Origin: Halocatena marina
GTDB taxonomy: Archaea; Halobacteriota; Halobacteria; Halobacteriales; Haloarculaceae
Reading direction: 5' to 3'
DNA: 64,000 nucleotides
Assembly: GCF_023276375.1 (NCBI RefSeq)
Contig: NZ_JALLPK010000001.1
Location: 1,860,001 to 1,924,000 of the forward strand
This document shows, piece by piece, positions 1-64,000 of the stretch. Position numbers and translations under genes: made by a program. The notes beneath the pieces are model-generated. The model made no database searches. It had not been told where the DNA came from and saw nothing but the letters and a program-made list of their open reading frames with translations. Within the stretch, counting starts at the first letter, position 1. Each line of letters starts with the position of its first letter.

Positions 1-268
1 CCCAGCCACCACCGTGAGCGTACACGAGAACTGGGAACGGTGCTGATCCATCCGGTGTATAGATCCTGATTGGGATACCACCAGCAGGACCGTCGATCGT
101 AATGTCCCGTACCGATCCAACAGGTTCGGGATTCTTCGGTGGTGCCCACAGCTCTGCTAAAAGTTTCCGAGCCCCGTCGACAGAAAGCGTACTGAACCGT
201 GGAATCCCCGCATCTTTCCGTTCTTCGAGTACTGCGTTCACATTGGGGTGTGGTACCGTTGCCCTCAT
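1..268 (-). CDS. Alpha/beta hydrolase (esterase/lipase, HSL-like), C-terminal part outside window
   Basis: The reverse strand reads from an ATG at 268 through about 89 codons and runs off the window edge. The N-terminal part has a helical leader, then the stretch PIRIYTPDG followed by FPVLVYAHGGGW. HGGGW is the oxyanion-hole motif of the hormone-sensitive-lipase group of alpha/beta hydrolases, which hydrolyse short carboxylic esters. The nucleophile Ser and the rest of the triad lie outside the window, so only the family can be given and no substrate. The gene is read away from the winged-helix gene at 461-805. Confidence 0.8.
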   Translation of the reverse strand, partial: MRATVPHPNVNAVLEERKDAGIPRFSTLSVDGARKLLAELWAPPKNPEPVGSVRDITIDGPAGGIPIRIYTPDGSAPFPVLVYAHGGGW

Positions 269-460
269 TTCACATCATCCGACCAAACGCTGCAAGCGGT
301 TATAGCTCTACGCCCCGCGAAAGCAAATGACCCAACAACCCGCGTGATGACTGAACTGGTTAGTGTCCAAAATAGATGCGCGAATAACTAGCACACGAAC
401 TGGACGGTGCGCTCGCAGCCCCTGTCCTAACTTCGCTCACACGAACTGCGGAGTGAGGTA

Positions 461-805
461 TTAATTCGAGAGGACCGGTGGCGATTCGTCGTTTTCGCTG
501 GTCGGTTGTGACTCGTTCGTGTGCTCAACGGGTAGTGTATCGAGCAGTTCCGCGGCTGCATCGAGTCGCTCGTCGATCTCGGTAACAAACTCACTCGTTT
601 GGTCCGTTGTGATCGCACCAGTGGCCGTCGGCTCGATGAGTCCTTCTTCTTCGAGGATGCGGAGCGAGTAGCGAACCTTGTGCTTGGGATAGCCCGATGC
701 ATCCGATAGTCGCATGATTCCGATTGGCTCGTGAGCGACTACTAGCTGTAATACTTGCATGTGTCGATCTAGCATATCGACGCGGTCTTCGAGATGACCT
801 ATCAT
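461..805 (-). CDS. Small winged-helix transcriptional regulator-like protein
   Basis: A 114-residue protein. Residues 1-60 look like a winged helix: a helical start (HMQVLQLVVAHEPIGIMRLSD), a recognition-helix region (YPKHKVRYSLRILEEEGLIEP) and a wing (TATGAITTD). The tail of about 35 residues is acidic and Ser/Thr-rich, as in many haloarchaeal proteins. Similar small predicted regulators occur singly in haloarchaea; the target is unknown. It sits between the partial hydrolase and the acyl-CoA dehydrogenase, all on the same strand, with about 190 bp and 285 bp gaps, so it is probably its own transcription unit. Confidence 0.7.
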   Translation of the reverse strand: MIGHLEDRVDMLDRHMQVLQLVVAHEPIGIMRLSDASGYPKHKVRYSLRILEEEGLIEPTATGAITTDQTSEFVTEIDERLDAAAELLDTLPVEHTNESQPTSENDESPPVLSN

Positions 806-1090
806 GGTACATAGTACCTCACACCCCAGTGATTTGAATGTTGTTAATCGCGATTCACATAGTAACCAATTTACTCCGAATTTTGTACGCTACTGCGTTC
901 TGTATGGACAATTCAATAGTTAAAATAAGCAATATTACCTGTGTTTTTCAGACATCTCATTCAGAATTGCTCAACTATATGGTAATACGCAGAACCAGCA
1001 CTGCTCAGACGCAGTTGGTTTATTGTAATCGGTCGTATTCTGGTTGACTCTCGTGGGAGACAACTGCGAGTCGGTGACACCGCACCTCGG

Positions 1091-2257
1091 TTAGTACGAT
1101 CGCGGAAGACCGAGATGGTGCTCAGCAATGAAGTTTTTGACCATCTCGTTCGAAACGGGCGCCGTCTGTGTGAGACGCATATTCTGCCAGATATCGTATA
1201 CTTCGTACTCGCGCGTGAATCCGTTTCCACCGTGGGTCTGAATTGCTTGCGAGGCAGCTTCGGTCGCAAACTCGCTCGTGAGTAGTTTCGCTGCGTTCGC
1301 TTCCATGCCACAATCCTCGCCGTCGTCCCACTTTGAGGCCGCTTCGTACGTTATCTGCCGGGCAGCCATGAGCTTCGCGTAGTGCTCTGCCAGTGGGTGC
1401 TGAATAGCCTGATGGGAGCCGATTGGCTGCCCGAAGACCTCGCGGTCGTTCGCGTACTCGACCGCGAGATCGATCGCCCGGAGTCCACCCCCAAGCGCAC
1501 TCGCTGCTCCCCCGATACGCTCTGTGTTGAGCGTATCGAACAGCAGGTAGAGTCCACCATCCTCGGCCCCTAGAATGTGATCTTCGTGGACTCGGAGCCC
1601 GTCGATGTCAACTTGGTATTGGCGTTCGAACCACTGAACAGTCGTATCAAGCTCTGTGAGCGAGATGCCGTCCCGAGAAGCAGGATCGTCGACAAGAAAC
1701 ATCGTAACCCCGTGAGTAGGATTCGAGCGGTCGAACGCTGTTGTACGCGCTATCAGCAACATTGAATCGGCGTTCTCGACGCCACTGATGAACGTCTTCT
1801 GACCGTTGATGACGAACTCACTCCCATCGCGCTCGGCGTGCGTGTCGATGTTGAGCGTGTTCGTTCCCGCTCGCGGCTCGGTTAATCCCATACAGAACCG
1901 CATCTCGCCGTTGGCAATCTTCGGTAGATACGCTTGCTTCTGGGATTCGGTGCCATGGCGCTGAATACCGATGCCACCAAAGACTGGCGTGAGCACGAAA
2001 ATAATCCCACCCTGCCCGCCTCCGCGAGAAAGTTCCTCAATGACAATAGTCATTTCATGCATTCCCATTCCTTCACCGCCGTACGCTTCGGGAATTGCCA
2101 CTCCGAGCCATCCGTTGTCCGCTAGATCCTGCCAGTACTCTTCCGGGAACTGCTTGGCATCGACGTGTTCGCGCCAGTAAGTGGAATCGTACTCGTCGGC
2201 GATATCGCCAACGGCCTCCCGGATCATGTCACGCATTTCCTTATCAACTGAGGGCAT
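1091..2257 (-). CDS. Acyl-CoA dehydrogenase
   Basis: A 388-residue flavoprotein of normal family length with the N-terminal helical domain, the middle beta domain (CMGLTEPRAGTNTLN, where FAD and substrate bind) and the C-terminal helical domain (AIQTHGGNGFTREYEVYDIWQNMRL). It would introduce the alpha-beta double bond in an acyl-CoA and pass electrons to ETF. The usual C-terminal IYEGT motif with the catalytic Glu is replaced here by TQTAPVSNEM, followed by an HHLGLPRSY end that I associate with a distinct acyl-CoA dehydrogenase subgroup, so the catalytic base may lie elsewhere. Neighbours are other acyl-CoA genes, and the next gene upstream on the same strand is the acyl-CoA ligase, 128 bp away. 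Confidence 0.92.
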   Translation of the reverse strand: MPSVDKEMRDMIREAVGDIADEYDSTYWREHVDAKQFPEEYWQDLADNGWLGVAIPEAYGGEGMGMHEMTIVIEELSRGGGQGGIIFVLTPVFGGIGIQRHGTESQKQAYLPKIANGEMRFCMGLTEPRAGTNTLNIDTHAERDGSEFVINGQKTFISGVENADSMLLIARTTAFDRSNPTHGVTMFLVDDPASRDGISLTELDTTVQWFERQYQVDIDGLRVHEDHILGAEDGGLYLLFDTLNTERIGGAASALGGGLRAIDLAVEYANDREVFGQPIGSHQAIQHPLAEHYAKLMAARQITYEAASKWDDGEDCGMEANAAKLLTSEFATEAASQAIQTHGGNGFTREYEVYDIWQNMRLTQTAPVSNEMVKNFIAEHHLGLPRSY

Positions 2258-2385
2258 ATTCCAGATGCACTACGATCTATAATAACGGTTGTGCCGGGCA
2301 TGCATGGCCACCGAAAACGAAGCTACCAACATAGATATAGATAAACAGTAGAGTAACTGTTACAAATTGAGACTGAGCGATCGCC

Positions 2386-4032
2386 TCAGAGTTCTTCGTC
2401 TGTCGGTTTCAGTGGTTCACCGAGTCGTTCGGATGCGGTTGCTTCGAGCTTGAATCGCTGGACCTTTTGGGTCGCACTCCGGGGAAGTTCTGTAACGAAG
2501 AACACGCGACGTGGATGGGCATAGGTGGCGACATGATCGAGTGTGAATTGACGGAGTTCTTCTTCATCGACCGTCGCTCCGTCCTCGGTAACGACGAACG
2601 CGACTGGTGCTTTGCCTTTCATCTCGTGATCAGCTGCGACGACGGCGGCTTCAGCAACGGCCGGATGATCGTACAGTGCATCCTCGACTTCGGCCGGATA
2701 GACGTTCTCACCGCCGACGATCATCATATCATCAGCACGATCGACGATCCAAAAGTACCCATCGCTGTCGACACGCGCGATGTCTCCCGTGTAGAACCAC
2801 CCATCGTCGTCAAACACTGCTTCAGTCTTCGCAGGACGCTCGTAGTATCCTGTGAACACCTGTGGGCCGCGAACGGCGATCTCTCCGGTGACCTGTGTCT
2901 CGTCGTCGAAATCAATGTTTGCGTTCACAAACGGCGTGAGCTCTTCTGGTTCAATGAGTGTCTCACGGCTGTCAGGATTTGTGAGCTTGAGTTCGATGTT
3001 CGGCACCGGAGGACCGATACACCCCGCAGCCTTGCGAACTCCTCGCGACGGTTCGGTGGTACCAGCAGGCGACGTTTCCGTCATACCCCATCCTTCGGTC
3101 ATTGGAACGTCCCACGCGGCTTCGATTTCGCGTCGGGTCGAATCCGCAAGCGGCGCAGCCGCACAGATGGCGTTCTCTAGCGAGGAAAGGTCGTAGTCTA
3201 ATGGGGAATCTCGGTATTCGCGGAACATCATCGTGTACATCGCTGGTACACCCGCGAAATGGGTTATTGAATGCTCCTGAATGGCGTTGAGCATCGGTTC
3301 TGCTTCGGGCTGGGGCTGAAGTATCATCGTTGCACCCGTATAGAGGAACGTTCCCATGAGCGCGTTCATCGCGTAGACGTGAAAGAGCGGAAGGACGAGC
3401 AGTCCTGTGTCATCAGGATCGAGCGCCAGTCCCCCCGAATCGTAGGATTCGATCGTCGTGAGAAGGTTTTCGTGGGTGAGTAACACCCCTTTGGGCTTTC
3501 CAGTGGTTCCACTAGTGTAGGGCTGACAGGCTACGTCGTCGAACGCGCGTTCGGGTCGATCGAGATCCGCGCTCGCCGCAGCGATGGTGTGCGAATAGTT
3601 AATGCAGCCCTGATCACTCACTCCCGGAATGAACGTCGTTTCCACGTCAGCCGCGCGAGACAGCTGTTTGGCTTCATCTGCGAGCAGTGGCGAGGCGATC
3701 AAATAGTCGACACCCCCGTCTTCGAGTACGAAGACGAGTGTTTCGGGATCCATCCGGAGATTTAGTGGGATCGGGACCGTTCCTGCCTTGATCGCCCCAA
3801 AATACGCGCTTGGAAACTGAAGCGTGTTCGGTATGAGCAACCCAACACGTTCTCCGGCCGCAACACCGGCATCGAGGAGAACATTCGCCACCCGCCTCGA
3901 TTCGGTATCGAGTTCTGCGAACGACTGTTCGCCGCCGAGACCGACGAATGCGGTCTTGTCACCGTACCGGTGGGCAGCCATCGCTGGGAGGTCACCCATG
4001 TGTCGAAGTGGTTTACCGTTGTAGTATTCCAT
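2386..4032 (-). CDS. AMP-forming acyl-CoA synthetase (medium/long-chain fatty acid-CoA ligase family)
   Basis: Activates a carboxylic acid to its CoA thioester with ATP. The P-loop motif YTSGTTGKPKG is near residue 175, the adenylate motif GWGMTET follows, and the C-terminal part has YTGDIARVDSDGYFWIVDR and GGENVYPAEVED. The final lysine motif reads PRSATQKVQRF, where a Gln stands in the usual Gly position before the catalytic Lys. I chose the ATG at 4032 (protein MEYYNGKPLRH, 548 residues), because the five residues upstream of it look like leader; an in-frame ATG at 4047 is possible. It probably supplies substrate to the neighbouring acyl-CoA dehydrogenase. Chain-length preference cannot be read from the sequence. 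Confidence 0.92.
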   Translation of the reverse strand: MEYYNGKPLRHMGDLPAMAAHRYGDKTAFVGLGGEQSFAELDTESRRVANVLLDAGVAAGERVGLLIPNTLQFPSAYFGAIKAGTVPIPLNLRMDPETLVFVLEDGGVDYLIASPLLADEAKQLSRAADVETTFIPGVSDQGCINYSHTIAAASADLDRPERAFDDVACQPYTSGTTGKPKGVLLTHENLLTTIESYDSGGLALDPDDTGLLVLPLFHVYAMNALMGTFLYTGATMILQPQPEAEPMLNAIQEHSITHFAGVPAMYTMMFREYRDSPLDYDLSSLENAICAAAPLADSTRREIEAAWDVPMTEGWGMTETSPAGTTEPSRGVRKAAGCIGPPVPNIELKLTNPDSRETLIEPEELTPFVNANIDFDDETQVTGEIAVRGPQVFTGYYERPAKTEAVFDDDGWFYTGDIARVDSDGYFWIVDRADDMMIVGGENVYPAEVEDALYDHPAVAEAAVVAADHEMKGKAPVAFVVTEDGATVDEEELRQFTLDHVATYAHPRRVFFVTELPRSATQKVQRFKLEATASERLGEPLKPTDEEL

Positions 4033-4202
4033 GTTTCTGATGATCATATTTCCTCATGCATATTAAATATTGACGTGATCTGTCCATTTTAACAATCACT
4101 TTGTGTTGCGAGAGCCAGAAGTGAACATCATAACGTTGTGTGTTGGATATCATCGACTGAATTAATGGCTAGTTTGACATTGTGGGAGAAACGGAGGTAT
4201 GT

Positions 4203-5894
4203 ATGGAAATCGATATCGGTGATGACACTGACGAGGAAACAGCTCGGGCGATCGCGACCGCGATATCGGAACATCTCGGTCGATCAGTCGAGATCGTCGA
4301 CGAGGAGGCTCCAAATACGAGGGAAGCAGACTGGCGTGGGGCTGGATCAGTTGTGACCGAGCGTGAGGAACAACTTCGCGCAGAGATCGAAGCAATCGTA
4401 TCAGGTGGTCCCGAGCGCGGGCACGAGAAGATCGCAGATCTGGGGAAGGTCTTTGTCCGTGATCGTCTCGATATGATCTTCGATACCATCGAGTACGAGG
4501 ATGGGACCTTCGCACGGCAGACGGACGAGGAACTCCCTGCAGACGGGTTGCTAACAGGAGTTGGAACCATCGATGGCCGAACCATCGCATTCACGGCGAA
4601 CGATTACACAGTGAAAGCTGGTTCCTTGGGACAGATGGGTGTCGAGAAAGTGATCCGGATCGAAGAGCGCGCGATGGAGATGGGCATTCCGATGCTCCGA
4701 CTGATCGATTCAACAGGCGCACGCCTCGACACCGCAGAACGCGAGCCGGGCGAGACGCATATGGGACGCTATCACGGCGGGAAGATGTTCTACAATCAGT
4801 GTCGTCTCTCTGGGCAGGTTCCACAGATCGGCGTGCTCTATGGTCCGGATATTGCAGGCTCTGCGTACACTCCCGTCTTCTGTGATTTCCTCATCATGGT
4901 TGCGGACATTTCGGGGATGGCAATCGCCTCACCGCGCATCGTCGAAGCAATGACTGGCGAATCCGTCGACATGGACGCACTCGGTGGCCCGGAGGTCCAC
5001 GCGACCCAGAGCGGAAGCGCAGATCTCGTTGTCCCCGACGAAGCGGCGGCCGCAACAACGGTCCGTTCGCTCCTCTCGTATCTTCCCCAGAGCTACGCCG
5101 AGCAACCACCCACGGATGAATCGATTCCACCGAGAAAGAATCCGAACAGCCTCGACGCTGTCATCCCCGAGCAGCCGAACAAGGCGTACGATGTCCACGA
5201 AACCATCGACCGACTCGTCGATCGAGCATCGTTTTTCGAACTCATGCCCCGCTTCGCTCCGGAGATAGTCACCGGTTTCGCACGAATTGACGGCCGCTCC
5301 GTGGGCGTCGTCGCCAACCAGCCTGAGCACGTCAGCGGAGCCATCTTTCCAGACTCGGCCGATAAGGCCGCAGGGTTCGTCTGGACCTGTGACGCCTACA
5401 ACATCCCGCTGGTCTACCTCTGTGATACGCCAGGATTCATGATCGGTTCAGCGGTCGAACGCGAGGGCGTCCTCCGGAAAGGAAGAAAACTCATCTATGC
5501 AACCTCGAACGCGCAAGTTCCCAAATTCTGTGTGATCATCAGAAAAGCCTACGGGGCGGGAATTTATGCGATGTGTGGACCGTCGTTCGGGGCTGATGCG
5601 ACACTGGCGCTTCCGTCTGCCGAAATCGCGGTCATGGGACCCGACGCCGCTGTCCACGCACTGTTCGGGGGACAACTAGAAGCGATGGAGGACGAAGCGC
5701 GCGAGCAGTTCATCGAAAGCGCAAAAGCGGAGTACCGAAACTACATCGACATCAACGCACAAGCATCGAAGATGCAGGTTGATGAACTCCTTCCTGCGGG
5801 CGATCTCCGCGAACAGCTGAAAGCGCGTCTTGCCGCGTTCAGTACGAAACAACGGTCCGAACGCCCACAACACCACGGAACAGTACTGTTCTGA
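4203..5894 (+). CDS. Acyl-CoA carboxylase carboxyltransferase (beta) subunit, propionyl/methylmalonyl-CoA type
   Basis: A 563-residue member of the biotin-dependent carboxyltransferase family with both crotonase-fold halves (for example LIDSTGARLD and GRYHGGKMF in the N half; LCDTPGFMIG and RKAYGAGIYAMCGP in the C half). It transfers CO2 from carboxybiotin to an acyl-CoA, or works in reverse in decarboxylases. No biotin carboxylase or biotin carrier gene lies in the window, so it must use partners from elsewhere. The first 35 residues (start MEIDIGDDTDEETA) form a small acidic helix-strand unit not normally present at this end of the family. The ATG at 4203 was chosen; one at 4182 is also in frame. 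It is divergent from the ligase gene. Confidence 0.9.
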   Translation: MEIDIGDDTDEETARAIATAISEHLGRSVEIVDEEAPNTREADWRGAGSVVTEREEQLRAEIEAIVSGGPERGHEKIADLGKVFVRDRLDMIFDTIEYEDGTFARQTDEELPADGLLTGVGTIDGRTIAFTANDYTVKAGSLGQMGVEKVIRIEERAMEMGIPMLRLIDSTGARLDTAEREPGETHMGRYHGGKMFYNQCRLSGQVPQIGVLYGPDIAGSAYTPVFCDFLIMVADISGMAIASPRIVEAMTGESVDMDALGGPEVHATQSGSADLVVPDEAAAATTVRSLLSYLPQSYAEQPPTDESIPPRKNPNSLDAVIPEQPNKAYDVHETIDRLVDRASFFELMPRFAPEIVTGFARIDGRSVGVVANQPEHVSGAIFPDSADKAAGFVWTCDAYNIPLVYLCDTPGFMIGSAVEREGVLRKGRKLIYATSNAQVPKFCVIIRKAYGAGIYAMCGPSFGADATLALPSAEIAVMGPDAAVHALFGGQLEAMEDEAREQFIESAKAEYRNYIDINAQASKMQVDELLPAGDLREQLKARLAAFSTKQRSERPQHHGTVLF

Positions 5895-5913
5895 GTCCAA
5901 CTCCGCCCTCAGA

Positions 5914-6759
5914 TTAGAACGGTGAAGACGCGAGCAGTTGGCCACCGTCGACGGCAAAGTAGCCGCCGGTGACGTAGGCGGCCGCAGGACTCGTAAGAAA
6001 GAGCACTGTCGGGACGCAGTCGGCGGGTGTACCGAATCGCTCTGCCGGGATATCTTGAAGAATCTCCTCTGGAAGCTCGCCACCAGCTGCCTCGGTTACG
6101 CCTTCGGTTTCGATGATGCCCGGTGCGATCGTATTCGCCCTGATGTCGTGGACTGCCCATTCGCTCGCTACAGTCTGCATCAGGTTGTGGACACCCGCTT
6201 TTCCCGCGCCAGAGTGAGCGTGATACGGTGCACCTTGTACGCTGTTGGTCGCGCCCATCGAAACGATCGCGCCACCATCATTCTCGATCATGTGTTCGCC
6301 AACGCTCAGTGTGCAGTAGGCCGTTCCGTCGAGGATAGTTCCGACCACGGCGCGCCAGCCGTTCGGCGTCAGCAGCTCGGTCGGGGTGAGAAAGTTCGCA
6401 CCGGCGTTGTTCACAAGCACATCGATACCGCCGAACTCCTCAACCACCGTCTCAGTCATGGTATCGACGCTCTCGTACTCACGAACGTCGACAGTCGTCG
6501 CATACGCTCGTCCACCACGGCTTTCGATTTCCTCGACAACCGGTGTGAGGTGATCCATATTGCGGCTGACAACGGCGACATCCGCGCCGTGATCTGCAAA
6601 CGCGAGTGCAACCGCCTTGCCGATACCAGTACCGCCCCCTGTAACGAGGACAACCCGATCGGCGAACAGATCTTCGGCGAACAGATCGGTGCTCGGAGGC
6701 GTTTCACCGAGACCAACCATCAGCGAATCACCTTCTCGACGCACACTGTTACTCCCCAT
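5914..6759 (-). CDS. SDR-family oxidoreductase, 2,4-dienoyl-CoA / trans-2-enoyl-CoA reductase-like
   Basis: A 281-residue Rossmann-fold enzyme with the cofactor motif TGGGTGIGKA, the NNAG motif and a C-terminal GGYFAVDGGQ end. The active-site region reads PYHAHSGAGKAGVHNLM and not the simple YxxxK spacing. An HSGA(A/G)(K/R)AGV signature is typical of peroxisomal dienoyl-CoA and enoyl-CoA reductases (DECR/PECR group), which need it for unsaturated fatty-acid breakdown. The acyl-CoA neighbourhood supports this reading. Starts at 6759 or 6720 are both possible. It is the last gene of a three-gene minus-strand run (enoyl-CoA hydratase, cleavage enzyme, SDR) with only 22 bp between it and the gene upstream, so an operon is likely. 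Confidence 0.87.
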   Translation of the reverse strand: MGSNSVRREGDSLMVGLGETPPSTDLFAEDLFADRVVLVTGGGTGIGKAVALAFADHGADVAVVSRNMDHLTPVVEEIESRGGRAYATTVDVREYESVDTMTETVVEEFGGIDVLVNNAGANFLTPTELLTPNGWRAVVGTILDGTAYCTLSVGEHMIENDGGAIVSMGATNSVQGAPYHAHSGAGKAGVHNLMQTVASEWAVHDIRANTIAPGIIETEGVTEAAGGELPEEILQDIPAERFGTPADCVPTVLFLTSPAAAYVTGGYFAVDGGQLLASSPF

Positions 6760-6781
6760 TCGAATCGTAGCTCGTTGTATC

Positions 6782-7666
6782 TCATTGTTTCATCCCCAGA
6801 ATTTCCCGCGCTTCGTCGGGTGTCGCGGGTGTTCGACCGACAGCTCGGGTCAGTTTCGCTGCCTGTTCGACGAGTTCGGGATTGGTCGACATCTCACCGT
6901 TTGGTAAATAGAAGTTGTCTTCGAGACCAACACGGATATTACCGCCCATCGAGAGCGCACCAGCGGCGAGTGCCCACTGTTCACGACCGATGCCGATCAC
7001 TTGCCAGTTGGCGTCATCAGGGAGCTGTTTGACCTGATGAACGAGGTTTTCGACTGTCGCTGGGATTCCACCGAGTACACCCATGATGAGACTAAACTGC
7101 AGTGGATGAGAGAGATCATCCATCTTTAATAACGGCTTGATATTTCCAATGTGACCAGTGTCGAAGCACTCCAATTCGGGTTTCACCCCGGCGTCGGCCA
7201 TCGCATTCACGAACTGTCCGATCTCCTCGAAGGAGTTTTCGAACACCATATCGAACACGAACTCCTCGCGGGATTCAGAGTATTTTGCGTAGTTCATCGA
7301 TCCCATGTTCAGCGCCGCGAGATCGGGTTGTGCCTCCTGAATATACTCAATACGCTCTTTGACCGACGCGTGGAGCGCTCCCGTCGAAAAGTTAAGTAGA
7401 ATGTCGGTTCGATCTCTCACCTCATCATAAATATCTTGATAAATTTCTGTGCTGTACGTCGGGCTCCCATCTTCGGTCCGAGCATGAATGTGGGCGATGG
7501 CAGCACCCGCCTCCCGAGCAGCGGCAGCGTCTTCGGCGATCTCTTCGGGCGTATACGGAATCGCTTCGCACTGATCGCGCGTGGTGAGTGCACCGGTGAG
7601 TGCTGCGGAAATAATCGCCCGTTCCGGATCATTTCCTTTGATGGATTGCTGATCGTTAATCGTCAT
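6782..7666 (-). CDS. Beta-keto acid cleavage enzyme (BKACE, DUF849 family)
   Basis: A 294-residue TIM-barrel enzyme of the family of 3-keto-5-aminohexanoate cleavage enzyme. These Zn-dependent enzymes react a beta-keto acid with acetyl-CoA to give acetoacetate and a new CoA ester. The zinc pair appears as HIHAR (His59 and His61), followed by ALNMGSMNYA, ECFDTGHI and PLQFSLIMGVLGGIPAT, all typical of the family. The ATG at 7666 was chosen, because it overlaps the end of the enoyl-CoA hydratase gene by 11 bp (stop at 7656), a sign of translational coupling. Possible substrates include 3-keto-5-aminohexanoate, dehydrocarnitine and other beta-keto acids; which one applies cannot be decided here. 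Confidence 0.88.
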   Translation of the reverse strand: MTINDQQSIKGNDPERAIISAALTGALTTRDQCEAIPYTPEEIAEDAAAAREAGAAIAHIHARTEDGSPTYSTEIYQDIYDEVRDRTDILLNFSTGALHASVKERIEYIQEAQPDLAALNMGSMNYAKYSESREEFVFDMVFENSFEEIGQFVNAMADAGVKPELECFDTGHIGNIKPLLKMDDLSHPLQFSLIMGVLGGIPATVENLVHQVKQLPDDANWQVIGIGREQWALAAGALSMGGNIRVGLEDNFYLPNGEMSTNPELVEQAAKLTRAVGRTPATPDEAREILGMKQ

Positions 7667-8483
7667 TGTTGTCGAGAGAGCGTTCGGTCCACTCAGGCTG
7701 TTCGTCGAGCAAGAATGCGTTGATTCCCTCCTCGGTCGCATCACTCATGGCAAGGAGTGCTATACTCTCGCGCATGTACGAAAGCGCCTCGTGAAATCCC
7801 ATATCGCGTTGGTTGTAGAACGATTCTTTCCCCATTTCGATCATCACTGGTGAGGAAGCCGCGAGATCATCAATGAGATCGTCGAGCTCTGCCTCGAACT
7901 CATCGCTCGGAACAACATCGGTGGTGAGTCCAATTTCGTGGGCCTTCGCAGCATCAATGTGCTCACCCGTAAAGAGCAGTTTGAAACCTTGCTTTTCGTG
8001 GACAGTGCGCATGATTGGTACGAGTGCCTGTGAAGGAAACATGCCAATATTCGCCTCGGGGGTTCCAAAGGTCGCATCGTCGGAGGCAAGGACGAGATCA
8101 CAGGCCGCTGCAAGACCCATCCCTCCAGCGAGGCAGTAGCCTTCGACAGCGGCAACGACCAGCGCGCCGGTATCGATCAGTTGTTCCATCAGCTCTGCTA
8201 GCCCCGAAAAGCTGTTTCGGTACGCCTGTGGTCCTTTTCCGACGTTCGATGCTATACTCTTGAGGTCGCCACCCGAGGAGAACGTTCCAGCAGCGCCACG
8301 GATGACGACAACGCGTGCTGGACCTGCATCAGCAGCCGCAAGCACAGCACTCAGCCCCTCAAGAACATTCTCGTTCATCGCATTGTGCTGTTCGGGTCGG
8401 TCGATTACTGCTCTGATCACCAGCTCGTCGTCGCTGACGGTTACTGTGAGATCCTCGTTTCCATCTATGTTCGTTTCGGTCAT
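7656..8483 (-). CDS. Enoyl-CoA hydratase/isomerase (crotonase) family protein
   Basis: A 275-residue crotonase-fold enzyme. The oxyanion-hole segments are present as AAGTFSSGGDLKS and EGYCLAGGMGLAAACD. Of the two catalytic glutamates of classical enoyl-CoA hydratase, the second (in GTPEANIGMFP) is present, while the first, expected in the second segment, is absent (hydrophobic residues instead), as in isomerases and other crotonase variants. Hydration is therefore not certain. The ATG at 8483 gives MTETNIDG; the ORF is open further upstream to 8576, but that part is Arg-rich and not haloarchaeal in composition. It is the first gene of the operon with the cleavage enzyme and the SDR. Confidence 0.87.
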   Translation of the reverse strand: MTETNIDGNEDLTVTVSDDELVIRAVIDRPEQHNAMNENVLEGLSAVLAAADAGPARVVVIRGAAGTFSSGGDLKSIASNVGKGPQAYRNSFSGLAELMEQLIDTGALVVAAVEGYCLAGGMGLAAACDLVLASDDATFGTPEANIGMFPSQALVPIMRTVHEKQGFKLLFTGEHIDAAKAHEIGLTTDVVPSDEFEAELDDLIDDLAASSPVMIEMGKESFYNQRDMGFHEALSYMRESIALLAMSDATEEGINAFLLDEQPEWTERSLDNNDD

Positions 8484-9061
8484 CGGTGCGCTCCTCGAAA
8501 CACGTTTACGTCCAATTCGTCTGTGCAGGGTACTGCTACGGTTGATACCATTAGATCGGGCTCGGATTGTTCGCACGGTCGTTCAGTTTCCCAGAATGTG
8601 TCGTCCGTCATCGTTCGAATATCTGTGTTTTCGTCTTTGTTCGCTTCATTCTAGCTTTCGTGTATGGCTAATAATTCTATTCCGCGAAATGCAGGGGTGT
8701 TTTTATAATACGAAGAATACGGTAGACGTAGACGTTATATCGTCTATGAGTGGGTGGAGAGAAGAACAAACCACTAGATTCAAAGATACGACTATCCAGA
8801 ACAATTAAATGTAGATGTATGATTGTAATGCCTCGGATAGAAGGGGTTTGAATAGAGGGGAAAGGTCAACAAGCCTCTCACGATACGGACCACTATTCGA
8901 ATAAAAATTATGGATTCTAGATCACATCGAAACGTATGGGATGCTATGTACGATTGACATAGCATTTAAGTGTTCATAGCGTCTACAGTAGAACGGAGGC
9001 AAAGAAGTCGAGATTCATCTCGACCTGTTCAATTCTAAGCACACTCTGCACCCACACCATT
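8484..9061. other. Intergenic region upstream of the TFB gene
   Basis: A 578-bp AT-rich gap between divergent genes. I see no credible gene. A TATA-like element (catttaag, 8963-8970) lies about 95 bp before the TFB start, which would give an untranslated leader of roughly 65 nt. A half-site of the 22-bp dyad described elsewhere (tatgattgtaat) lies near 8818-8829. Confidence 0.5.
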
Positions 9062-10054
9062 ATGACAGACCAACGCATCAACATCAATTCCGATCGGCAC
9101 CGAACAGTTTCATCAGAAGAAAAAACGGATCGAGAGACAGAGACAGAACGTACAACAGTATGTTCTGAGTGTGGTGGCAAGCTCATCACCGATGATGAAC
9201 ACGGTGAGACGGTCTGTGCCGAGTGCGGTCTCGTAGCTGAGGAGGACGAAATCGATCCGGGACCCGAATGGCGAGCATTCAACTCATCGGAGAGAGATGA
9301 AAAAAGCCGCGTTGGTGCTCCGACGACCCACATGATGCACGATCGAGGATTATCAACAACCATCGGTTGGCAGGACAGGGATGCCTACGGTAACTCCTTG
9401 ACAGGACGCCAACGTCAGAAAATGCAACGGCTGCGCACGTGGAACGAGCGCTTTCGCACTCGTGACTCCAAAGAGCGCAACCTGAAACAGGCACTCGGCG
9501 AGATCGAGCGGATGGCCAGTGCCCTCGGGTTACCAAAGACCGTCCGCGAGACTGCGAGTGTCATCTACCGGCGAGCACTCGCTGAGGATCTCTTGCCTGG
9601 ACGGAGCATCGAAGGCGTTGCGACAGCCGCGCTCTACGGCGCTGCACGCCAGACTGGCACGCCGCGCAGCATCGACGAAGTCGCTGCTGTCTCGCGGATC
9701 GAGGCGATGGAATTCAAACGAACGTATCGATATATTGTCCGTGAGCTGAATCTCGAAATCGAACCAGCCGACCCAGTCAGTTACGTCGGCCGATTCGCTT
9801 CTGAACTCGACATCTCGGAGGAAGCCGAACGGCGCGCCCGTGAGCTGCTCGAATCGGCCAAGAAAGACGATGTCACGAGTGGGAAAAGCCCCGTGGGCCT
9901 TGCTGCCGCCGCGGTCTATGCCGCTCCGCGCCTCACGAACGAGAAGATCACGCAAAGCGAAGTCAGTGAGGTTACTGACATCAGCGAAGTCACCATCCGC
10001 AACCGCTACAAAGAGCTGCTCGAAGCCGGAGAACAAACACGAGCAGCCACATAA
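9062..10054 (+). CDS. tfb: Transcription initiation factor IIB (TFB)
   Basis: A 330-residue general transcription factor that bridges TBP-DNA and RNA polymerase. An acidic/Arg leader of about 30 residues is followed by a zinc ribbon with Cys34, Cys37, Cys52 and Cys55 (CSECGG, CAECG), the B-reader/linker region (DPGPEWRAF to GNSLTGRQRQKM) and two cyclin-like repeats (about 125-215 and 220-325), the second ending in the HTH segment EVSEVTDISEVTIRNRYKEL. Haloarchaea carry several TFB paralogues; nothing in the window says which promoters this one serves. It stands alone, flanked by long non-coding gaps on both sides. Confidence 0.95.
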   Translation: MTDQRININSDRHRTVSSEEKTDRETETERTTVCSECGGKLITDDEHGETVCAECGLVAEEDEIDPGPEWRAFNSSERDEKSRVGAPTTHMMHDRGLSTTIGWQDRDAYGNSLTGRQRQKMQRLRTWNERFRTRDSKERNLKQALGEIERMASALGLPKTVRETASVIYRRALAEDLLPGRSIEGVATAALYGAARQTGTPRSIDEVAAVSRIEAMEFKRTYRYIVRELNLEIEPADPVSYVGRFASELDISEEAERRARELLESAKKDDVTSGKSPVGLAAAAVYAAPRLTNEKITQSEVSEVTDISEVTIRNRYKELLEAGEQTRAAT

Positions 10055-10122
10055 CGTATCAACGAATGCTGCTACACGGACGCTGGAGTGAGTGTCGGAT
10101 TGAACTGGTCAAGTTACTTGCT

Positions 10123-10144
10123 ATTACAAGCATACGATTGTAAT
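10123..10144. repeat. 22-bp intergenic dyad, copy 1
   Basis: Arms ATTACA and TGTAAT flank the 10-bp centre AGCATACGAT. The same arm-spacer-arm geometry and a related centre recur at 28257, 40006 and 52559. It lies 68 bp downstream of the tfb stop codon. Confidence 0.65.
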
Positions 10145-10395
10145 GATTCTCCACCCACGTTTGCGGGAGGGTCGAGAGCAGCTGACTGTCAAAATTGAAC
10201 AACGCACGAGCACGGGCGATCGATACAACGCCCCGTCTAGTAGTGGTCTGCAGGGAGTAGCTGGCTGGACGAAGACACAAATAGAATGGACAACAAAAAT
10301 GGTACGGTTGACTGATAGTATCCTCTGCTTACATGAGATGAGAGAATACTGTCCGATTACGAGACTATGAATTAGTATTTAAATAATAAGAATGA

Positions 10396-10480
10396 GTTGT
10401 TTGCGTTTGCAAGCAACCCAGCATCACTACCAGAGTCGAACGCCGAATGACAGGAAGAAAACCCCTGTGTGTCACACAGG
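10396..10480. ncRNA. Candidate structured non-coding RNA (two hairpins)
   Basis: 10396-10417 folds as GTTGTTTGC, loop GTTT, GCAAGCAAC: nine base pairs with a single G-U. 10464-10480 is a palindrome with arms CCTGTGTG and CACACAGG. A TATA-like tatttaaata at 10373-10382 is about 15-25 nt upstream of the first hairpin on the plus strand. Expression and strand are not proven; the end could be near 10600. Confidence 0.3.
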
Positions 10481-10565
10481 AGGAGAGAAGAAATCAATCA
10501 CTTAGTCAATCAGTCTACGGACCGTGATTGTGAGCAGTACACATAGTCTCTTCGGGCTCGGAGCA

Positions 10566-10587
10566 ATTACAAAGGTAATTTTGTAAC
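10566..10587. repeat. 22-bp intergenic dyad, weaker copy
   Basis: Arms ATTACA and TGTAAC with exactly 10 bp between them (AAGGTAATTT). The spacing matches the other copies, but the CATACG-type centre is not kept. Confidence 0.4.
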
Positions 10588-10726
10588 GTCTACACGCCGG
10601 GGAACCCTGATCCACGTGTATTCGGATCGTGCGTTCGCTTGTCGCTTCCAGAATCAGGTATCTTCTACGATGACGAAGTCGTATTCAGTATCGTAGTTAT
10701 AGACTACTGATTAGTAAGGAGAACAA

Positions 10727-11494
10727 TTATTGAGTGGAGTGAACAAGATCAATTTCGATCGCATTCGCCGTGTCACGAACCATCTGTGGGACCTCTTGAT
10801 CGAACACCTGACCCTGCATTCGGCTTTTCGGTCCCGAAACGCTGACTGCTCCCAAGGGAACTCCATTTTCGAGAATGGGAGCTGCACAACACTGTAATCC
10901 GTTGAGCCGTTCTTCTCGATCGAAGGCGATGCCGCGCTCGTGGACTGTCTCCAGTTCGGTGTGAAGACGCTCGGGCGTAGTGATTGTGTTTTCGGTCATC
11001 TGTGGTAATCCGTGCTGTTCGACTATCTGCAGTAGGCGGTCGTCGTTGAGATACGCAAGGATTGCTTTTCCAACCGCAGTACAATGAAGATGTTCACGTT
11101 CTTGTACGTATGACTCCAACCGGAGCGCTCGTTCGCTCCGGGAAACTGCGACATAAATACCGAGTCCGTTCTCTTCAACTAGTAGATTCGCCATTTCGCC
11201 GGTCTGTTCAGCCAGCTCGTCGATGTTGCGCTTTGCGATCCGATAGAGTTTCAGACGGTGTTTTGCGTAATCGCCAAAGTAGATAAATCGTAGTCCGAGC
11301 GTGTACTCTTCGTCCTCTTTGACGAGATATCCCTCCTGTTGAAGCGTGCTGAGGTAGTTATGGAGTGTACTTGGTGGCATGTCGAGAACTGAAGCGATAT
11401 CCGCCCCTCGTGCCCCGTCCATGTTCCGCACCTCTTCGAGGATTCGAAACGCCGTTTCGACGGATTTGATCGGGTTTTGTGCTTCTGTCGTCAT
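10727..11494 (-). CDS. IclR-family transcriptional regulator
   Basis: A 255-residue regulator with an N-terminal winged helix (about residues 8-70, including GADIASVLDMPPSTLHNYLSTL) and a C-terminal GAF-like effector domain (about 85-250, with LHCTAVGKAILAYL and GLQCCAAPI), the standard IclR layout. The effector is usually a small organic acid or a breakdown product. The gene lies at the edge of the catabolic cluster 11708-23905 and is divergent from ridA, so it is the likely regulator of that cluster. A TATA element at 11518-11524 is 27 nt before the ATG, implying a leaderless mRNA. Confidence 0.92.
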   Translation of the reverse strand: MTTEAQNPIKSVETAFRILEEVRNMDGARGADIASVLDMPPSTLHNYLSTLQQEGYLVKEDEEYTLGLRFIYFGDYAKHRLKLYRIAKRNIDELAEQTGEMANLLVEENGLGIYVAVSRSERALRLESYVQEREHLHCTAVGKAILAYLNDDRLLQIVEQHGLPQMTENTITTPERLHTELETVHERGIAFDREERLNGLQCCAAPILENGVPLGAVSVSGPKSRMQGQVFDQEVPQMVRDTANAIEIDLVHSTQ

Positions 11495-11517
11495 GTCTAC
11501 CTCGAATATTCCACATT

Positions 11518-11524
11518 ACTTAAT
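11518..11524 (-). promoter_or_regulatory. TATA box of the IclR regulator gene
   Basis: On the minus strand the sequence reads ATTAAGT, centred about 27 nt upstream of the ATG at 11494. This is the distance expected when transcription starts at the start codon. Confidence 0.5.
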
Positions 11525-11707
11525 CGTTATTCATTATCGAGGAAAGAAGCTGTTCAAGGCGTGTGATCAGTCGGTCCAAATCCAAGCGCTGGACAGAGTG
11601 GGTTCCAGACACGAGAGAGGAACGTACCGACGAATTTTAGTGTCTTCTAGAAACATGACTCTGTGACCGGGAGTCATTCACCGATAGCCCGGAACGCTGT
11701 GATCATC

Positions 11708-12094
11708 ATGGTAGAAACACAGAGTATATCGACGCCAGAAGCACCACAGAATGACAATCCGTATTCGCAGGGAGTCATCGTCGACGGTCTACTATTCGTA
11801 TCTGGATTTGGACCGGTTTCGCCAGAGACGATGGAGACAGTAAACGGAGATATCGGCACACAGACCAGCCGTGTGATCGAAAATCTGCAGGCAGTAGTCG
11901 AAGAAGCTGGCGGAAGCCTGGCTGACGTCGTAAAGACGACGGTCTACGTGACGGACATGGCGGATTATGATCAGGTAAACGAGACCTATGGTGAGTATTT
12001 TGACGAGGATCCACCTGCACGGGTCTGTATCGAAGCCGCGCGTCTCCCTGACAACGTCAGCGTCGAAATTGACGCAATCGTCGCCATCGAATAG
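11708..12094 (+). CDS. RidA family protein (enamine/imine deaminase)
   Basis: A 128-residue YjgF/YER057c/UK114 protein. The family signatures are visible: NPYSQGVIVDGLLFVSG near the N terminus and a conserved Arg in PPARVCIEAARLP near the C terminus, which binds the carboxylate of 2-imino acids. It hydrolyses reactive enamine/imine intermediates released by PLP enzymes. The ATG at 11708 was chosen, because the 15 residues upstream have no family match. The cluster contains a threonine-dehydratase-type enzyme and two aminotransferases, so a detoxifying or direct catabolic role fits. Confidence 0.9.
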   Translation: MVETQSISTPEAPQNDNPYSQGVIVDGLLFVSGFGPVSPETMETVNGDIGTQTSRVIENLQAVVEEAGGSLADVVKTTVYVTDMADYDQVNETYGEYFDEDPPARVCIEAARLPDNVSVEIDAIVAIE

Positions 12095-12128
12095 ACTGCC
12101 GTTCGAGAAGAGCCGAGCTGAAGACGAC

Positions 12129-13499
12129 TTAGTCGCTTCGCTCAGCAATTGCTTCCGTGACGATATCGAGCGCTATTTCGGCCTGTGATCGTGTGAGCAC
12201 GAGCGGTGGGAGCAGTCGGAGAACGTTCCCATATCGACCCGCGGTCCAGACGAGGACACCGCGTTCGTAACAGTACTGCTGAATTTCATCGACGAGATCC
12301 GTCGCGGGGTCGCCGTTCTCATCAACGAACTCTGCACCGATAAAGAGACCTTTTCCACGTACCTCCCCGAGTTGCTTGCTCTGGTCGGCGGCTTCGCGGA
12401 GCCGCGAGCGGATGTACGTTCCGAGATCACGAGCGTGCGAGAGCAGATTCTGATCCTGAATGTACTCGATTGCCCGACAGCCCGCACGCATAGCGACAAC
12501 GTGTCCCCGATAGGTGCCAGCGTGTGCACCCTCGCCCCACGTGTCGAGATCCTCGTGATACATGGTCGCCGAGAGAGGAAGTCCGATACCGCCCAACGCT
12601 TTCGCCATCGTCATCACATCGGGTGTCGTCTCGTACCACTCGCTCGCCCACCACTCCCCAGTTCGACCAAATCCGCTCTGGATCTCATCGACGATCAGTG
12701 TGAGTCCGTTGTCTTCTGTGATCTCCTTGAGACCAGGGAGGAATCCTTCTGGAGGCGTTATGACACCGCCCTCCCCTTGGATCGGTTCGACAACGATTCC
12801 GGCGGGATTGGCGACGCCGCTGTATGGATCCTCGACGATTGCCCGAACCTCATCCAACGCATCGACCACGGCGTCGGCTTCTGTTTTGTCCTGTCCGAAT
12901 GGATACGGATACGGAGCGTGAACGATATCCGGCAACAGCGGGGTGTACTCCTTTTTGAACGATTTGTTCGAGGTGAGGCTCATCGCACCCGAGGTCGGAC
13001 CGTGATATGCACCACGGAAGGCCACAAATCCGTGGCCATTCCCGTTGTATTTGGCGAGCTTCATCGACGCCTCGATTGCGTCACTTCCCGTCGGACCGCC
13101 GAACACGACCCGATTGTTTCCCGACAGAGAGCCGGGGGCGATTTTATCGAGCTTTTCGAGGAGTTCGATCCGGGGCTCTGTCGGGAAATCAATCGTATGG
13201 GTGATCTTGTCCACCTGCTCGTGAACAGCCTCGGTGACGTACGGATTCGAGTGTCCGACGTTGAGAACGCCGATTCCCCCGAACATGTCGATGAAGGTGT
13301 TTCCATCGACATCGCGGACTGTCGCACCGAGTCCCTCCTCGAACGCGATTGGGATGTCGTTTGGATACGCTACGGCGCTGCTATCCAGACGATTTTGTTG
13401 TTTGAGCAGCCGTTTCGTCTTCGGTCCCGGAACAGTCTCAACCGATGGTGCATCGTCATAATGTATCTGGTCGTATTCGTGCGCTGGCTCTATAGCCAT
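12129..13499 (-). CDS. Class III aminotransferase, diaminobutyrate transaminase (DoeD/EctB)-like
   Basis: A 456-residue fold-type I PLP enzyme. Cofactor and substrate motifs: [29 protein letters not shown], the Asp in [16 protein letters not shown] and the Schiff-base Lys in MTMAKALGG. The FGGPTGSDA stretch resembles diaminobutyrate-2-oxoglutarate transaminases more than acetylornithine or GABA transaminases, in my judgement. The ATG at 13499 ([10 protein letters not shown]) was chosen over an upstream in-frame one at 13553. It would move the gamma-amino group of L-2,4-diaminobutyrate to give aspartate semialdehyde. It is divergent from the aldehyde dehydrogenase gene, 88 bp away, which would finish that step. 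Confidence 0.85.
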
Positions 13500-13587
13500 G
13501 GCTGCCCTACGAACATCTCTCACAAAAAAGTGCGCATTGGACTGACAGACCAATGTTCGTCGAAGCAGCTCGTGCGAGGATACCTTG

Positions 13588-14976
13588 ATGGTGGAGGAGA
13601 ATGATCATTCCAGTATGGAGGTCATCAATCCAGCGACTGGCGAAGAGACCGAATCGTACGAAGAAGATGACTGGGCTGAGATCGACACAGCGCTCGACCG
13701 TGCGGTGGATACCTTCGAGGACTGGCGACAGCGATCTGTGAGAGAGCGCGAGCAGTTCCTTGTCGACCTCGCTGACGTCATTCGTGATGAGAAACACCAC
13801 TACGCCGAACTCATGACGAGAGAGATGGGCAAACCCATCTCACAGGCAATCGCGGAGATTGAAAAGTGCGCGTGGCTTTGTGACCACTACGCTTCGCACG
13901 CGGGCACGTATTTGCAAGAAGAACAACACCCGAGTCCACCGGGAACGAGCGTCAAGACGGTTCACGATCCCCTCGGTCCCGTACTCGCGGTGATGCCCTG
14001 GAACTTCCCCTTCTGGCAAGCGCTTCGGTTCTCAGTCCCCTACATAACGGCGGGGAACGTAGGGCTGCTCAAGCACGCTTCGAACGTTCCGGGCTGTGCC
14101 CTCGCGATCGAGGAACTCTACGAAAAGGCCGGCTATCCAGAGGGCGTCTTCCAGACGTTGGTCGTTGGCTCGGACCCTATCGACGACATTCTCGCAGACG
14201 AACGCATTCGGGCAGCAACACTGACCGGAAGCGGCCCAGCGGGTCGAGCTGTTGCCTCGAAAGCGGGCGAGCAGCTCAAGAAAACCGTTCTCGAACTCGG
14301 TGGAAGCGATCCGTTCGTCGTGTTAGAGGATGCCGACCTCGATGCAGCGGTCGAAACTGGCACGCGGGCACGCAACCAAAACGGTGGGCAGTCGTGTATC
14401 GCTGCAAAGCGTTTCATCGTCGTCGACGACGTCTACGACGAGTATATCGACCGATTCACCGAGGAATTCGAGGCGCTTACCATCGGCGATCCAATGGATG
14501 AGGAGACGGACGTTGGGCCACAGGCCCGCCGCGATCTGATGGAAGGCCTGCACGAACAGGTCATAGCAAGCGTTGATGCCGGTGCCACCGCTATCACCGG
14601 TGGTGAACCGCTCGACCGCGAGGGGGCCTACTACCCGCCGACGATTCTCGCAGACGTACCGGAAAACTGTCCTGCCAGCGACGAAGAGCTGTTCGGTCCC
14701 GTTGCAGCTGTTTTCCGAGTTGCTGATGAATCAGCGGCCATCGAGATGGCCAACGACACGCAGTTCGGTCTCGGTGCCAGTGTCTGGACAGAAGACCGAG
14801 ATCGCGGTGAGCGCGTCGCGCGCGAAATCGATGCTGGCTGCGTGTACGTCAACCAGCTTGTGAAGTCGGATCCTCGTGTCCCATTCGGCGGCGTCAAAGA
14901 ATCGGGATACGGTCGCGAGCTATCGGGGATCGGTATCAAAGAGTTCGTCAATCGGAAGACGGTGTGGGTCGAATAA
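13588..14976 (+). CDS. NAD(P)-dependent aldehyde dehydrogenase, succinate/aspartate semialdehyde type (DoeC-like)
   Basis: A 462-residue aldehyde dehydrogenase with MPWNFPFWQ, the cofactor motif [11 protein letters not shown], the catalytic Glu in [16 protein letters not shown] and the catalytic Cys in [12 protein letters not shown]. The shape and length fit the succinate-semialdehyde dehydrogenase group to which DoeC (aspartate-semialdehyde to aspartate) also belongs. The ATG at 13588 gives MVEENDHSS; a second at 13615 gives [10 protein letters not shown], where homology usually begins. It sits back to back with the DoeD-like aminotransferase, so the two probably share a control region at 13500-13587. 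Confidence 0.9.
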
Positions 14977-15280
14977 CGGCACCACCTTTCTGACTGAAGC
15001 AGATCTTCGGTCTGACGATCTCGAACGATGCTGCTGATGGCGCAGTATCGCTGTACGGCGACTGAGACCTGATCAGCGCCCAAGGTGTCTGTGCTCGCAT
15101 CACCGTGTGATCACTATCATAAAAAGAGTCTCGAGATTCGAATAGACCGTCTTTGACGATAGTGAATTTGTCTACGTGATGATGGAATGTGCTCTCCACG
15201 AAACAGAGAGAACCGACGCTCAACCGAACACGGCAATCAATCAAAATTGTGCTGTACCGTTTCAACAGGTGCGTGTCTCG
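14977..15280. other. Intergenic gap between convergent genes
   Basis: About 300 bp between the stop codons of the aldehyde dehydrogenase and the D-2-hydroxyacid dehydrogenase. I see no gene or clear structured element. Confidence 0.4.
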
Positions 15281-16285
15281 CTATTCGACGTCCTCCGGAG
15301 TGAATTCGACAGAAGGAGAAAGCACCTGGTTCGTAAGATCACGCGCCACCCCCGTTTCGGCTAACTTTCTAATGTTCTCGATAGCGATGTCAGACATTCT
15401 GGACCAGTGCTTCGGTGTGTGGCCCCCAGTATGTGGCGTGATGAGAACGTTCTGCATGCGCCACAGTGGATGTTCCGACGGGAGTGGTTCGGGATCAGTC
15501 ACATCGAGCGCCGCACCACGGATATCGTTGAACTGCAACGCAGAGACAAGAGCATCGGTCTCGATGATGGGTCCCCGTGCGGCGTTGACGATGACAGCGT
15601 GTGGTGGGAGTGTGGCTAGGGCTGCTTCGTCGATAAGCCCGCGAGTTGTCTCCGATAGCGGACACGTAAGAACGAGATAGTCGGTACGGGAGAGGGCAGC
15701 GTGGACGGCGTCCGGATCGTATCCGTAGACTTCATCGGTCGGACCTCCTTTCGACGGCGTGTATCGAATGCCAATCGTCTCGACGCCGAATCCAGATAGC
15801 CGCTCGACGACTGCGTTTCCAATTGCTCCGAGTCCCACGACAGTGACGGTTTTTCCCGATAGTTCACCCGCTTTGTAATGACGCCATTCGCGTCGCTCTT
15901 TTCTCCGCCATCCTTCATGCAAATTTCGTGAAAACACGAGCATCGATCCAATTGTCTGCTCAGCAATTCCCGGAGCGTGGACACCGCTTGCATTGGTCAC
16001 AGCGATATTCCGTTCTCTGAGGGCATCCAACGGGAGATGACCGACACCAGCAAAAACACAAACAAAGAGATCGAGATTCTCGGCTCGTTCGAGCAGTGCT
16101 TCGTCAATACCGACACCGGTTGCGACGGACACATCAGCGAGAAGGGCCTGCTCCTCTTGTGGCGTCCTCGCAAGCCGAACATTGTGGTCTGGAAGTCGAT
16201 CACGAAGGAGCCGGGCGTATGGTTCCATCGAGAGACCTTCGGTTCCTTCCCGGAGCACAACGATATCTGGACTGGACTTAGTCAT
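15281..16285 (-). CDS. D-2-hydroxyacid dehydrogenase
   Basis: A 334-residue NAD(P)-dependent enzyme that interconverts 2-keto acids and D-2-hydroxy acids. The Rossmann motif is VVGLGAIGNAVVERL. The catalytic residues are visible in order: Arg in VNAARGPIIE, Glu in DPEPLPSEHPLW and His in ITPHTGGHT. The length is usual for the family. Similar proteins are often labelled phosphoglycerate dehydrogenase or glyoxylate reductase, but there is no ACT domain, so serine synthesis is unlikely. In this cluster it could act on a hydroxylated intermediate (for example from hydroxyectoine), which is speculation. Confidence 0.9.
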   Translation of the reverse strand: MTKSSPDIVVLREGTEGLSMEPYARLLRDRLPDHNVRLARTPQEEQALLADVSVATGVGIDEALLERAENLDLFVCVFAGVGHLPLDALRERNIAVTNASGVHAPGIAEQTIGSMLVFSRNLHEGWRRKERREWRHYKAGELSGKTVTVVGLGAIGNAVVERLSGFGVETIGIRYTPSKGGPTDEVYGYDPDAVHAALSRTDYLVLTCPLSETTRGLIDEAALATLPPHAVIVNAARGPIIETDALVSALQFNDIRGAALDVTDPEPLPSEHPLWRMQNVLITPHTGGHTPKHWSRMSDIAIENIRKLAETGVARDLTNQVLSPSVEFTPEDVE

Positions 16286-16463
16286 GACGTACTCTCCTCA
16301 TTGGTAGCCGTACGCGGATACTGATAGACCGAACATCTTAAACTTTGACGTGCGAGCAAATCGATTGTCAGAGATCTCGACGTTCGATTTTCGTCGGTAC
16401 TCTACTAATGCAGCGGAAGAACCATTTATGAACACCGAGACGTATTGTTGGGTGTATTATCGT

Positions 16464-17762
16464 ATGTCGAGCTCAATACGGAATCGGCTTCGATCGCTTC
16501 GTCGCCAGTTCCACCGGTATCCAGAACCAGCATGGTGTGAGTTTCGCACGACGAGCCTCCTCGTCGAACTGCTGGAGGAGATTGGTGTCGACGAACTGGC
16601 CATCGGAACAGACGCACTCGTCTCTGAGGAACGAATGGCCGTCCCATCTGAGGAGGAAATCGAGTTGTGGTATCAGCGAGCGCACGATACTGGAGCACGG
16701 GCAGACGTTCTCGAACAGACGGCAGGCGGTCACACGGGGGTCGTTGCGAAACTCACTGGAAACGAGGATGAACCGACGGGGCCTCACGTTGGCCTCCGTG
16801 TCGACATCGACGGCCTGTTCATCGAGGAATCGACGAGTGATAACCACGTCCCCGCAACGGAAGGGTTCCGATCAGAACACGAGGAAACGATGCACGCCTG
16901 TGGTCACGACGCACACATGACGATCGGGTTAGGGGTCATCGAGGCGATCCAACAGAGCGACTTTGACGGGACGTTGACCGTTTTCTTTCAGCCCGCAGAG
17001 GAAGTGTCCGGCGGCGGTAAGCCGATGGCTGAAAGCGACCACATGGACGCCATCGAGCATCTCTTTGCGGTTCACGTCGGTCTCGATCATCCGACAGGCA
17101 CGGTCGTCGGGGGAATCGTAAAGCCGCTGGCGATGAGCCACATCACCGCCCAGTTTACGGGAACGCCTGCCCACGCTGGGAAGTCACCGAACGAGGGGAA
17201 CAATGCGATGCAAGCAATGGCGAGCGCGATTCAAAACGTCTACGCGATCTCTCGCCACGAAGACGGAATGACGCGGGTCAATATCGGTCGTGCAGAGTGT
17301 GGCACAGCGAGCAACATCATCGCAGAGGAGGCCACGATTCACGGGGAAGTCAGAGGGGAAACGACCGAGCTCATGGAGTACATGCGCGGGGAATGCTTTC
17401 AGACGCTTGACGCAGCCGCAACGATGCACGGCTGTTCGGTCGATCCGACTGTCATCAGTGAATCTCCCAGAGCTGACAGCGATGAGACGCTTGCAACGCT
17501 CGTTCGTGACGTTGCATCACTCCACGAGCACGTCGATACACCAGTGGTGTCCGCGGAATTCGGAGCGAGTGAAGACGCGACCTTTCTCATGAATGCTGTA
17601 CAGCGGGCTGGTGGGTACGCGACCTACGCAATCATCGGGACAGACCATCCGACGAGCCATCATACGCCGACGTTCGACGTGGACGAGCAGAGCATCGAAA
17701 TTGGTGTTGACGTACTTTCGGAATCGATTCAGCGAATTGAAGAGGTACGCTCTGACGCATGA
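16464..17762 (+). CDS. M20-family amidohydrolase (AbgA / N-acyl amino acid hydrolase type)
   Basis: A 432-residue metallo-amidohydrolase. The metal site is visible as MHACGHDAHM and PAEEVSGGGKPMA, with a lid domain in between and a C-terminal metal His in SHHTPTFDV. It carries the insertion after the first helices (EEIELWYQRAHDTGA) seen in the p-aminobenzoyl-glutamate / indole-acetyl-aspartate hydrolase branch. Such enzymes cleave N-acyl or N-acetyl bonds of amino acids. The ATG at 16464 was chosen for family fit. It overlaps the next gene by 4 bp (ATGA at 17759), so the two are cotranslated. In this cluster it is a candidate N-acetyl-diaminobutyrate deacetylase, since no DoeB/AstE-type gene is present. 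Confidence 0.88.
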   Translation: MSSSIRNRLRSLRRQFHRYPEPAWCEFRTTSLLVELLEEIGVDELAIGTDALVSEERMAVPSEEEIELWYQRAHDTGARADVLEQTAGGHTGVVAKLTGNEDEPTGPHVGLRVDIDGLFIEESTSDNHVPATEGFRSEHEETMHACGHDAHMTIGLGVIEAIQQSDFDGTLTVFFQPAEEVSGGGKPMAESDHMDAIEHLFAVHVGLDHPTGTVVGGIVKPLAMSHITAQFTGTPAHAGKSPNEGNNAMQAMASAIQNVYAISRHEDGMTRVNIGRAECGTASNIIAEEATIHGEVRGETTELMEYMRGECFQTLDAAATMHGCSVDPTVISESPRADSDETLATLVRDVASLHEHVDTPVVSAEFGASEDATFLMNAVQRAGGYATYAIIGTDHPTSHHTPTFDVDEQSIEIGVDVLSESIQRIEEVRSDA

Positions 17763-18979
17763 GATCAGAAACGATCGTCACACCAGTGGAGATTGAAGCG
17801 GCGAACAAACGCATCAGCTCAATTGCTCATCGAACGCCACTCGATCGTTCGACGACGTTTGCACAGATGAGCGACGCTGCTTCGGTTGGACTGAAACTGG
17901 AGAATATGCAGCGGACCGGTTCGTTCAAGATTCGAGGTGCGTACAACATGATGAGCCAGCTTCCAGCCACAAAACGGGAAAACGGAGTTGTCGCATCAAG
18001 TGCGGGAAATCACGCCCAAGGAGTCGCGCTCGCTGGACAGGAACTGGATATCGAAACGACGATCGTCGTGCCTGAAGTGACGCCCGCGGCCAAGATCGCG
18101 GCGACCCGTGGCTATGGTGCGACAGTCCTCGTCGAGGGAGACATCTACGAGGATTCCTATCAGTACGCGATGGATCTCGCCGACCGAGAGAACCGAACAT
18201 TTGTCCACCCGTTCAACGACGAGCAGATCATCGCCGGTCAGGGGACGGTCGGTCTCGAACTCACAGAGCAGTTCCCGGCAGTCGATACGGTACTCGTCGC
18301 AATCGGTGGGGGTGGACTCATTAGCGGTGTCTCTGTAGCGCTCCGGAACCACAACCCGGACGTTCGCGTGATCGGTGTTCAGCCGGAAGGAGCGGCCCAC
18401 GCAGCGCCATCGCTTGAGGCGGATGAAATTCAGGAACTGGAGACCGTCGATACCATCGCGGAAGGAATTGCGGATACGCGGCTCCTCGAAAAGACGTTCA
18501 CGGTCATCCGCGAGACTGTCGACGACGTGGTCAGCGTGACGGATCAAGAGATTGCGACCGCGGTTTCGCTTCTCGCAGAGCGGACGAAAACCATTGCCGA
18601 GGCAGCCGGTGGAGCACCGCTCGCAGCACTACTTTGCGATACAGTTGACGTGCGCGGTGAGAACGTCGCTGTCGTCGTGTCTGGAGGTAACATCAATCTC
18701 ACTGATCACGCCAACCTCGTAGAAACCGGACTGGTACAGCAGAATCGACTTCATCGCGTGCGTCTTGTACTCGATGACTGGGCTGCTTCACTCAGCACTG
18801 TCGTGGACCTCATCGAACAGGAGAACGCAGAGCTCATCGACATCGAGCGCAGACCACAAGCGCCGACGGAACAGCTGAATCGCTGCCCGGTGTTGCTCAC
18901 GCTCGAAGGCAACGGAGCGGACCACTTCGAACGAGTCCTCGACACACTGAACGAGCACGAAGAGATTACGGTAAAGTAA
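17759..18979 (+). CDS. Threonine ammonia-lyase family PLP enzyme with ACT domain (IlvA/TdcB; EutB-like candidate)
   Basis: A 406-residue fold-type II PLP enzyme. The Schiff-base Lys is in GSFKIRGAYNMM, the phosphate-binding Gly loop in IGGGGLISGV, and the C-terminal 70 residues (from RLVLDDWAASLSTVVDLIEQ) are an ACT domain as in biodegradative/regulated threonine dehydratases. The standard reaction turns threonine into 2-oxobutanoate and ammonia through an enamine, which explains RidA nearby. Hydroxyectoine-utilisation clusters of bacteria carry a homologue called EutB, so a related dehydration of a hydroxylated intermediate is possible. It is coupled to the M20 gene by an ATGA overlap. Confidence 0.9.
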   Translation: MRSETIVTPVEIEAANKRISSIAHRTPLDRSTTFAQMSDAASVGLKLENMQRTGSFKIRGAYNMMSQLPATKRENGVVASSAGNHAQGVALAGQELDIETTIVVPEVTPAAKIAATRGYGATVLVEGDIYEDSYQYAMDLADRENRTFVHPFNDEQIIAGQGTVGLELTEQFPAVDTVLVAIGGGGLISGVSVALRNHNPDVRVIGVQPEGAAHAAPSLEADEIQELETVDTIAEGIADTRLLEKTFTVIRETVDDVVSVTDQEIATAVSLLAERTKTIAEAAGGAPLAALLCDTVDVRGENVAVVVSGGNINLTDHANLVETGLVQQNRLHRVRLVLDDWAASLSTVVDLIEQENAELIDIERRPQAPTEQLNRCPVLLTLEGNGADHFERVLDTLNEHEEITVK

Positions 18980-19156
18980 TCCAACGCTACCACGCCGTCT
19001 CAGGTCGTAGGGTGCTACTCACTTCCGTAGTATCAAGAGAACATCAATGTCCATCATATCAGGAGAAATCTCACAGCTTCACGCCACAAATTGTGCTATC
19101 TGCTGATTAGGGATACGGGATGCGTCCATGTACGTTCGGTACACAGCCGATAACAA

Positions 19157-19165
19157 GTTTTAATT
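19157..19165 (+). promoter_or_regulatory. TATA box of the class III aminotransferase gene at 19189
   Basis: The sequence tttttaattt-like stretch (gttttaatt, 19157-19165) is centred about 27 nt before the ATG at 19189. This supports that ATG as both transcription and translation start. Confidence 0.5.
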
Positions 19166-19188
19166 TATTCTGTCGACGTTGGTATTGC

Positions 19189-20532
19189 ATGGATAGGGAC
19201 ACCGCAATCCCAGACACAGCAGCGCTGCCCGGACCTAATGCTCAAGCGTGGATCGATTTTCACTCAGAGTATGCAGCCGCAAGCGAATACTCTCACGAGT
19301 TCGTTTGGGACGTGACGGCTAAGGCGGACGGTCCGTTCGTTACCGATGTTGATGGGAACGTTCTCCTCGATTTTACCTGTCATATTGGCGCTGCGCCACT
19401 CGGGTACAACAACGAGAAAATCATGTCGAAGGTGCGTGAGTTCGATCTCGTCGAACCGACGAAGATTGCGGGACAAGATATGTACTTTGGTATTGGTGGT
19501 GATCCGGAGACAGCCGATATCCCCGGAGCTAGCCATCTCATGGAGAAGCTCGTCGCCATTTCGAGTGACTACGAGATGGACACCGTGTTCCTCTCGAACT
19601 CTGGTGCAGAGGCCGTCGAGAATGCGATGAAAATCACACACGACTACAATCCCACCGCAAAATACGCCTACGCATTCGAGGGAAGCTTCCACGGGCGTAC
19701 GCTTGGAACGCTCTCGCTCACCCATTCAAAGGGTGTGTACACCCGCCATTATCCTGAAATCGCGGGCGTCAAAACGCTCCCGTTCTGTGACTGTGATGAC
19801 AACTGTGAATGCGGTTTCGAGCGATCAGACGGTTCTCAGTTCCGGACTGCGCTCGAACCGGAGGGAGGACATGTCGAACCCGATGAAGTTGCCTTTGTCG
19901 TACTGGAGCCGATTCAGGGTGTGGGTGGCTACCGATTTCCGAACGAAGCGTTCGTCAGCGAAGTCGATGACGTGTGTAAATCGTACGACATCCCACTAAT
20001 CGTCGATGAGATCCAGTCTGGGGTCGGCCGTACAGGGAAGATGTGGGCCTCTGATCACTATCAAATCGAACCCGACGTCATTGCTAGTGCGAAGGGCCTA
20101 CGGGTTGGGGCGACAATTTCTCGTGAGGAGATCTTTCCCTCTGAGAAAAACCGTCTCGGTTCGACGTTCGGCGGCGGGGACCTCCTTGCCTCGATGCAAG
20201 GTGTGTTCACGATCGAGGCTATCGAACAGCACGACTTGCTCGATAATGCGACCGAGCGCGGTCGACAGGCGAAAGAGCTACTCCGTGACAACGCGTCTTC
20301 ACACGTCGAGGACGTGCGCGGTAAGGGGTTGATGCTTGCTGTCGAGGTTGACAGCCAAGACAACCGCGATGCCGTCGTTGCAGCAGCCTTAGAACGCGGC
20401 CTTCTCATTCTTGGCTGCGGTAAGCGCACAATTCGACTACTGCCACCACTGGACGCAACCGAGCGAGAGATCGAGATGGGTATTTCCATTCTCTGTGATG
20501 CACTAGACACCATCACACCGAGGACTCACTAG
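19189..20532 (+). CDS. Class III aminotransferase (haloarchaeal GABA/lysine transaminase-like) with Cys-rich insert
   Basis: A 447-residue PLP enzyme with SNSGAEAVENAMKI, GSFHGRTLGTLSLTHSKG, the Asp in [14 protein letters not shown] and the Schiff-base Lys in IASAKGLRVGA. The family (4-aminobutyrate, lysine, ornithine transaminases) moves a terminal amino group to 2-oxoglutarate. An insert around residues 197-210 reads CDCDDNCECGF, five Cys in eleven residues, which could bind a metal or cluster. The start is supported by a TATA box 27 nt upstream. It lies between the threonine-dehydratase-type gene and the ectoine hydrolase-like gene and may be the cluster's second transaminase (the atf of bacterial ectoine clusters), or serve another amino acid. 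Confidence 0.88.
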   Translation: MDRDTAIPDTAALPGPNAQAWIDFHSEYAAASEYSHEFVWDVTAKADGPFVTDVDGNVLLDFTCHIGAAPLGYNNEKIMSKVREFDLVEPTKIAGQDMYFGIGGDPETADIPGASHLMEKLVAISSDYEMDTVFLSNSGAEAVENAMKITHDYNPTAKYAYAFEGSFHGRTLGTLSLTHSKGVYTRHYPEIAGVKTLPFCDCDDNCECGFERSDGSQFRTALEPEGGHVEPDEVAFVVLEPIQGVGGYRFPNEAFVSEVDDVCKSYDIPLIVDEIQSGVGRTGKMWASDHYQIEPDVIASAKGLRVGATISREEIFPSEKNRLGSTFGGGDLLASMQGVFTIEAIEQHDLLDNATERGRQAKELLRDNASSHVEDVRGKGLMLAVEVDSQDNRDAVVAAALERGLLILGCGKRTIRLLPPLDATEREIEMGISILCDALDTITPRTH

Positions 20533-20679
20533 CATGGCAGTTGAAAATGCAAAACCAGCATTCGTCGAACGCTGAACGCTGCTTTCCGAACCAAACCGCG
20601 TGAGACTGCTGTGACCAACGCCCGTTCGACGATTCGCGTGCGATAGGTGTCTCTGTCGGTCGTGAGTCGTCTGTTGCGG

Positions 20680-21858
20680 TCAAGCGACAAACAGACGGCG
20701 CGGGAATTCAGAGAGCGGTTCGGCTCCCGTCCCAGTAACACAGAACGTCTCGCTGAGTTCGACACCGAAGTCATCGAACCACAGCCCCGGAATCATATGG
20801 AACGTCATATCCGTTTCGAGTACGGTTTCGTCACCGGGACGGATGCTCGCGGTGTGTTCGCCCCAATCGGGCGGATACCCGAGACCCATAGAGTAGCCAA
20901 TACGGTCCTCTTTTTCGACATCGTATTTTGCGATGGTATCTCGCCACACTTTCTCGACAGCTTCGCAGGTGACGCCGGGCTCGACCGCATCCAGTGCAGC
21001 CTCAATTCCCTCGACGACGATGTCTGCGGTTTCCTCAACTGCTGCTGGCGGATCACCGACGAATGTCGTTCGGGCGAGTGGCGAGTGATACCGGTGTCGA
21101 CAGCCCGATAGTTCGATGATCACTGGGTCGCCACGCTCGAACTGACGATCGGTCCACGTAAGATGCGGTGTGCCGGTGTTGTCACCCGAAGGCATCAACG
21201 GGACAATAGACGGATAGTCTCCGCCGTACTCGTCCGTTCCGTCGATGAGAGCTGTGTAGATCGATCGAGCCGCCTCGTACTCTGGAACTCCCTCGGAGAT
21301 AGCGTTGAGCCCCGCCTGCATTGCATTCTCGGAGATCCGGGCGGCTTGGCGCATGTATTCGAGTTCCTGTTCAGACTTCTTTACGCGCACCCAGTTGACG
21401 AGGAGCGTCGCATCTTCGAACTCGGCCACAGGAAGGTTCTTTTGTAGACGTATGTAGGACTTCGCTGTGAAATAGTAGGCATCCATCTCAAGACCGACGC
21501 GACCGTCGTCGACGCCAAGATCCTCCAATACCGCGGCGAAGAAGTCCATCGGATGGAGATCAACCGGAGAGTGTACGTGGTCGTCGCTGTAGGCTCGAAT
21601 GCTCTCCTCGGAAAGACGGGTCGTCGCCCGTGCTCCATTGGCGTCCATCTCGCGGCCCACCCAGATCGGTTCGTCTCGGTTCCGGGTCACCACAATCCCT
21701 TGATGGACGTAGAATGACCAGCCATCGTAGCCGGTGAGGTAGTTCATGTTAGCCGGATCGCTGACGATGATTGCGTCCAGTCCTTCTTCTGCCATCCGTT
21801 CTTTCGTTCGGGCAATGCGCCGGTCGTACTCGCTGCTGTCGAACACCGCCTGAGACAT
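20680..21858 (-). CDS. doeA: Ectoine hydrolase-like protein (DoeA/EutD, M24 peptidase family)
   Basis: A 392-residue pita-bread-fold protein with the creatinase N-terminal domain (about 1-150) and the M24 domain (about 160-390). Several stretches match what I know of ectoine hydrolase: LTGYDGWSFYVHQ, DANGAR, the LGYPPDWGEHTASIRPGD segment, FHMIPGLW and the C-terminal EFPRRLFV. The two Asp metal ligands of true prolidases are not kept (IIELSG and HSPLART instead), as expected for the metal-independent creatinase/ectoine hydrolase branch. It would open ectoine to N-acetyl-L-2,4-diaminobutyrate. A TATA box lies at 21892-21898 and a GGTGA ribosome-binding motif sits just upstream of the ATG. It is divergent from the BCCT transporter unit. 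Confidence 0.83.
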   Translation of the reverse strand: MSQAVFDSSEYDRRIARTKERMAEEGLDAIIVSDPANMNYLTGYDGWSFYVHQGIVVTRNRDEPIWVGREMDANGARATTRLSEESIRAYSDDHVHSPVDLHPMDFFAAVLEDLGVDDGRVGLEMDAYYFTAKSYIRLQKNLPVAEFEDATLLVNWVRVKKSEQELEYMRQAARISENAMQAGLNAISEGVPEYEAARSIYTALIDGTDEYGGDYPSIVPLMPSGDNTGTPHLTWTDRQFERGDPVIIELSGCRHRYHSPLARTTFVGDPPAAVEETADIVVEGIEAALDAVEPGVTCEAVEKVWRDTIAKYDVEKEDRIGYSMGLGYPPDWGEHTASIRPGDETVLETDMTFHMIPGLWFDDFGVELSETFCVTGTGAEPLSEFPRRLFVA

Positions 21859-21891
21859 GCTGAATTCTCACCTGAAAATGTGCGAAGACAG

Positions 21892-21898
21892 TATAAAT
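21892..21898 (-). promoter_or_regulatory. TATA box of the doeA-like gene
   Basis: The minus strand reads ATTTATA about 37 nt upstream of the ATG at 21858. With initiation about 27 nt downstream this gives a short leader that contains the GGTGA motif (21867-21872). Confidence 0.5.
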
Positions 21899-22133
21899 GT
21901 TTTTTGTACATGAAACAACAATACATCGCTATAAAATAACAAATAGTACAATTTCATATTCGCTGTCCGGGCCCATCTCTCCAGTTCAGTGCTGCTCAGC
22001 AATTACTCTGAAGAAAAATCCGTCTCATCATGTGTCAACATGCGATTCTGAAAAGCACAACATTTAATACCACCTAACCCAAGCGAAAGGACGAGTGGTA
22101 CCGTATAGCATAATTAACGGAACTGAAACACAC

Positions 22134-22283
22134 ATGACTCAGACACAAAACGGAGAGTACGGATCCGGAGAGGCGTTGCAAGAACAACGACGAATTCAAG
22201 GCACCGATACAGACAGATCACTCGTTTCGCCGGGAGCAGCGTATCGGGTGAGAACGACACGTTCCACAGCACAGTATCAATGA
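22134..22283 (+). CDS. Small protein upstream of, and overlapping, the BCCT transporter gene
   Basis: A 49-residue ORF (start MTQTQNGEYGSGEAL) whose stop codon overlaps the transporter start as ATGA (22280-22283). It is hydrophilic with a Gln/Arg-rich middle, has no motif that I recognise and no membrane segment. A TATA-like ataattaac (22109-22117) lies about 20 nt before the ATG. The overlap suggests translational coupling with the transporter, so it may be a true small protein or only a leader peptide. Codon composition gives weak support. Confidence 0.4.
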   Translation: MTQTQNGEYGSGEALQEQRRIQGTDTDRSLVSPGAAYRVRTTRSTAQYQ

Positions 22284-23905
22284 GTCAATCGAACGATCAA
22301 GGCCCGCTTGAAGAATTCGTCGAAGAAATCGAACCGGTGATCTTTGCGTTCGGTGCGGGGATCACGCTGTTGTTCGTCGCCATCTTTGCGTACAAACCTG
22401 AGACAGCAGGAGACATCGTCACGAGAGCAAATGACCTCGTACTTGCGCACTTCAATTGGGCGTTCCTTGTCATCATGCTCTTTTTCGTCCTCTTTCTCGG
22501 ATTCCTCATCTTTGGTCCGTGGGGAAATCTCCGGTTTGGTGACGAGCCACCGGAATTCAGCTATTTTTCGTACTTTACGATGATGTACTCTGCGGGTCTT
22601 GCGGCCGGAATCGTCTTCTGGGGACCGGCTGAATCACTCATTCATTACGCATCCGTTCCGCCGCTGTACGACGTACCAGCGAAGTCAACAGCCGCAATGC
22701 CGATCGCGCTGCAGTACTCGCTGTTCCACTGGGGACTCACCCAGTGGTCCTGCTTCACCGTGATGGGAATCGGTATCGGATACTACGTCTACAACCACGA
22801 TGCACCCCTCCGCGTCTCCTCGGTACTCACTCCATTCATCGGTGCCGACAGCATCAAAGATAGTTACTGGGCAACGATCATCGACATCCTCGCGGTGTTC
22901 GCTACGCTCGGTGGCGTTGCAACTTCGCTCGGATTCATTGGGAGCCAGTTTCTCACCGGCCTTAACTACAGATGGGGGATTGAACTGAACGACCTCTTGA
23001 CCATCGGAGTCATCACAGGCATGACGGTCATTTTCACCGCTTCGTTGGTTTTAGGGATTGACCGCGGAATCCGGCGGCTCTCGAACTTCAATATGACATT
23101 GTTCGGCGTGTTGATGATCGGCACACTCATCGTTGGGCCGACGTGGGCCATTCTTCAAGTCGGCACGCAGGCGATGGCTGGATTCATCGGCGACTTTTTC
23201 AAAATGAGCTTGTTCACCCACGTTGCCGGAGGCGGCGAATGGGCGAACACGTGGACCGTCTTTTACTGGGCGTGGCCACTCGCGTGGTCGCCGTTCGCAG
23301 GCCTATTTATCGCGCGGATCTCTCGTGGTCGGAGTGTCCGCGAGGTTGCCTTTACTGGTATTGGTGCAACCGCAATGGCGACGATTCCGTGGTTTATTGT
23401 TCTCGGAGGGGCCGGTCTCCAGTTGCAAAACAGCGGTGCTGCAAATCTATTGGGGCCGATCCAAAACCCAAGTCTCGGTGAATCTGTCTCCGGGTACGTG
23501 CTCTTCGGTGCTCTGCCCTTCGGATCGATTTTCCTCTTTTTCTTTTTACTCCTCGTGATGACCTTCTTTGTCACGTCCGCCGATTCATCGACGCTTGCCG
23601 TCTCGATGATGGTTACGGGCGGGAAAGAAGAGCCCTCTGCAGGCAACCGCATCTTCTGGGGAGTGCTGCAGGGTTTGGTCGCCTCTATCCTCATGGTTAT
23701 CGGCGGTGTGGATGCACTCCAGATGGCTGCGATCATCACCGGAGGACCGTTTGCAATCGTCGGGCTCGTCGCCTGTGTCGGCCTAATACGGTCGTTTCGG
23801 AAGAAGCATGGAAATCTTCTCCTTCAAGAGGAGACAGTCATCTTCGGGTGGTCGGAAAAGGAAACGACGGAGCACCAACAGAAAGTTGAACCAAACGATG
23901 ATTGA
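22280..23905 (+). CDS. BCCT-family compatible-solute transporter
   Basis: A 541-residue secondary carrier with about 12 membrane segments of the betaine/carnitine/choline transporter family. Family signatures: LFHWGLTQWSCFTVMGIGIGY (segment 4 region) and WTVFYWAWPLAWSPFAGLFIARISRGRSVREV (segment 8 region). In the second, a Pro stands where family members usually have a Trp of the substrate-binding aromatic box, so the substrate may differ from glycine betaine. The family takes up betaine, choline, carnitine or ectoines with Na+ or H+. The cluster context (ectoine hydrolase-like gene divergent next door) points to ectoine or hydroxyectoine. Confidence 0.92.
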   Translation: MSQSNDQGPLEEFVEEIEPVIFAFGAGITLLFVAIFAYKPETAGDIVTRANDLVLAHFNWAFLVIMLFFVLFLGFLIFGPWGNLRFGDEPPEFSYFSYFTMMYSAGLAAGIVFWGPAESLIHYASVPPLYDVPAKSTAAMPIALQYSLFHWGLTQWSCFTVMGIGIGYYVYNHDAPLRVSSVLTPFIGADSIKDSYWATIIDILAVFATLGGVATSLGFIGSQFLTGLNYRWGIELNDLLTIGVITGMTVIFTASLVLGIDRGIRRLSNFNMTLFGVLMIGTLIVGPTWAILQVGTQAMAGFIGDFFKMSLFTHVAGGGEWANTWTVFYWAWPLAWSPFAGLFIARISRGRSVREVAFTGIGATAMATIPWFIVLGGAGLQLQNSGAANLLGPIQNPSLGESVSGYVLFGALPFGSIFLFFFLLLVMTFFVTSADSSTLAVSMMVTGGKEEPSAGNRIFWGVLQGLVASILMVIGGVDALQMAAIITGGPFAIVGLVACVGLIRSFRKKHGNLLLQEETVIFGWSEKETTEHQQKVEPNDD

Positions 23906-24706
23906 CGTTCGGTAGTGGAGCGTGCTGTGATTGTTCGGCACACCCGCTATCGTTTCTCGACACTGCTTGGTTTGAGGGGTGTGTTATTACTCTGGTAGCG
24001 ACTCTATGCTGAATACACCCAAACGAATGACTCGCGCTAAAAGCCAGAGCATCGACTCGAACAACGCAGACAGTTTTCACGTATCACACGGCTAGAAGAC
24101 AGATCCAGCTGACAGCGAATACGTGTATATAAATTTTCCATCATAATGCATGACAATCACCGAGATATGAAAATTTCCTATTACAGTTTACGAATTAAGT
24201 GGATTTAGATTGTTTGTAGTACTGAATACGAAGCGTTCAAGAGATCGACTCACCGCGATCATGCGTTAAGATTGTTATATTCTGATTGGATATTCGAGGT
24301 ACTAGTTGCAGTCAAAACAGTTAGAGAGATAGTGCATATCCAGTTCTGTATGGCTTAATGGATCTAATCCGAGCCGTCAGTTCGTTCGTCGTGTATTCCT
24401 GATCAAATATCGATATATCAATGGTGAAAATTAGAAACTACTTGAGACAGCATTCCGATTCAAGGACAGACATACTACTAGATTCAATAATATCTTTTTT
24501 ATTGCTACTTATGGCAGATGAACCAGAGATTGTGGATTTATTTACTATATAGTGTCATATAGGACACTCTCATCTCGCATCGTCCGGCCACGATAACAAA
24601 GGTAATAGATCAGCGATCGAGGAGCATTACGATCTGCGTTCGATTCGCTCACATCGTGCCTTCGTAAACTGGTGAGAATCGAGCAGTCTGTTGAATCATC
24701 GCAGGA
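23906..24706. other. AT-rich intergenic region, no gene seen
   Basis: About 800 bp between convergent genes (BCCT transporter and thioredoxin). It is clearly richer in A+T than its surroundings from about 24110. The only structure noted is a short hairpin GTGTC-ATATAG-GACAC near 24555-24570, which could end transcription. The ORFs here are short and lack haloarchaeal composition. Confidence 0.5.
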
Positions 24707-25120
24707 TCAGCTGTACTGATCGATAACGTCGATGAGTGCTGCTTTGTTCTGCATCCCGACGAGTTGTTCTACTGGCTCTCCATCGGCAAACAAGATCAGT
24801 GTGGGGACCCCTCGAACACTGAATTCGGTAGCAAGGCGCTGATTAGCGTCGATGTCGACTTTGGCGACTGCTGCATCGGTTTCGGCGGCGATTTCTTCAA
24901 CAGTTGGCTCGATCATCTTACATGGACCGCACCAATCTGCGTAGAAATCAACGAGGACAACCCTGTGCGTTTCTGTGGCGTCCGTCAGCTGCGATTGCCC
25001 CTCGATGTGGATCGGATCGGAGGGGCTGTCAGTAGTGCCGACACCGTCGTTCTCGTGTGTTTCCTGTAGCTCCGCGAGTTTCTGCTCGCGGATCTCATCG
25101 ATTGATCGATTCTCAGTCAT
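24707..25120 (-). CDS. Thioredoxin
   Basis: A 137-residue protein with a helical, charged N-terminal extension of about 50 residues followed by a complete thioredoxin fold. The redox motif is DFYADWCGPCKMIEP; the cis-Pro loop is RGVPTLILFADG. It would reduce disulfides in the cytosol with a thioredoxin reductase encoded elsewhere. The extension has no signal peptide. The ATG at 25120 was chosen; a GTG one codon earlier is possible. It ends convergently toward the BCCT gene and starts 51 bp after the gamma-glutamyltransferase stop, on the same strand. Confidence 0.93.
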   Translation of the reverse strand: MTENRSIDEIREQKLAELQETHENDGVGTTDSPSDPIHIEGQSQLTDATETHRVVLVDFYADWCGPCKMIEPTVEEIAAETDAAVAKVDIDANQRLATEFSVRGVPTLILFADGEPVEQLVGMQNKAALIDVIDQYS

Positions 25121-25173
25121 CACGTTCTGGTATGTGGTGGACGATCTTAATTCTTCAGCACAGGAGCAATCCT

Positions 25174-27048
25174 CTACAGCCCGACGACCGATCCATCGCG
25201 GCGACCGTCGGCCACCCCGAGATACGCACCGTCCTGTGCGAAAATCGCTTGAGCGTTCCCGAGCGGCATCGGCTCGTCGGCAAACTCGTGGCCGAGTGCT
25301 TGAAGCTGCTGGCGGGCCTCTGATGGCAATCCAGGTTCCCAGATCACTTCCGGGTCAACGTCGTCGTAGAGACGTGGCTCTGCAATGGCCTCTGCGGGAC
25401 TCATGCCGAACTCCGCGACGTTGAGGATGATTTGTGCAACTGTCGTGATGATGGTCTTTCCACCGGGGGAGCCGACCGTCATGAACGGCGCTCCGTCCTT
25501 GAAGACGATCGTCGGACTTGTGCTGCTGAGCGGTCGTTTTGTGGGCTCGACTTCGTTCGGTCCACCCGGTTTTGCATCGAAATCCGTCAGTTCGTTGTTC
25601 AGCATGAATCCGTGGTCGGGAACCATGATCCCCGTTCCGAAGAACTGTTCGATAGTGCTTGTCCACGAGACGAGATTCCCCTCGCTGTCTGCGGTAGTGA
25701 AGTGCGTTGTCTGACCGAGATCGCTCTGTAGCGAACTCGCTGCACGCTTTTGATTCGTGCGTTCACTTGGTGCCGTGTTGCTCTCATTCTGGGCAACGAT
25801 TCGGTACGGTTGACCGGGTTGGTGGTCCCACGGATTCCCTGGTTCGACGCCAGCAAGATCAGCGCTCTCGAAGTCGATCAGGCTGCGTCGTTGATCGACG
25901 TACTCCTCGTCTAGCAATCCTTGCCACGGTACGTCGACGAGCGCTTTATCGCCCATGTACTCGCCGCGGTCGGCGTACGCCAGATGGAACGCTTCGATCA
26001 GTGCGTGATAGGTCTCTGGCGATCGTCGGCCGTACTGACGGAGATCGAGCTTCTCAAGCAGTTGAAGGATCTGCGCAATCGTCAATCCACCCGAGCTCGG
26101 CAGTGACTGTGTCCGAACGGTCAGATCTCCATACTCCCCAACGTCCGGGTGATCGATCGTGACGTTGTATCTAGCGAGATCCTTCTCAGTCATGCTGCCG
26201 CCGTGTTTCTGTACGACGCCAGCGGTTGCGGAGGCGATTTCACCGCCGTAAAACGCACCGATCCCCTTATTTTTGATCTGCCGGAACGTCTCGGCTAAGT
26301 CTTCTTGGACCAGCGTCTCACCCGCTTTGAGCGGAGTCCCACCGGGAGTGAACACCGACCGAGCAGCGTCGTTGAATTTGCTCTGTTCCTCTTGAATCAC
26401 GCTTGCGAGGTGTTCATCAACTGTGACGGGGCAAGCACCACTTGCCAGTTCGATTCCCGGTGTAATCAGCTTTGAGAGTTCCTGCGTTCCGAACCGCTTG
26501 AGAGCTACATCGCACGCTCTGAGAGTTCCTGGCACTCCGACCGCTTCACCGAGCGTGATCCGCTTTTCAAACGGGATCGGTTCACCTTGATCGTCCAGAA
26601 ACATATCCGCTGTTGCCCCGAGAGGTGCCCGCTCACGGTTGTCAATAGCGTAGAGTTCGTCCTCTTCGGCGACGTAGACGAGCATAAATCCGCCACCACC
26701 GATTCCCGAGCCGTGGGGTTGTGTTACGTTCAGTGCGAACTGAACCGCGACCGCAGCGTCGATCGCATTTCCACCATTCTGGAGCACGTCGACTCCGACC
26801 GCAGTTGCTTGGGGATGGACAGTCGAGACCATTCCTTCCGAACTCCGAGCCGTGTCCGGTGTTCGCCGCCGTTCATCATTGTTGCCATCCTCCGTAGACG
26901 CTCGGACGGCAGAGACGGGTATCGCACTCGCGCCAAGCGCAGCGGCCGATCCTTTTAGAAACGTCCGTCGATACGTGGTCGCCGTTCGTTCGTCCACCGT
27001 CAATTGATCCTCGTGTCTGTCCTCGCCACCGTCCTCGTTTGCTGTCAT
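25174..27048 (-). CDS. ggt: Gamma-glutamyltransferase, Tat-exported
   Basis: A 624-residue Ntn-hydrolase precursor. A twin-arginine signal is seen near residues 20-50 (RRTFLKGSAAALGASAIPVSA), so it is exported folded. The family segments follow: MVSTVHPQATAVGVDVLQNGGNAIDAAVAV, GIGGGGFMLVY, SSGGLTIAQ, and the self-cleavage site with nucleophile Thr in GQTTHFTTADSEGN, about two thirds along, then TIEQFFGTG and GSPGGKTII. It transfers or hydrolyses gamma-glutamyl groups of peptides such as gamma-glutamylcysteine, the haloarchaeal thiol. The ATG at 27048 leads into the signal; a TATA box (27075-27083) lies about 30 nt upstream. Confidence 0.93.
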   Translation of the reverse strand: MTANEDGGEDRHEDQLTVDERTATTYRRTFLKGSAAALGASAIPVSAVRASTEDGNNDERRRTPDTARSSEGMVSTVHPQATAVGVDVLQNGGNAIDAAVAVQFALNVTQPHGSGIGGGGFMLVYVAEEDELYAIDNRERAPLGATADMFLDDQGEPIPFEKRITLGEAVGVPGTLRACDVALKRFGTQELSKLITPGIELASGACPVTVDEHLASVIQEEQSKFNDAARSVFTPGGTPLKAGETLVQEDLAETFRQIKNKGIGAFYGGEIASATAGVVQKHGGSMTEKDLARYNVTIDHPDVGEYGDLTVRTQSLPSSGGLTIAQILQLLEKLDLRQYGRRSPETYHALIEAFHLAYADRGEYMGDKALVDVPWQGLLDEEYVDQRRSLIDFESADLAGVEPGNPWDHQPGQPYRIVAQNESNTAPSERTNQKRAASSLQSDLGQTTHFTTADSEGNLVSWTSTIEQFFGTGIMVPDHGFMLNNELTDFDAKPGGPNEVEPTKRPLSSTSPTIVFKDGAPFMTVGSPGGKTIITTVAQIILNVAEFGMSPAEAIAEPRLYDDVDPEVIWEPGLPSEARQQLQALGHEFADEPMPLGNAQAIFAQDGAYLGVADGRRDGSVVGL

Positions 27049-27074
27049 GACATGTTCCTGTCTCACTTCCACAC

Positions 27075-27083
27075 ATTAAATCT
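27075..27083 (-). promoter_or_regulatory. TATA box of the gamma-glutamyltransferase gene
   Basis: The minus strand reads AGATTTAAT, about 30 nt upstream of the ATG at 27048. Confidence 0.45.
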
Positions 27084-27280
27084 ATCGGAGTTCTAAATAC
27101 GAAGTTTATGGGGCTATTCTCCCGGTATACCAGACGGTATAGTTATAATACTATTAAATTGATATTTTCTAATTTTCTATGTTATTTGCTCAGAATAGAG
27201 TACTCTCGGAGTGGAGGAAGCATGCGTGAAGTCATTTCCGGTGGGTACACCAGAGACCATCTTATTGCGGGTTAAACAAG

Positions 27281-27288
27281 ATATAATA
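27281..27288 (+). promoter_or_regulatory. TATA box of the DapA-type aldolase gene
   Basis: atataata at 27281-27288 is centred 27 nt before the ATG at 27312, predicting a leaderless transcript. Confidence 0.5.
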
Positions 27289-27311
27289 CCTCGCCCGAGT
27301 ATTGGCGAACA

Positions 27312-28217
27312 ATGCCACAGACTGCCGAATTCGACGTCGATGGGACACTCTGCCCGCTCGTTACGCCCTTTACAGACGGTGGTGTCGACCACGCTGGTCT
27401 CACCGCAATCATCGAACAAACGCTTACAGCAGGCATCGATGGCCTCGTTCCGTGCGGGACGACGGGCGAGTTTGCGAGTCTCAGTTCCAAGGAGTACCAG
27501 GCTGTTCTCGAAACAACGGTCGCCGCTGCCGATGGTGTTCCGGTTGTGGCCGGAACGGCTGACACGAGTATCCGAGGGACACGGTCCCGTATCGAGATAG
27601 CTGCGGACATCGGAGCCGACGCAGCATTGATTACACTCCCGTACTTCCACACCGCGAACGATCCAGCTGGATACCGGACGTTCATCGAACGAATCGCCGA
27701 CAACTCGCCGCTTCCGGTGTATCTTTACAACATACCGGCCTGCACCGGTGCCAGCATCGATCTTGATGTTCTCGAAGCGGTCGCGGACCACCAGCGTATC
27801 GTCGGACTCAAGGATTCGAGTGGTGATTTGAACTACTTCACCGAAGCAGTCCGTCGAACGCCGTCGAATTTCCAGTTGTTCCAAGGCTATGATAGCAATC
27901 TACTTCCCGCCCTGTTCTTCGGCGCAACAGGGGGAATCAACGCGCTTTCGAACGTGATTCCCGAAGCGTTCGTCGACGCGATCGACGCCGCAAACGCCAA
28001 CGACATCGAGACGGCCCACGAGATTCACGCGAATCAGATCGCTCCACTCTTCCAGAAGTGTATCGAGCACGGCTTCGCGCCGGCGAGTAAAGCGGGACTC
28101 GTTGCTCGTGGTGTCATCGACTCGACAGCGGTTCGACCACCACTCGTTACTCTTGATGCGGCGGCACAAGCCGATATTGCAGCCATTGTCGAGGCTGTCA
28201 CAAACGATTCTTCCTAA
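27312..28217 (+). CDS. Dihydrodipicolinate synthase/KDG aldolase family protein (DapA family)
   Basis: A 301-residue (beta/alpha)8 class I aldolase. GTTGEF (50-54 region) binds the keto-acid carboxylate, Tyr139 (VYLYNIPA) and the Schiff-base Lys167 (IVGLKDSSG) are in place. Members make dihydrodipicolinate or cleave 2-keto-3-deoxy sugar acids and other 2-oxo acids to pyruvate. Haloarchaea have a separate KDG aldolase of this family, so a sugar-acid role is reasonable here, beside a four-carbon sugar-acid kinase and a PdxA2-type dehydrogenase. Lysine synthesis is not suggested by the surroundings. Confidence 0.9.
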   Translation: MPQTAEFDVDGTLCPLVTPFTDGGVDHAGLTAIIEQTLTAGIDGLVPCGTTGEFASLSSKEYQAVLETTVAAADGVPVVAGTADTSIRGTRSRIEIAADIGADAALITLPYFHTANDPAGYRTFIERIADNSPLPVYLYNIPACTGASIDLDVLEAVADHQRIVGLKDSSGDLNYFTEAVRRTPSNFQLFQGYDSNLLPALFFGATGGINALSNVIPEAFVDAIDAANANDIETAHEIHANQIAPLFQKCIEHGFAPASKAGLVARGVIDSTAVRPPLVTLDAAAQADIAAIVEAVTNDSS

Positions 28218-28244
28218 CTCGACGAAAATTTTGATTACGTCGAG
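28218..28244 (+). terminator. Hairpin directly after the aldolase stop codon
   Basis: Arms CTCGACG and CGTCGAG (7 bp) enclose a 13-nt A/T-rich loop and begin at the base after the TAA. Its position suggests a terminator or mRNA 3'-end stabiliser. Confidence 0.35.
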
Positions 28245-28256
28245 AGTTCTGTGTGC

Positions 28257-28278
28257 GTTACACACATACGACTGTAAC
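28257..28278. repeat. 22-bp intergenic dyad, copy 2
   Basis: Arms GTTACA and TGTAAC around CACATACGAC. It lies between the aldolase gene and the kinase gene, 13 bp beyond the hairpin at 28218-28244. Confidence 0.65.
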
Positions 28279-28428
28279 GAATCATTCGAGTGAATCGACA
28301 ATCCACAACGTCTCGGTTTCGGGACGAGGAGTCTCTGAGTGCCTGATTCATCGAATACTGCAACAGAAATCTGACGTTCCTACTCGGATCCAGTATGGCT
28401 TATTCATTATGGCGGTCAACACTGGACA

Positions 28429-29769
28429 ATGACTCGATACTCGTCTCTCGTTGTCGCCGACGATTTGACGGGAGCAAACGACACCGGTCAGCAGTTCGCC
28501 ACAGCTGGTCTCGACACGGTCGTCATTCCATCGCATTCGACGCGACGACCCGACGCGGATGTACTCGTTGTGGACACAGACACTCGCACGAGTGATCCTC
28601 AGTCTGCCACAGCGGCAGTTCGGGACACGGTTTCTACGGTGTTGGCCACTCAAACGTACAAGAAGGTCGATTCGACGCTCCGAGGAAATATATCCGCAGA
28701 GATCGATGCAGCGCTCTCGGCAGTACCGTCATCTCTTGCTCTTGTCGCGCCCGCGTTTCCGGCTATGGGACGAATCACGGTTGGAGGGTACCACCTTGTT
28801 GACGGCATCCCGGTGTCCGAAGCTCCAGCGGTACAGGAGCGCGAAAACCCACCGACAGAGTCCACACTGACCGCCCTGTTCGCCGAATCTGAGTATCCCA
28901 CTGCTCACGTGTCAATCGAGACTGTCGCCAGTGGTTCGACGGCCGTCGCGACACGCTTGCGTGAGATCCAGCAGGTACAGAATGCTGTTGTTAGCTTCGA
29001 CGCAGCGACCGATATTCACCTTCACACCATCGTGGACGCCGGGCGTCGGCTCGAAGAGACACCGCTCTACGTTGGTAGTGCTGGTCTCGGGGCAGCATTT
29101 GGACAGCGTGTTTCAGCGCCCACGTCCACGACAACCTCCTCTGACGTGACCGAAACAGTCAACGCCGATCGCGTTCTCGGAGTCGTTGGAAGTACAAATC
29201 AGCGAACATTCGATCAACTACGCCGTGTCCCCGACGAATTCATCGTGACATTGGACATCGAACGAGCGATCGACGATCCGACGGGTGCAGGCACTGTTCT
29301 CGCAAGCGCTGCCCGCGACCGACTACACAGCGATGGAATCGCTGTCATCACGTCGGCAGTGTCGAACGCAGACGTGACCGCTGCCCTCGACCACGGGAAA
29401 ACGCACGAAATCGGGAGTGAAAGCGTACGAAACACCATCTTGACGGCGCTGATAACTGCGGTATCGTCACTGTGGACCGAACACCCACCGGACGCCGTCT
29501 TCGCATCTGGCGGAACCGTGGCAGGAGCGGTCTTCGAAACGCTCGAGATCGATGCCATCGAACTGGGCACAGAGTCTGTCGAGCAGACGGTACCACTCAC
29601 AACAGCAACAGCACGGGACGGTCGTCGGATAGCTCTCGCTACGAAGGCAGGTGGTTTCGGAAGCGATGACGCCATCGTGAACTGTCTGACCGCTCTTGGC
29701 GCAAAAATGACGGCTCTCAAGGAAAGCGGTACCGATACCAATGACAGTAATGATGATGACAACGGGTGA
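28429..29769 (+). CDS. Four-carbon acid sugar kinase family protein (D-threonate/D-erythronate kinase type)
   Basis: A 446-residue member of the DUF1537 kinase family. The N-terminal domain starts with the substrate-binding VVADDLTGANDTGQQF; YKKVDSTLRGN follows around residue 82. The C-terminal nucleotide domain shows VFASGGTVAGAVFETLEI and ATKAGGFGSDDAIV. Members phosphorylate D-threonate, L-threonate or D-erythronate at the 4-hydroxyl. The pairing with the PdxA2-type gene 80 bp downstream is the classical signature of the threonate/erythronate pathway. A TATA-like ttattcatt lies near 28400-28408. The C-terminal end is Asp/Asn-rich. Confidence 0.88.
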   Translation: MTRYSSLVVADDLTGANDTGQQFATAGLDTVVIPSHSTRRPDADVLVVDTDTRTSDPQSATAAVRDTVSTVLATQTYKKVDSTLRGNISAEIDAALSAVPSSLALVAPAFPAMGRITVGGYHLVDGIPVSEAPAVQERENPPTESTLTALFAESEYPTAHVSIETVASGSTAVATRLREIQQVQNAVVSFDAATDIHLHTIVDAGRRLEETPLYVGSAGLGAAFGQRVSAPTSTTTSSDVTETVNADRVLGVVGSTNQRTFDQLRRVPDEFIVTLDIERAIDDPTGAGTVLASAARDRLHSDGIAVITSAVSNADVTAALDHGKTHEIGSESVRNTILTALITAVSSLWTEHPPDAVFASGGTVAGAVFETLEIDAIELGTESVEQTVPLTTATARDGRRIALATKAGGFGSDDAIVNCLTALGAKMTALKESGTDTNDSNDDDNG

Positions 29770-29849
29770 TACGCTGTTTCAAATCGCTGCTCGCGTGTTT
29801 TGAGCGTTGGAAGCCAGTCTTAATGTGATTGGGCACACTCGTGCGGACG

Positions 29850-30848
29850 ATGGCTTCCGAGCAACCACTCATTGGAATCACGATGGGTGATCCCGCCGGG
29901 ATCGGTAGTGAGGTGATCGTCAGGGCGTATCCACAGATACACTCGTTTGCAAACGTGATCGTCATCGGCGATGAGACCGTTCTGAGAGACGCACTTTGTG
30001 TTTGTGAAAGTAATCTCACAATCGACTCCGTCGATAGCGTTGATTCGGCCTCGTTCGAAGCCGATACGATTTCGGTCCTTGATCTTGGTCGTATTGACAC
30101 GTTCGAGTACGGACGCGTCGAAGCGGAGTACGGTCGGGCGAGTCTCGCGTACATTCGCCGTGCCATTGCCCTTGCGACAGCAGGCGACATCGACGCCATC
30201 ACGACGGCCCCGATCAACAAGCAGGCGACGAATCGGGCTGGCAGCGAACACGCAGGTCACACTGGGCTTCTCGCCGAGGCCACAAGCACCGAACGCTATT
30301 CGATGATGCTCATTGAGGACACTCTCCGCGTCAGTCACGTCAGCACCCACGTCCCGCTCTCTGAAGCCGTCGAACGAGTGACGACCGAGAACGTCTATAA
30401 GACAATCGAGATCACCAATGAGGCACTCCTCGGACTCGGCATCGAAACACCCAAAATCGCTGTTGCGGGACTCAACCCGCATGCGAGTGATGGCGGCCTG
30501 ATTGGACATCGTGACCTCGAAGAGATCGAACCAGCCGTCGAACAGGCTCGCGAGAATGGGATTCGAGCCTTCGGACCAGAATCACCGGACACGGTGTACG
30601 TGAGCGCGAGTCAGGGCGCGTACGACTGTGTCGTTTCGATGTATCACGATCAAGGGCACATCCCCATCAAAATGCTCGGATTCCAGAGCGAAGGTGGGAT
30701 CAGCGGCGTCAATCTCACCATCGGCCTCCCCATTGTTCGGACGAGTGTAGACCATGGCACAGCGTTCGATATTGCAGGTGAGGGTATTGCATCCGAACAG
30801 AGCATGATCGACGCTGTTCGAACTGCTGTGAAGCTAGCACAAAATTGA
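29850..30848 (+). CDS. pdxA2: PdxA2-type dehydrogenase (4-phospho-D-threonate/D-erythronate dehydrogenase)
   Basis: A 332-residue metal-dependent NAD enzyme of the PdxA family: GITMGDPAGIGSEV at the start, the metal His residues in EHAGHTGLL, STHVPLSE and MYHDQGHIPIKML, and NLTIGLPIVRTSVDHGTAFDIAG near the end. PdxA proper oxidises 4-phosphohydroxythreonine in pyridoxal phosphate synthesis, but archaea make PLP by PdxS/PdxT and the neighbour is a threonate-type kinase, so oxidation and decarboxylation of a 4-phospho-sugar acid to dihydroxyacetone phosphate is the better reading. The ATG at 29850 was chosen over a TTG at 29829. Confidence 0.88.
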   Translation: MASEQPLIGITMGDPAGIGSEVIVRAYPQIHSFANVIVIGDETVLRDALCVCESNLTIDSVDSVDSASFEADTISVLDLGRIDTFEYGRVEAEYGRASLAYIRRAIALATAGDIDAITTAPINKQATNRAGSEHAGHTGLLAEATSTERYSMMLIEDTLRVSHVSTHVPLSEAVERVTTENVYKTIEITNEALLGLGIETPKIAVAGLNPHASDGGLIGHRDLEEIEPAVEQARENGIRAFGPESPDTVYVSASQGAYDCVVSMYHDQGHIPIKMLGFQSEGGISGVNLTIGLPIVRTSVDHGTAFDIAGEGIASEQSMIDAVRTAVKLAQN

Positions 30849-31090
30849 GACAAATTATCAAATAGCAATGGTGTTCCGTGATCTGATCAGAATGTTTTGA
30901 CAGTGTTACGGAGTAGATGATCTGATGCGATCGGAGCAAATTTCATACTGGTGTGGAAGATTCTTCACTGCAGACAGACAGTCATATTCCGAGAATATAT
31001 CGTGAAGCCTGAGAACTGCTCCGTTCGAGTGCGTCTTCTTCTGTGAGCAACTACTTTTAATATGTATACGACTGACAAGAGAGTCCTGAG
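30849..31090. other. Intergenic region upstream of tenA
   Basis: About 240 bp, AT-rich. A TATA-like ttttaatatg (31054-31063) lies near its end; initiation would fall near 31085, just before the short ORF 31091-31165. I looked for thiamine-pyrophosphate riboswitch sequence and did not find the conserved core. Confidence 0.4.
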
Positions 31091-31165
31091 ATGAGTTGTT
31101 GTCAGTGGTCATCTTCGCGCCCATCACAACGCTTTTCGGATCAATTGACTACTCCACGCGTATGA
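31091..31165 (+). CDS. Possible short upstream ORF of tenA
   Basis: A 24-codon ORF beginning MSCCQWSSS just after the predicted transcription start. Its TGA overlaps the tenA ATG as ATGA (31162-31165). It has two adjacent Cys and many Ser. It may couple translation of tenA to some signal, or it may be chance; an alternative is that tenA starts at a TTG at 31096. Confidence 0.25.
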   Translation: MSCCQWSSSRPSQRFSDQLTTPRV

Positions 31166-31827
31166 CGTTCACGGACGAAATTCGAGCGGAAGCAGACGAG
31201 ATCTGGGAAGCAATCCTCGACCATCCGATGGTCCGCGAACTCGGTGAGGGGACACTCGAGGAAGCGCCGTTTCGGTACTGGGTTCGGCAGGATTACGTGT
31301 ACTTGATCGAATACAGTCGGCTGTTCGCCATTGGGGCTTCGAAAGCACCCACCATCAACCAGATGCAGACGTTCGCCGATCTTCTTGACTCGACAATCAC
31401 CGTCGAAATGGATCTGCATCGCTCCTACGCCGAAGAGTTCGGGATCAGCGAGGCCGAACTGGAAGCGACGGATCCGTCGCCGACGACGCGTGCGTACACG
31501 GATTTTCTCGTGCGCACAGCAGCACTCGGCACGTTCGGTGATATCGTAGCCGCGCTTCTCCCCTGTATGTGGGGGTTCAACGAAACGGGAAAACGCCTCG
31601 CTGTGCGGGGGACACCGACTGACGATCGATACGCCGAATGGGTCGATATGTACTCGGGTGAGGAGTTCACAGAACTCACCGATTGGTGTAAGGGATTGAT
31701 GGACGACGTGGCCGCCGGCGCGTCCGAACGCGATCGTGAGCGCTATCAGGAGCTGTTCGTCACGTCAGCGCGCTATGAGTATCGATTCTGGGACGCCGCG
31801 TGGCGAGAAGAAGAATGGGGAGTGTAA
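31162..31827 (+). CDS. tenA: TenA family thiaminase II/aminopyrimidine aminohydrolase
   Basis: A 221-residue all-helical enzyme. The active-site residues known from Bacillus TenA align by position: Asp44 (VRQDYVYL), Tyr112, Cys135 (ALLPCMWGF) and a Glu at 206 (ARYEYRFWD). Such enzymes hydrolyse thiamine breakdown products such as aminopyrimidines to the HMP moiety for thiamine salvage. The ATG at 31162 fits the family start. No other thiamine genes are in the window, so this is an isolated salvage gene. Confidence 0.92.
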   Translation: MTFTDEIRAEADEIWEAILDHPMVRELGEGTLEEAPFRYWVRQDYVYLIEYSRLFAIGASKAPTINQMQTFADLLDSTITVEMDLHRSYAEEFGISEAELEATDPSPTTRAYTDFLVRTAALGTFGDIVAALLPCMWGFNETGKRLAVRGTPTDDRYAEWVDMYSGEEFTELTDWCKGLMDDVAAGASERDRERYQELFVTSARYEYRFWDAAWREEEWGV

Positions 31828-31900
31828 CCAGCAATACATTCAATATATTCCACTCAACCTCGGCTGTCCCAACGTCTGAAAGGCACTCGATCGTAGCCGT

Positions 31901-34207
31901 TCACACCGAACTCACCACCGCGACAGGACATGAGGCGTTCTCGATGATATGTTCTACTCGATGCCCGAGAAATGCCCGACGGGATGTCGGTCGTATTTCG
32001 CTGCCCATGACTATTAGATCGATCTCTTTGTTGGTGGCTCTGGTGAGAATATCGTGTTCGGGTCGATCACCGACAGAGACGTGTGTCAGCACTTCGGCCC
32101 CCATCTGCCGTCCGAGTTCGGCTTCTCGATCGACGATCGCCTCACCGAGTTCAATCGCTTCAGAGACGTCCGGCACAATCAAGGTTTCCTCTGCGTGAGG
32201 ACGGCTGACCACGTGCATGACCTCAACGATTGCGTTCTGAGCGGTTGCGATCGTAAACGCCACCTCAGCAGCGTGTCGGCTGTACTGTGTGCCGACAGTC
32301 GGAAGCAGGATGCGACGAATCGACAGCGCTTCGACCGATCCCTCGTTCGACGCACCGTTTGAACTGACGGTCAGGACAGGGCATGGCGTCACCTGAAGGA
32401 TGCGATCGATCTCTGTCCCCAACAGTGGCCGACTGATCGCTCGCGGTGAATCGCTCATACCGAGAACCAACAGATTGTACCGGTTCTTTGCCTCTGTAAG
32501 CACTGTGTCGCTCACGCTCGTGTCGGCTCTCCGAGTAGTTGTCCGAACCCTCCCATTCGGTCGATCAGAGAGCGCGAGAGACGCCTCAACCTGTTCTAAG
32601 CACTGGTTTGCGGAAAGACCGGGAGACTGGGTCCGATCTTCGTGATTGTCCTTTCGCTGGAGATTGCTGTTGACCACGTCTTGGACCAGATTCTTCACTC
32701 GCTGTACGACCGAAGACCCACTCCGCTCTGTGTGTTCACTTCGGCTCTGATCGACGTACATGCACGTGATATCGATGTCCCGATGCCGGGTAATGTGTCC
32801 AAGAATCTGTGCGGCGACCAGTGAATCGGCACTGCACTGCGTCGGGAGTAGCACACGGTTGATCGTGCCGAGGAAGCTCTGTTCATCAGATGTTCGCTGG
32901 TCGAGCCGTTCGGCTTCCGCATCCGAAAGCTCTGTTTTGCCGAGCGTTACCCGTAGTAACGGAGGGGCTGTTAGTGAGGTGACGATCGCGACCATAACAA
33001 TAATCGAGTACATCTGAATGGTGAGCACACCAATACTCAAACCGATCGTCGCAACGATGATCTCGATTGCTCCGCGGGCGTTCATCCCTGCACCCATCGC
33101 GATTCCCTCCCACCGGGAAAGTCCAGCAGCTCTTGCGCCAATGAATGCACCAGTGAATTTTCCAAACGTCGCAACTCCGAGAACGATCATTCCTGCGCCA
33201 AAGAGAGCGGGATCAGCCAGCGTGGTGAGATCAACGCGTAGACCAGCCGTGGCAAAGAAGATCGGCGCGAAAACGCTGAGCGTCATCGTTTCGAACACGT
33301 GTCGCGTTGCCTGATCGAAGCGGTTGACCTGCCCGATGAGCAAGCCGACAACGAACGCACCCAACACCGCTTCGACGCCGATGTACTGTGTGATCGTTCC
33401 GACGCCGAGCGCCAGCACCATTAGTATCGTGATCTTTCCACCCTCACCACCGATAGCCGTATCCGCCCATCGAATAATTGGGTCCGCTAGACGGCGACCG
33501 AGCGTGAATGCAAGTCCCAAAAACACGATCAGTAGGAGAATCGTTTCTCCTGCCGTCCCCAACACCGCACTACCACTTGCATCACCGCCCACCTTGGCGA
33601 GTGCTGCGACGATCGAGAGAAGAATCCATCCGATGGTGTCGTCGATCATTCCCGCTGCGATCGTTATCTGTCCGATATCACGGTGGATCGCGTCCATGTC
33701 GATCAACACTTTCGCAATAACCGGGATCGCAGAGATACTCATTGCCGTTGCGATGAATAAGCTGAATACGAAACGCTGGCCTTCGTCGACAAGAAATTCG
33801 GACGGGAGCACGTATCCCAATCCAAAGCCCGTAATAAATGGAACCACAATCCCAGCAGCAGAAACGAGTGCAGCTGGTCGTGCTCGGCTTGCGATGAGTT
33901 CGAGATCAGTCTCGAACCCAGTGACGATCAACAACATGAGGAGGCCAAACCAGGAGACGACTTCGATTAGGTGATAGGACCCAGCGAGTTGCGGAAAGAT
34001 CGTCGTAAACAGGTCAGGATTGAGTGCTCCAAAGACCGACGGACCGAGGACGATTCCAGCGAGCAGTTCACCGACGACGGCCGGAAGTTCCACTCGCCGC
34101 GCGAGTTCGCCGAGACCGCGGGCAGTCATCAAGAGCAAGAACAGCTGAGCGAACAGAATGAGTAATGCACGCTCGTCCAGCGGTTCGATAACGACTGGCT
34201 GGATCAT
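31901..34207 (-). CDS. Cation/proton antiporter (CPA2) fused to universal-stress-protein domains
   Basis: A 768-residue protein. Residues about 10-410 form 12-13 membrane segments of the KefB/NapA-type Na+(K+)/H+ antiporter family; ELPAVVGELLAGIVLGPSVFG and the Asp-Asp pair in AGMIDDTIGWILLS, linked with ion binding, are seen. The cytoplasmic part holds two UspA-like domains: the first (about 460-620, ending in PRAISRPLLGTEIDRILQVTPCPVLTV) and the second (about 635-768, with VMGSEIRPTSRRAFLGHRVEHIIENASCPVAVV). Such fusions are frequent in haloarchaea and probably sense nucleotides to gate transport. The ATG at 34207 was chosen; one at 34288 is also in frame. Confidence 0.92.
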   Translation of the reverse strand: MIQPVVIEPLDERALLILFAQLFLLLMTARGLGELARRVELPAVVGELLAGIVLGPSVFGALNPDLFTTIFPQLAGSYHLIEVVSWFGLLMLLIVTGFETDLELIASRARPAALVSAAGIVVPFITGFGLGYVLPSEFLVDEGQRFVFSLFIATAMSISAIPVIAKVLIDMDAIHRDIGQITIAAGMIDDTIGWILLSIVAALAKVGGDASGSAVLGTAGETILLLIVFLGLAFTLGRRLADPIIRWADTAIGGEGGKITILMVLALGVGTITQYIGVEAVLGAFVVGLLIGQVNRFDQATRHVFETMTLSVFAPIFFATAGLRVDLTTLADPALFGAGMIVLGVATFGKFTGAFIGARAAGLSRWEGIAMGAGMNARGAIEIIVATIGLSIGVLTIQMYSIIVMVAIVTSLTAPPLLRVTLGKTELSDAEAERLDQRTSDEQSFLGTINRVLLPTQCSADSLVAAQILGHITRHRDIDITCMYVDQSRSEHTERSGSSVVQRVKNLVQDVVNSNLQRKDNHEDRTQSPGLSANQCLEQVEASLALSDRPNGRVRTTTRRADTSVSDTVLTEAKNRYNLLVLGMSDSPRAISRPLLGTEIDRILQVTPCPVLTVSSNGASNEGSVEALSIRRILLPTVGTQYSRHAAEVAFTIATAQNAIVEVMHVVSRPHAEETLIVPDVSEAIELGEAIVDREAELGRQMGAEVLTHVSVGDRPEHDILTRATNKEIDLIVMGSEIRPTSRRAFLGHRVEHIIENASCPVAVVSSV

Positions 34208-34605
34208 ACCATCAATGCGCCACTCATCCAGATATAGCTGCGGTCGGGTGGAAAGCCAGCCGTAGATACAATTCACTGTAGTAATCATGTAGCGTTGAAA
34301 CCATCAGAAACAGAGTAGTTTCATCGCCTATCGCAGATAGTAGGCATGTGAGCGTGCGCACGCCCCCAGAGAGACGATGAGTCGGATCGTAGTGTGACTC
34401 AGCTCACGCCCGAACACGCCACGTTCGTCCCCAAGAGAAATAATCGACGCTCGATATGCGACGACGATTTCCCCATGACGTATATGATGATGATCATGTT
34501 CGACAAAGGTTTTATGGCCGATCTGAGCACTTGAGTAGAAATCCGAGTCGGAGAGGGAAGCGACAGATCGAAGACGGTACCTCGGTAGCCCTGATAGAGA
34601 CACCC

Positions 34606-35160
34606 ATGTGGCCTTGGGGACACCTCGCTGTTGGCTATCTGTTGTATACGCTCTTTTCGCGTGTGAGCATCGGACGATCACCGACAGCGTCTACGACGCT
34701 CGCTGTCGCGGTTGGCACACAGTTTCCAGATCTCATCGATAAACCACTGGCGTGGACGTTCGGTATCCTCGCTTCTGGACGCTCATTCGCACATTCGCTG
34801 TTGATCGCGTCGTCCGTTATCGTGCTCATATTCCTCGTTTCGAGGCGACAAAAGCGCATCTCCCTTGCTATCGCCTTTGGCATCGGCTACCTCTCACATC
34901 TCGTTGCCGACGCAGTCTTGCCACTCGCGCGGGGCGAGTACCAGTTTATCGCGTTTCTTGGCTGGCCGATTACCCGACCACCACTCGATAGTGAGGAGAT
35001 GAGCTTCATCAGCCAGTTTATGTCGATGGAGTTCACACCGTTTTTCATCCTCCAACTTGTGCTCGGCGGCGTTGCAGCTGTCGTCTGGTGGTGTGACGAC
35101 GCACCCGGTCTGCAACGGCTCCGTCGATGGACCATTCACAGGGGCCAGCGGACAGAATAG
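34606..35160 (+). CDS. Membrane-bound metal-dependent hydrolase-like protein (DUF457/YdjM type)
   Basis: A 184-residue integral membrane protein with four to five hydrophobic segments. It starts MWPWGHLAVGYLLY and has the His-containing FPDLIDKP, FAHSLLIAS and GYLSHLVADAVLP motifs that give the DUF457/LexA-binding-inner-membrane (YdjM) family its predicted metal-hydrolase label. Substrates are unknown. The ATG at 34606 was chosen, since the upstream in-frame stretch is Arg-rich and without membrane character. It converges with the exported protein at 35220. Confidence 0.85.
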   Translation: MWPWGHLAVGYLLYTLFSRVSIGRSPTASTTLAVAVGTQFPDLIDKPLAWTFGILASGRSFAHSLLIASSVIVLIFLVSRRQKRISLAIAFGIGYLSHLVADAVLPLARGEYQFIAFLGWPITRPPLDSEEMSFISQFMSMEFTPFFILQLVLGGVAAVVWWCDDAPGLQRLRRWTIHRGQRTE

Positions 35161-35219
35161 TTGATGAACTGTGACGGACCGCACGACGTCTTCTCACAGA
35201 CGATTGCCGTGTCTCGTCC

Positions 35220-35825
35220 TCAGTTTCCGAAGGTTAGGTCGAAGAAGATCGCATCATTCACGTGGATAAAATCGACCGTCTCCGTGTAGTTGTATCCGTC
35301 CTCGCTGTCTCCGTTTGCCGCGGAGACGTGCCCGGAGACGGATGATCCATACTCGGTCTCGGTCTCCTCTGAGACAGATGTAGGAGAGATGGTATCACGC
35401 GCAGAGATGTAGTACGTCCATTCGCCATCCACTGCGGTCACGTATAGATCACCAGAGCGGCCGTCGAGATCGTGTTCGATCCGAAGGCGATTGCGCTGAT
35501 CGTCGGTGATCGTGAGACGCGAAACGGGACCTGTGCTGGTGAAAGTATCGTAATATCCCCCATGAATTGTTCCAGCGGCCACATCACCAGAGATCGACAT
35601 CTCGATCGTATCGTTGTCCTCGGCAGCTGCTCCTTTCTGAATCTCGCCGGCGTGTTCGATCGTGTACTCCCACGGGCCATCATCGAATGCGTGGACCGTA
35701 ATTGGATACGATGACTGATCACTCGCCGATGCTGTCGCGCTCGCACTGCCAGTCATTCCGACGATACCAGCCGCAGAAGCAAGTTTCAAGAAAGCACGCC
35801 GCCCAACTAAGGATCGTCCACTCAT
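35220..35825 (-). CDS. Tat-exported hypothetical protein
   Basis: A 201-residue protein with a clear twin-arginine signal (GRRAFLKLASAAGIVGMTGSASA, cleavage expected near residue 30). The mature part is rich in beta-strand residues, Asp, Ser and Thr; segments such as FDDGPWEYTIEHAGEIQKG and GTIHGGYYDTFTSTGPVSRLTI look like an extracellular beta-sandwich. I recognise no enzymatic motif. Related Tat-exported proteins are common and mostly uncharacterised in haloarchaea. The start at 35825 was chosen to give a short n-region. Confidence 0.8.
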   Translation of the reverse strand: MSGRSLVGRRAFLKLASAAGIVGMTGSASATASASDQSSYPITVHAFDDGPWEYTIEHAGEIQKGAAAEDNDTIEMSISGDVAAGTIHGGYYDTFTSTGPVSRLTITDDQRNRLRIEHDLDGRSGDLYVTAVDGEWTYYISARDTISPTSVSEETETEYGSSVSGHVSAANGDSEDGYNYTETVDFIHVNDAIFFDLTFGN

Positions 35826-35999
35826 AGTTGCAGGTAGTCTCACTGTCTGATCTTATGATGAGTCTTGTGGCCGAGACGATACTACAAACGGTGATGCTGG
35901 TTTGGATTACTCACTGACCTGAATGTCAACAAACAAACAAAGATAGTGGCAAGCTCTGACACACCATGCTACAAGTATGCTACGCACGTAATGCACCCT

Positions 36000-36155
36000 A
36001 TGGCACAGTGTGCCCATTGCGAAGCCGACATCACCGAGTGGGCTGAGCGCATCGAAGCAGCAACCAAGCCACCGAGTACGCCAAAAGTTTGGACATGTCC
36101 AGAATGTGATAAAGTTCTCGGTGTCTCTGATTGGGGCACTTCACACCGCGAGTAG
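36000..36155 (+). CDS. Small zinc-finger protein
   Basis: A 51-residue protein with two Cys pairs, CAHC (residues 4-7) and CPEC (residues 32-35), flanked by helical DITEWAERIEAATKPP. It resembles the small CPxCG-type zinc-finger proteins numerous in haloarchaea, which are thought to act in protein or RNA interactions and regulation. The start could also be the ATG at 35991. It stands alone between the exported protein (divergent) and a convergent glycosyltransferase gene. Confidence 0.7.
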   Translation: MAQCAHCEADITEWAERIEAATKPPSTPKVWTCPECDKVLGVSDWGTSHRE

Positions 36156-36395
36156 CGCCTTACCACCGGCTCTGTGATCAGTAAGAGGATCGAATATCCC
36201 ACACAACGTAAGAGTCTGAGAATCCCCGGTTGCTGCTTGATGAGCAATCTCACTACTAACAGAAGGATCTCGTAGACGGAGATCGATTAACAATCCCATG
36301 ATGTTGTGTTCAGAGCTACGTTACCAGCTTGGTACCGGCTATTTTTCACAGACGTGCCCTGCTGTTCACTTGGTGGGACGACAAAAGTAGTCGGT

Positions 36396-38219
36396 TCACC
36401 CGACGCAGCTCGCTTCGGTGCGTTCAAGAATCACTGTGTACTGATCGACGCCGAAGTCTTGTGGATCACCGTACTGGTTAGTACGTGGGTAGATCCCAGC
36501 TCGGAGGAGTTCCCAATACACCGGTCGTGCCTCGGCTGTCCGCAGAAACCGCGGTTCTCGCCCGAACCGTGCTACCACCTCGTACGGATACGTGTTCTCC
36601 GCGAGGAGATTGTGATAGTACGCACGCACTTGTGGGTTCGAGTGATCGCTTGCCCGTTCGCTATGATTGTCCGGCGCAAGATACATGAACGACGTTTGGT
36701 AATTGAGCTGGATGTACGTCGGGCACCGCTCGGGCATGTCGAGTACCCACTCCGCAAGCATGTGTTCGTATTCATCATTAGTTGGGAGATTCGGCCGATG
36801 TGTCGTCATCGCGTATGGGACTGCGGCGTCTTGAGGATCGGTCGCGTACGTCTCGACAGTCGCGTTTTCCGTTGCGTGATCAGTGAGCCACTTGGCCGCT
36901 TGATCGCGCGGTTGCGTCGCGTAGCCGACAGTACCGAGTCCGGTGTAGAACGCGCTCGTCACGAGGAGAACGGCGGTGGCCACTCGCGCCAGTCTTGGTC
37001 GCTGAACCGCTGTGTGTTGTAACGCGACCGCGAGCAACACGAGGAGGAAGGGGACCGTCAACAGCAAGTGATGCGTACGGATATACGCCCACTGAGAAAA
37101 TACTAACAGGGTGGCTCCAACCACGAGCAGCGAAAGGACAATTCCATCACTTTCGATCGAGCGCTGTCGATGTCGGAGGCGATCAAAAGCGGCTACAACA
37201 GCAGCGAGACTCCCGACAAACAATGGAAACCCGAGACCGTTGAGATAGCCACGAAGCAGCCACCACCACGACGGCCGGCGGAGCCATCCGTGTGAGGAGC
37301 CTTTTGCTGTCGTGCCGCGAGCCACTCGGTCGAAGAGCACGTCGACGCCGCCACTCACTGCGCTTGGAAACCCGATGTAAACAGTGACGATCCCGATAGC
37401 TGCACCGCTCACGAGCATTGTCGGTCGGAAGAGTGCTTCCATCGGTGTAGTCCCGTGACGGCGCGCCCGTAACAAGTACGCCCCGGCCAACAGGACAACC
37501 CCAACACCCGCTGTGAGCTTAAAGGCAATAGCGATTCCACCAAACAGACAGCCTCCAAGAAACCGCCGCGATGACCCGGTCTCCACGTACGCGAGCGCGT
37601 AGATGAACGTGAGCAATAAGAAAAACAGCGCGGGGACATCTTCACCAGCTTCGTGGGCGAGAACCACTAACCCCCACGTAAGCGCAAGTGTGGTTGCAGC
37701 GAGCCGTCCGGTCGCCCGATCGCGGAGCATCGTCCCAATCCGGTAGACGAGATAAACACACCCGACCGCGAGCGTGACGTTAACCAACCGGGCAGAGACA
37801 ATTGCTACGGACCACACCCACGATGGTAGTATCTGCCAGTACGTCCAATGGCCGATCGTCCACGCCTCCGAGAGATCCGTGAGCTGTTCCAATCCTCCAG
37901 TAAGCGCGAGATAACACAGTAGCGGGAGCAGGACGATCCCATACAGGTAGAACGTCGCGCCGTACGAGCGCCAGAAAATGATGCCGTCACGGAGCGAGTC
38001 GACACTCGGATCTTGGATGGAGAAGCCGATCGCTTCCATGATATCAACGATCCGCCAACGCTCATCGCGCGTTGCGAAGTTCGGTACGCGGTGCCAGATC
38101 CAGAAGCTACAGAGTGCTGTTGCAAGGAGGAGAATATAAGCCAAGTACGGATCGCTACGGAGATCGTTGACAACCTGTCGCTTGGCGCGGACAATAGGGG
38201 CGGTGAGTCGTCGAAGCAT
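36396..38219 (-). CDS. GT39/ArnT-type membrane glycosyltransferase-like protein
   Basis: A 607-residue protein with about 10-12 membrane segments in the first 440 residues and a soluble C-terminal part of about 160. The first external loop holds PNFATRDERWRIVD, an acidic motif of the kind that carries the catalytic Asp/Glu in dolichyl-phosphate-dependent PMT/ArnT enzymes. Such proteins transfer sugars from lipid carriers to protein or lipid on the outer face of the membrane; in haloarchaea they occur in surface glycosylation. The C-terminal part contains YIQLNYQTSFMYLAPD and an arm of unknown role. No other glycosylation genes are next to it. Confidence 0.82.
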   Translation of the reverse strand: MLRRLTAPIVRAKRQVVNDLRSDPYLAYILLLATALCSFWIWHRVPNFATRDERWRIVDIMEAIGFSIQDPSVDSLRDGIIFWRSYGATFYLYGIVLLPLLCYLALTGGLEQLTDLSEAWTIGHWTYWQILPSWVWSVAIVSARLVNVTLAVGCVYLVYRIGTMLRDRATGRLAATTLALTWGLVVLAHEAGEDVPALFFLLLTFIYALAYVETGSSRRFLGGCLFGGIAIAFKLTAGVGVVLLAGAYLLRARRHGTTPMEALFRPTMLVSGAAIGIVTVYIGFPSAVSGGVDVLFDRVARGTTAKGSSHGWLRRPSWWWLLRGYLNGLGFPLFVGSLAAVVAAFDRLRHRQRSIESDGIVLSLLVVGATLLVFSQWAYIRTHHLLLTVPFLLVLLAVALQHTAVQRPRLARVATAVLLVTSAFYTGLGTVGYATQPRDQAAKWLTDHATENATVETYATDPQDAAVPYAMTTHRPNLPTNDEYEHMLAEWVLDMPERCPTYIQLNYQTSFMYLAPDNHSERASDHSNPQVRAYYHNLLAENTYPYEVVARFGREPRFLRTAEARPVYWELLRAGIYPRTNQYGDPQDFGVDQYTVILERTEASCVG

Positions 38220-38624
38220 GATTGTGATCAGTGGCTAAGTCAATTGATGGAGGGAATACTGGTGGTCATCGATCGATCGAGCATTTGCATCGAGTGCCAG
38301 CAGTTCGCCGCCGAATACGTCCGAAGTTTTCGTTGCATGGACTATCTTGCAGTGAGAGGGATAAGACGGCGTGTTAGTATCGTCGGTGCACAACATACGT
38401 AGATATATCTACTGAGAATCTGTTCTATCAGATATGACCGTCGATACACTGGCGGTACAGCGAATCGTTGGTATGGGTGAGTGCAAGCTGGCACGGTGAC
38501 GCTGAACATCCCGTCGCTCTTAAATTGGGATCAGTTCTGCTTGATACGCCCGTAGAAACGAGCGCAGACGACCGATCCCTGTAGCGAGCAACAATCACTT
38601 CAGCCGCGTCAATCTACTCTTCGT
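38220..38624. other. Intergenic region, nothing recognised
   Basis: About 400 bp between divergent genes. No gene or RNA found; short ORFs here do not look haloarchaeal. Confidence 0.4.
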
Positions 38625-38822
38625 ATGGCGACTGATCGGTCGAGCCAATGGGAGTACAAAACAGTTCGCCCGCCAACAGAAGCAACACAGAAAGAGGCCG
38701 CAGATCCGACAAAGCAGCTGAACGAACTCGGGAAAGCTGGCTGGGAACTCGCCGGCACCATCGACTACACCGGCGGTGGGACGAAGTATCTCGTTTTCAA
38801 ACGTCCACAATCGATGGAGTGA
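38625..38822 (+). CDS. DUF4177 domain protein
   Basis: A 65-residue protein. WEYKTVRPP near the start and LNELGKAGWELAGTIDYTGGGTKYLVFKRP at the end are the hallmark of DUF4177, a short beta-alpha-beta domain of unknown role found in bacteria and archaea. It is 62 bp upstream of the first of two paralogous membrane-protein genes on the same strand, so cotranscription is likely. Confidence 0.85.
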   Translation: MATDRSSQWEYKTVRPPTEATQKEAADPTKQLNELGKAGWELAGTIDYTGGGTKYLVFKRPQSME

Positions 38823-38884
38823 AGAATCGTTACCGGTCGTATCATCGGATTTTTGTGAATAGCTCGTATTTGCTACGGGTACAG

Positions 38885-39892
38885 ATGAGTTTTGAACCAA
38901 CTGCGGATACCATGAGAGAGCGGGCCAATGAGAGCCGTCTCAAACTCTGGTTGTTACTCGGTGCCAATCGGCTGATCGTCACCGGGTTGTTGGTCCTATT
39001 CATTTTTCTCAACTACCTCGCATTGAGTGTGCTGTACGGGACGCCGCTGTCGGCGGCGATCGGGACAGGGGATACGATCGAAACGATGTTTTCGACGATG
39101 ATTAGCGGCATCATCACTGGTACCACGCTCGTCGTCACCATCAGCCAGCTCGTCATCGCTCAAGAAACAGGTCCACTCGGTGATCAACACAGACGGATGA
39201 GTGATGCGTTGGATTTTCGTGATTACACCGAAGAGTTTACTGGAACGACGACGCCAGCTGACCCATCGGCGTTCCTCAAGACGATCCTCGATACGACGAC
39301 CGAGCGGGCATACGCGTTCCGGGATGCCGTCGACGATACACCGAACTCAGAACTCACTGCGGACGTAGAGACGTTCACAGACAGCCTGATTGAGAACGCA
39401 AAGACAGTCAGCGAGCAGCTCGATGGGGCTCAGTTCGGAACGTTTGACGTGCTGTTTGCGTCGTTGAACTATAACTACTCGAAGAAGCTCTTCGAGGTAG
39501 ACCGGCTCGAAAATGAGTATGCAGACAGTCTGAGCGACAACGCAGCCGAAACACTTACCGAACTCGATACAGCCCTTGCGATGTTCGGACCAGTACGCGA
39601 ACATGTCAAAACGTTGTATTTTCAATGGGAGCTGATGAACCTCTCGCGGTTGATTCTGTACGCGGCGGTTCCGACACTGGTGCTTTCCGGATTCATGCTG
39701 TCGTTCGCCGGACCAAGCTCATTTCCGGGATACTTCCTCGGGATCGAACGGTTGCTTTGGGTCGTCGGAATCGCATTTACGATCACACTCACGCCGTTCT
39801 TACTACTCGTGGCCTACCTGCTCCGCATCGCTACCGTTGCCCAGCGTACCCTCGCTATTGGACCACTCATTCTTCGCTCCTCAGAACGATAA
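38885..39892 (+). CDS. Four-helix membrane protein, paralogue A
   Basis: A 335-residue protein with two membrane segments near the N terminus (about 28-50 and 70-93), a 160-residue helical soluble domain, and two near the C terminus (about 258-280 and 290-318). Landmarks are TMRERANESRLKLW, GDQHRRMSDALDFRDYTEE, QFGTFDVLFASLNYNYS and REHVKTLYFQWELMNLSR. I do not recognise a function. The layout, with a charged coiled domain between hairpins, recalls small channel-like or sensor proteins. The ATG at 38885 was chosen over an out-of-context longer frame. A clear paralogue follows at 40435. Confidence 0.8.
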   Translation: MSFEPTADTMRERANESRLKLWLLLGANRLIVTGLLVLFIFLNYLALSVLYGTPLSAAIGTGDTIETMFSTMISGIITGTTLVVTISQLVIAQETGPLGDQHRRMSDALDFRDYTEEFTGTTTPADPSAFLKTILDTTTERAYAFRDAVDDTPNSELTADVETFTDSLIENAKTVSEQLDGAQFGTFDVLFASLNYNYSKKLFEVDRLENEYADSLSDNAAETLTELDTALAMFGPVREHVKTLYFQWELMNLSRLILYAAVPTLVLSGFMLSFAGPSSFPGYFLGIERLLWVVGIAFTITLTPFLLLVAYLLRIATVAQRTLAIGPLILRSSER

Positions 39893-40434
39893 CCACACTG
39901 TGCCGATATATAAGTTTGTGAAACAATCGATTCAAGCGGAACCAATCTGGATCCGAAGCTCGGATTTCTGGCCGAATTTAGCTGATGACATATAAAAAAC
40001 ACTACGTTACAGACGTATGCTTGTAACAGCAAGCAATAGGTACAGGTCATTCGATTCGCCCGTACAAGGAACTCTCCCGGGAAGGCGTACGGAAGAGATT
40101 ACGACCGGATGTGCTGTGTCTCCTACAGAGTGTAGAAATGTGAATGATGTTTGACGTTATTCTAGGTGATTTCTACAGTCGATTTATCGTCACGAGACAG
40201 GATCAGTCGTATCACACTCAACAGACAGATGACTGCCCACGCAGTTCCTGAAAAGAGGATCGAAATCAGCTGCTGACTCGAACCATCTGGTGAGCAGCGG
40301 TACAGAGAGAGCGCCATCTTCTAATGGGATGGCTGGATTACGTTTCAACGTGCACACAGACGTAGGCGTGAACGATAGACAGAGTGTTGACTGTCGATAC
40401 TCAATTGCAATGTATATTAAAGGGACAGAGCAGC
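39893..40434. other. Intergenic region between the membrane paralogues
   Basis: About 540 bp without a credible gene. It contains the 22-bp dyad at 40006-40027 and a TATA-like tatattaaa (40412-40420) close to the start of paralogue B. Confidence 0.45.
40006..40027. repeat. 22-bp intergenic dyad, copy 3
   Basis: Arms GTTACA and TGTAAC around GACGTATGCT. In reverse complement its centre becomes AGCATACGTC, nearly the same as in copies 1 and 4, so it is inverted relative to them. Confidence 0.65.
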
Positions 40435-41472
40435 ATGAGCGATGAACCGAGCGACACAATGCGCGAGCGGATCAACGAGAGCCAAACGAAGTTATGGATC
40501 CTGCTTCGGGCAGATCGTGAGCGGCTCGCCAGTATCGTACTCGGCGGTATCTTCGTCTCGTTCATCGCTGTTGGGATACTCGATCCGACACCGCTTCGGG
40601 CGGCGATCACGAGTAAGGATCCAATCGAAACACTCTTTGAGGAGTACGTCGCGGCGATCATCACCGGCGTAACGCTCGTGCTCACGCTCAATCAACTCAT
40701 ACTTTCACAAGAACTTGGTGCAGTTGGTGACCAACGCGAGCGCATGGTAGGCGCGATGGACTTCCGCGAGGATGTCGAGGATACGATTGATGCGCCAATC
40801 ACCCCACCGGAGCCGTCAGCGTTCCTTCGGGCAATCATCGACGCGACGCAAGCACGGGCGAACGATCTTTCAGAAGCCGTCTCCGAGAGCCGAGATGAGC
40901 AGCTGCGAGATCACACTGACGCCTACATCGAAAGCCTCACTCAGAACGCAACGGAAGTCAGCAACCAACTCGAAGACGCACAGTTCGGGACGTTCACGGT
41001 GCTGTTCGCCGCACTCGATTACAACTACTCGTGGAAGATTTACGAAGCCCGCCGCCTGAAAAACGAACACGCCGACGGACTCACCGATGAAGCCGACGAG
41101 GCATTCGATCGGCTCATCGAGGTGCTGAAATTCTTTGGTCCTGCTCGTGAGCACTTCAAAACGCTATATTTCCAGTGGGAGCTCGCAGACCTTTCTCGTA
41201 CGCTGCTGTACGTCGCAGTTCCCGCTGTCGTTGTCACCTCGATAATGGTGCTTTTTGTGGGAAATCCAGGCACAATCACTGGCACGACAGCTGGTGTCGA
41301 CAACCTACTCTGGGTTACAAGCGCAGCGGCGACGATTGCACTCTCACCGTTCATTCTACTACTTTCGTACATTCTTCGAATCGTGACCGTCGCCAAGCGG
41401 ACGCTTTCGATCGGTCCGTTCATTCTCCGAGAAACCGACCGGAGCGAAAGTATCGATTGGGATGAAGAATGA
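40435..41472 (+). CDS. Four-helix membrane protein, paralogue B
   Basis: A 345-residue protein collinear with the gene at 38885: TMRERINESQTKLW, GDQRERMVGAMDFREDVED, QFGTFTVLFAALDYNYSW, REHFKTLYFQWELADLSRTLLY and AKRTLSIGPFILR match position by position. The same two-plus-two membrane segments are predicted. The soluble middle domain has diverged more than the segments near the membrane. Function unknown. It is separated from paralogue A by 540 bp holding a 22-bp dyad, so it likely has its own promoter. Confidence 0.8.
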   Translation: MSDEPSDTMRERINESQTKLWILLRADRERLASIVLGGIFVSFIAVGILDPTPLRAAITSKDPIETLFEEYVAAIITGVTLVLTLNQLILSQELGAVGDQRERMVGAMDFREDVEDTIDAPITPPEPSAFLRAIIDATQARANDLSEAVSESRDEQLRDHTDAYIESLTQNATEVSNQLEDAQFGTFTVLFAALDYNYSWKIYEARRLKNEHADGLTDEADEAFDRLIEVLKFFGPAREHFKTLYFQWELADLSRTLLYVAVPAVVVTSIMVLFVGNPGTITGTTAGVDNLLWVTSAAATIALSPFILLLSYILRIVTVAKRTLSIGPFILRETDRSESIDWDEE

Positions 41473-42106
41473 AATCGGTCTATTACTCAAAAATAAATGC
41501 CCGATCAATAGATAGATGGCTATCTTCGAGAGTCATCTATCAGAGCAATTCCAACGGGCACGCACAGCGACCGTCAAGTCTGCTATCGCGGTAATGAATT
41601 AACCCATCTGCACACCCGCTATATCGATAGTTTGAGTATATCGTCGCAAGTATTTGCCTATCGATCAGGACTCTCCAATATCATTTCTCTCGAAGATCAG
41701 CGGCAGAGATGGACGACGGTTTGATTGCCAGAACCGCGGGAGTCTATCTTCGATGATTTACTCGAACGACATAGAGCACTCGATCAGTACCATCCGAATC
41801 ATCGAAGAAGAGACCGATGGTTATCGAGAGAGCCAGAAGCCACAAAGTCACCATACAATTAGCAAGAGTAAGCCGGTCGGACAGTTGATTACGTTCTAAG
41901 AACAAAGTAACGATCAGAATATCAACCACTCACAACACCGTTCCTCATCAAATTCGGGAATGTACTTCTAAAGAGTTTATATAATATGCATTAAATAGAT
42001 AGATTATTAATATTTTGTGAGGGAGTGTGTGAACCACACTCGCCGTCGACAACCGAAACCGCGAGTAGAGTGAATAGCGATCAGGAGTGGAAGATGTTAC
42101 AGTCGA
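41473..42106. other. Intergenic region between convergent genes
   Basis: About 630 bp, AT-rich in the second half. A hairpin with 8-bp arms (GATAGATG at 41511-41518, CATCTATC at 41534-41541) lies 38 bp after paralogue B and may end its transcript. No gene seen. Confidence 0.45.
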
Positions 42107-43252
42107 TCAGCTCTCTGTCGAGATCTGACGATCAGTACCGAGCCAGCCATCGAGTAGACCGCTCACAGCGATGACAACGAGGCCGACTGCGGCAATGTAA
42201 GCGTACGTCGATTGGATGCCAACGAGATCGAGTAACCGGCCAGTAACGAGTTCTCCGACACCTGATCCGGTGGCAAAACCGAATCCAGTAAGAAACGTTT
42301 GTGCGGTCGAACCGATCGATTCGGGCGCGAGTTCGTGTGCGAGATTCACCGCCGCGAGCATGAACGCAGCGTAGCCAACGCCGAGGAGGAGTTGCATGCT
42401 GACGACGATACTCGCCGCCGGTGCTGAGGCGTAGAGTGCGAACGTGATGACGTGACAGGCCGCGCCAGCGATCAGTAAACGACGATACGACGCCGTAAAG
42501 CGAGCAGCATAGAGAAAAACGACCGCTTCACCAAGTGTCTTCGCGGCGACCGAGAGTCCGGTGATCGCATCGCTTGCGCCGAGGCTCTTGACGTATACCG
42601 AGAGATACGCGCCTCCAGCAGGGAACATCGCACCCATCAAGAATGCGGCGACTAACAGCGCAGCGAAGTTCCGATCTCTGATGAGCGATGCCGCGCGCAG
42701 ACCGACGCTTTCGGTCGGTGGTTTGCTCTCGACGGGGATTCGAATGAGGATGACCGCGAGCGCGGCCATGCCGGCAGCAAAACAGTAGAAAACGATAACC
42801 GATCCAACTTGCGAACTGACGAGACCGATTCCGAGTGCAGCGACGCCGAACGCGATACTGCCGTAGGCGCGGACGCTTCCGTACGGTAACCCCGCCGAGA
42901 GCAGCATTGAGTTGGCGACTGGACGGACCGGTGCACGGAACGCAGCGAGCGCGACCGTGACGAACACGAGCAGCGGGAAGGCCGACGCAAACTGTGGATA
43001 AGCGAGCACCAGCACGCCCGAAACGACGACGCTCCCAAACAGGATCCGCTTTTGTGCGCCGAAACGATCGCTCAGTACCCCCCACAGCGGAAGTGCGGCG
43101 ATACCGGCCACCCGGAGCAAAAACCCAATCGTTCCCATCTGGACTCCGGTCATCCCAATGTCAGCGAAGTAGGCGTTTCGATACACAACAAAGCCGCTCA
43201 ATGCGGCGAAGTACAGAAAATAAAACGACTCAAAGTAGCGACGCTCGTCCAT
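42107..43252 (-). CDS. MFS transporter (MFS_1-like/sugar-type)
   Basis: A 381-residue carrier with about 12 membrane segments. The first loop has FLLRVAGIAALPLWGVLSDRFGAQKRILF, a form of the major-facilitator loop motif (G-x-L-S-D-R-F-G). The start MDERRYFESFYFLYFAALSGFVVYRNAYFADIG resembles the MFS_1-like/LacY-related group. The substrate is unknown, but the next gene on the same strand (105 bp away) is glucose dehydrogenase, which suggests a sugar or sugar acid. Confidence 0.88.
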   Translation of the reverse strand: MDERRYFESFYFLYFAALSGFVVYRNAYFADIGMTGVQMGTIGFLLRVAGIAALPLWGVLSDRFGAQKRILFGSVVVSGVLVLAYPQFASAFPLLVFVTVALAAFRAPVRPVANSMLLSAGLPYGSVRAYGSIAFGVAALGIGLVSSQVGSVIVFYCFAAGMAALAVILIRIPVESKPPTESVGLRAASLIRDRNFAALLVAAFLMGAMFPAGGAYLSVYVKSLGASDAITGLSVAAKTLGEAVVFLYAARFTASYRRLLIAGAACHVITFALYASAPAASIVVSMQLLLGVGYAAFMLAAVNLAHELAPESIGSTAQTFLTGFGFATGSGVGELVTGRLLDLVGIQSTYAYIAAVGLVVIAVSGLLDGWLGTDRQISTES

Positions 43253-43356
43253 CTGCTCGCAGTTCCCAACCGAGTGGCTTAGTCGCTCGCCTATCGGTGA
43301 ACATTGTTAGTAACTCGTCACTAATTCGTACAAACGTGGAACGTCAGTTGGAGCTG

Positions 43357-44424
43357 TCAGCGCGTATCGAACGCGACGACCGTCTTGATACCATCAGTGT
43401 TCTTCTCGAATGCGGCGTCTGTCTCTTCAGGCGTGTAGACGCCAGTGATGATATCATCGACGAACCAGTCGGGAAACGCTGCCAATCGCTTCTTGGCCAT
43501 CTCAAACTGCCTGACGTTGGAGTTGACACTTCCAAAGAGCATCTTATTCTGGAGCACCATCTCGCGGTGGAGTCGCCCGCCATCGATCTCGAACTCCCAG
43601 TCGCCCGGTATTCCGAGCAACGCCCCGACGCCGTTGGGCGCAAGCGCGTCAACGGTTTCGAATGCGTGTTTTGCGTAGCCGGTCGCCTCGTAGACGAAGT
43701 CGACCGCTTCGTGGGCGTCGGCCATCGCCTCGACAGACGTTTCTCGCGAATCGACGTACGTGCCGCCGAGTCGCTCGATGATGTCGATCGTCGGATCAGG
43801 TCGATCGCGTCGGCCGAGGCAGTAGGTTCGCTGGAATGGAGACGACGGCGTCTCTAACATGGCGAGCGTGAGAAGACCCAACGGTCCGTTGCCGAGTACG
43901 AGTGCACTCTCAGGCTCCCACTCGAACGCAGACCGAGCGGCGAGCGCGTGTTCCAACGCCTTCTCTGAGTTCGAGATTGGCTCGACGAGGAAGCCGTACT
44001 CCGCGAACGAGTCGGGAACTGAGACGAGGAATTCCGGTGAACTAGTGAAGAACTCGGACATGTAGCCGTGTGCTCCGACGATGCCGCGTTCGACGTACTG
44101 ACCGTCAGGAGCCATATCCGGCTCACCACGCTCGAAGTACTTGTTCGTCTCCGGCGGTCGACGAACCGTCGGTACGACGAGTTCGCCCGCTTTGAGCGCA
44201 GTGCCGTTGGCGTCTTCGACGACGGCGACGGCCTCGTGGCCGAGAATCTGGTAGTCATCTCCTGACGGGAATCCACCGTGGTTGTTCTGTATCACTTCGT
44301 GGTCGGTTCCGTCGATACCGACACGGAGTGTCCGAAGCAGTGCTTCGCCCGCTTCGGGCGTCGGGCGAGGAACATTGGCGAGGGTTGGGCGCGATTCGCC
44401 ACGCCTAATGACGACTGCTCTCAT
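43357..44424 (-). CDS. gdh: Glucose 1-dehydrogenase, haloarchaeal type (MDR superfamily)
   Basis: A 355-residue zinc-dependent enzyme of the medium-chain dehydrogenase family. The metal ligands of haloarchaeal glucose dehydrogenase are visible: Asp38 (RVGIDGTD), His63 (ILGHE) and a Glu at 148 (FLVEPISNSEKA), and the family segment RRPPETNKYFERGEPDMAPDG is present. The NAD(P) motif is LVLGNGPLGLLTLAML. It oxidises glucose to gluconolactone, the entry step of the semi-phosphorylated Entner-Doudoroff route; other aldoses are possible. It is divergent from the SelA-like PLP gene. Confidence 0.92.
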   Translation of the reverse strand: MRAVVIRRGESRPTLANVPRPTPEAGEALLRTLRVGIDGTDHEVIQNNHGGFPSGDDYQILGHEAVAVVEDANGTALKAGELVVPTVRRPPETNKYFERGEPDMAPDGQYVERGIVGAHGYMSEFFTSSPEFLVSVPDSFAEYGFLVEPISNSEKALEHALAARSAFEWEPESALVLGNGPLGLLTLAMLETPSSPFQRTYCLGRRDRPDPTIDIIERLGGTYVDSRETSVEAMADAHEAVDFVYEATGYAKHAFETVDALAPNGVGALLGIPGDWEFEIDGGRLHREMVLQNKMLFGSVNSNVRQFEMAKKRLAAFPDWFVDDIITGVYTPEETDAAFEKNTDGIKTVVAFDTR

Positions 44425-44684
44425 TCGACGATTCCTCCGCTCGACACTGGAATGAGTCGTGAATCTACGCGCGCTGAATAGGATTTGGCGGGTACTGACA
44501 TGAAATGAGCTTCCGCGCAGACAGAGATAAACGCTCCGACGACAGTCGAATGTGAGACGAACTCACCGGCCGAACGCGCCGTCAGGGAGCGACAACCGAC
44601 CATTACTCGCGTAGTGTCCGTTCGTCGGTTTCAGCAGTGTGTTTCTTATCAGATCAGCGCGGACCCTCTGTTGGAAGCTCCGTC

Positions 44685-45899
44685 ATGGAATACGAAACCA
44701 CAATCTACGAGGAATGGGATGTCCCGCGCGTCATCAACGCTGCGGGCACAAAAACACGAATTGGTGGGAGTCGCATCCGACCAGAGGCAGTTGAGGCGAT
44801 GAGCCGGGCTTCGGAGTCGTTCGTCCGCCTTTCGGATCTACAAGTCCGTGCAGGTGAACTCATCTCCGAAGTGACCGGTGCGGAGAGCGGCTACGTTGCT
44901 AGCGGCGCGGCGGCCTGCATGACGCTCGCGGCAGCGGCTGCCATCGCTGGGGACGACCTCGGAACGATGGCCCGTCTTCCCGACACAGAGAACGTTCCGA
45001 ACGAGATCGTAATGGCTCGGACACACCGAAATGGCTACGATCACGCGTTTCGCGCGGCAGGCGCGCGCATCGTCGATGTCGGGAATAACGACGTCTCGCT
45101 CGGCACGGGATCGAACAGCACCGAGCCGTGGGAGATCGCTGATGCCATCAACGAAAAAACTGTCGCGGTCGGCTATATGGAGAAAGTGTACAGCACGCCA
45201 CCGCTAGAGACGGTCGTCGATATCGCTCACGAGCATGATGTTCCGGTCATCGTTGACGCTGCGGCCGAAGTACCCCCACGCGAGAATCTCTCGGCGTTCG
45301 TCGATGCGGGCGCGGACATGGTCGTCTTCAGCGGTGGAAAAGCCATCCGTGGACCGCAGACGACCGGCATTCTCGCAGCCAAACGCGAATACGTTCGATC
45401 GGCCGCGCTCCAACACCTCGACATGCACGTTGCCGAAGCGGTCTGGGAACCGCCGGAAGAACTGTTCAACAAAGAACAGCTCGCAGGTGTTCCACGACAG
45501 GGTATCGGTCGTCCGCTGAAAGTCGGGAAAGAAGAACTCGCTGGCCTCATTGCGGCGCTCGAATCGTTCGTGGCGGAAGATCAGCGCGCGTTGAACGCAG
45601 AATGGGAGGAACGCGTCGAGCTTGTTGCTGATGGTCTCTCGGGAGTTACTGGTGTGTCAACGACGAAACGAGCGGGTGGGAAGCTGATGGTCGCACCCGA
45701 ACTCTTTATCGAAATTGATTCTGACAACGCTGCGCTCGATGCCATCGAGCTCGTTGGTTCGCTCCGAACAGAAACACCCCGCATTTTTGTCGGCTCAGAC
45801 GATCTCCCAGACGCGTTCACGATCAATCCGATGTGTCTTACCGACGAAGAAGCAGCGTACGTGATCGAACGGCTCCAAAGCCATCTCACAGACAGCTGA
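44685..45899 (+). CDS. SelA-like PLP-dependent enzyme (D-glucosaminate/amino-acid lyase family)
   Basis: A 404-residue fold-type I PLP enzyme related to seryl-tRNA selenium transferase but lacking a selenocysteine context. The PLP Lys lies in VVFSGGKAIRGPQTTGIL, and the cofactor Asp in VPVIVDAAAEVPP. Proteins of this kind act as D-glucosaminate-6-phosphate ammonia-lyase or related hydroxy-amino-acid lyases/aldolases. The first residues (YETTIYEEWDVPRVINAAGTKTRIGG) match the typical start of the family, supporting the ATG at 44685. It lies between the glucose dehydrogenase gene and the TIM-barrel gene, so a sugar-derived amino acid or amino-sugar acid is the likely substrate. Confidence 0.85.
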   Translation: MEYETTIYEEWDVPRVINAAGTKTRIGGSRIRPEAVEAMSRASESFVRLSDLQVRAGELISEVTGAESGYVASGAAACMTLAAAAAIAGDDLGTMARLPDTENVPNEIVMARTHRNGYDHAFRAAGARIVDVGNNDVSLGTGSNSTEPWEIADAINEKTVAVGYMEKVYSTPPLETVVDIAHEHDVPVIVDAAAEVPPRENLSAFVDAGADMVVFSGGKAIRGPQTTGILAAKREYVRSAALQHLDMHVAEAVWEPPEELFNKEQLAGVPRQGIGRPLKVGKEELAGLIAALESFVAEDQRALNAEWEERVELVADGLSGVTGVSTTKRAGGKLMVAPELFIEIDSDNAALDAIELVGSLRTETPRIFVGSDDLPDAFTINPMCLTDEEAAYVIERLQSHLTDS

Positions 45900-46238
45900 T
45901 AGCTATTGTTATTTGGAGCACTGCTGTATCAGTGCGGTTGATCGACAGGAAAAACAGATGGCTCCTCGGTAGCGTCGGACTGAGGAGAAACACTCGTGCA
46001 GTCGTACCAATGCACTGAGCGAGTTGCACAGATATTCGTCGCAGACATCATGAATTGACCATGTCCATCATCACTACCAGATCCGTGAACTTGATCGATG
46101 TGGCCCAAAATGTCCGAGAGGTTCACTTTCGGGAAAGAAATCAATGCTTCATAGCACGAGGCAAAGCCAGCTCAAAAACGGATTACAGCAGATCAGGGGC
46201 ACAACGGCTATATGAGTGGATCGCATCTGCCCGGTGAG
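45900..46238. other. Intergenic region, nothing recognised
   Basis: About 310-340 bp before the TIM-barrel gene. No gene, repeat or clear promoter seen. Confidence 0.35.
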
Positions 46239-46979
46239 ATGGTCCGACCGGCAATTCAGCTGCACACGCTTCGCACACTCGATGAACCGCTGACCCAAAC
46301 GCTCCACCGCGTCGCTGATACGATATACGAAGGAGTAGAGTTCGCTGGACTCGGCGACGAATCGCCCTCGACCATTGCTACCACGCTTGAGAGCACTGGT
46401 CTCGACCCCGTCGGTGCGCACGTTGGACTCGACGCGCTGGAGACCGACTACGAGTCGACGATCGCTGCCTACGAGGCACTTGGGTGTGAACGGATTGTCG
46501 TCCCGTCGTACGGTGCAGACGAGTTCTCCTCTGACACAATCTCCGAGGCCGCGGATCGACTCTCGGTGCTCACTGACCGCCTCGCTGACGATGGATTCGA
46601 GACCTTGTATCACAACCACGCCTACGAGTTCAGTAGATACGACGATACCATCGCTTACGACGCGCTCGTTACTCAGACAGATGACCGACTCGGACTGGAG
46701 TTCGATACCGGACTCGCGCGCTACGGCGGTGTCGATCCGAGCACGTATCTCGAACGCTACGCCGACCGTTGTTCGCTCGTTCACCTGACAGACACAATTC
46801 CTGAGAGCGATGCCACGCTTCACGTGGATCTCGGCGAGGGAGTCGTCGCCCTCGATGCATGCGTTGATGCAGCAGCCGACGCCGACTGGCTCATACACGA
46901 AAACGGACTGACGTCGAATCCATCGGCAACACTCGAATCGAGCGCAACCTGCATCGAGACGTTGCTCAACACCGTCTGA
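46239..46979 (+). CDS. Xylose isomerase-like TIM-barrel protein (sugar epimerase/isomerase family)
   Basis: A 246-residue protein of the AP-endonuclease-2/xylose-isomerase-like TIM-barrel family. Landmarks are MVRPAIQLHTLR at the start, YHNHAYEFSR (metal/substrate His), LGLEFDTGLARYGGVDPS and VHLTDT, HVDLGEG. Metal ligands of the family appear as the Glu/His/Asp set in these segments. Members isomerise, epimerise or dehydrate sugars and inosose, and some cleave oxidised glycosides. An ATG at 46212 is also possible. It is 113 bp upstream of two oxidoreductase genes on the same strand. Confidence 0.85.
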   Translation: MVRPAIQLHTLRTLDEPLTQTLHRVADTIYEGVEFAGLGDESPSTIATTLESTGLDPVGAHVGLDALETDYESTIAAYEALGCERIVVPSYGADEFSSDTISEAADRLSVLTDRLADDGFETLYHNHAYEFSRYDDTIAYDALVTQTDDRLGLEFDTGLARYGGVDPSTYLERYADRCSLVHLTDTIPESDATLHVDLGEGVVALDACVDAAADADWLIHENGLTSNPSATLESSATCIETLLNTV

Positions 46980-47092
46980 ATCATTTTCGAACTCGAACTG
47001 CGGTAGAATGATACGTAAGATAATAGATGGCGATGACGTGGGTATAGTGTTCGGAGGCAAATACTTATCAGAGAGGCAGCAAACATAGCCGT

Positions 47093-48052
47093 ATGCGACG
47101 CATCGTCATCGTAGGGCGGAAGACGGCGGTGCAAGCCCACGCGGAACGGTACGCCTGTTTCGACGACGCGACCATCACTGGCGTCGTAGAACACGATGAT
47201 GAAGTCGATATCGACGCGCCGAGCTATGATTCGCTGGCAACTGCGCTTGATGCTCACGAAGTCGATGCGGTAGATATCTGTGGACCGGGAGCTGCCTCCA
47301 CCGATGCTCTTGACACCGCACTCGCGGCAGGAATACCAGTTCGTTGCGATCCACCGTTCGCACTCGATGAGCAGAGATTCGACCGACTCGTCTCGCGGGC
47401 GTCGAATACGAGCGGATGGTTGATGGCCCACTCTCCGCACCGATTCTCTCGGCTCTATGAACGGCTCCGATCGAGCGTCGAGACGGGCGGCATCGGAGCG
47501 ATTGGTGTTGCACGGATCAAACGAACCGCACCGTTCGACGGTCCTGGGTGGAACGTCTCGTACACCGGGATCGACACCACCCACGAGAACACGCTCTGTG
47601 CGATTCTCGCCCACGATTTCGATGTTCTCGACTGGACGTTCGGCACCGTCGATCGCGTTTTCGTCCGGAAGCGTTCTGCCGGGCGATACGATCACGTACA
47701 CGCACTTCTCTCGTTTCGCAATGGAGGACGGGCAACCGTCGAGACAACGTGGGATAGCGACGTTACGCCATCTCCCCGGGTCGAAGTCGAGTACAGCGGT
47801 AACCACGGACGTGTCGATTTCAGCGAGCGTGACGCATCAACTGCCCTCCGCGGTGAGGAGTGCTCGTTGACGGTCGATCCGCTCGAAGACGACTGTCGCG
47901 GTCGGCTCCTCCGGACATTTATCGACCGGCTTCGGGGGGTTGAACGTCCACCATCGGATGTGGCACCCGAGAACGCCTCGCAGATCGCCATCGCTGCTCG
48001 CCGTTCCATCGATAAGAGCATTCCAGTTTCCCTTACGGAGGGAGAAACGTGA
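47093..48052 (+). CDS. Divergent Gfo/Idh/MocA-family oxidoreductase (Gfo1)
   Basis: A 319-residue protein with the two-domain Gfo/Idh/MocA layout, but the hallmarks are eroded. The N-terminal dinucleotide loop reads RIVIVGRKTAVQAH and lacks the GxGxxG pattern, the usual EKP triad is replaced by RCDPPF, and the catalytic-helix motif reads ENTLCAILAHDFDVLDW. HDFD and the following VDRVFVR, TVETTWD segments align with the protein at 50093. NAD binding and activity are doubtful; it may be a partner subunit. It overlaps the next gene by four bases (GTGA at 48049). Confidence 0.8.
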   Translation: MRRIVIVGRKTAVQAHAERYACFDDATITGVVEHDDEVDIDAPSYDSLATALDAHEVDAVDICGPGAASTDALDTALAAGIPVRCDPPFALDEQRFDRLVSRASNTSGWLMAHSPHRFSRLYERLRSSVETGGIGAIGVARIKRTAPFDGPGWNVSYTGIDTTHENTLCAILAHDFDVLDWTFGTVDRVFVRKRSAGRYDHVHALLSFRNGGRATVETTWDSDVTPSPRVEVEYSGNHGRVDFSERDASTALRGEECSLTVDPLEDDCRGRLLRTFIDRLRGVERPPSDVAPENASQIAIAARRSIDKSIPVSLTEGET

Positions 48053-49035
48053 CCGTTCGCATCGGTATCTGCTCAACTGCCCACGTTAACGCTGAGGTGT
48101 ACGCAGCACTCGTATCACAGCTCCCGGGAGCCGATCTCGTCGGACTCTCAGACGATAAGCCAGAACGTGCACGGCGGCAGGCGAACGCAGTCGGCGTGTC
48201 GGTGCTGTCACACCGCGAGCTACTACGTCGGGTCGACGGTGTGGTTATCTGTTCACCGACAGCCGTTCACGACGAGTTGATCACCCTCGCTCTTGACCAC
48301 GACGTCGCTATCCTCTGTGAAAAGCCGCTTGCAACTGCACTCTCGGAGGCGAAAACGATCCGTGAGCGGTGCGTACGCAGTGACCTCGTTACCGGAATGG
48401 CGATGCCGATCCGCTGTAGTCGACCGATGCGACGCCTCAAGGAACGCTACGAATCGGGGGATCTCGGCGATCTCGTCGCCGTTTCAGGGATCAATCGGGG
48501 CCGAATGCCCGGCGGCTGGTTCGTTGATCCCGATCTGGCAGGTGGAGGAGCCGTAGCCGACCACACCGATCATATTGTTGATGTGGTCCGCTGGCTCACT
48601 GGCGAAGAAATCCGTGAAGTGTACGCCGAAACGGCCACCCAGTTTTACGATATCCCGGTCGAGGACGTGAACCTGCTGTCGATGGAACTGACCGGTGGCG
48701 CATCCTTCCTCCTCGACGGCTCGTGGAGCACTCCACAAGCAAATCCGTTTTGGGGAGACGCAGCGGTCGAACTCATCGGAACGGAAAAGACGCTATCAGC
48801 TGATTGCTTCGGCCATCAGTTCAGACATACTCGAGACACGGGACACGGTAAGCCCGTTGAATCTGTTTACTGGGGTGCTGACCCGAACAACGCGCTGTTG
48901 CGCGACTTTGTCGAGTCGATACTGACCGGCCGCGAGCCAGTGACACCAGTCGAAGATGCCGTCCGAACCGTCGCCGTGATAGCAGCTGCGTACGAATCAG
49001 TCGAACGAGGCGAACCCGTCGAAGTTACGTACTGA
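48049..49035 (+). CDS. Gfo/Idh/MocA-family oxidoreductase (Gfo2)
   Basis: A 328-residue NAD(P)-dependent sugar oxidoreductase of usual length. The N-terminal part starts VRIGICSTAHVNAEVYA, the EKP motif is in VAILCEKPLATA, and the substrate motif GGWFVDPDLAGGGAVADHTDH/IVDVVRWLTG holds the catalytic His/Asp. GTG start, overlapping the previous gene as GTGA. It is closely similar to the convergent gene at 49089, including 43 identical bases (48652-48694 against 49445-49487 on the other strand). It would oxidise or reduce a hydroxyl of a sugar or cyclitol. Confidence 0.9.
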   Translation: MTVRIGICSTAHVNAEVYAALVSQLPGADLVGLSDDKPERARRQANAVGVSVLSHRELLRRVDGVVICSPTAVHDELITLALDHDVAILCEKPLATALSEAKTIRERCVRSDLVTGMAMPIRCSRPMRRLKERYESGDLGDLVAVSGINRGRMPGGWFVDPDLAGGGAVADHTDHIVDVVRWLTGEEIREVYAETATQFYDIPVEDVNLLSMELTGGASFLLDGSWSTPQANPFWGDAAVELIGTEKTLSADCFGHQFRHTRDTGHGKPVESVYWGADPNNALLRDFVESILTGREPVTPVEDAVRTVAVIAAAYESVERGEPVEVTY

Positions 49036-49069
49036 CCGCCGATTCGGCTGCCGTCGTGTCCACTCTGTC

Positions 49070-49076
49070 TTTTTTT
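49070..49076 (+). terminator. Poly-T terminator after Gfo2
   Basis: A run of seven T on the plus strand begins 34 bases after the Gfo2 stop codon; T-runs without a strong stem are the usual archaeal terminator. Confidence 0.45.
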
Positions 49077-49088
49077 GAGGAATCAGCC

Positions 49089-50096
49089 TCAGCTCGTCCG
49101 AGCGGTCGTTCCGTCCAGTTCGACTGGCTCGCCCCGTTTCGCGGATTCGAAGGCCGCTTCGACCACGGCAATGTCGTTGACGGCGTCGGATCCCGTCTTC
49201 AGCGGCTGGCGATTTTGTACAACGGCTTCGATGAAATCCTCGATAAGACCTTCATCCGGGTTCGACCCCCAGTACAGCGACCGGATGCCCGGTTCGTTGG
49301 TATCTCGCGTCTGCTTTATTTTCTGGTCGAAGCAGTCGATGGAGATCACACCCTCGGTACCAACGAGGCGGAGCGTCGCATCGCCCCAAAAGTCCCACTC
49401 CTCAGGCCTGCTCCACGAGCCATCGAGAACGAACTCCGTTCCGTCGGTCAGTTCCATCGACAGCAGGTTCACGTCCTCGACCGGGATGTCGTGGAATCGT
49501 GTATCAGTTTCGGCGTACACCTCGCGGATTTCTTCGCCAGTGAGCCAGCGAACCACGTCGACAATGTGTACCGAATGATCCGTGACTGCACCACCGCCCG
49601 CGAGGTCGGGGTCGACAAACCAGCCACCGGGCATCTTCCCACGGTTCGTCCCGCTGAGGAAGTGGAGTTCGCCGAGCGCACCATTCTCTACCGCTGTCCT
49701 TGCGTTCCGGACCGGTTGGGTGAACCGAAGGGGCATCGCCACACCGAGGTGGATATCTGCTTTACTGGCACTGTCAACCATTTTCTGTGCCTGAGCGACG
49801 GTCGGAGCCAGCGGCTTCTCACAGAGGACATCGACACCAGCGGCCGCTGCACGATCGACCCACGCGGCGTGAGCAGCGTTCTCCGAACAGACGATGACTG
49901 CATCAACCGCGGCGAGGAGTTCGTCCGGCGCACGAAAGTCGACGCCGTATTCGTCAGCTTTCGCGCGGGCGTCGTCGATCCGGTCGCCGGTCTCCGTGAC
50001 GCCGACAAACTCGACAGCAGTGAGCTCAGTTAGGCAGGCGGCATACGAGTTCGCGTGGAGATGCGCGGTCGAACAAATACCGATGCGGACCGTCAC
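49089..50096 (-). CDS. Gfo/Idh/MocA-family oxidoreductase (Gfo3), paralogue of Gfo2
   Basis: A 335-residue NAD(P)-dependent oxidoreductase with GTG start (50096). Cofactor domain start VRIGICSTAHLHANSYAA, EKP motif in VDVLCEKPLAPT, substrate motif PGGWFVDPDLAGGGAVTDH and HIVDVVRWLTGEEIREV. It is the mirror paralogue of Gfo2: both begin TVRIGICSTAH, share the central 70-residue block almost exactly, and lie tail to tail with 53 bp between their stop codons. It overlaps the Gfo4 stop codon by GTGA (50093-50096), just as Gfo2 does with Gfo1. Substrate unknown. Confidence 0.9.
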   Translation of the reverse strand: MTVRIGICSTAHLHANSYAACLTELTAVEFVGVTETGDRIDDARAKADEYGVDFRAPDELLAAVDAVIVCSENAAHAAWVDRAAAAGVDVLCEKPLAPTVAQAQKMVDSASKADIHLGVAMPLRFTQPVRNARTAVENGALGELHFLSGTNRGKMPGGWFVDPDLAGGGAVTDHSVHIVDVVRWLTGEEIREVYAETDTRFHDIPVEDVNLLSMELTDGTEFVLDGSWSRPEEWDFWGDATLRLVGTEGVISIDCFDQKIKQTRDTNEPGIRSLYWGSNPDEGLIEDFIEAVVQNRQPLKTGSDAVNDIAVVEAAFESAKRGEPVELDGTTARTS

Positions 50097-51091
50097 GCGC
50101 CCACCTCCGTCGGAGAGACGGGCTCTCCGCGCTCGCTGGACTCGATGGCCGCGAGCGCGATTCTGACTGCCTGACGGGCATCGTCGGGCGTAATATCGGG
50201 GTCATGTCCGGTCTCCGCACACTCGATGAAGTGTTCGAGCTCCGTCGTGTAGGGGCTTTTCACGAGCGGGCTGGTGGGAGCGTTCGTTCCTTCAGCACCA
50301 CCAGAGACGCGGACAGCAGATTCGTCTCGTGAATCGAACTCCAGCATTCCTTCGTCGCCAGCGAATTCGTAACTGGTCGTGAACGGCGTCCCCTCCGGGT
50401 ATCCCCACGACGCCTCGACGTGACCGACGGTTCCGTCTGCAAACCGCAGTACGACCGAGGAGTGCTGGTTGAGGTGACCATCGTCCCACTCAGCCGTGCG
50501 GGCGAATACGTGGTCAACCTCGCCAACGAGCCAGCGGAGATAATCGAAATCGTGAATTGCCATGTCGAGCAGCACGCCTCCGCTCTGTTCTTTGTCACTG
50601 AACCATGAATTGCTGGCATATCGCGGCGGAGCGGAGAACCGTTCGGTGCGAACTGTTCCGAGGGAGCCAATCTCACCAGCATTGATTCGTCGCCTCGCCT
50701 CGACGTATTCGGGGAAATATCGCACCACGTGACCGGTCATGAAGGTGATTCCGGCGTCGTTCACCGCATCGACGATGGCGTCGGTTCCCTCGGCAGTCCG
50801 TGAGAGTGGTTTCTCACAAAACGCGTCAAGACCACGTTCTGCGGCCGCTACGACGAGCGGTCGGTGTGTCGGTGTCGGCGTACAGATATCGACGGCCGTC
50901 ACGTCGGCCTCGTCCATCATTGTCTTTGCATCGTCATAGAGATCGGCATGCGGTGCATGCGCTTTGGCAAACGACGATCGGTCGTCCCCGAACGACGCGA
51001 CCGCCACCACCTCGGCGTCAGCGATCTGCTGGTAGCTGGTAGCATGCGTCGTGGCCATGAAGCCACTCCCCACTAATCCAATTCGTTGCAT
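50093..51091 (-). CDS. Gfo/Idh/MocA-family oxidoreductase (Gfo4, inositol 2-dehydrogenase-like)
   Basis: A 332-residue enzyme with intact hallmarks: dinucleotide motif GLVGSGFMATTHA, EKP in FCEKPLSRT, and the catalytic motif SGGVLLDMAIHDFDYLRWLVGEV with Asp and His. Among the six homologues here it is the most canonical and resembles inositol 2-dehydrogenases and related sugar dehydrogenases. ATG at 51091 chosen (MQRIGLVG); one three codons earlier is in frame. It is the upstream gene of the pair Gfo4-Gfo3. A TATA-like tattaaac lies around 51116-51123. Confidence 0.9.
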   Translation of the reverse strand: MQRIGLVGSGFMATTHATSYQQIADAEVVAVASFGDDRSSFAKAHAPHADLYDDAKTMMDEADVTAVDICTPTPTHRPLVVAAAERGLDAFCEKPLSRTAEGTDAIVDAVNDAGITFMTGHVVRYFPEYVEARRRINAGEIGSLGTVRTERFSAPPRYASNSWFSDKEQSGGVLLDMAIHDFDYLRWLVGEVDHVFARTAEWDDGHLNQHSSVVLRFADGTVGHVEASWGYPEGTPFTTSYEFAGDEGMLEFDSRDESAVRVSGGAEGTNAPTSPLVKSPYTTELEHFIECAETGHDPDITPDDARQAVRIALAAIESSERGEPVSPTEVGA

Positions 51092-51146
51092 CACCACCAC
51101 GTTGTGGAACTGGTACTATTAAACCTTCTGCAGTGATGGGTCGTTC

Positions 51147-52424
51147 TTAAATATTCGACCACGTGGTGCGAGTGGTTCCAGCAGCGACGCCAACACCAGC
51201 AAAGCGGTCGCTTTCGTCGAACACCGAGAGGATAACCGACGGATCTTCGAGTAAACGGTGACGGAGGTGACTCCCGCGAGCGCGCCCGCCACCGGTCCGA
51301 GTGATATCGAGTACTTCGAGGAACTCCCACTCGCGCAGGAGATCGTGGACACGACGCTTCGAGAGCGCTTCCAAGCCAGTGTCAGCGCAGACATCTTCGT
51401 AGGCAGCGTACACGTCGGGCGTTTTGAACGTCCGCGTCTTCTCGACAAGTGCTAACGAGACGACCGCAAGTAGCGTCGCTTTCTGCTGTATCGTCGCGCC
51501 CGCAAATAGCGCCCGGAACCGATCTCGTTCGGCAAGCGTGGTTGCGTCTCGAACGTGCTCAACGGTAAGCGCATCCGATCCGTCACTCGAAGCGAGTTCC
51601 CCAGCGTGTCGCAGCAGATTGATCGCCTTTCGTGCGTCGCCGTGTTCCTCTGCTGCGAGTGATGCACACTCAGACACCACGTCCTCAGAGAGCACATCAG
51701 CACCGAATGCAGCCGTGCGGTTGTTGAGGATCGCGTGAAGATCCTCACGGTTATACGGCGTAAAGACGATTTCACGCTCTTGAAGGCTGCTCTTGACGCG
51801 TTCTCGAAGCTGACTCCTGTATTTGATCTTGTTGCTAATACCGACGAGACCGACAGAACAGCGATCAATTTTCCCAGCCTCCGTTGCGCGTGATAATTGC
51901 AATAGGATGTCGTCGTCTTCGAGACAGTCGACCTCATCCAAGACGGTGAGCACAACGTCGAACCGTGTATCGAGAACGTCCCAGAGTTGTTCGTAATACT
52001 GAGAACGCCCGACACCAGTTTCAGGCACGACGAGTCCGGTTTTCTCAGAATCATTCAATCTCCGGACCATCGCTCTGATTGCGCGTGTTTCCGTGTTCTC
52101 TTGTGAACAGTCGACAACCACACGACCAACCGAGACGCCGTTTTCGGACGCGGTATCGACGATTTGGTTCGTCGCGTATCCTGCACAGAGCGATTTTCCG
52201 GATCCTGTTTTCCCGTACAGAAAGACGTTACTCGGCGTCTCTCCTGTCACAGCGGGATTCAGCGCGCTGGCGAGACGGCGAATTTCCTCATTACGGGCGG
52301 CGATGTGCTCTGGCTCTGGAACGTGACCGACATCAAGCAAGAGCTTTTCTGAAAAGATGCTGTCCCGTGCGCTGAACACGTCGTCAAGGGCGTTTGCGTT
52401 TTCCCGTCCGTCGTCCCGTGTCAT
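51147..52424 (-). CDS. orc1/cdc6: Orc1/Cdc6-type replication initiator
   Basis: A 425-residue AAA+ protein. Walker A GKTGSGKS at residues 71-78, Walker B/DE motif VVLTVLDEVDCL near 157-167, sensor 1 LVGISNK, sensor 2 GDARKAINLLRHAGE and a C-terminal winged helix (about 310-400, YAAYEDVCADTGLEALSKRRVHDLL) that contacts origin DNA. It initiates replication at a nearby origin or acts as an accessory paralogue. A TATA box at 52450-52456 gives a leaderless mRNA. An ORB-like element lies about 110 bp upstream. It splits the sugar island, whose genes continue on both sides. Confidence 0.93.
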   Translation of the reverse strand: MTRDDGRENANALDDVFSARDSIFSEKLLLDVGHVPEPEHIAARNEEIRRLASALNPAVTGETPSNVFLYGKTGSGKSLCAGYATNQIVDTASENGVSVGRVVVDCSQENTETRAIRAMVRRLNDSEKTGLVVPETGVGRSQYYEQLWDVLDTRFDVVLTVLDEVDCLEDDDILLQLSRATEAGKIDRCSVGLVGISNKIKYRSQLRERVKSSLQEREIVFTPYNREDLHAILNNRTAAFGADVLSEDVVSECASLAAEEHGDARKAINLLRHAGELASSDGSDALTVEHVRDATTLAERDRFRALFAGATIQQKATLLAVVSLALVEKTRTFKTPDVYAAYEDVCADTGLEALSKRRVHDLLREWEFLEVLDITRTGGGRARGSHLRHRLLEDPSVILSVFDESDRFAGVGVAAGTTRTTWSNI

Positions 52425-52449
52425 TCGATGACACTATAGCGACGATCCT

Positions 52450-52456
52450 GATAAAC
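52450..52456 (-). promoter_or_regulatory. TATA box of orc1/cdc6
   Basis: The minus strand reads GTTTATC, centred about 29 nt upstream of the ATG at 52424. Confidence 0.45.
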
Positions 52457-52529
52457 TCGTCGGGCGGCCCACCGAACCGAATTGGTCCGTCACACGGGTC
52501 GGTAAGTATTCTAATGCACCGCTCTCCAC

Positions 52530-52553
52530 TCCCCCTCCCCTCGTTTCACCTGT
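52530..52553 (-). other. ORB-like origin element (candidate)
   Basis: The minus strand reads ACAGGTGAAACGAGGGGAG followed by more G residues. A GAAAC core followed by a G-string is the shape of archaeal origin recognition boxes bound by Orc1/Cdc6. It lies upstream of the orc1/cdc6 gene. Only one good copy is seen, while true origins usually have several around an AT-rich unwinding element, so this may be an orphan or a remnant. Confidence 0.45.
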
Positions 52554-52558
52554 ATCTC

Positions 52559-52580
52559 GTTACAAGCCTACGTCTGTAAC
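52559..52580. repeat. 22-bp intergenic dyad, copy 4
   Basis: Arms GTTACA and TGTAAC around AGCCTACGTC. It begins 6 bp beyond the ORB-like element. Confidence 0.65.
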
Positions 52581-52670
52581 GATGGGAGACGCTGTTGAAC
52601 GGACACGTATCAAAAGCTGTTCGATGTGTGGTGATCACAGACGGTAGAATCAGGACGTACTGAAAAATCG

Positions 52671-53372
52671 TCAGTCGAGATACGCGGTCGTGTGTTTGTG
52701 CAGTGGGACGAATCCTTCAGCGAACTCCACACCGCGTGTCCGACCGAGCGTCCGGGCTTGGGCACGAACACCTTCGATGAGATCGTCGAACTCCGCATCG
52801 ATGCCGCCGTGTTCTTGGAGCCACTCGACTTGCGATTCGTGGTCACGGATTGCATCCTCCTTTTTCGACTGGTACTCACTAATGTCGACGTACACGTCGG
52901 GATCGAACGAGGAAGTCGGCTTGCCGACGTAGTAGATGTTCTGTGGTTCCCACGGTTCGTTCACTGTCTCCACCAGCGGAAGCGAAGACATGTAGTACGC
53001 GTCAGTCACCAACCGCGACGTGGTTCGGTGGTCAGGATGCATGTCGTCCCGAAAATGCGTGAGAACGATGTCTGGTCGGTGTTCACGGAGCGTATCGACG
53101 ATCTGGAGTCGGTTTTCCAACGAATACGTTATGCGACCATCCTCGTAATCGAGAAATGCTGTCTCGACGCCGAGTGTTTCAGCGGCGGTGTTGGCTTCTT
53201 GTTCTCGTGTGGCGGCGATCTCTGCCTCAGTGGTGTCTGATCCACCCCCGTACTCGCCGCGAGTCATGTAGACGACTGTCACCTTATCGCCACGGTCGGC
53301 ATGCTTTGCGAGCGTGCCGCCACAGAAGATTTCAGCGTCGTCTGGATGCGCGACTATGGCTGCGAGATGCAT
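52671..53372 (-). CDS. PIG-L/LmbE-family zinc deacetylase
   Basis: A 233-residue protein. The zinc site is seen at the start (VAHPDDAEIFCGG: His9, Asp11/Asp12) and in HPDHRTTSRL. Members remove acetyl groups from N-acetylglucosaminyl compounds (GlcNAc-PI, mycothiol precursors, chitin oligomers). Its place in an island of sugar oxidoreductases suggests an acetylated amino-sugar substrate. The ATG at 53372 is preceded by a TATA box at 53393-53401. It is read in the same direction as the TIM-barrel gene at 53473, whose stop codon lies 100 bp upstream. Confidence 0.9.
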   Translation of the reverse strand: MHLAAIVAHPDDAEIFCGGTLAKHADRGDKVTVVYMTRGEYGGGSDTTEAEIAATREQEANTAAETLGVETAFLDYEDGRITYSLENRLQIVDTLREHRPDIVLTHFRDDMHPDHRTTSRLVTDAYYMSSLPLVETVNEPWEPQNIYYVGKPTSSFDPDVYVDISEYQSKKEDAIRDHESQVEWLQEHGGIDAEFDDLIEGVRAQARTLGRTRGVEFAEGFVPLHKHTTAYLD

Positions 53373-53392
53373 ATATGTGTGTCATCCGAGGT

Positions 53393-53401
53393 GATATTAA
53401 G
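53393..53401 (-). promoter_or_regulatory. TATA box of the PIG-L deacetylase gene
   Basis: The minus strand reads CTTAATATC, centred about 25 nt upstream of the ATG at 53372. Confidence 0.45.
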
Positions 53402-53472
53402 CGTTGTGCTGTCGTACCCAGTGGCATCACAGTGGTGGCGTCTCACTCGAATCCAAAGCAGAACGTGCAGTC

Positions 53473-54297
53473 TCAGCGATCGGTGTACTCGGTCGCCGAG
53501 AAGAGGTGCACAAGATCGCCGAGTAAGCGGGGTGGCAGCCGTTCGGGAGCCGTCCGGTACGGCGGCACCTCGGCCGTCACCCACCCATCGTAGCCGATCT
53601 CGTCCAGCGTGTCAACAACCGCAGTCCAGTCGATGTCTCCCTCCAACGGATACGTAAAGCCGTCTATTGTGTCGATATCCGTCCGGTAATCTTTCACGTG
53701 AACGCGCTCGATGCGCTCTCCGAGGAGGCGAATCCACTGCTCGGGATGGCCGAACCGTCTGACGTTTCCCACATCGAAGTACGCGCCAACTGGTCCAGCA
53801 TCTCCCGCTCTGTCGATGAATTCGGCGAACTCAAGCGGTGAGAGCAGAAAGTCGTTCCAGACGTTCTCGATACAGATGGTCACTCCGTACTCGTCACCCG
53901 TTCGAGCCAACGTCTGAACCGCACTGAGCGCGCGGTCGTAGGCCTCGTCATATGACGTCTCCTGGTCGACGACGGCCGGAACGATGAGCACTGCACCGGC
54001 ACCGAGCGCATCCGCGACTTCGATCATTCGTTCTGCTGCTTCGATGCCAGCCGAGCGCGTCTCCTTGTCCGCGCTCGACAGCTGACGGTCCCAGTGGAGT
54101 GTCGTCGAAACCGCTGGAACCGAGAGATCGAGGTCGTTGGTTTGCTGAGAGAACGCATCGACCGCCTCGTCGTCCCACAGTGGTCCGTCGGCGGTCAGAT
54201 TCGGTTCAATGCCGTCGTAGCCAACGTCTGCGAGGAGCGTTGCATTCTCCGCAAGTTCAGCTCTCGGAAAGCCCATCTGATTCAGTGCAAACTTCAT
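53473..54297 (-). CDS. Sugar phosphate isomerase/epimerase family TIM-barrel protein
   Basis: A 274-residue xylose-isomerase-like TIM barrel. Landmarks are MKFALNQMGFPRAE, GYDGIEPNL, a Glu in GVTICIENVWNDFLLSP, VGAYFDVGNVRRFGHPEQW, HVKDYR and GWVTAEVPPY; the Glu, Asp, His and second Glu in these are the usual divalent metal ligands. Members isomerise or epimerise sugars, dehydrate inosose or cleave 3-keto-glycosides. It is divergent from the Gfo5 gene (84 bp between starts), so a shared control region with the ABC transporter unit is likely. Confidence 0.87.
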   Translation of the reverse strand: MKFALNQMGFPRAELAENATLLADVGYDGIEPNLTADGPLWDDEAVDAFSQQTNDLDLSVPAVSTTLHWDRQLSSADKETRSAGIEAAERMIEVADALGAGAVLIVPAVVDQETSYDEAYDRALSAVQTLARTGDEYGVTICIENVWNDFLLSPLEFAEFIDRAGDAGPVGAYFDVGNVRRFGHPEQWIRLLGERIERVHVKDYRTDIDTIDGFTYPLEGDIDWTAVVDTLDEIGYDGWVTAEVPPYRTAPERLPPRLLGDLVHLFSATEYTDR

Positions 54298-54381
54298 GCG
54301 CTCATCACTCCCGTCTCAACCGAGTTATAGATATGGCCGTTCTCCAGATAGCTTTAACACCTTCGGCGAGAGAGCGAGTGC

Positions 54382-55392
54382 GTGACAGTTTCAGTCGGAT
54401 TTATCGGCGCAGGAGGCATCGCTTCGATCCATCTGGAAACATTCGACGCTGTGGTGGATGGATACGACATTGAACTCGCGGCGGTCGCTGACGTGGACGA
54501 AGAACGCGCACGGACCGCAGCGGATTCCCGTGACGGTACAGCATACACCGACGGCGAGGAACTGATCGAGTCGGAACCGCTCGACGCGCTCGTGGTCGCG
54601 GTCCCCCCGTTCGCCCACGGTAGTTACGAACGGATGGCGGCCGCACGCGACATCGATCTGTTCATCGAGAAACCGGTTGGCCTCTCACTAGACAGGGCAC
54701 GAGAGACGGCCCAACACGTTGAAGAAGCTGGTATCCTCGCACAAGTTGGCTACGTCTGTCGGTACGGGCGAATAACAGAGCGAGCGCTGGAACTTCTCAA
54801 CGGCCGTCGCGTCGGTCATATCGATAGCACCTACTGGGTATCACCTCCTGAGACGCCGTGGTGGTGCGAACGGACTCGTTCGGGAGGACAGATCGTCGAA
54901 CAGTCGACCCACGTGTACGATCTCCACCGGTATCTTGCGGGAGAAGTGACGGCAGCTACCGGGAGTGGAACCGACCGAGTGCTCGTCGACAGCGTCGACT
55001 TTCAGGACGCGACATCGGTAACGCTTGAGCACGAATCAGGGGCTGTGTCGCACGTCTCGTCCACCTGCGCGTCTCCAGTCTCTCGCTTTGAGGTGCGCAT
55101 TACAGCCGAGAACGCGTCTCTCGAACTCGACTACTTCGAACACTCGCTCTCTGGTAGTGTGGATGGTGAACCGGTTCAGTTCGAGGGAGCCGGTGACTGG
55201 TACCAAAGAGAGTTCGAGGCGTTTCTCCGCGCGATTTCTTCGGAGAGCACCGACGTGCGCTCTGAGTACGACGACGCCGTTAGAACGCTCGAACTAACAC
55301 TCACAGCCCGTGCAGCCGCAGAAGCTGGCAATCGAACCGAATCCAGCAGCAACATGTCGAGTGATATCTCGGATCGTGAGATTAACCTATGA
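54382..55392 (+). CDS. Gfo/Idh/MocA-family oxidoreductase (Gfo5)
   Basis: A 336-residue NAD(P)-dependent enzyme with GTG start: SVGFIGAGGIASIHLETF (cofactor loop), EKP in DLFIEKPVGLS, and the substrate-domain motif TRSGGQIVEQSTHVYDLHRYLAGEV carrying the catalytic His. It leads the ABC importer genes, 43 bp upstream of the ATPase gene, so it most probably acts on the imported sugar. The C-terminal end (NRTESSSNMSSD) is polar and probably disordered. Confidence 0.9.
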   Translation: MTVSVGFIGAGGIASIHLETFDAVVDGYDIELAAVADVDEERARTAADSRDGTAYTDGEELIESEPLDALVVAVPPFAHGSYERMAAARDIDLFIEKPVGLSLDRARETAQHVEEAGILAQVGYVCRYGRITERALELLNGRRVGHIDSTYWVSPPETPWWCERTRSGGQIVEQSTHVYDLHRYLAGEVTAATGSGTDRVLVDSVDFQDATSVTLEHESGAVSHVSSTCASPVSRFEVRITAENASLELDYFEHSLSGSVDGEPVQFEGAGDWYQREFEAFLRAISSESTDVRSEYDDAVRTLELTLTARAAAEAGNRTESSSNMSSDISDREINL

Positions 55393-55435
55393 ATTTATTA
55401 TGGTTGATTACAACTTCGCCACGTAGTGAGTTCCC

Positions 55436-56563
55436 ATGGGCAAACTAGACATTCGTAGTCTTCGAAAGGAGTTCGCGGACGGAGACCAGTCAATCGTCGC
55501 GGTCGACGATCTGAACATCGACATCAATGACGGAGAGTTCCTCATCTTCGTCGGCCCGTCGGGCTGTGGGAAATCGACCACCCTCCGCTGTATCGCTGGA
55601 CTCGAATCAGTTACCGACGGCGAGATTCTGCTGAACGGAGACCCGATCACGAATCAGCCTCCCACCGAGCGCGATATTGCAATGGTGTTCCAGAACTACG
55701 CGCTGTATCCTCACTTATCAGCCGAGGATAACATCGGCTTCGGGCTCAAGATGTCGACAGACATGTCTGCTGGCGAAATTAAGCGACGCGTTGACAGCGT
55801 CGCCCAGATGATGGGCATCGAGGAGCTGCTCGATAAGAAGCCTGGTGAACTGTCCGGCGGGCAACAGCAACGGGTAGCGCTCGGTCGGGCGATCGTTCGT
55901 GAGCCAGAGGTGTTCCTGATGGACGAGCCGCTTTCGAACCTCGACGCCAAGCTTCGGACAACGATGCGAACGGAGCTACAGAACCTCCAGCAAGATCTCG
56001 ATATCACGACGATCTACGTCACCCACGACCAGACAGAAGCAATGACGATGGGTGACCGCATCGCTATTCTGAACGATGGAACGCTCCAACAGATCGGGAC
56101 GCCACTTGAATGTTACTACGAGCCGAACAATCGATTTGTCGCCGGATTCATTGGCTCTCCGTCGATGAACTTCTTCGAAGTCGAGTACACCGACAGCGCG
56201 CTCGTCCACGAGGCGTTTCGGTGCGACCTCTCCGAGGCGACGCGCGAGGAACTCCGCGGACACGAAGGAGCACTAACGCTTGGCATCCGTCCCGAGAGCA
56301 TCGAACTCGCTCCGGGCGAGTCAACTGCGATCTCAGCTCCTGTCTCTGTGACCGAGCCAATGGGAGAGAGCACCTACGTCTACGTCGATATCGGCGATCA
56401 GACCTGTACGGTAACGCTTGACGGCGAGCGAGTGGTCGAACCGGGATCAACGCTCGATATCACCATTCCCGAAGCGAAGATGCATCTGTTCGGCCCGACT
56501 GGCGAGACGATTAAATCACGAACCGTCTCTTCCGCGACCGACGCAGACGCAGTCCGCGCCTGA
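55436..56563 (+). CDS. Sugar ABC transporter ATP-binding protein (MalK/UgpC/MsmK type)
   Basis: A 375-residue ATPase. Walker A GPSGCGKST, Q-loop VFQNYALYPHL, signature LSGGQQQRVALGRAI, Walker B EVFLMDEPLSNLDAKL and switch His in VTHDQTEAMTMGD are complete, followed by the C-terminal OB-fold (TOBE) domain from about residue 240. This shape is that of ATPases that drive CUT1 carbohydrate importers. It powers the permeases at 57981 and 58900. It is unusual only in that it precedes the binding-protein gene. Confidence 0.95.
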   Translation: MGKLDIRSLRKEFADGDQSIVAVDDLNIDINDGEFLIFVGPSGCGKSTTLRCIAGLESVTDGEILLNGDPITNQPPTERDIAMVFQNYALYPHLSAEDNIGFGLKMSTDMSAGEIKRRVDSVAQMMGIEELLDKKPGELSGGQQQRVALGRAIVREPEVFLMDEPLSNLDAKLRTTMRTELQNLQQDLDITTIYVTHDQTEAMTMGDRIAILNDGTLQQIGTPLECYYEPNNRFVAGFIGSPSMNFFEVEYTDSALVHEAFRCDLSEATREELRGHEGALTLGIRPESIELAPGESTAISAPVSVTEPMGESTYVYVDIGDQTCTVTLDGERVVEPGSTLDITIPEAKMHLFGPTGETIKSRTVSSATDADAVRA

Positions 56564-56686
56564 ACATCACTCGAAGACTGAATTCCATCGTTCACATCCG
56601 TTTTACACGACTGTCCAAGAGTTGTACGATAATGGGACAATACCAAATGTTTATTACAAACCGACTATTTGTTCTCCGAAGGTAGT

Positions 56687-57979
56687 ATGAGCAACAGACG
56701 TCTCACTCGCCGAGAAGTTATCGCACTGGCCAGTTCGGTTGGTGCAGTGGGTTTCGCCGGATGTACGGGCGGAAACAGTGGTAACAGTGGAACCAACACA
56801 GGAAACGGAAACGGATCGGGGAACGGCGGATCGTCGATGACGTTGTGGGCGTGGAACGATCCCGGCCTCTCGCCCATCCGGAAGGAGCAAAAAAAGCAAC
56901 TCGCCAAACAGAGTGACGCTATCTCCAACATCAGCTGGGAGTATTATCCATTCGAGAACTACTTGGCGAAAGCGACCACGGCCATCCCGGCGGGAAACGC
57001 CCCGGATAGTCTCGCTCTGTCCGTGCTCTGGGTCCCGCGGTTTGCGGACAAGGGCGTTGCGCTCGACCTCGAAAAGGAGGGATTTGACCCCAGTAACTAC
57101 GTTTCGGCGGCGCGCAGCAACGCTAGCTACGATGACACACTCTGGTCGGTCCCGTGGTATGCTGACTGTCGCCTAATCGCCATCAACAAGAAAATGTTCA
57201 AGGAGGCAGGGCTGAAGGTCCCGAAGCCGACACACCGTCCAAGCTGGGACGAGTTCGGCTCGTGGGTTGACGCCTTGGGTAAAAAACACGGGACGGCATT
57301 CTCCATGTCGGCAGGAGAAGGATTCGACTGCTTCGCGCTCTCGAACGGCAGTGGGTACCTCAACGAGGACGGAACGAAGGCAATAATCAACAACAACGCG
57401 GCGCTTGAGGCGGCGAACTTCCTGCAGCCGAAGATCGTCGAAGACAAATCGATCATTGCGCGAAATCCGGGCGGAACGCTCGCCGTCGAGGACTTCCTCG
57501 CCGGGGAATCGGCGATGTGTTTCGCCGGATCGTGGAACTACCCTCGACTGCGCGACAGCGATCTCGACTGGCAGTTTAATCCCTATCCAGGTGGTCCGAA
57601 GGTCGATAAGAGCCACACATGGAGCGCGGGCGTCTTCTATTCGGTCCCATCGCGTGGCGGCGCAGACAAGAAACTCGGGCTCGAATGGTTAAACTACATC
57701 AACTCCATGGAGGTCCAGAAAAACGTGACGAAGGCGATGGGTGGATTCCCCGGTCGGAAGGATGCCTACGAGACAAAGGCGTTCAAACAGTTCATCGAGG
57801 ATAATCCGAAGCTCAAGCCGGTCGCACAGGAGATGGAAAACACCGTTTCCTTCCCGAGTCATCCGGACGTATCGAAAATGTGGGATGCTGTCCACACGCA
57901 GGCACAAGCGATGTGGCAGGGGAAAAAGCCCAAGCAAGCGCTCGATACGGCAGCGCAAGAAATAGACTCACTACTCTAA
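56687..57979 (+). CDS. Sugar ABC transporter extracellular substrate-binding lipoprotein
   Basis: A 430-residue CUT1-type binding protein. A twin-arginine signal with lipobox is seen: LTRREVIALASSVGAVGFAGC, with Cys25 or so the lipidated residue, followed by a Gly/Asn/Ser-rich linker. The mature part has ESAMCFAGSWNYP and YSVPSRGGADKKLGLEWLNYI, typical of family-1 solute-binding proteins. The ATG at 56687 places the Arg pair correctly. The ligand (oligosaccharide, glycoside or sugar acid) cannot be read from the sequence. Start of the permease gene is 1 bp after its stop codon. Confidence 0.93.
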   Translation: MSNRRLTRREVIALASSVGAVGFAGCTGGNSGNSGTNTGNGNGSGNGGSSMTLWAWNDPGLSPIRKEQKKQLAKQSDAISNISWEYYPFENYLAKATTAIPAGNAPDSLALSVLWVPRFADKGVALDLEKEGFDPSNYVSAARSNASYDDTLWSVPWYADCRLIAINKKMFKEAGLKVPKPTHRPSWDEFGSWVDALGKKHGTAFSMSAGEGFDCFALSNGSGYLNEDGTKAIINNNAALEAANFLQPKIVEDKSIIARNPGGTLAVEDFLAGESAMCFAGSWNYPRLRDSDLDWQFNPYPGGPKVDKSHTWSAGVFYSVPSRGGADKKLGLEWLNYINSMEVQKNVTKAMGGFPGRKDAYETKAFKQFIEDNPKLKPVAQEMENTVSFPSHPDVSKMWDAVHTQAQAMWQGKKPKQALDTAAQEIDSLL

Positions 57980-57980
57980 C

Positions 57981-58916
57981 ATGGCGCAGTCACACGGATT
58001 AGAGCGCGTTCGCCAGCGTCTCGGTGGCTATCTGCCCAGCGCCAGCGTCGGCAGCGACACAAATCTGTCGTGGTACGCTATCGTCCTGCCGAAAGTGATC
58101 CTGTTCGCGGTCATCCTTCTCATCCCGTTCATCGGAGCGTTTTACATCAGCCTCCACAAGTGGGCACCGCTTGCACAGTCGCATCCGTTCGTTGGTCTCG
58201 ACAACTACGTCCGGCTGTTCAACGATCCTGTGTTCTGGGATGCGATCATCAACACTGCCGGATACAGTATGGCGCTGCTCGTCTTCGATGTCCCCATCGC
58301 GCTGGGACTCGCGCTGCTGTTGAACATGAATCTCCGCGGAACGAAGTTCTACTCGGCAGCGATTTTCCTGCCAGTCGTGACATCGTGGGTCGTTGTTTCG
58401 CTCATCTGGTCGTGGCTCTACAACCCGGAGTACGGGCTGATAAACGCTGCACTGGGAACTATCGGACTGCCCCAGTTGTCGTGGCTCCAGAGTTCGAGCA
58501 CGGCGTTGGCGTCAATTGCTCTCATGAGCATCTGGAAGCACGTCGGGTTCAACATGGTCATCTTCCTCGCTGGATTGAAAGGGATCCCAGACGATCTCTA
58601 CGAGGCAGCCATCGTCGACGGGGCGAGCCGCTGGCAGCGGTTCCGATACGTCACGTTGCCGCTCCTGAAGCCGACATCGTTCTTCGTAATCGTCGTGACG
58701 CTTATCTTCTCATTCCGTGTCTACACGCAAGTGTACGTGATGACACAGGGAGGGCCAGTCCGTTCGACGTACACCATCGTCTACTACTTCTGGCAGACCG
58801 GCTTCCAGCAGTTCGAGATGGGATACGCAAGCGCCATTGCAGTCGTGTTGTTCCTCATCGTCTTTGGACTGAGCATCTTCCAACAGCGCACGTGGGGTGA
58901 TGACGTTGGGTACTAA
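57981..58916 (+). CDS. Sugar ABC transporter permease (MalF/UgpA type)
   Basis: A 311-residue membrane protein with six main membrane segments. The EAA loop that contacts the ATPase reads YEAAIVDGASRWQRFRYVTLPLL. N-terminal segment KVILFAVILLIPFIGAFYISLHKW follows the normal first helix pattern. It forms the translocation pore with the next gene product. It overlaps the second permease gene by about 17 bases. Confidence 0.94.
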   Translation: MAQSHGLERVRQRLGGYLPSASVGSDTNLSWYAIVLPKVILFAVILLIPFIGAFYISLHKWAPLAQSHPFVGLDNYVRLFNDPVFWDAIINTAGYSMALLVFDVPIALGLALLLNMNLRGTKFYSAAIFLPVVTSWVVVSLIWSWLYNPEYGLINAALGTIGLPQLSWLQSSSTALASIALMSIWKHVGFNMVIFLAGLKGIPDDLYEAAIVDGASRWQRFRYVTLPLLKPTSFFVIVVTLIFSFRVYTQVYVMTQGGPVRSTYTIVYYFWQTGFQQFEMGYASAIAVVLFLIVFGLSIFQQRTWGDDVGY

Positions 58917-59829
58917 CGAAACCGAACCTGAACCTAAACCTGAATCTGAACCTGATCACAAACTCGAGTTCGACGACGGTCGGCCGAACATCGAGCAGGA
59001 GCGGTCGTGGTACGATACGCTTGCGAAGGGCGTCGCTCACGTCATCCTGATCGCCGCGAGTGCGATCATGACCATTCCATTCATTTGGGCGTTTCTCACG
59101 TCTCTCAAGCCCGAAAACAAGATTTTCACGACAATCAAGCAGATCATTCCGGCGAATCCGACGTTTGCGAACTACGTCAACGTCTGGCTTCAGAACCCGC
59201 TTGATCGGTGGGTGCTCAACAGTCTCGTGTTGGCAGTCGGTGTCGTGTTCTTCACGCTGGTGTTAGATACGCTTGCGGGCTATGCGCTCGCAAAAGGCGA
59301 CTTCAGAGGGAAATCGATCGTCTATACGCTGGTCATCGGGACACTCGTCATCCCGCCACAGGTGGTGCTCGTTCCGCTCTACTTGGAGATGAATGCGGTG
59401 AACTGGTCGAACACCTATTGGGCGATTATGGTGTTGTACATCGCCAACCCGTTCGGGACGTTCATGATGCGTCAATTTTTCCTTGGCATTCCTGATTCAC
59501 TCATTGAGGCGGCACGGATGGACGGCTGTAGCATATTCCAAATTTACACGCGCATCATGCTGCCGTTGGCAAAGCCTGCGCTCGCGTCGTTGGGTGTGTT
59601 CACGTTTATCTTCGTCTGGGGAGCGTTCCTCTGGCCGCTGGTCATCCTCAACGATTCGGCAATGTATCCCTTGCAAGTCGGTATCGGCCTGCTCACTGGG
59701 CGGTACAGTTCACAATGGGGACAGCTCCTCGCGGCGGTCATCCTCGCTGCGCTGCCCGTCATCTCGGCGTATCTGCTCGCACAACGCACCTTCATGGAAG
59801 GAATTGCCCTCACAGGAGGGAAAGGATAA
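58900..59829 (+). CDS. Sugar ABC transporter permease (MalG/UgpE type)
   Basis: A 309-residue membrane protein with six segments. The EAA loop is IEAARMDGCSIFQIYTRIMLPLAKP. An acidic N-terminal tail carries an EP-type repeat (EPEPKPESEPD) encoded by near-perfect hexamers around 58920-58957. The ATG at 58900 (or GTG at 58897) overlaps the end of the first permease gene; the stop shares a base with the next gene's ATG. The repeat is outside the conserved core and could vary between strains. Confidence 0.93.
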   Translation: MTLGTNETEPEPKPESEPDHKLEFDDGRPNIEQERSWYDTLAKGVAHVILIAASAIMTIPFIWAFLTSLKPENKIFTTIKQIIPANPTFANYVNVWLQNPLDRWVLNSLVLAVGVVFFTLVLDTLAGYALAKGDFRGKSIVYTLVIGTLVIPPQVVLVPLYLEMNAVNWSNTYWAIMVLYIANPFGTFMMRQFFLGIPDSLIEAARMDGCSIFQIYTRIMLPLAKPALASLGVFTFIFVWGAFLWPLVILNDSAMYPLQVGIGLLTGRYSSQWGQLLAAVILAALPVISAYLLAQRTFMEGIALTGGKG

Positions 59830-60053
59830 TGCTCTCTCTTCCTTCGATTGTGTTGCGACTCGGCTACTCCGGGCAGAATGAGCCGATCGTTGGCGGAGCA
59901 CTCGTTTTCTTCGTTGCCGCTATTGGCGTCCTCTACATGTCGTTCGTTCGTGACGAGATGGATGCGGGACCGGTGATGAAAATAGGCGGATTCGTGCTAC
60001 TTGGCTTGGCGCTTCTCGCGTTCTTCTGGCCGATGCGACCGTGGCCGCACTGA
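59829..60053 (+). CDS. Small two-helix membrane protein at the end of the sugar ABC operon
   Basis: A 74-residue protein. Two hydrophobic segments are predicted (about 21-38 and 49-66: GGALVFFVAAIGVLYMSFV and MKIGGFVLLGLALLAFFWP). Its ATG shares a base with the stop codon of the permease gene (TAATG at 59827-59831), so translation is coupled. I do not recognise the family. The position suggests an accessory subunit or regulator of the importer. Confidence 0.7.
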   Translation: MLSLPSIVLRLGYSGQNEPIVGGALVFFVAAIGVLYMSFVRDEMDAGPVMKIGGFVLLGLALLAFFWPMRPWPH

Positions 60054-60629
60054 ATTCTGAACGGTCATCTATTGGACTCAGAAATTATTCTGGCCATCGC
60101 ACGAGGAGTCACAATCACACAATCAATGATGTAAATTCAAAGATATTATCCAAAACAGTTCGATTATACTAATAATAGTATATTTGATATGGGTGGTGGA
60201 ATATCTGTGACGACAACTGCAGATAGTCAGTATAGTAACCTATCTGATTATCCTCTGATTTAGCATCACAACACGATGGTTGATTGGGACGAAATGCCGT
60301 CTTCTGTATCATATCGCAGAATTCGACGTGAAATTTCGAGCAAACACACCGTTTCCAACCCACACAGCCATATGAATAATTTGATTATTGAATGACGTAC
60401 TATTGATACTATTTGATATTTGTCGATGGATGTATTCAGTATTTCGAATATGACACCCGATATCCAAAATATAATACTTCTTTTATAATTTCAATCTTGA
60501 TAGATGATTTGAATGGACACATATCTTTACTATCGAATCGCACGTCGGTTACGTAACTGTGTACGGAGTTGTGCGGTGATCACGACAGATGAGTTATTAT
60601 CAGTAGCGCTATTAAAGAGGAGTACGCCC
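60054..60629. other. AT-rich intergenic region
   Basis: About 575 bp, markedly richer in A+T than flanking genes. A small hairpin (ATACTA-ATAA-TAGTAT, 60166-60181) is the only structure seen. No gene was found; an in-frame extension of the next gene begins at 60513 but looks non-coding. Confidence 0.45.
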
Positions 60630-61517
60630 ATGTTAGACATCGGTATCGTCGGTCTCGACACGAGCCACGCGGAATCATTCGCCAGTGTCATCGACGAGAC
60701 CAGCGATATGACGGTTGCGGGTGTCTGGGACGGTGCTGTTGTTCGTGATCAGGAGTACAGAACAACGTTCTGCGAGGAACACGATACAGAGCAGTGTAGC
60801 CTCTCGACGTTAGTCGATCGAGTCGACGCAGCGATGGTACTGACCGTCAACTGGGAGACCCACCAGCCACTCGCAACGCGCTTTTTGAACGCAGGGATAC
60901 CGACGTTCATCGACAAACCACTCGCCGGCTGTCAATCCGATATCGACGCTATCGCAGCCGCTACCAAAACGACACCACTGTCTGGTGGTTCAGCGCTTCC
61001 GTTTCACCCGGACATCGCCGCGCTTCCATGCGACGACCCCAACCGAACGGTGTTTGCCGCGGGTTACAACGATTTCTTCTATTATCGAGTACATCTCGTC
61101 GACACGGTTCGACACCTTGCGGATGCCGACTGGGTATCAGTCCGCCTGTCCGATGGACCCGGTACGACCGTCGATATCAGCTTCGAGAACGGTACACACG
61201 CGACAATCCGATTCGACGGTAGTCCCGACAGCGGGACGTTCAGTGTGCTGGATGTCGGAACGAGGACGCGGACCGTCGAGCTCGGGAGCAACAGCCAGAC
61301 GTTAGCTGAAATGTACCGACCTCTCGTAGAGTCGTTCCGAATGGTCGTTCGAGGCAGCCACGACGACACTGCACAACGACTCGACGCCGGGACGCTTCTG
61401 CTCGCGGTTGAGGCGGCTATCGATGAAGATCGAACGATCACGCCCGAAAGCGAATCGATAGACACCGTAGCCGCAGACGGAGAACGGTTCCTTGCCCAGT
61501 ATGAACCGTACTACTGA
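60630..61517 (+). CDS. Gfo/Idh/MocA-family oxidoreductase, short form (Gfo6)
   Basis: A 295-residue protein. The N-terminal domain starts IGIVGLDTSHAESFASVI, the GLDTSH variant of the cofactor motif, and the EKP motif has become IDKPLAG. The C-terminal domain is shorter than usual; NDFFYYRVHLVDTVRHLADADW probably carries the catalytic His. The ATG at 60630 was chosen because homology begins there. It follows the importer operon after a long AT-rich gap and may have its own promoter (attaaagag at 60611-60619 is close to the start). Confidence 0.85.
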   Translation: MLDIGIVGLDTSHAESFASVIDETSDMTVAGVWDGAVVRDQEYRTTFCEEHDTEQCSLSTLVDRVDAAMVLTVNWETHQPLATRFLNAGIPTFIDKPLAGCQSDIDAIAAATKTTPLSGGSALPFHPDIAALPCDDPNRTVFAAGYNDFFYYRVHLVDTVRHLADADWVSVRLSDGPGTTVDISFENGTHATIRFDGSPDSGTFSVLDVGTRTRTVELGSNSQTLAEMYRPLVESFRMVVRGSHDDTAQRLDAGTLLLAVEAAIDEDRTITPESESIDTVAADGERFLAQYEPYY

Positions 61518-62462
61518 GATCACGTAACCAGAAAATGAGCGATGCCGTAGCCGAAGGGTTCACGAACATTCTGTCGCCGCGAACGGCACAACGATAGCGC
61601 CGGTCCGTTTTACGACACCGAACGTTCATTTTACGGTTAGCTTACGATCTTACACCTGTAACGCTCGTTTCGCACACGATTCGTCGGTTATGACTGCGAG
61701 AGAGTGATATTATTCCTCGATCATTAGTCCAAAAATGTGTAGTAGCGAATACGAATTGGAGTGAACAAGTGCATGTGTCAACTCTGAATGATGTCTCCAT
61801 CCTCAAATCGAGGACCAACGATCGTGGAACCTTTTCGGAAAAATGTGAGTTTTCCGTGAGAAGGACAGAACGATGCTGTATGCGCTACTGAGGGTGAATT
61901 CACTATGGATGAGTGTGCATTCATTAGACGATTGGTGCATCACGAAACGGCCACTCACAAGTCCGAAGATGATGAGTTGCACCCAAGATCTGAATTGCTC
62001 GTAAAAATAAAGACACAGATCAAGATTGGAGTTAGAGACGATTGGATGGTTAGGTGCTTCACGGTGACAACAGAGCCGCCAAACTGGCTGAGAGTAGTCT
62101 TCGAACAGGGGTCCACATAACGGCACTCATATTCTGCGATCGTAGAGAAATCCTACGATTGTGCGGTAGTATCGAAAGATATCACAGTTGGACCGAGAAG
62201 TGTTCACCACAAGAAGAGAAGATGATCGAACCTTCGAGCTCGTTTATATAACGTTAGCTGGCCATCGATTGAAATTCATCACGTAATCGCCCTACAGCAG
62301 GTGCGAAGATAATTTTAATTCATTTTCCCTCAGACCACCGATCCGAAATTGCGATGTAATCTGATTCGCAGAGATCCAACGGGTCGTGTCGTTTCAAGAT
62401 GACAGTGACGGCACACCCACGCCACGTTTCTTTACTATCGATGCCGTCTGTAATAGACACAG
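61518..62462. other. Long intergenic region without recognised gene
   Basis: 945 bp. It carries a degenerate 22-bp dyad at 61641-61662. A 71-codon ORF (61905-62120, plus) and an antisense 107-codon ORF overlap; neither has a recognisable motif or a haloarchaeal amino-acid composition. It could be a decayed gene or mobile element, but I cannot support that by a visible terminal repeat. Confidence 0.45.
61641..61662. repeat. 22-bp intergenic dyad, degenerate copy
   Basis: Read on the minus strand: GTTACA, ten bases with the central TA kept, then CGTAAG in place of TGTAAC. Confidence 0.35.
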
Positions 62463-63647
62463 ATGGGTGCAGTACTGATCGGTTACGGCGAAACGAGTGT
62501 CGGAGAGGCAGTCGGCTGCGGATACGAAGCTCTGAATATGTGGGCGACCCGCGAAGCGTTGAGTGATACCGGGCTTGAGCCGGACGATATTGATGGACTC
62601 ATCGCCAGTGCGCCGTTTCGATCGGAGCGTTTTCCGCTTCCTCGCCTGATCGAACACCTCGGATTGGCTCCGTTACAGTTTGCAGAACTAACTGGCCTTG
62701 GTGGTGCATCCCACGTGAACTCGATTAAACGAGCGACAGCGGCAGTCGAAACCGGTCGGGCAGAAACCGTGCTCGTCGTTGCCGCGGATGCGCTCTCCTC
62801 AGAGGTAGGACCGTCGACAGTCATCGAATCGTTGGCCGAAAGCGTTGGTACGTTCGAGGATCCCGCAAACATCGTCCCATCGCTCTATGCACATGTTGCA
62901 AACTGGCACATCGATACGTTCGGAACGACACGAAAACAGCTCGCCGAGGTAGCGTCTATCGCGTACGAGCACGCATCGATGCAGCGACCGGATCGGGTAC
63001 ACGAGACTGAGACGAAATCGGCAGATGAGATCCTCGACTCACCCATGATCTCAACACCGCTGACAGCGGATCAATGCGCTCTCATCTCCGATGGAGGCGC
63101 GGCATTCATCGTGACGACCGAAGCAAACGCAGAGCGCCTCGATAGGGAAAGCCGAGGTAACAGCGAGCGCCCTCCAGTTCGGCTAGTAGGGTTCGGAGCG
63201 CAACACACGCACGATCACCTCACACAAATGCCGACGTTCGGTGAAACAGGCGCTGTAAAAGCAGGTCAGCAGGCGATGACCGAAGCGGATGTCACCCACG
63301 ACGAGATCGACCTCCTCGAAATCTACGACTGTTTTACGATCACCGTTCTTCGGATCGTCGAAGATCTCGGGTTTTGCGAGCTCGGCGACGGCGGTTCCCT
63401 CATCGAAAGTGGCGACCTCCGGCTCTCTGGAAAATGGCCGCTCAACACCCACGGTGGGGCGCTCGCACAAGCACATCCCGGAATGCCGAGCGGAATATTC
63501 CACATCACTGAAACAATCCGCCAACTCCAAGGACGGGCCGAGGCGACACAGGTAGAAGACGCGTCGACAGCGCTTGTGCACGGAAACGGTGGGGTTTTCT
63601 CGACACAGGCGGTTGCGGTACTCGAACGGGGTGATACCCGTGACTAA
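62463..63647 (+). CDS. Thiolase-fold protein (SCP-x/Ltp2 type), partner of DUF35
   Basis: A 394-residue thiolase-fold protein. N-terminal GYGETSVGEAVGCGYEALNMWA, the region where a nucleophile Cys is expected reads GLGGASHVNS, the mid motif is DLLEIYDCFTITVLRIVEDLGF, then LNTHGGALAQAHPGMPSG and HGNGGVFSTQAVAVLER. Both usual catalytic Cys positions seem to be filled by other residues. Such Cys-less relatives (for example Ltp2, which pairs with a DUF35 protein) are aldolases, not thiolases. It overlaps the DUF35 gene by 8 bases. Confidence 0.87.
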   Translation: MGAVLIGYGETSVGEAVGCGYEALNMWATREALSDTGLEPDDIDGLIASAPFRSERFPLPRLIEHLGLAPLQFAELTGLGGASHVNSIKRATAAVETGRAETVLVVAADALSSEVGPSTVIESLAESVGTFEDPANIVPSLYAHVANWHIDTFGTTRKQLAEVASIAYEHASMQRPDRVHETETKSADEILDSPMISTPLTADQCALISDGGAAFIVTTEANAERLDRESRGNSERPPVRLVGFGAQHTHDHLTQMPTFGETGAVKAGQQAMTEADVTHDEIDLLEIYDCFTITVLRIVEDLGFCELGDGGSLIESGDLRLSGKWPLNTHGGALAQAHPGMPSGIFHITETIRQLQGRAEATQVEDASTALVHGNGGVFSTQAVAVLERGDTRD

Positions 63648-64000
63648 CCGACCGATGCCGTCGGCGACAACCGATCACGAACGGCAGTACTGGCAACGGG
63701 TGGCAGACGGAGATGTCTGCATCGTGCGCTGTCACGCTTGTGGCAGTGCGAGTCATCCTCCACGACGATACTGTCCGGTCTGCTACTCCGATGATTGGAC
63801 GTTCGAATCGATCACGGGAACTGGTACCGTCTACGGCCATACCTGCATTCACCGACCTACACGGACGTTCGAGGCGGATGCACCCCTCGTTTCGGCCATC
63901 GTTACGTTAGACGAAGGGCCACGGCTCATGGGACAGGTTGATTGTGATCCAGCGGCGATCGAGGTGGGACGTCGCGTCTGCCTCGACACATCGACGCTTT
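63640..64000 (+). CDS. DUF35 zinc-ribbon/OB-fold protein (truncated by window end)
   Basis: About 120 residues are visible. The N-terminal helix DHERQYWQRVADGD precedes a zinc ribbon with CHACG and CPVC pairs, then the start of the OB fold (FESITGTGTVYGHTCIHRP). DUF35 proteins bind thiolase-fold enzymes and help deliver acyl-CoA substrates. A GTG start at 63640 (or 63631) overlaps the thiolase-like gene. The C-terminal end lies outside the window. Confidence 0.85.
   Translation, partial: MTNRPMPSATTDHERQYWQRVADGDVCIVRCHACGSASHPPRRYCPVCYSDDWTFESITGTGTVYGHTCIHRPTRTFEADAPLVSAIVTLDEGPRLMGQVDCDPAAIEVGRRVCLDTSTL

Follow-up and report, generated by a model that had tools for sequence, protein, structure and literature searches.

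A haloarchaeal gene cluster around an EutD-like M24 protein, probably for ectoine catabolism by enzymes partly different from those of bacteria

Many salt-tolerant bacteria produce ectoines as protective solutes. Should haloarchaea feed on these compounds, a widespread group of salt-loving archaea would consume osmolytes of bacterial origin in brines, and this is the question raised by a gene cluster of Halocatena marina (GCF_023276375.1, contig NZ_JALLPK010000001.1). The cluster occupies positions 10,727–23,905 of the window, by which we mean the whole 64,000-nt stretch that was analysed (positions 1,860,001 to 1,924,000, forward strand). The original prediction saw in it an archaeal version of the bacterial ectoine-degradation clusters. 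Judged from sequence, it is indeed quite likely that the cluster serves the uptake and catabolism of ectoine, by enzymes that differ in part from those of bacteria, and hydroxyectoine is probably a substrate as well. That overall interpretation has held, whereas an EutB label, a bacterial EutE-type second step and the novelty of an archaeal version have not.

All of the genes that the original prediction named are open frames where it had placed them, and profile searches upheld its family calls for the IclR regulator, two class III aminotransferases, an aldehyde dehydrogenase, the M24 protein and the BCCT transporter. It had overlooked an M20 amidohydrolase (16350–17762), a D-2-hydroxyacid dehydrogenase (D2HDH, 15281–16285) and a RidA/L-PSP family protein (11663–12094). 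Because the same genes recur near EutD in many haloarchaea, in varying order, and follow EutD across genomes, their grouping is more than chance. A second genome of the species (G277) has identical EutD, D2HDH, M20, dehydratase and second aminotransferase; the contamination estimate of the window's assembly is 9%. A promoter and terminator scan with bacterial models gave no excess over shuffled sequence. Genes at the compared loci were assigned by reference, unsupervised clustering being spoiled by long overlapping frames in GC-rich DNA, and the counts, which vary with identity cut-offs and the handling of overlaps, are quoted for a set of 65 distinct EutD loci.

The M24 protein (20680–21858, minus strand) is central to the interpretation. 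Its best solved relative is the Halomonas ectoine hydrolase DoeA (6twk, 380 bits), followed by the best prolidase at 109 bits, with creatinase at 78 bits; named prolidases and creatinases were compared with it by score only. In a tree from which 28 of 98 rows, all close haloarchaeal copies, had been removed beforehand, it joins five annotated proteobacterial DoeA proteins, five unannotated proteobacterial homologues and two Bacillota copies (support 92/97), and stands apart from six M24 paralogues of its own genome and a Halorussus M24 (100/100), to which the AU test rejects joining it (p 0.001). The original prediction has thereby passed the refutation test that it had set itself for this protein. 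That the protein is a common Xaa-Pro peptidase or prolidase which happens to lie among amino-acid genes is most improbable: Pfam by itself gives M24, and a plasmid gene table that lists 18 haloarchaeal copies names 16 of them 'M24 family metallopeptidase' (the other two are unannotated), but the score gap, the tree, the AU test and the recurrent linkage argue against this reading, which we reject.

Membership of the ectoine hydrolase family in the strict sense is another matter. The protein scores below the NCBI equivalog cut-off for ectoine hydrolase (TIGR02993, 469 against 613 bits), which counts against an ectoine pathway, and on its sequence it is placed in the wider EutD group and not filed as a TIGR02993 equivalog. 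It keeps 102 of the 132 columns that are invariant among 11 DoeA-type sequences (five of these references being unannotated homologues), including the stretches TGYDGWSFY and YPPDWGE, which are largely absent from the paralogues; 30 positions are changed, some within conserved stretches (e.g., H for R after YPPDWGE and T for A before PHLTW), and these too count against. The low score and these substitutions would suit an enzyme that cleaves some other cyclic amidine or an N-acylated amino acid, the cluster then being a general N-acyl amino acid pathway. Clusters of M24 and M20 genes with unlike partners occur in Bradyrhizobium, Rhizobium and Agrobacterium, and some of their M24s, 46–48% identical to that of the window, have tree positions nearer to DoeA. 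A further point against ectoine is that the haloarchaeal copies are more distant from DoeA than three rhizobial M24s are (90/92); these three keep fewer DoeA columns, and two of them come from clusters without other ectoine genes. Haloarchaea, however, keep DoeA-specific columns that are altered in the closest outgroup M24s and in several of the rhizobial ones, and a Priestia relative (56% identity) has EutB and a cyclodeaminase as neighbours. We regard a general N-acyl amino acid pathway as distinctly unlikely. The cluster is best read as one for ectoine catabolism, because the M24 protein groups with DoeA and an ectoine hydrolase is its best solved relative.

A second step of the bacterial kind would call for EutE (DoeB). 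Its model, which matched all four control plasmid records annotated with doeB, found nothing in 292 haloarchaeal genomes, the window's own included, at E ≤ 1e-40. Since EutE is unmatched there, the M20 amidohydrolase (plus strand; aminobenzoyl-glutamate-utilisation type, TIGR01891 240 bits, above the cut-off of 154) is its probable replacement and a candidate N-acetyl-diaminobutyrate deacetylase. Homology in this protein starts at about residue 38 of the frame, its best solved relative is 3io1, and it retains the His, Cys and Glu positions common to other M20 proteins. It is not DoeB2: it reaches 107.5 bits with the DoeB2 model (NF038260, cut-off 550) and has a long branch of its own in an M20 tree from which about half of the haloarchaeal loci had been removed beforehand. 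Its assignment to the second step therefore rests on linkage. M24 and M20 genes are also paired, with ehu transporter genes or eutB as neighbours, on the Sinorhizobium meliloti M270 plasmid (whose M24 falls within the proteobacterial DoeA group, 100/100), in Rhizobium CCGE532 and in Priestia, and EutE was not found in these three stretches.

Linkage extends to whole genomes. EutD is present in 103 of the 292 haloarchaeal genomes, and close copies of M20 occur in 94 of these against 0 of the 189 others (E ≤ 2e-159), those of the second class III omega-aminotransferase (AT2; 19120–20532, plus strand; PF00202) in 95 against 0 (E ≤ 2e-190). Both limits were picked after inspecting the lists, which have no clear gap, and the zeros depend on them: read by eye, M20 at 1e-150 gives 102/103 against 13/189 and AT2 at 1e-185 gives 99/103 against 3/189, and two borderline genomes lie just above 1e-159 and 1e-190 (G108, M20 at 1.1e-159; G094, AT2 at 1.2e-190). 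The close clade of the dehydratase occurs in 81/103 against 0/189, at a limit (1e-125) that was fixed once 11 genomes had been inspected but ahead of the scan of all genomes; the weakest match admitted is 1.9e-142. Fisher p-values for co-occurrence with EutD ignore shared ancestry. We count these patterns in favour of ectoine, together with the structure-based scores, tree position, AU test and retained columns of the M24 protein, the absence of EutE, and the bacterial M24 and M20 pairs beside ehu or eutB genes.

The dehydratase (17759–18979, plus strand) had been described as of EutB type. It fails both EutB models (TIGR02991 and NF005680, 232 and 260 bits, cut-off 413) and passes that for threonine ammonia-lyase (TIGR01127, 425 bits, cut-off 379); we reject EutB as its family name and call it a threonine-ammonia-lyase-type PLP enzyme in the EutB position. 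This dedicated dehydratase may mark which species use hydroxyectoine. For EutC (TIGR02992) the best match in the genome has 159 bits (cut-off 472), a point against ectoine, although no control genome exceeded the cut-off in the same search. The enzymes of Atf/DoeD and Ssd/DoeC type fit their families and miss every equivalog cut-off. They are divergently arranged: the class III omega-aminotransferase (DAT; 12129–13553, minus strand; PF00202) is of the ornithine/diaminobutyrate/GABA type (PRK05769, acetylornithine aminotransferase family, 417 bits, cut-off 552; PRK06938, diaminobutyrate transaminase, 408 bits, cut-off 671), its true start probably lying further inside the annotated frame, and the aldehyde dehydrogenase (SSADH; 13585–14976, plus strand) is of the succinate-semialdehyde type (PRK09406, 591 bits, cut-off 730). 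DAT is close to EutD at 24 of the 65 loci and AT2 at 45; SSADH is close at just four, which counts against ectoine. The RidA homologue (plus strand; PF01042, 127 bits), which we take to be of the enamine/imine deaminase type, occurs at 10 of 67 haloarchaeal EutD loci, eight of which also contain DAT, and adjoins DAT at the four RidA loci with coordinates listed.

D2HDH (minus strand; PF02826/PF00389; best solved relative 5mh5, a D-2-hydroxyacid dehydrogenase) is without a place in the known ectoine pathway and counts against the ectoine interpretation, yet it is tied to the cluster: D2HDH and M20 are both present at 57 and both absent at 8 of the 65 loci, and in three genomes with EutD elsewhere (G017 and the drafts G061 and G098, where it is on a different contig) the two are adjacent and accompanied by the EutB-position gene. 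Its presence may point to a route by way of 2-hydroxyacids to malate. Ectoines would then still be eaten, with EutD and M20 leading to diaminobutyrate (DABA) or hydroxy-DABA, and the carbon would exit through a 2-oxo/D-2-hydroxyacid arm to malate or oxaloacetate, not by EutE and EutABC to aspartate. Alpha-transamination of DABA, or the action of the dedicated dehydratase (RidA helping) on hydroxy-DABA, would give 4-amino-2-oxobutanoate, after which D2HDH would make D-4-amino-2-hydroxybutanoate, an omega-aminotransferase malate semialdehyde, and SSADH D-malate; at other loci an FAD/Fe-S oxidase would end the arm at oxaloacetate. Such an arm would have work for the two omega-aminotransferases, one of them beside RidA, and the oxidase (FAD_binding_4, FAD-oxidase_C, Fer4_8 and CCG domains) is found at 24 of the 65 loci, 22 of which carry the EutB-position gene, itself present at 45 overall. 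It is, however, missing from the window's cluster, and the arm would need a reductive step that is absent from the known route. Next to some EutD loci lies a gene of 1,080 residues, which had been suspected of being the oxidase but is a ribonucleotide reductase. D2HDH homologues are, moreover, common (234/292 genomes at E ≤ 1e-110), and D2HDH cannot serve the dehydratase branch only, because, of ten other genomes compared, nine have no close dehydratase copy and all of these nine keep D2HDH beside EutD (the tenth, G104, has a close copy). Taken with all its parts, a distinct haloarchaeal pathway of this kind seems to us unlikely.

From the observed gene families, M24 grouping and linkage across genomes, we infer a substrate and reaction steps for ectoine catabolism as follows. 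The BCCT transporter (22280–23905, plus strand; PF02028; glycine betaine BCCT model 424 bits, cut-off 650), found at 39 of the 65 EutD loci, is the likely uptake system and would bring the solute in; no ectoine-type TRAP or ABC transporter was found among the cluster's frames. The EutD-group protein would open the ring to N-acetyl-diaminobutyrate, M20 would take off the acetate in place of EutE, DAT and/or AT2 would convert DABA to aspartate semialdehyde, and the SSADH-type enzyme would yield aspartate. The dehydratase would handle the 3-hydroxy amino acid from hydroxyectoine, by dehydration of hydroxy-DABA or hydroxyaspartate, and D2HDH would act on some 2-oxo or 2-hydroxyacid intermediate. 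The IclR-family regulator (10727–11494, minus strand; IclR_C and HTH_IclR; best NCBIfam model BhcR, 174 bits, cut-off 350) does stand at the cluster's edge as originally described; with IclR at 7 of the 65 loci its link to the cluster is weak, and a role as the established regulator is unsupported.

Ectoine catabolism was held to be confined to Proteobacteria in a 2018 review (PMC5924519). An archaeal version is nevertheless not new, as putative EutD clusters in Halobacteria were predicted in April 2026 (PMC13188858). The proteobacterial clusters described in these two sources (doeABCD; eutABCDE-ssd-atf) have an EutD-group hydrolase, a DABA-type transaminase, a semialdehyde dehydrogenase, a threonine-dehydratase-type protein and a compatible-solute transporter in common with ours. 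In contrast, EutE, EutA and EutC are each near haloarchaeal EutD at 0 of 65 loci at ≥35% identity, M20 stands at the place of EutE, D2HDH is a core gene, BCCT replaces TRAP or ABC uptake, IclR replaces EnuR and AsnC, and gene order differs from the records compared. Weak matches near haloarchaeal EutD are one to EutE (27%, locus L108) and one to EutC (31%, L085). The Tsukamurella plasmid cluster of DoeA2/DoeB2 type has the same set of M24, M20, aminotransferase and SSADH, but its M24 falls in the outgroup and its M20 is distant from that of the window. Bacillota clusters (pucR-eutBCD-atf, abgB-thrA-adh) in PMC13188858 and Priestia plasmid pBMV_1 resemble the window's cluster in having an M20, no EutE and an EutD of about 56% identity, and according to that paper some Bacillota clusters also have a BCCT; they differ by an annotated EutB and cyclodeaminase, by a gene for homoserine dehydrogenase and by an M20 that sits on another long branch. 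The Halobacteria clusters in the same paper, with EutD homologues >55% identical to Bacillus salipaludis EutD and aminotransferase, 'aminopeptidase' and BCCT genes, very likely belong to the same family as the window's. The term 'hydroxyacid dehydrogenase' is absent from the main text of that paper, whereas D2HDH is a core gene here; the partner genes, with M20 for EutE, D2HDH as core enzyme and a dedicated dehydratase, render the 2026 prediction testable.

The gene cluster at 10727-23905 of this haloarchaeal window (G000:C1:1860001-1924000) probably serves ectoine uptake and catabolism. The outline of such a haloarchaeal cluster has already been predicted. A 2018 review confined ectoine consumers to Proteobacteria (PMC5924519), and in April 2026 a further study described putative clusters around the ectoine hydrolase EutD in Bacillota, in Actinomycetota and, with >100 EutD hits alongside aminopeptidase, aminotransferase and BCCT transporter genes, in Halobacteria; its authors consider that these clusters need experiments (PMC13188858). 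The term 'hydroxyacid dehydrogenase' has no occurrence in the main text of that study, and no other report of haloarchaeal ectoine use was recognised among titles and abstract openings of the open-licence literature. The present analysis adds a grouping test for the M24 protein of the window, a control-backed absence of the bacterial deacetylase EutE, evidence that three further genes co-occur with EutD, and a puzzling gene pair, an M20 amidohydrolase gene with a D-2-hydroxyacid dehydrogenase gene.

The cluster runs from an IclR regulator gene (10727-11494, minus strand) through RidA (11663-12094, plus), the class III aminotransferase DAT (12129-13553, minus), the aldehyde dehydrogenase SSADH (13585-14976, plus), the D-2-hydroxyacid dehydrogenase D2HDH (15281-16285, minus), the amidohydrolase M20 (16350-17762, plus), a threonine-dehydratase-type gene in the EutB position (17759-18979, plus) that overlaps M20 by 4 bases, a second class III aminotransferase, AT2 (19120-20532, plus), and EutD (20680-21858, minus) to the BCCT gene at its end (22280-23905, plus). 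The open frames named in the original prediction lie where it placed them and their families are mostly as described, although RidA, D2HDH and M20 were missing from its list. For several genes the annotated start is an upper bound; matches to M20, for instance, mostly start at about residue 38. Estimated contamination of the assembly is 9%, but all five cluster genes searched for recur at 100% identity in another genome of this species. Upstream, genes for an acyl-CoA dehydrogenase, acyl-CoA ligase, carboxyltransferase, SDR, beta-keto acid cleavage enzyme and enoyl-CoA hydratase (1091-8576) probably form a separate acyl-CoA catabolic set, and downstream of BCCT lie thioredoxin, gamma-glutamyltransferase, DHDPS-family and D-threonate-kinase-like genes (24707-29769).

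The M24 protein scores 469 bits against the ectoine hydrolase model TIGR02993, under its cut-off of 613, 235 bits against the DoeA2 model (cut-off 575) and 110 bits against an archaeal prolidase model. Its top PDB match is the Halomonas elongata ectoine hydrolase (6twk, 6twj; 380 bits), followed by a prolidase (109); creatinase reaches 78. A set of 98 M24 proteins was thinned to 70 for a tree, in which the haloarchaeal copies fall in one group (support 92/97, under the program's star level). This group also takes in two copies from Bacillota, five proteobacterial proteins annotated as DoeA, five proteobacterial homologues that lack annotation and five rhizobial M24s; haloarchaeal monophyly was neither rejected nor shown. 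Six of the genome's own ten other M24s and one Halorussus M24 lie apart (100/100), and constraining the window protein to join these seven was rejected (AU p 0.001). The expected grouping with DoeA, and not with prolidases or creatinases, is thus upheld, by the tree with respect to paralogues and by score only with respect to named prolidases and creatinases. Three of the rhizobial M24s branch with DoeA (90/92), leaving the haloarchaeal copies farther from it, which makes tree position alone a weaker basis for transferring function; two of the three belong to clusters without other ectoine genes. The presence of rhizobial M24s in the tree slightly lowers the likelihood of ectoine catabolism and slightly raises that of an M24 acting on some other substrate, which we consider unlikely. 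The 11 DoeA-type sequences (Halomonas plus the five annotated and five unannotated) have 132 invariant columns in common; the window protein matches 102 of these and differs at 30, with TGYDGWSFY and YPPDWGE fully kept; these columns are less well kept in the rhizobial M24s.

Of the 292 haloarchaeal genomes searched, 103 have EutD at E<=1e-60; it is present in 18 haloarchaeal plasmid records as well. The 67 haloarchaeal loci compared (25 from a set of 31 whose other six are bacterial, 40 from the 106 matches of the 292-genome search, and two plasmid records) contain 65 different EutD sequences. In the neighbourhood of these (up to about 10 kb), M20 and D2HDH are each found at 57, the EutB-position gene and AT2 each at 45, BCCT at 39, the glutamate dehydrogenase GdhB at 27, DAT and an FAD/Fe-S oxidase each at 24, IclR at seven and SSADH at four; a RidA homologue is present at 10 of the 67. 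The oxidase, absent from the window cluster, is accompanied by the EutB-position gene at 22 of its 24 loci; one copy (L114:14622-17930; FAD_binding_4, FAD-oxidase_C, Fer4_8, CCG) lies near D2HDH. A second haloarchaeal EutD, divergent at about 55% identity, is present in two genomes (L085:9376-10860, L086:9416-10714); in both it adjoins an IclR gene and one for a DAO-type FAD oxidoreductase, not the usual partners, and it may have a different substrate.

Genome-wide, 94 of the 103 EutD-positive genomes carry a close copy of M20 (E<=2e-159), 95 carry one of AT2 (E<=2e-190) and 81 carry one of the EutB-position gene (E<=1e-125); for each of the three, the count among the 189 EutD-negative genomes is 0. 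The M20 and AT2 limits were fixed after the lists were inspected, with no clear gap beneath either: by eye, M20 at 1e-150 gives 102 and 13, and AT2 at 1e-185 gives 99 and 3. The EutB-position limit was fixed before the full scan, after a look at 11 genomes, in which other dehydratases are <=48% identical; the weakest match accepted was 1.9e-142.

EutE (TIGR02994) had no match in the 292 haloarchaeal genomes (E<=1e-40). Since no built-in control matched, six plasmid records (plasmid sequences only) were used, of which the four annotated with doeB matched and the two with M24 plus M20 did not. Near haloarchaeal EutD, EutE, EutA and EutC at >=35% identity were each found at 0 of 65 loci, with one weaker match to EutE (27%, L108) and one to EutC (31%, L085). 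M24 and M20 also occur together, with no EutE in the stretch, in Sinorhizobium meliloti M270 (adjoining ehuABCD; its M24 lies inside the proteobacterial DoeA group), Rhizobium CCGE532 (adjoining EutB) and Priestia (with EutB and a cyclodeaminase). From this linkage we infer that M20 deacetylates N-acetyl-diaminobutyrate. Its nearest solved relative is 3io1, named aminobenzoyl-glutamate utilization protein, and it retains the His, Cys and Glu positions common to other M20 proteins, presumably metal ligands. Assignment as DoeB2 was rejected on model score and a separate place in the M20 tree.

For the later steps, DAT and AT2 share the top solved match 7vno, named 4-aminobutyrate aminotransferase, and SSADH matches solved succinate-semialdehyde dehydrogenases. 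These matches suit the bacterial route (PMC5924519), in which aspartate semialdehyde is the intermediate between diaminobutyrate and aspartate. The published EutABC scheme for hydroxyectoine was, according to the same review, still without biochemical test. EutC gave nothing over cut-off in a profile search of the own genome, and the EutB-type label of the original prediction gives way to that of a threonine-ammonia-lyase relative, which could dehydrate hydroxy-diaminobutyrate or, alternatively, 3-hydroxyaspartate; both chemistries would fit. In some EutD clusters (a Klebsiella plasmid, Priestia, Salipaludibacillus and one haloarchaeon), the stretch has a cystathionine-gamma-synthase-family gene (L117:10231-11409, L110:12228-13427, L064, L091:8066-9226) and shows no aminotransferase of class III; the product of this gene might act directly on diaminobutyrate, for example as a gamma-lyase.

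The real puzzle of the cluster is D2HDH. It and M20 are jointly present or jointly absent at every haloarchaeal EutD locus compared, the eight loci lacking both including one that ends at a contig edge (L060). D2HDH also accompanies M20 in three genomes that have EutD elsewhere (G017, G061, G098) and stays beside EutD in nine genomes without a dedicated dehydratase. Genome-wide it is less informative: matches (E<=1e-110) are present in 234 of the 292 genomes. On an Agrobacterium plasmid, a hydroxyacid dehydrogenase, a Zn-dependent hydrolase and two M24 genes lie close together (L122:1031-6853); this group resembles the haloarchaeal trio, although its M24 is distant, at 32% identity.
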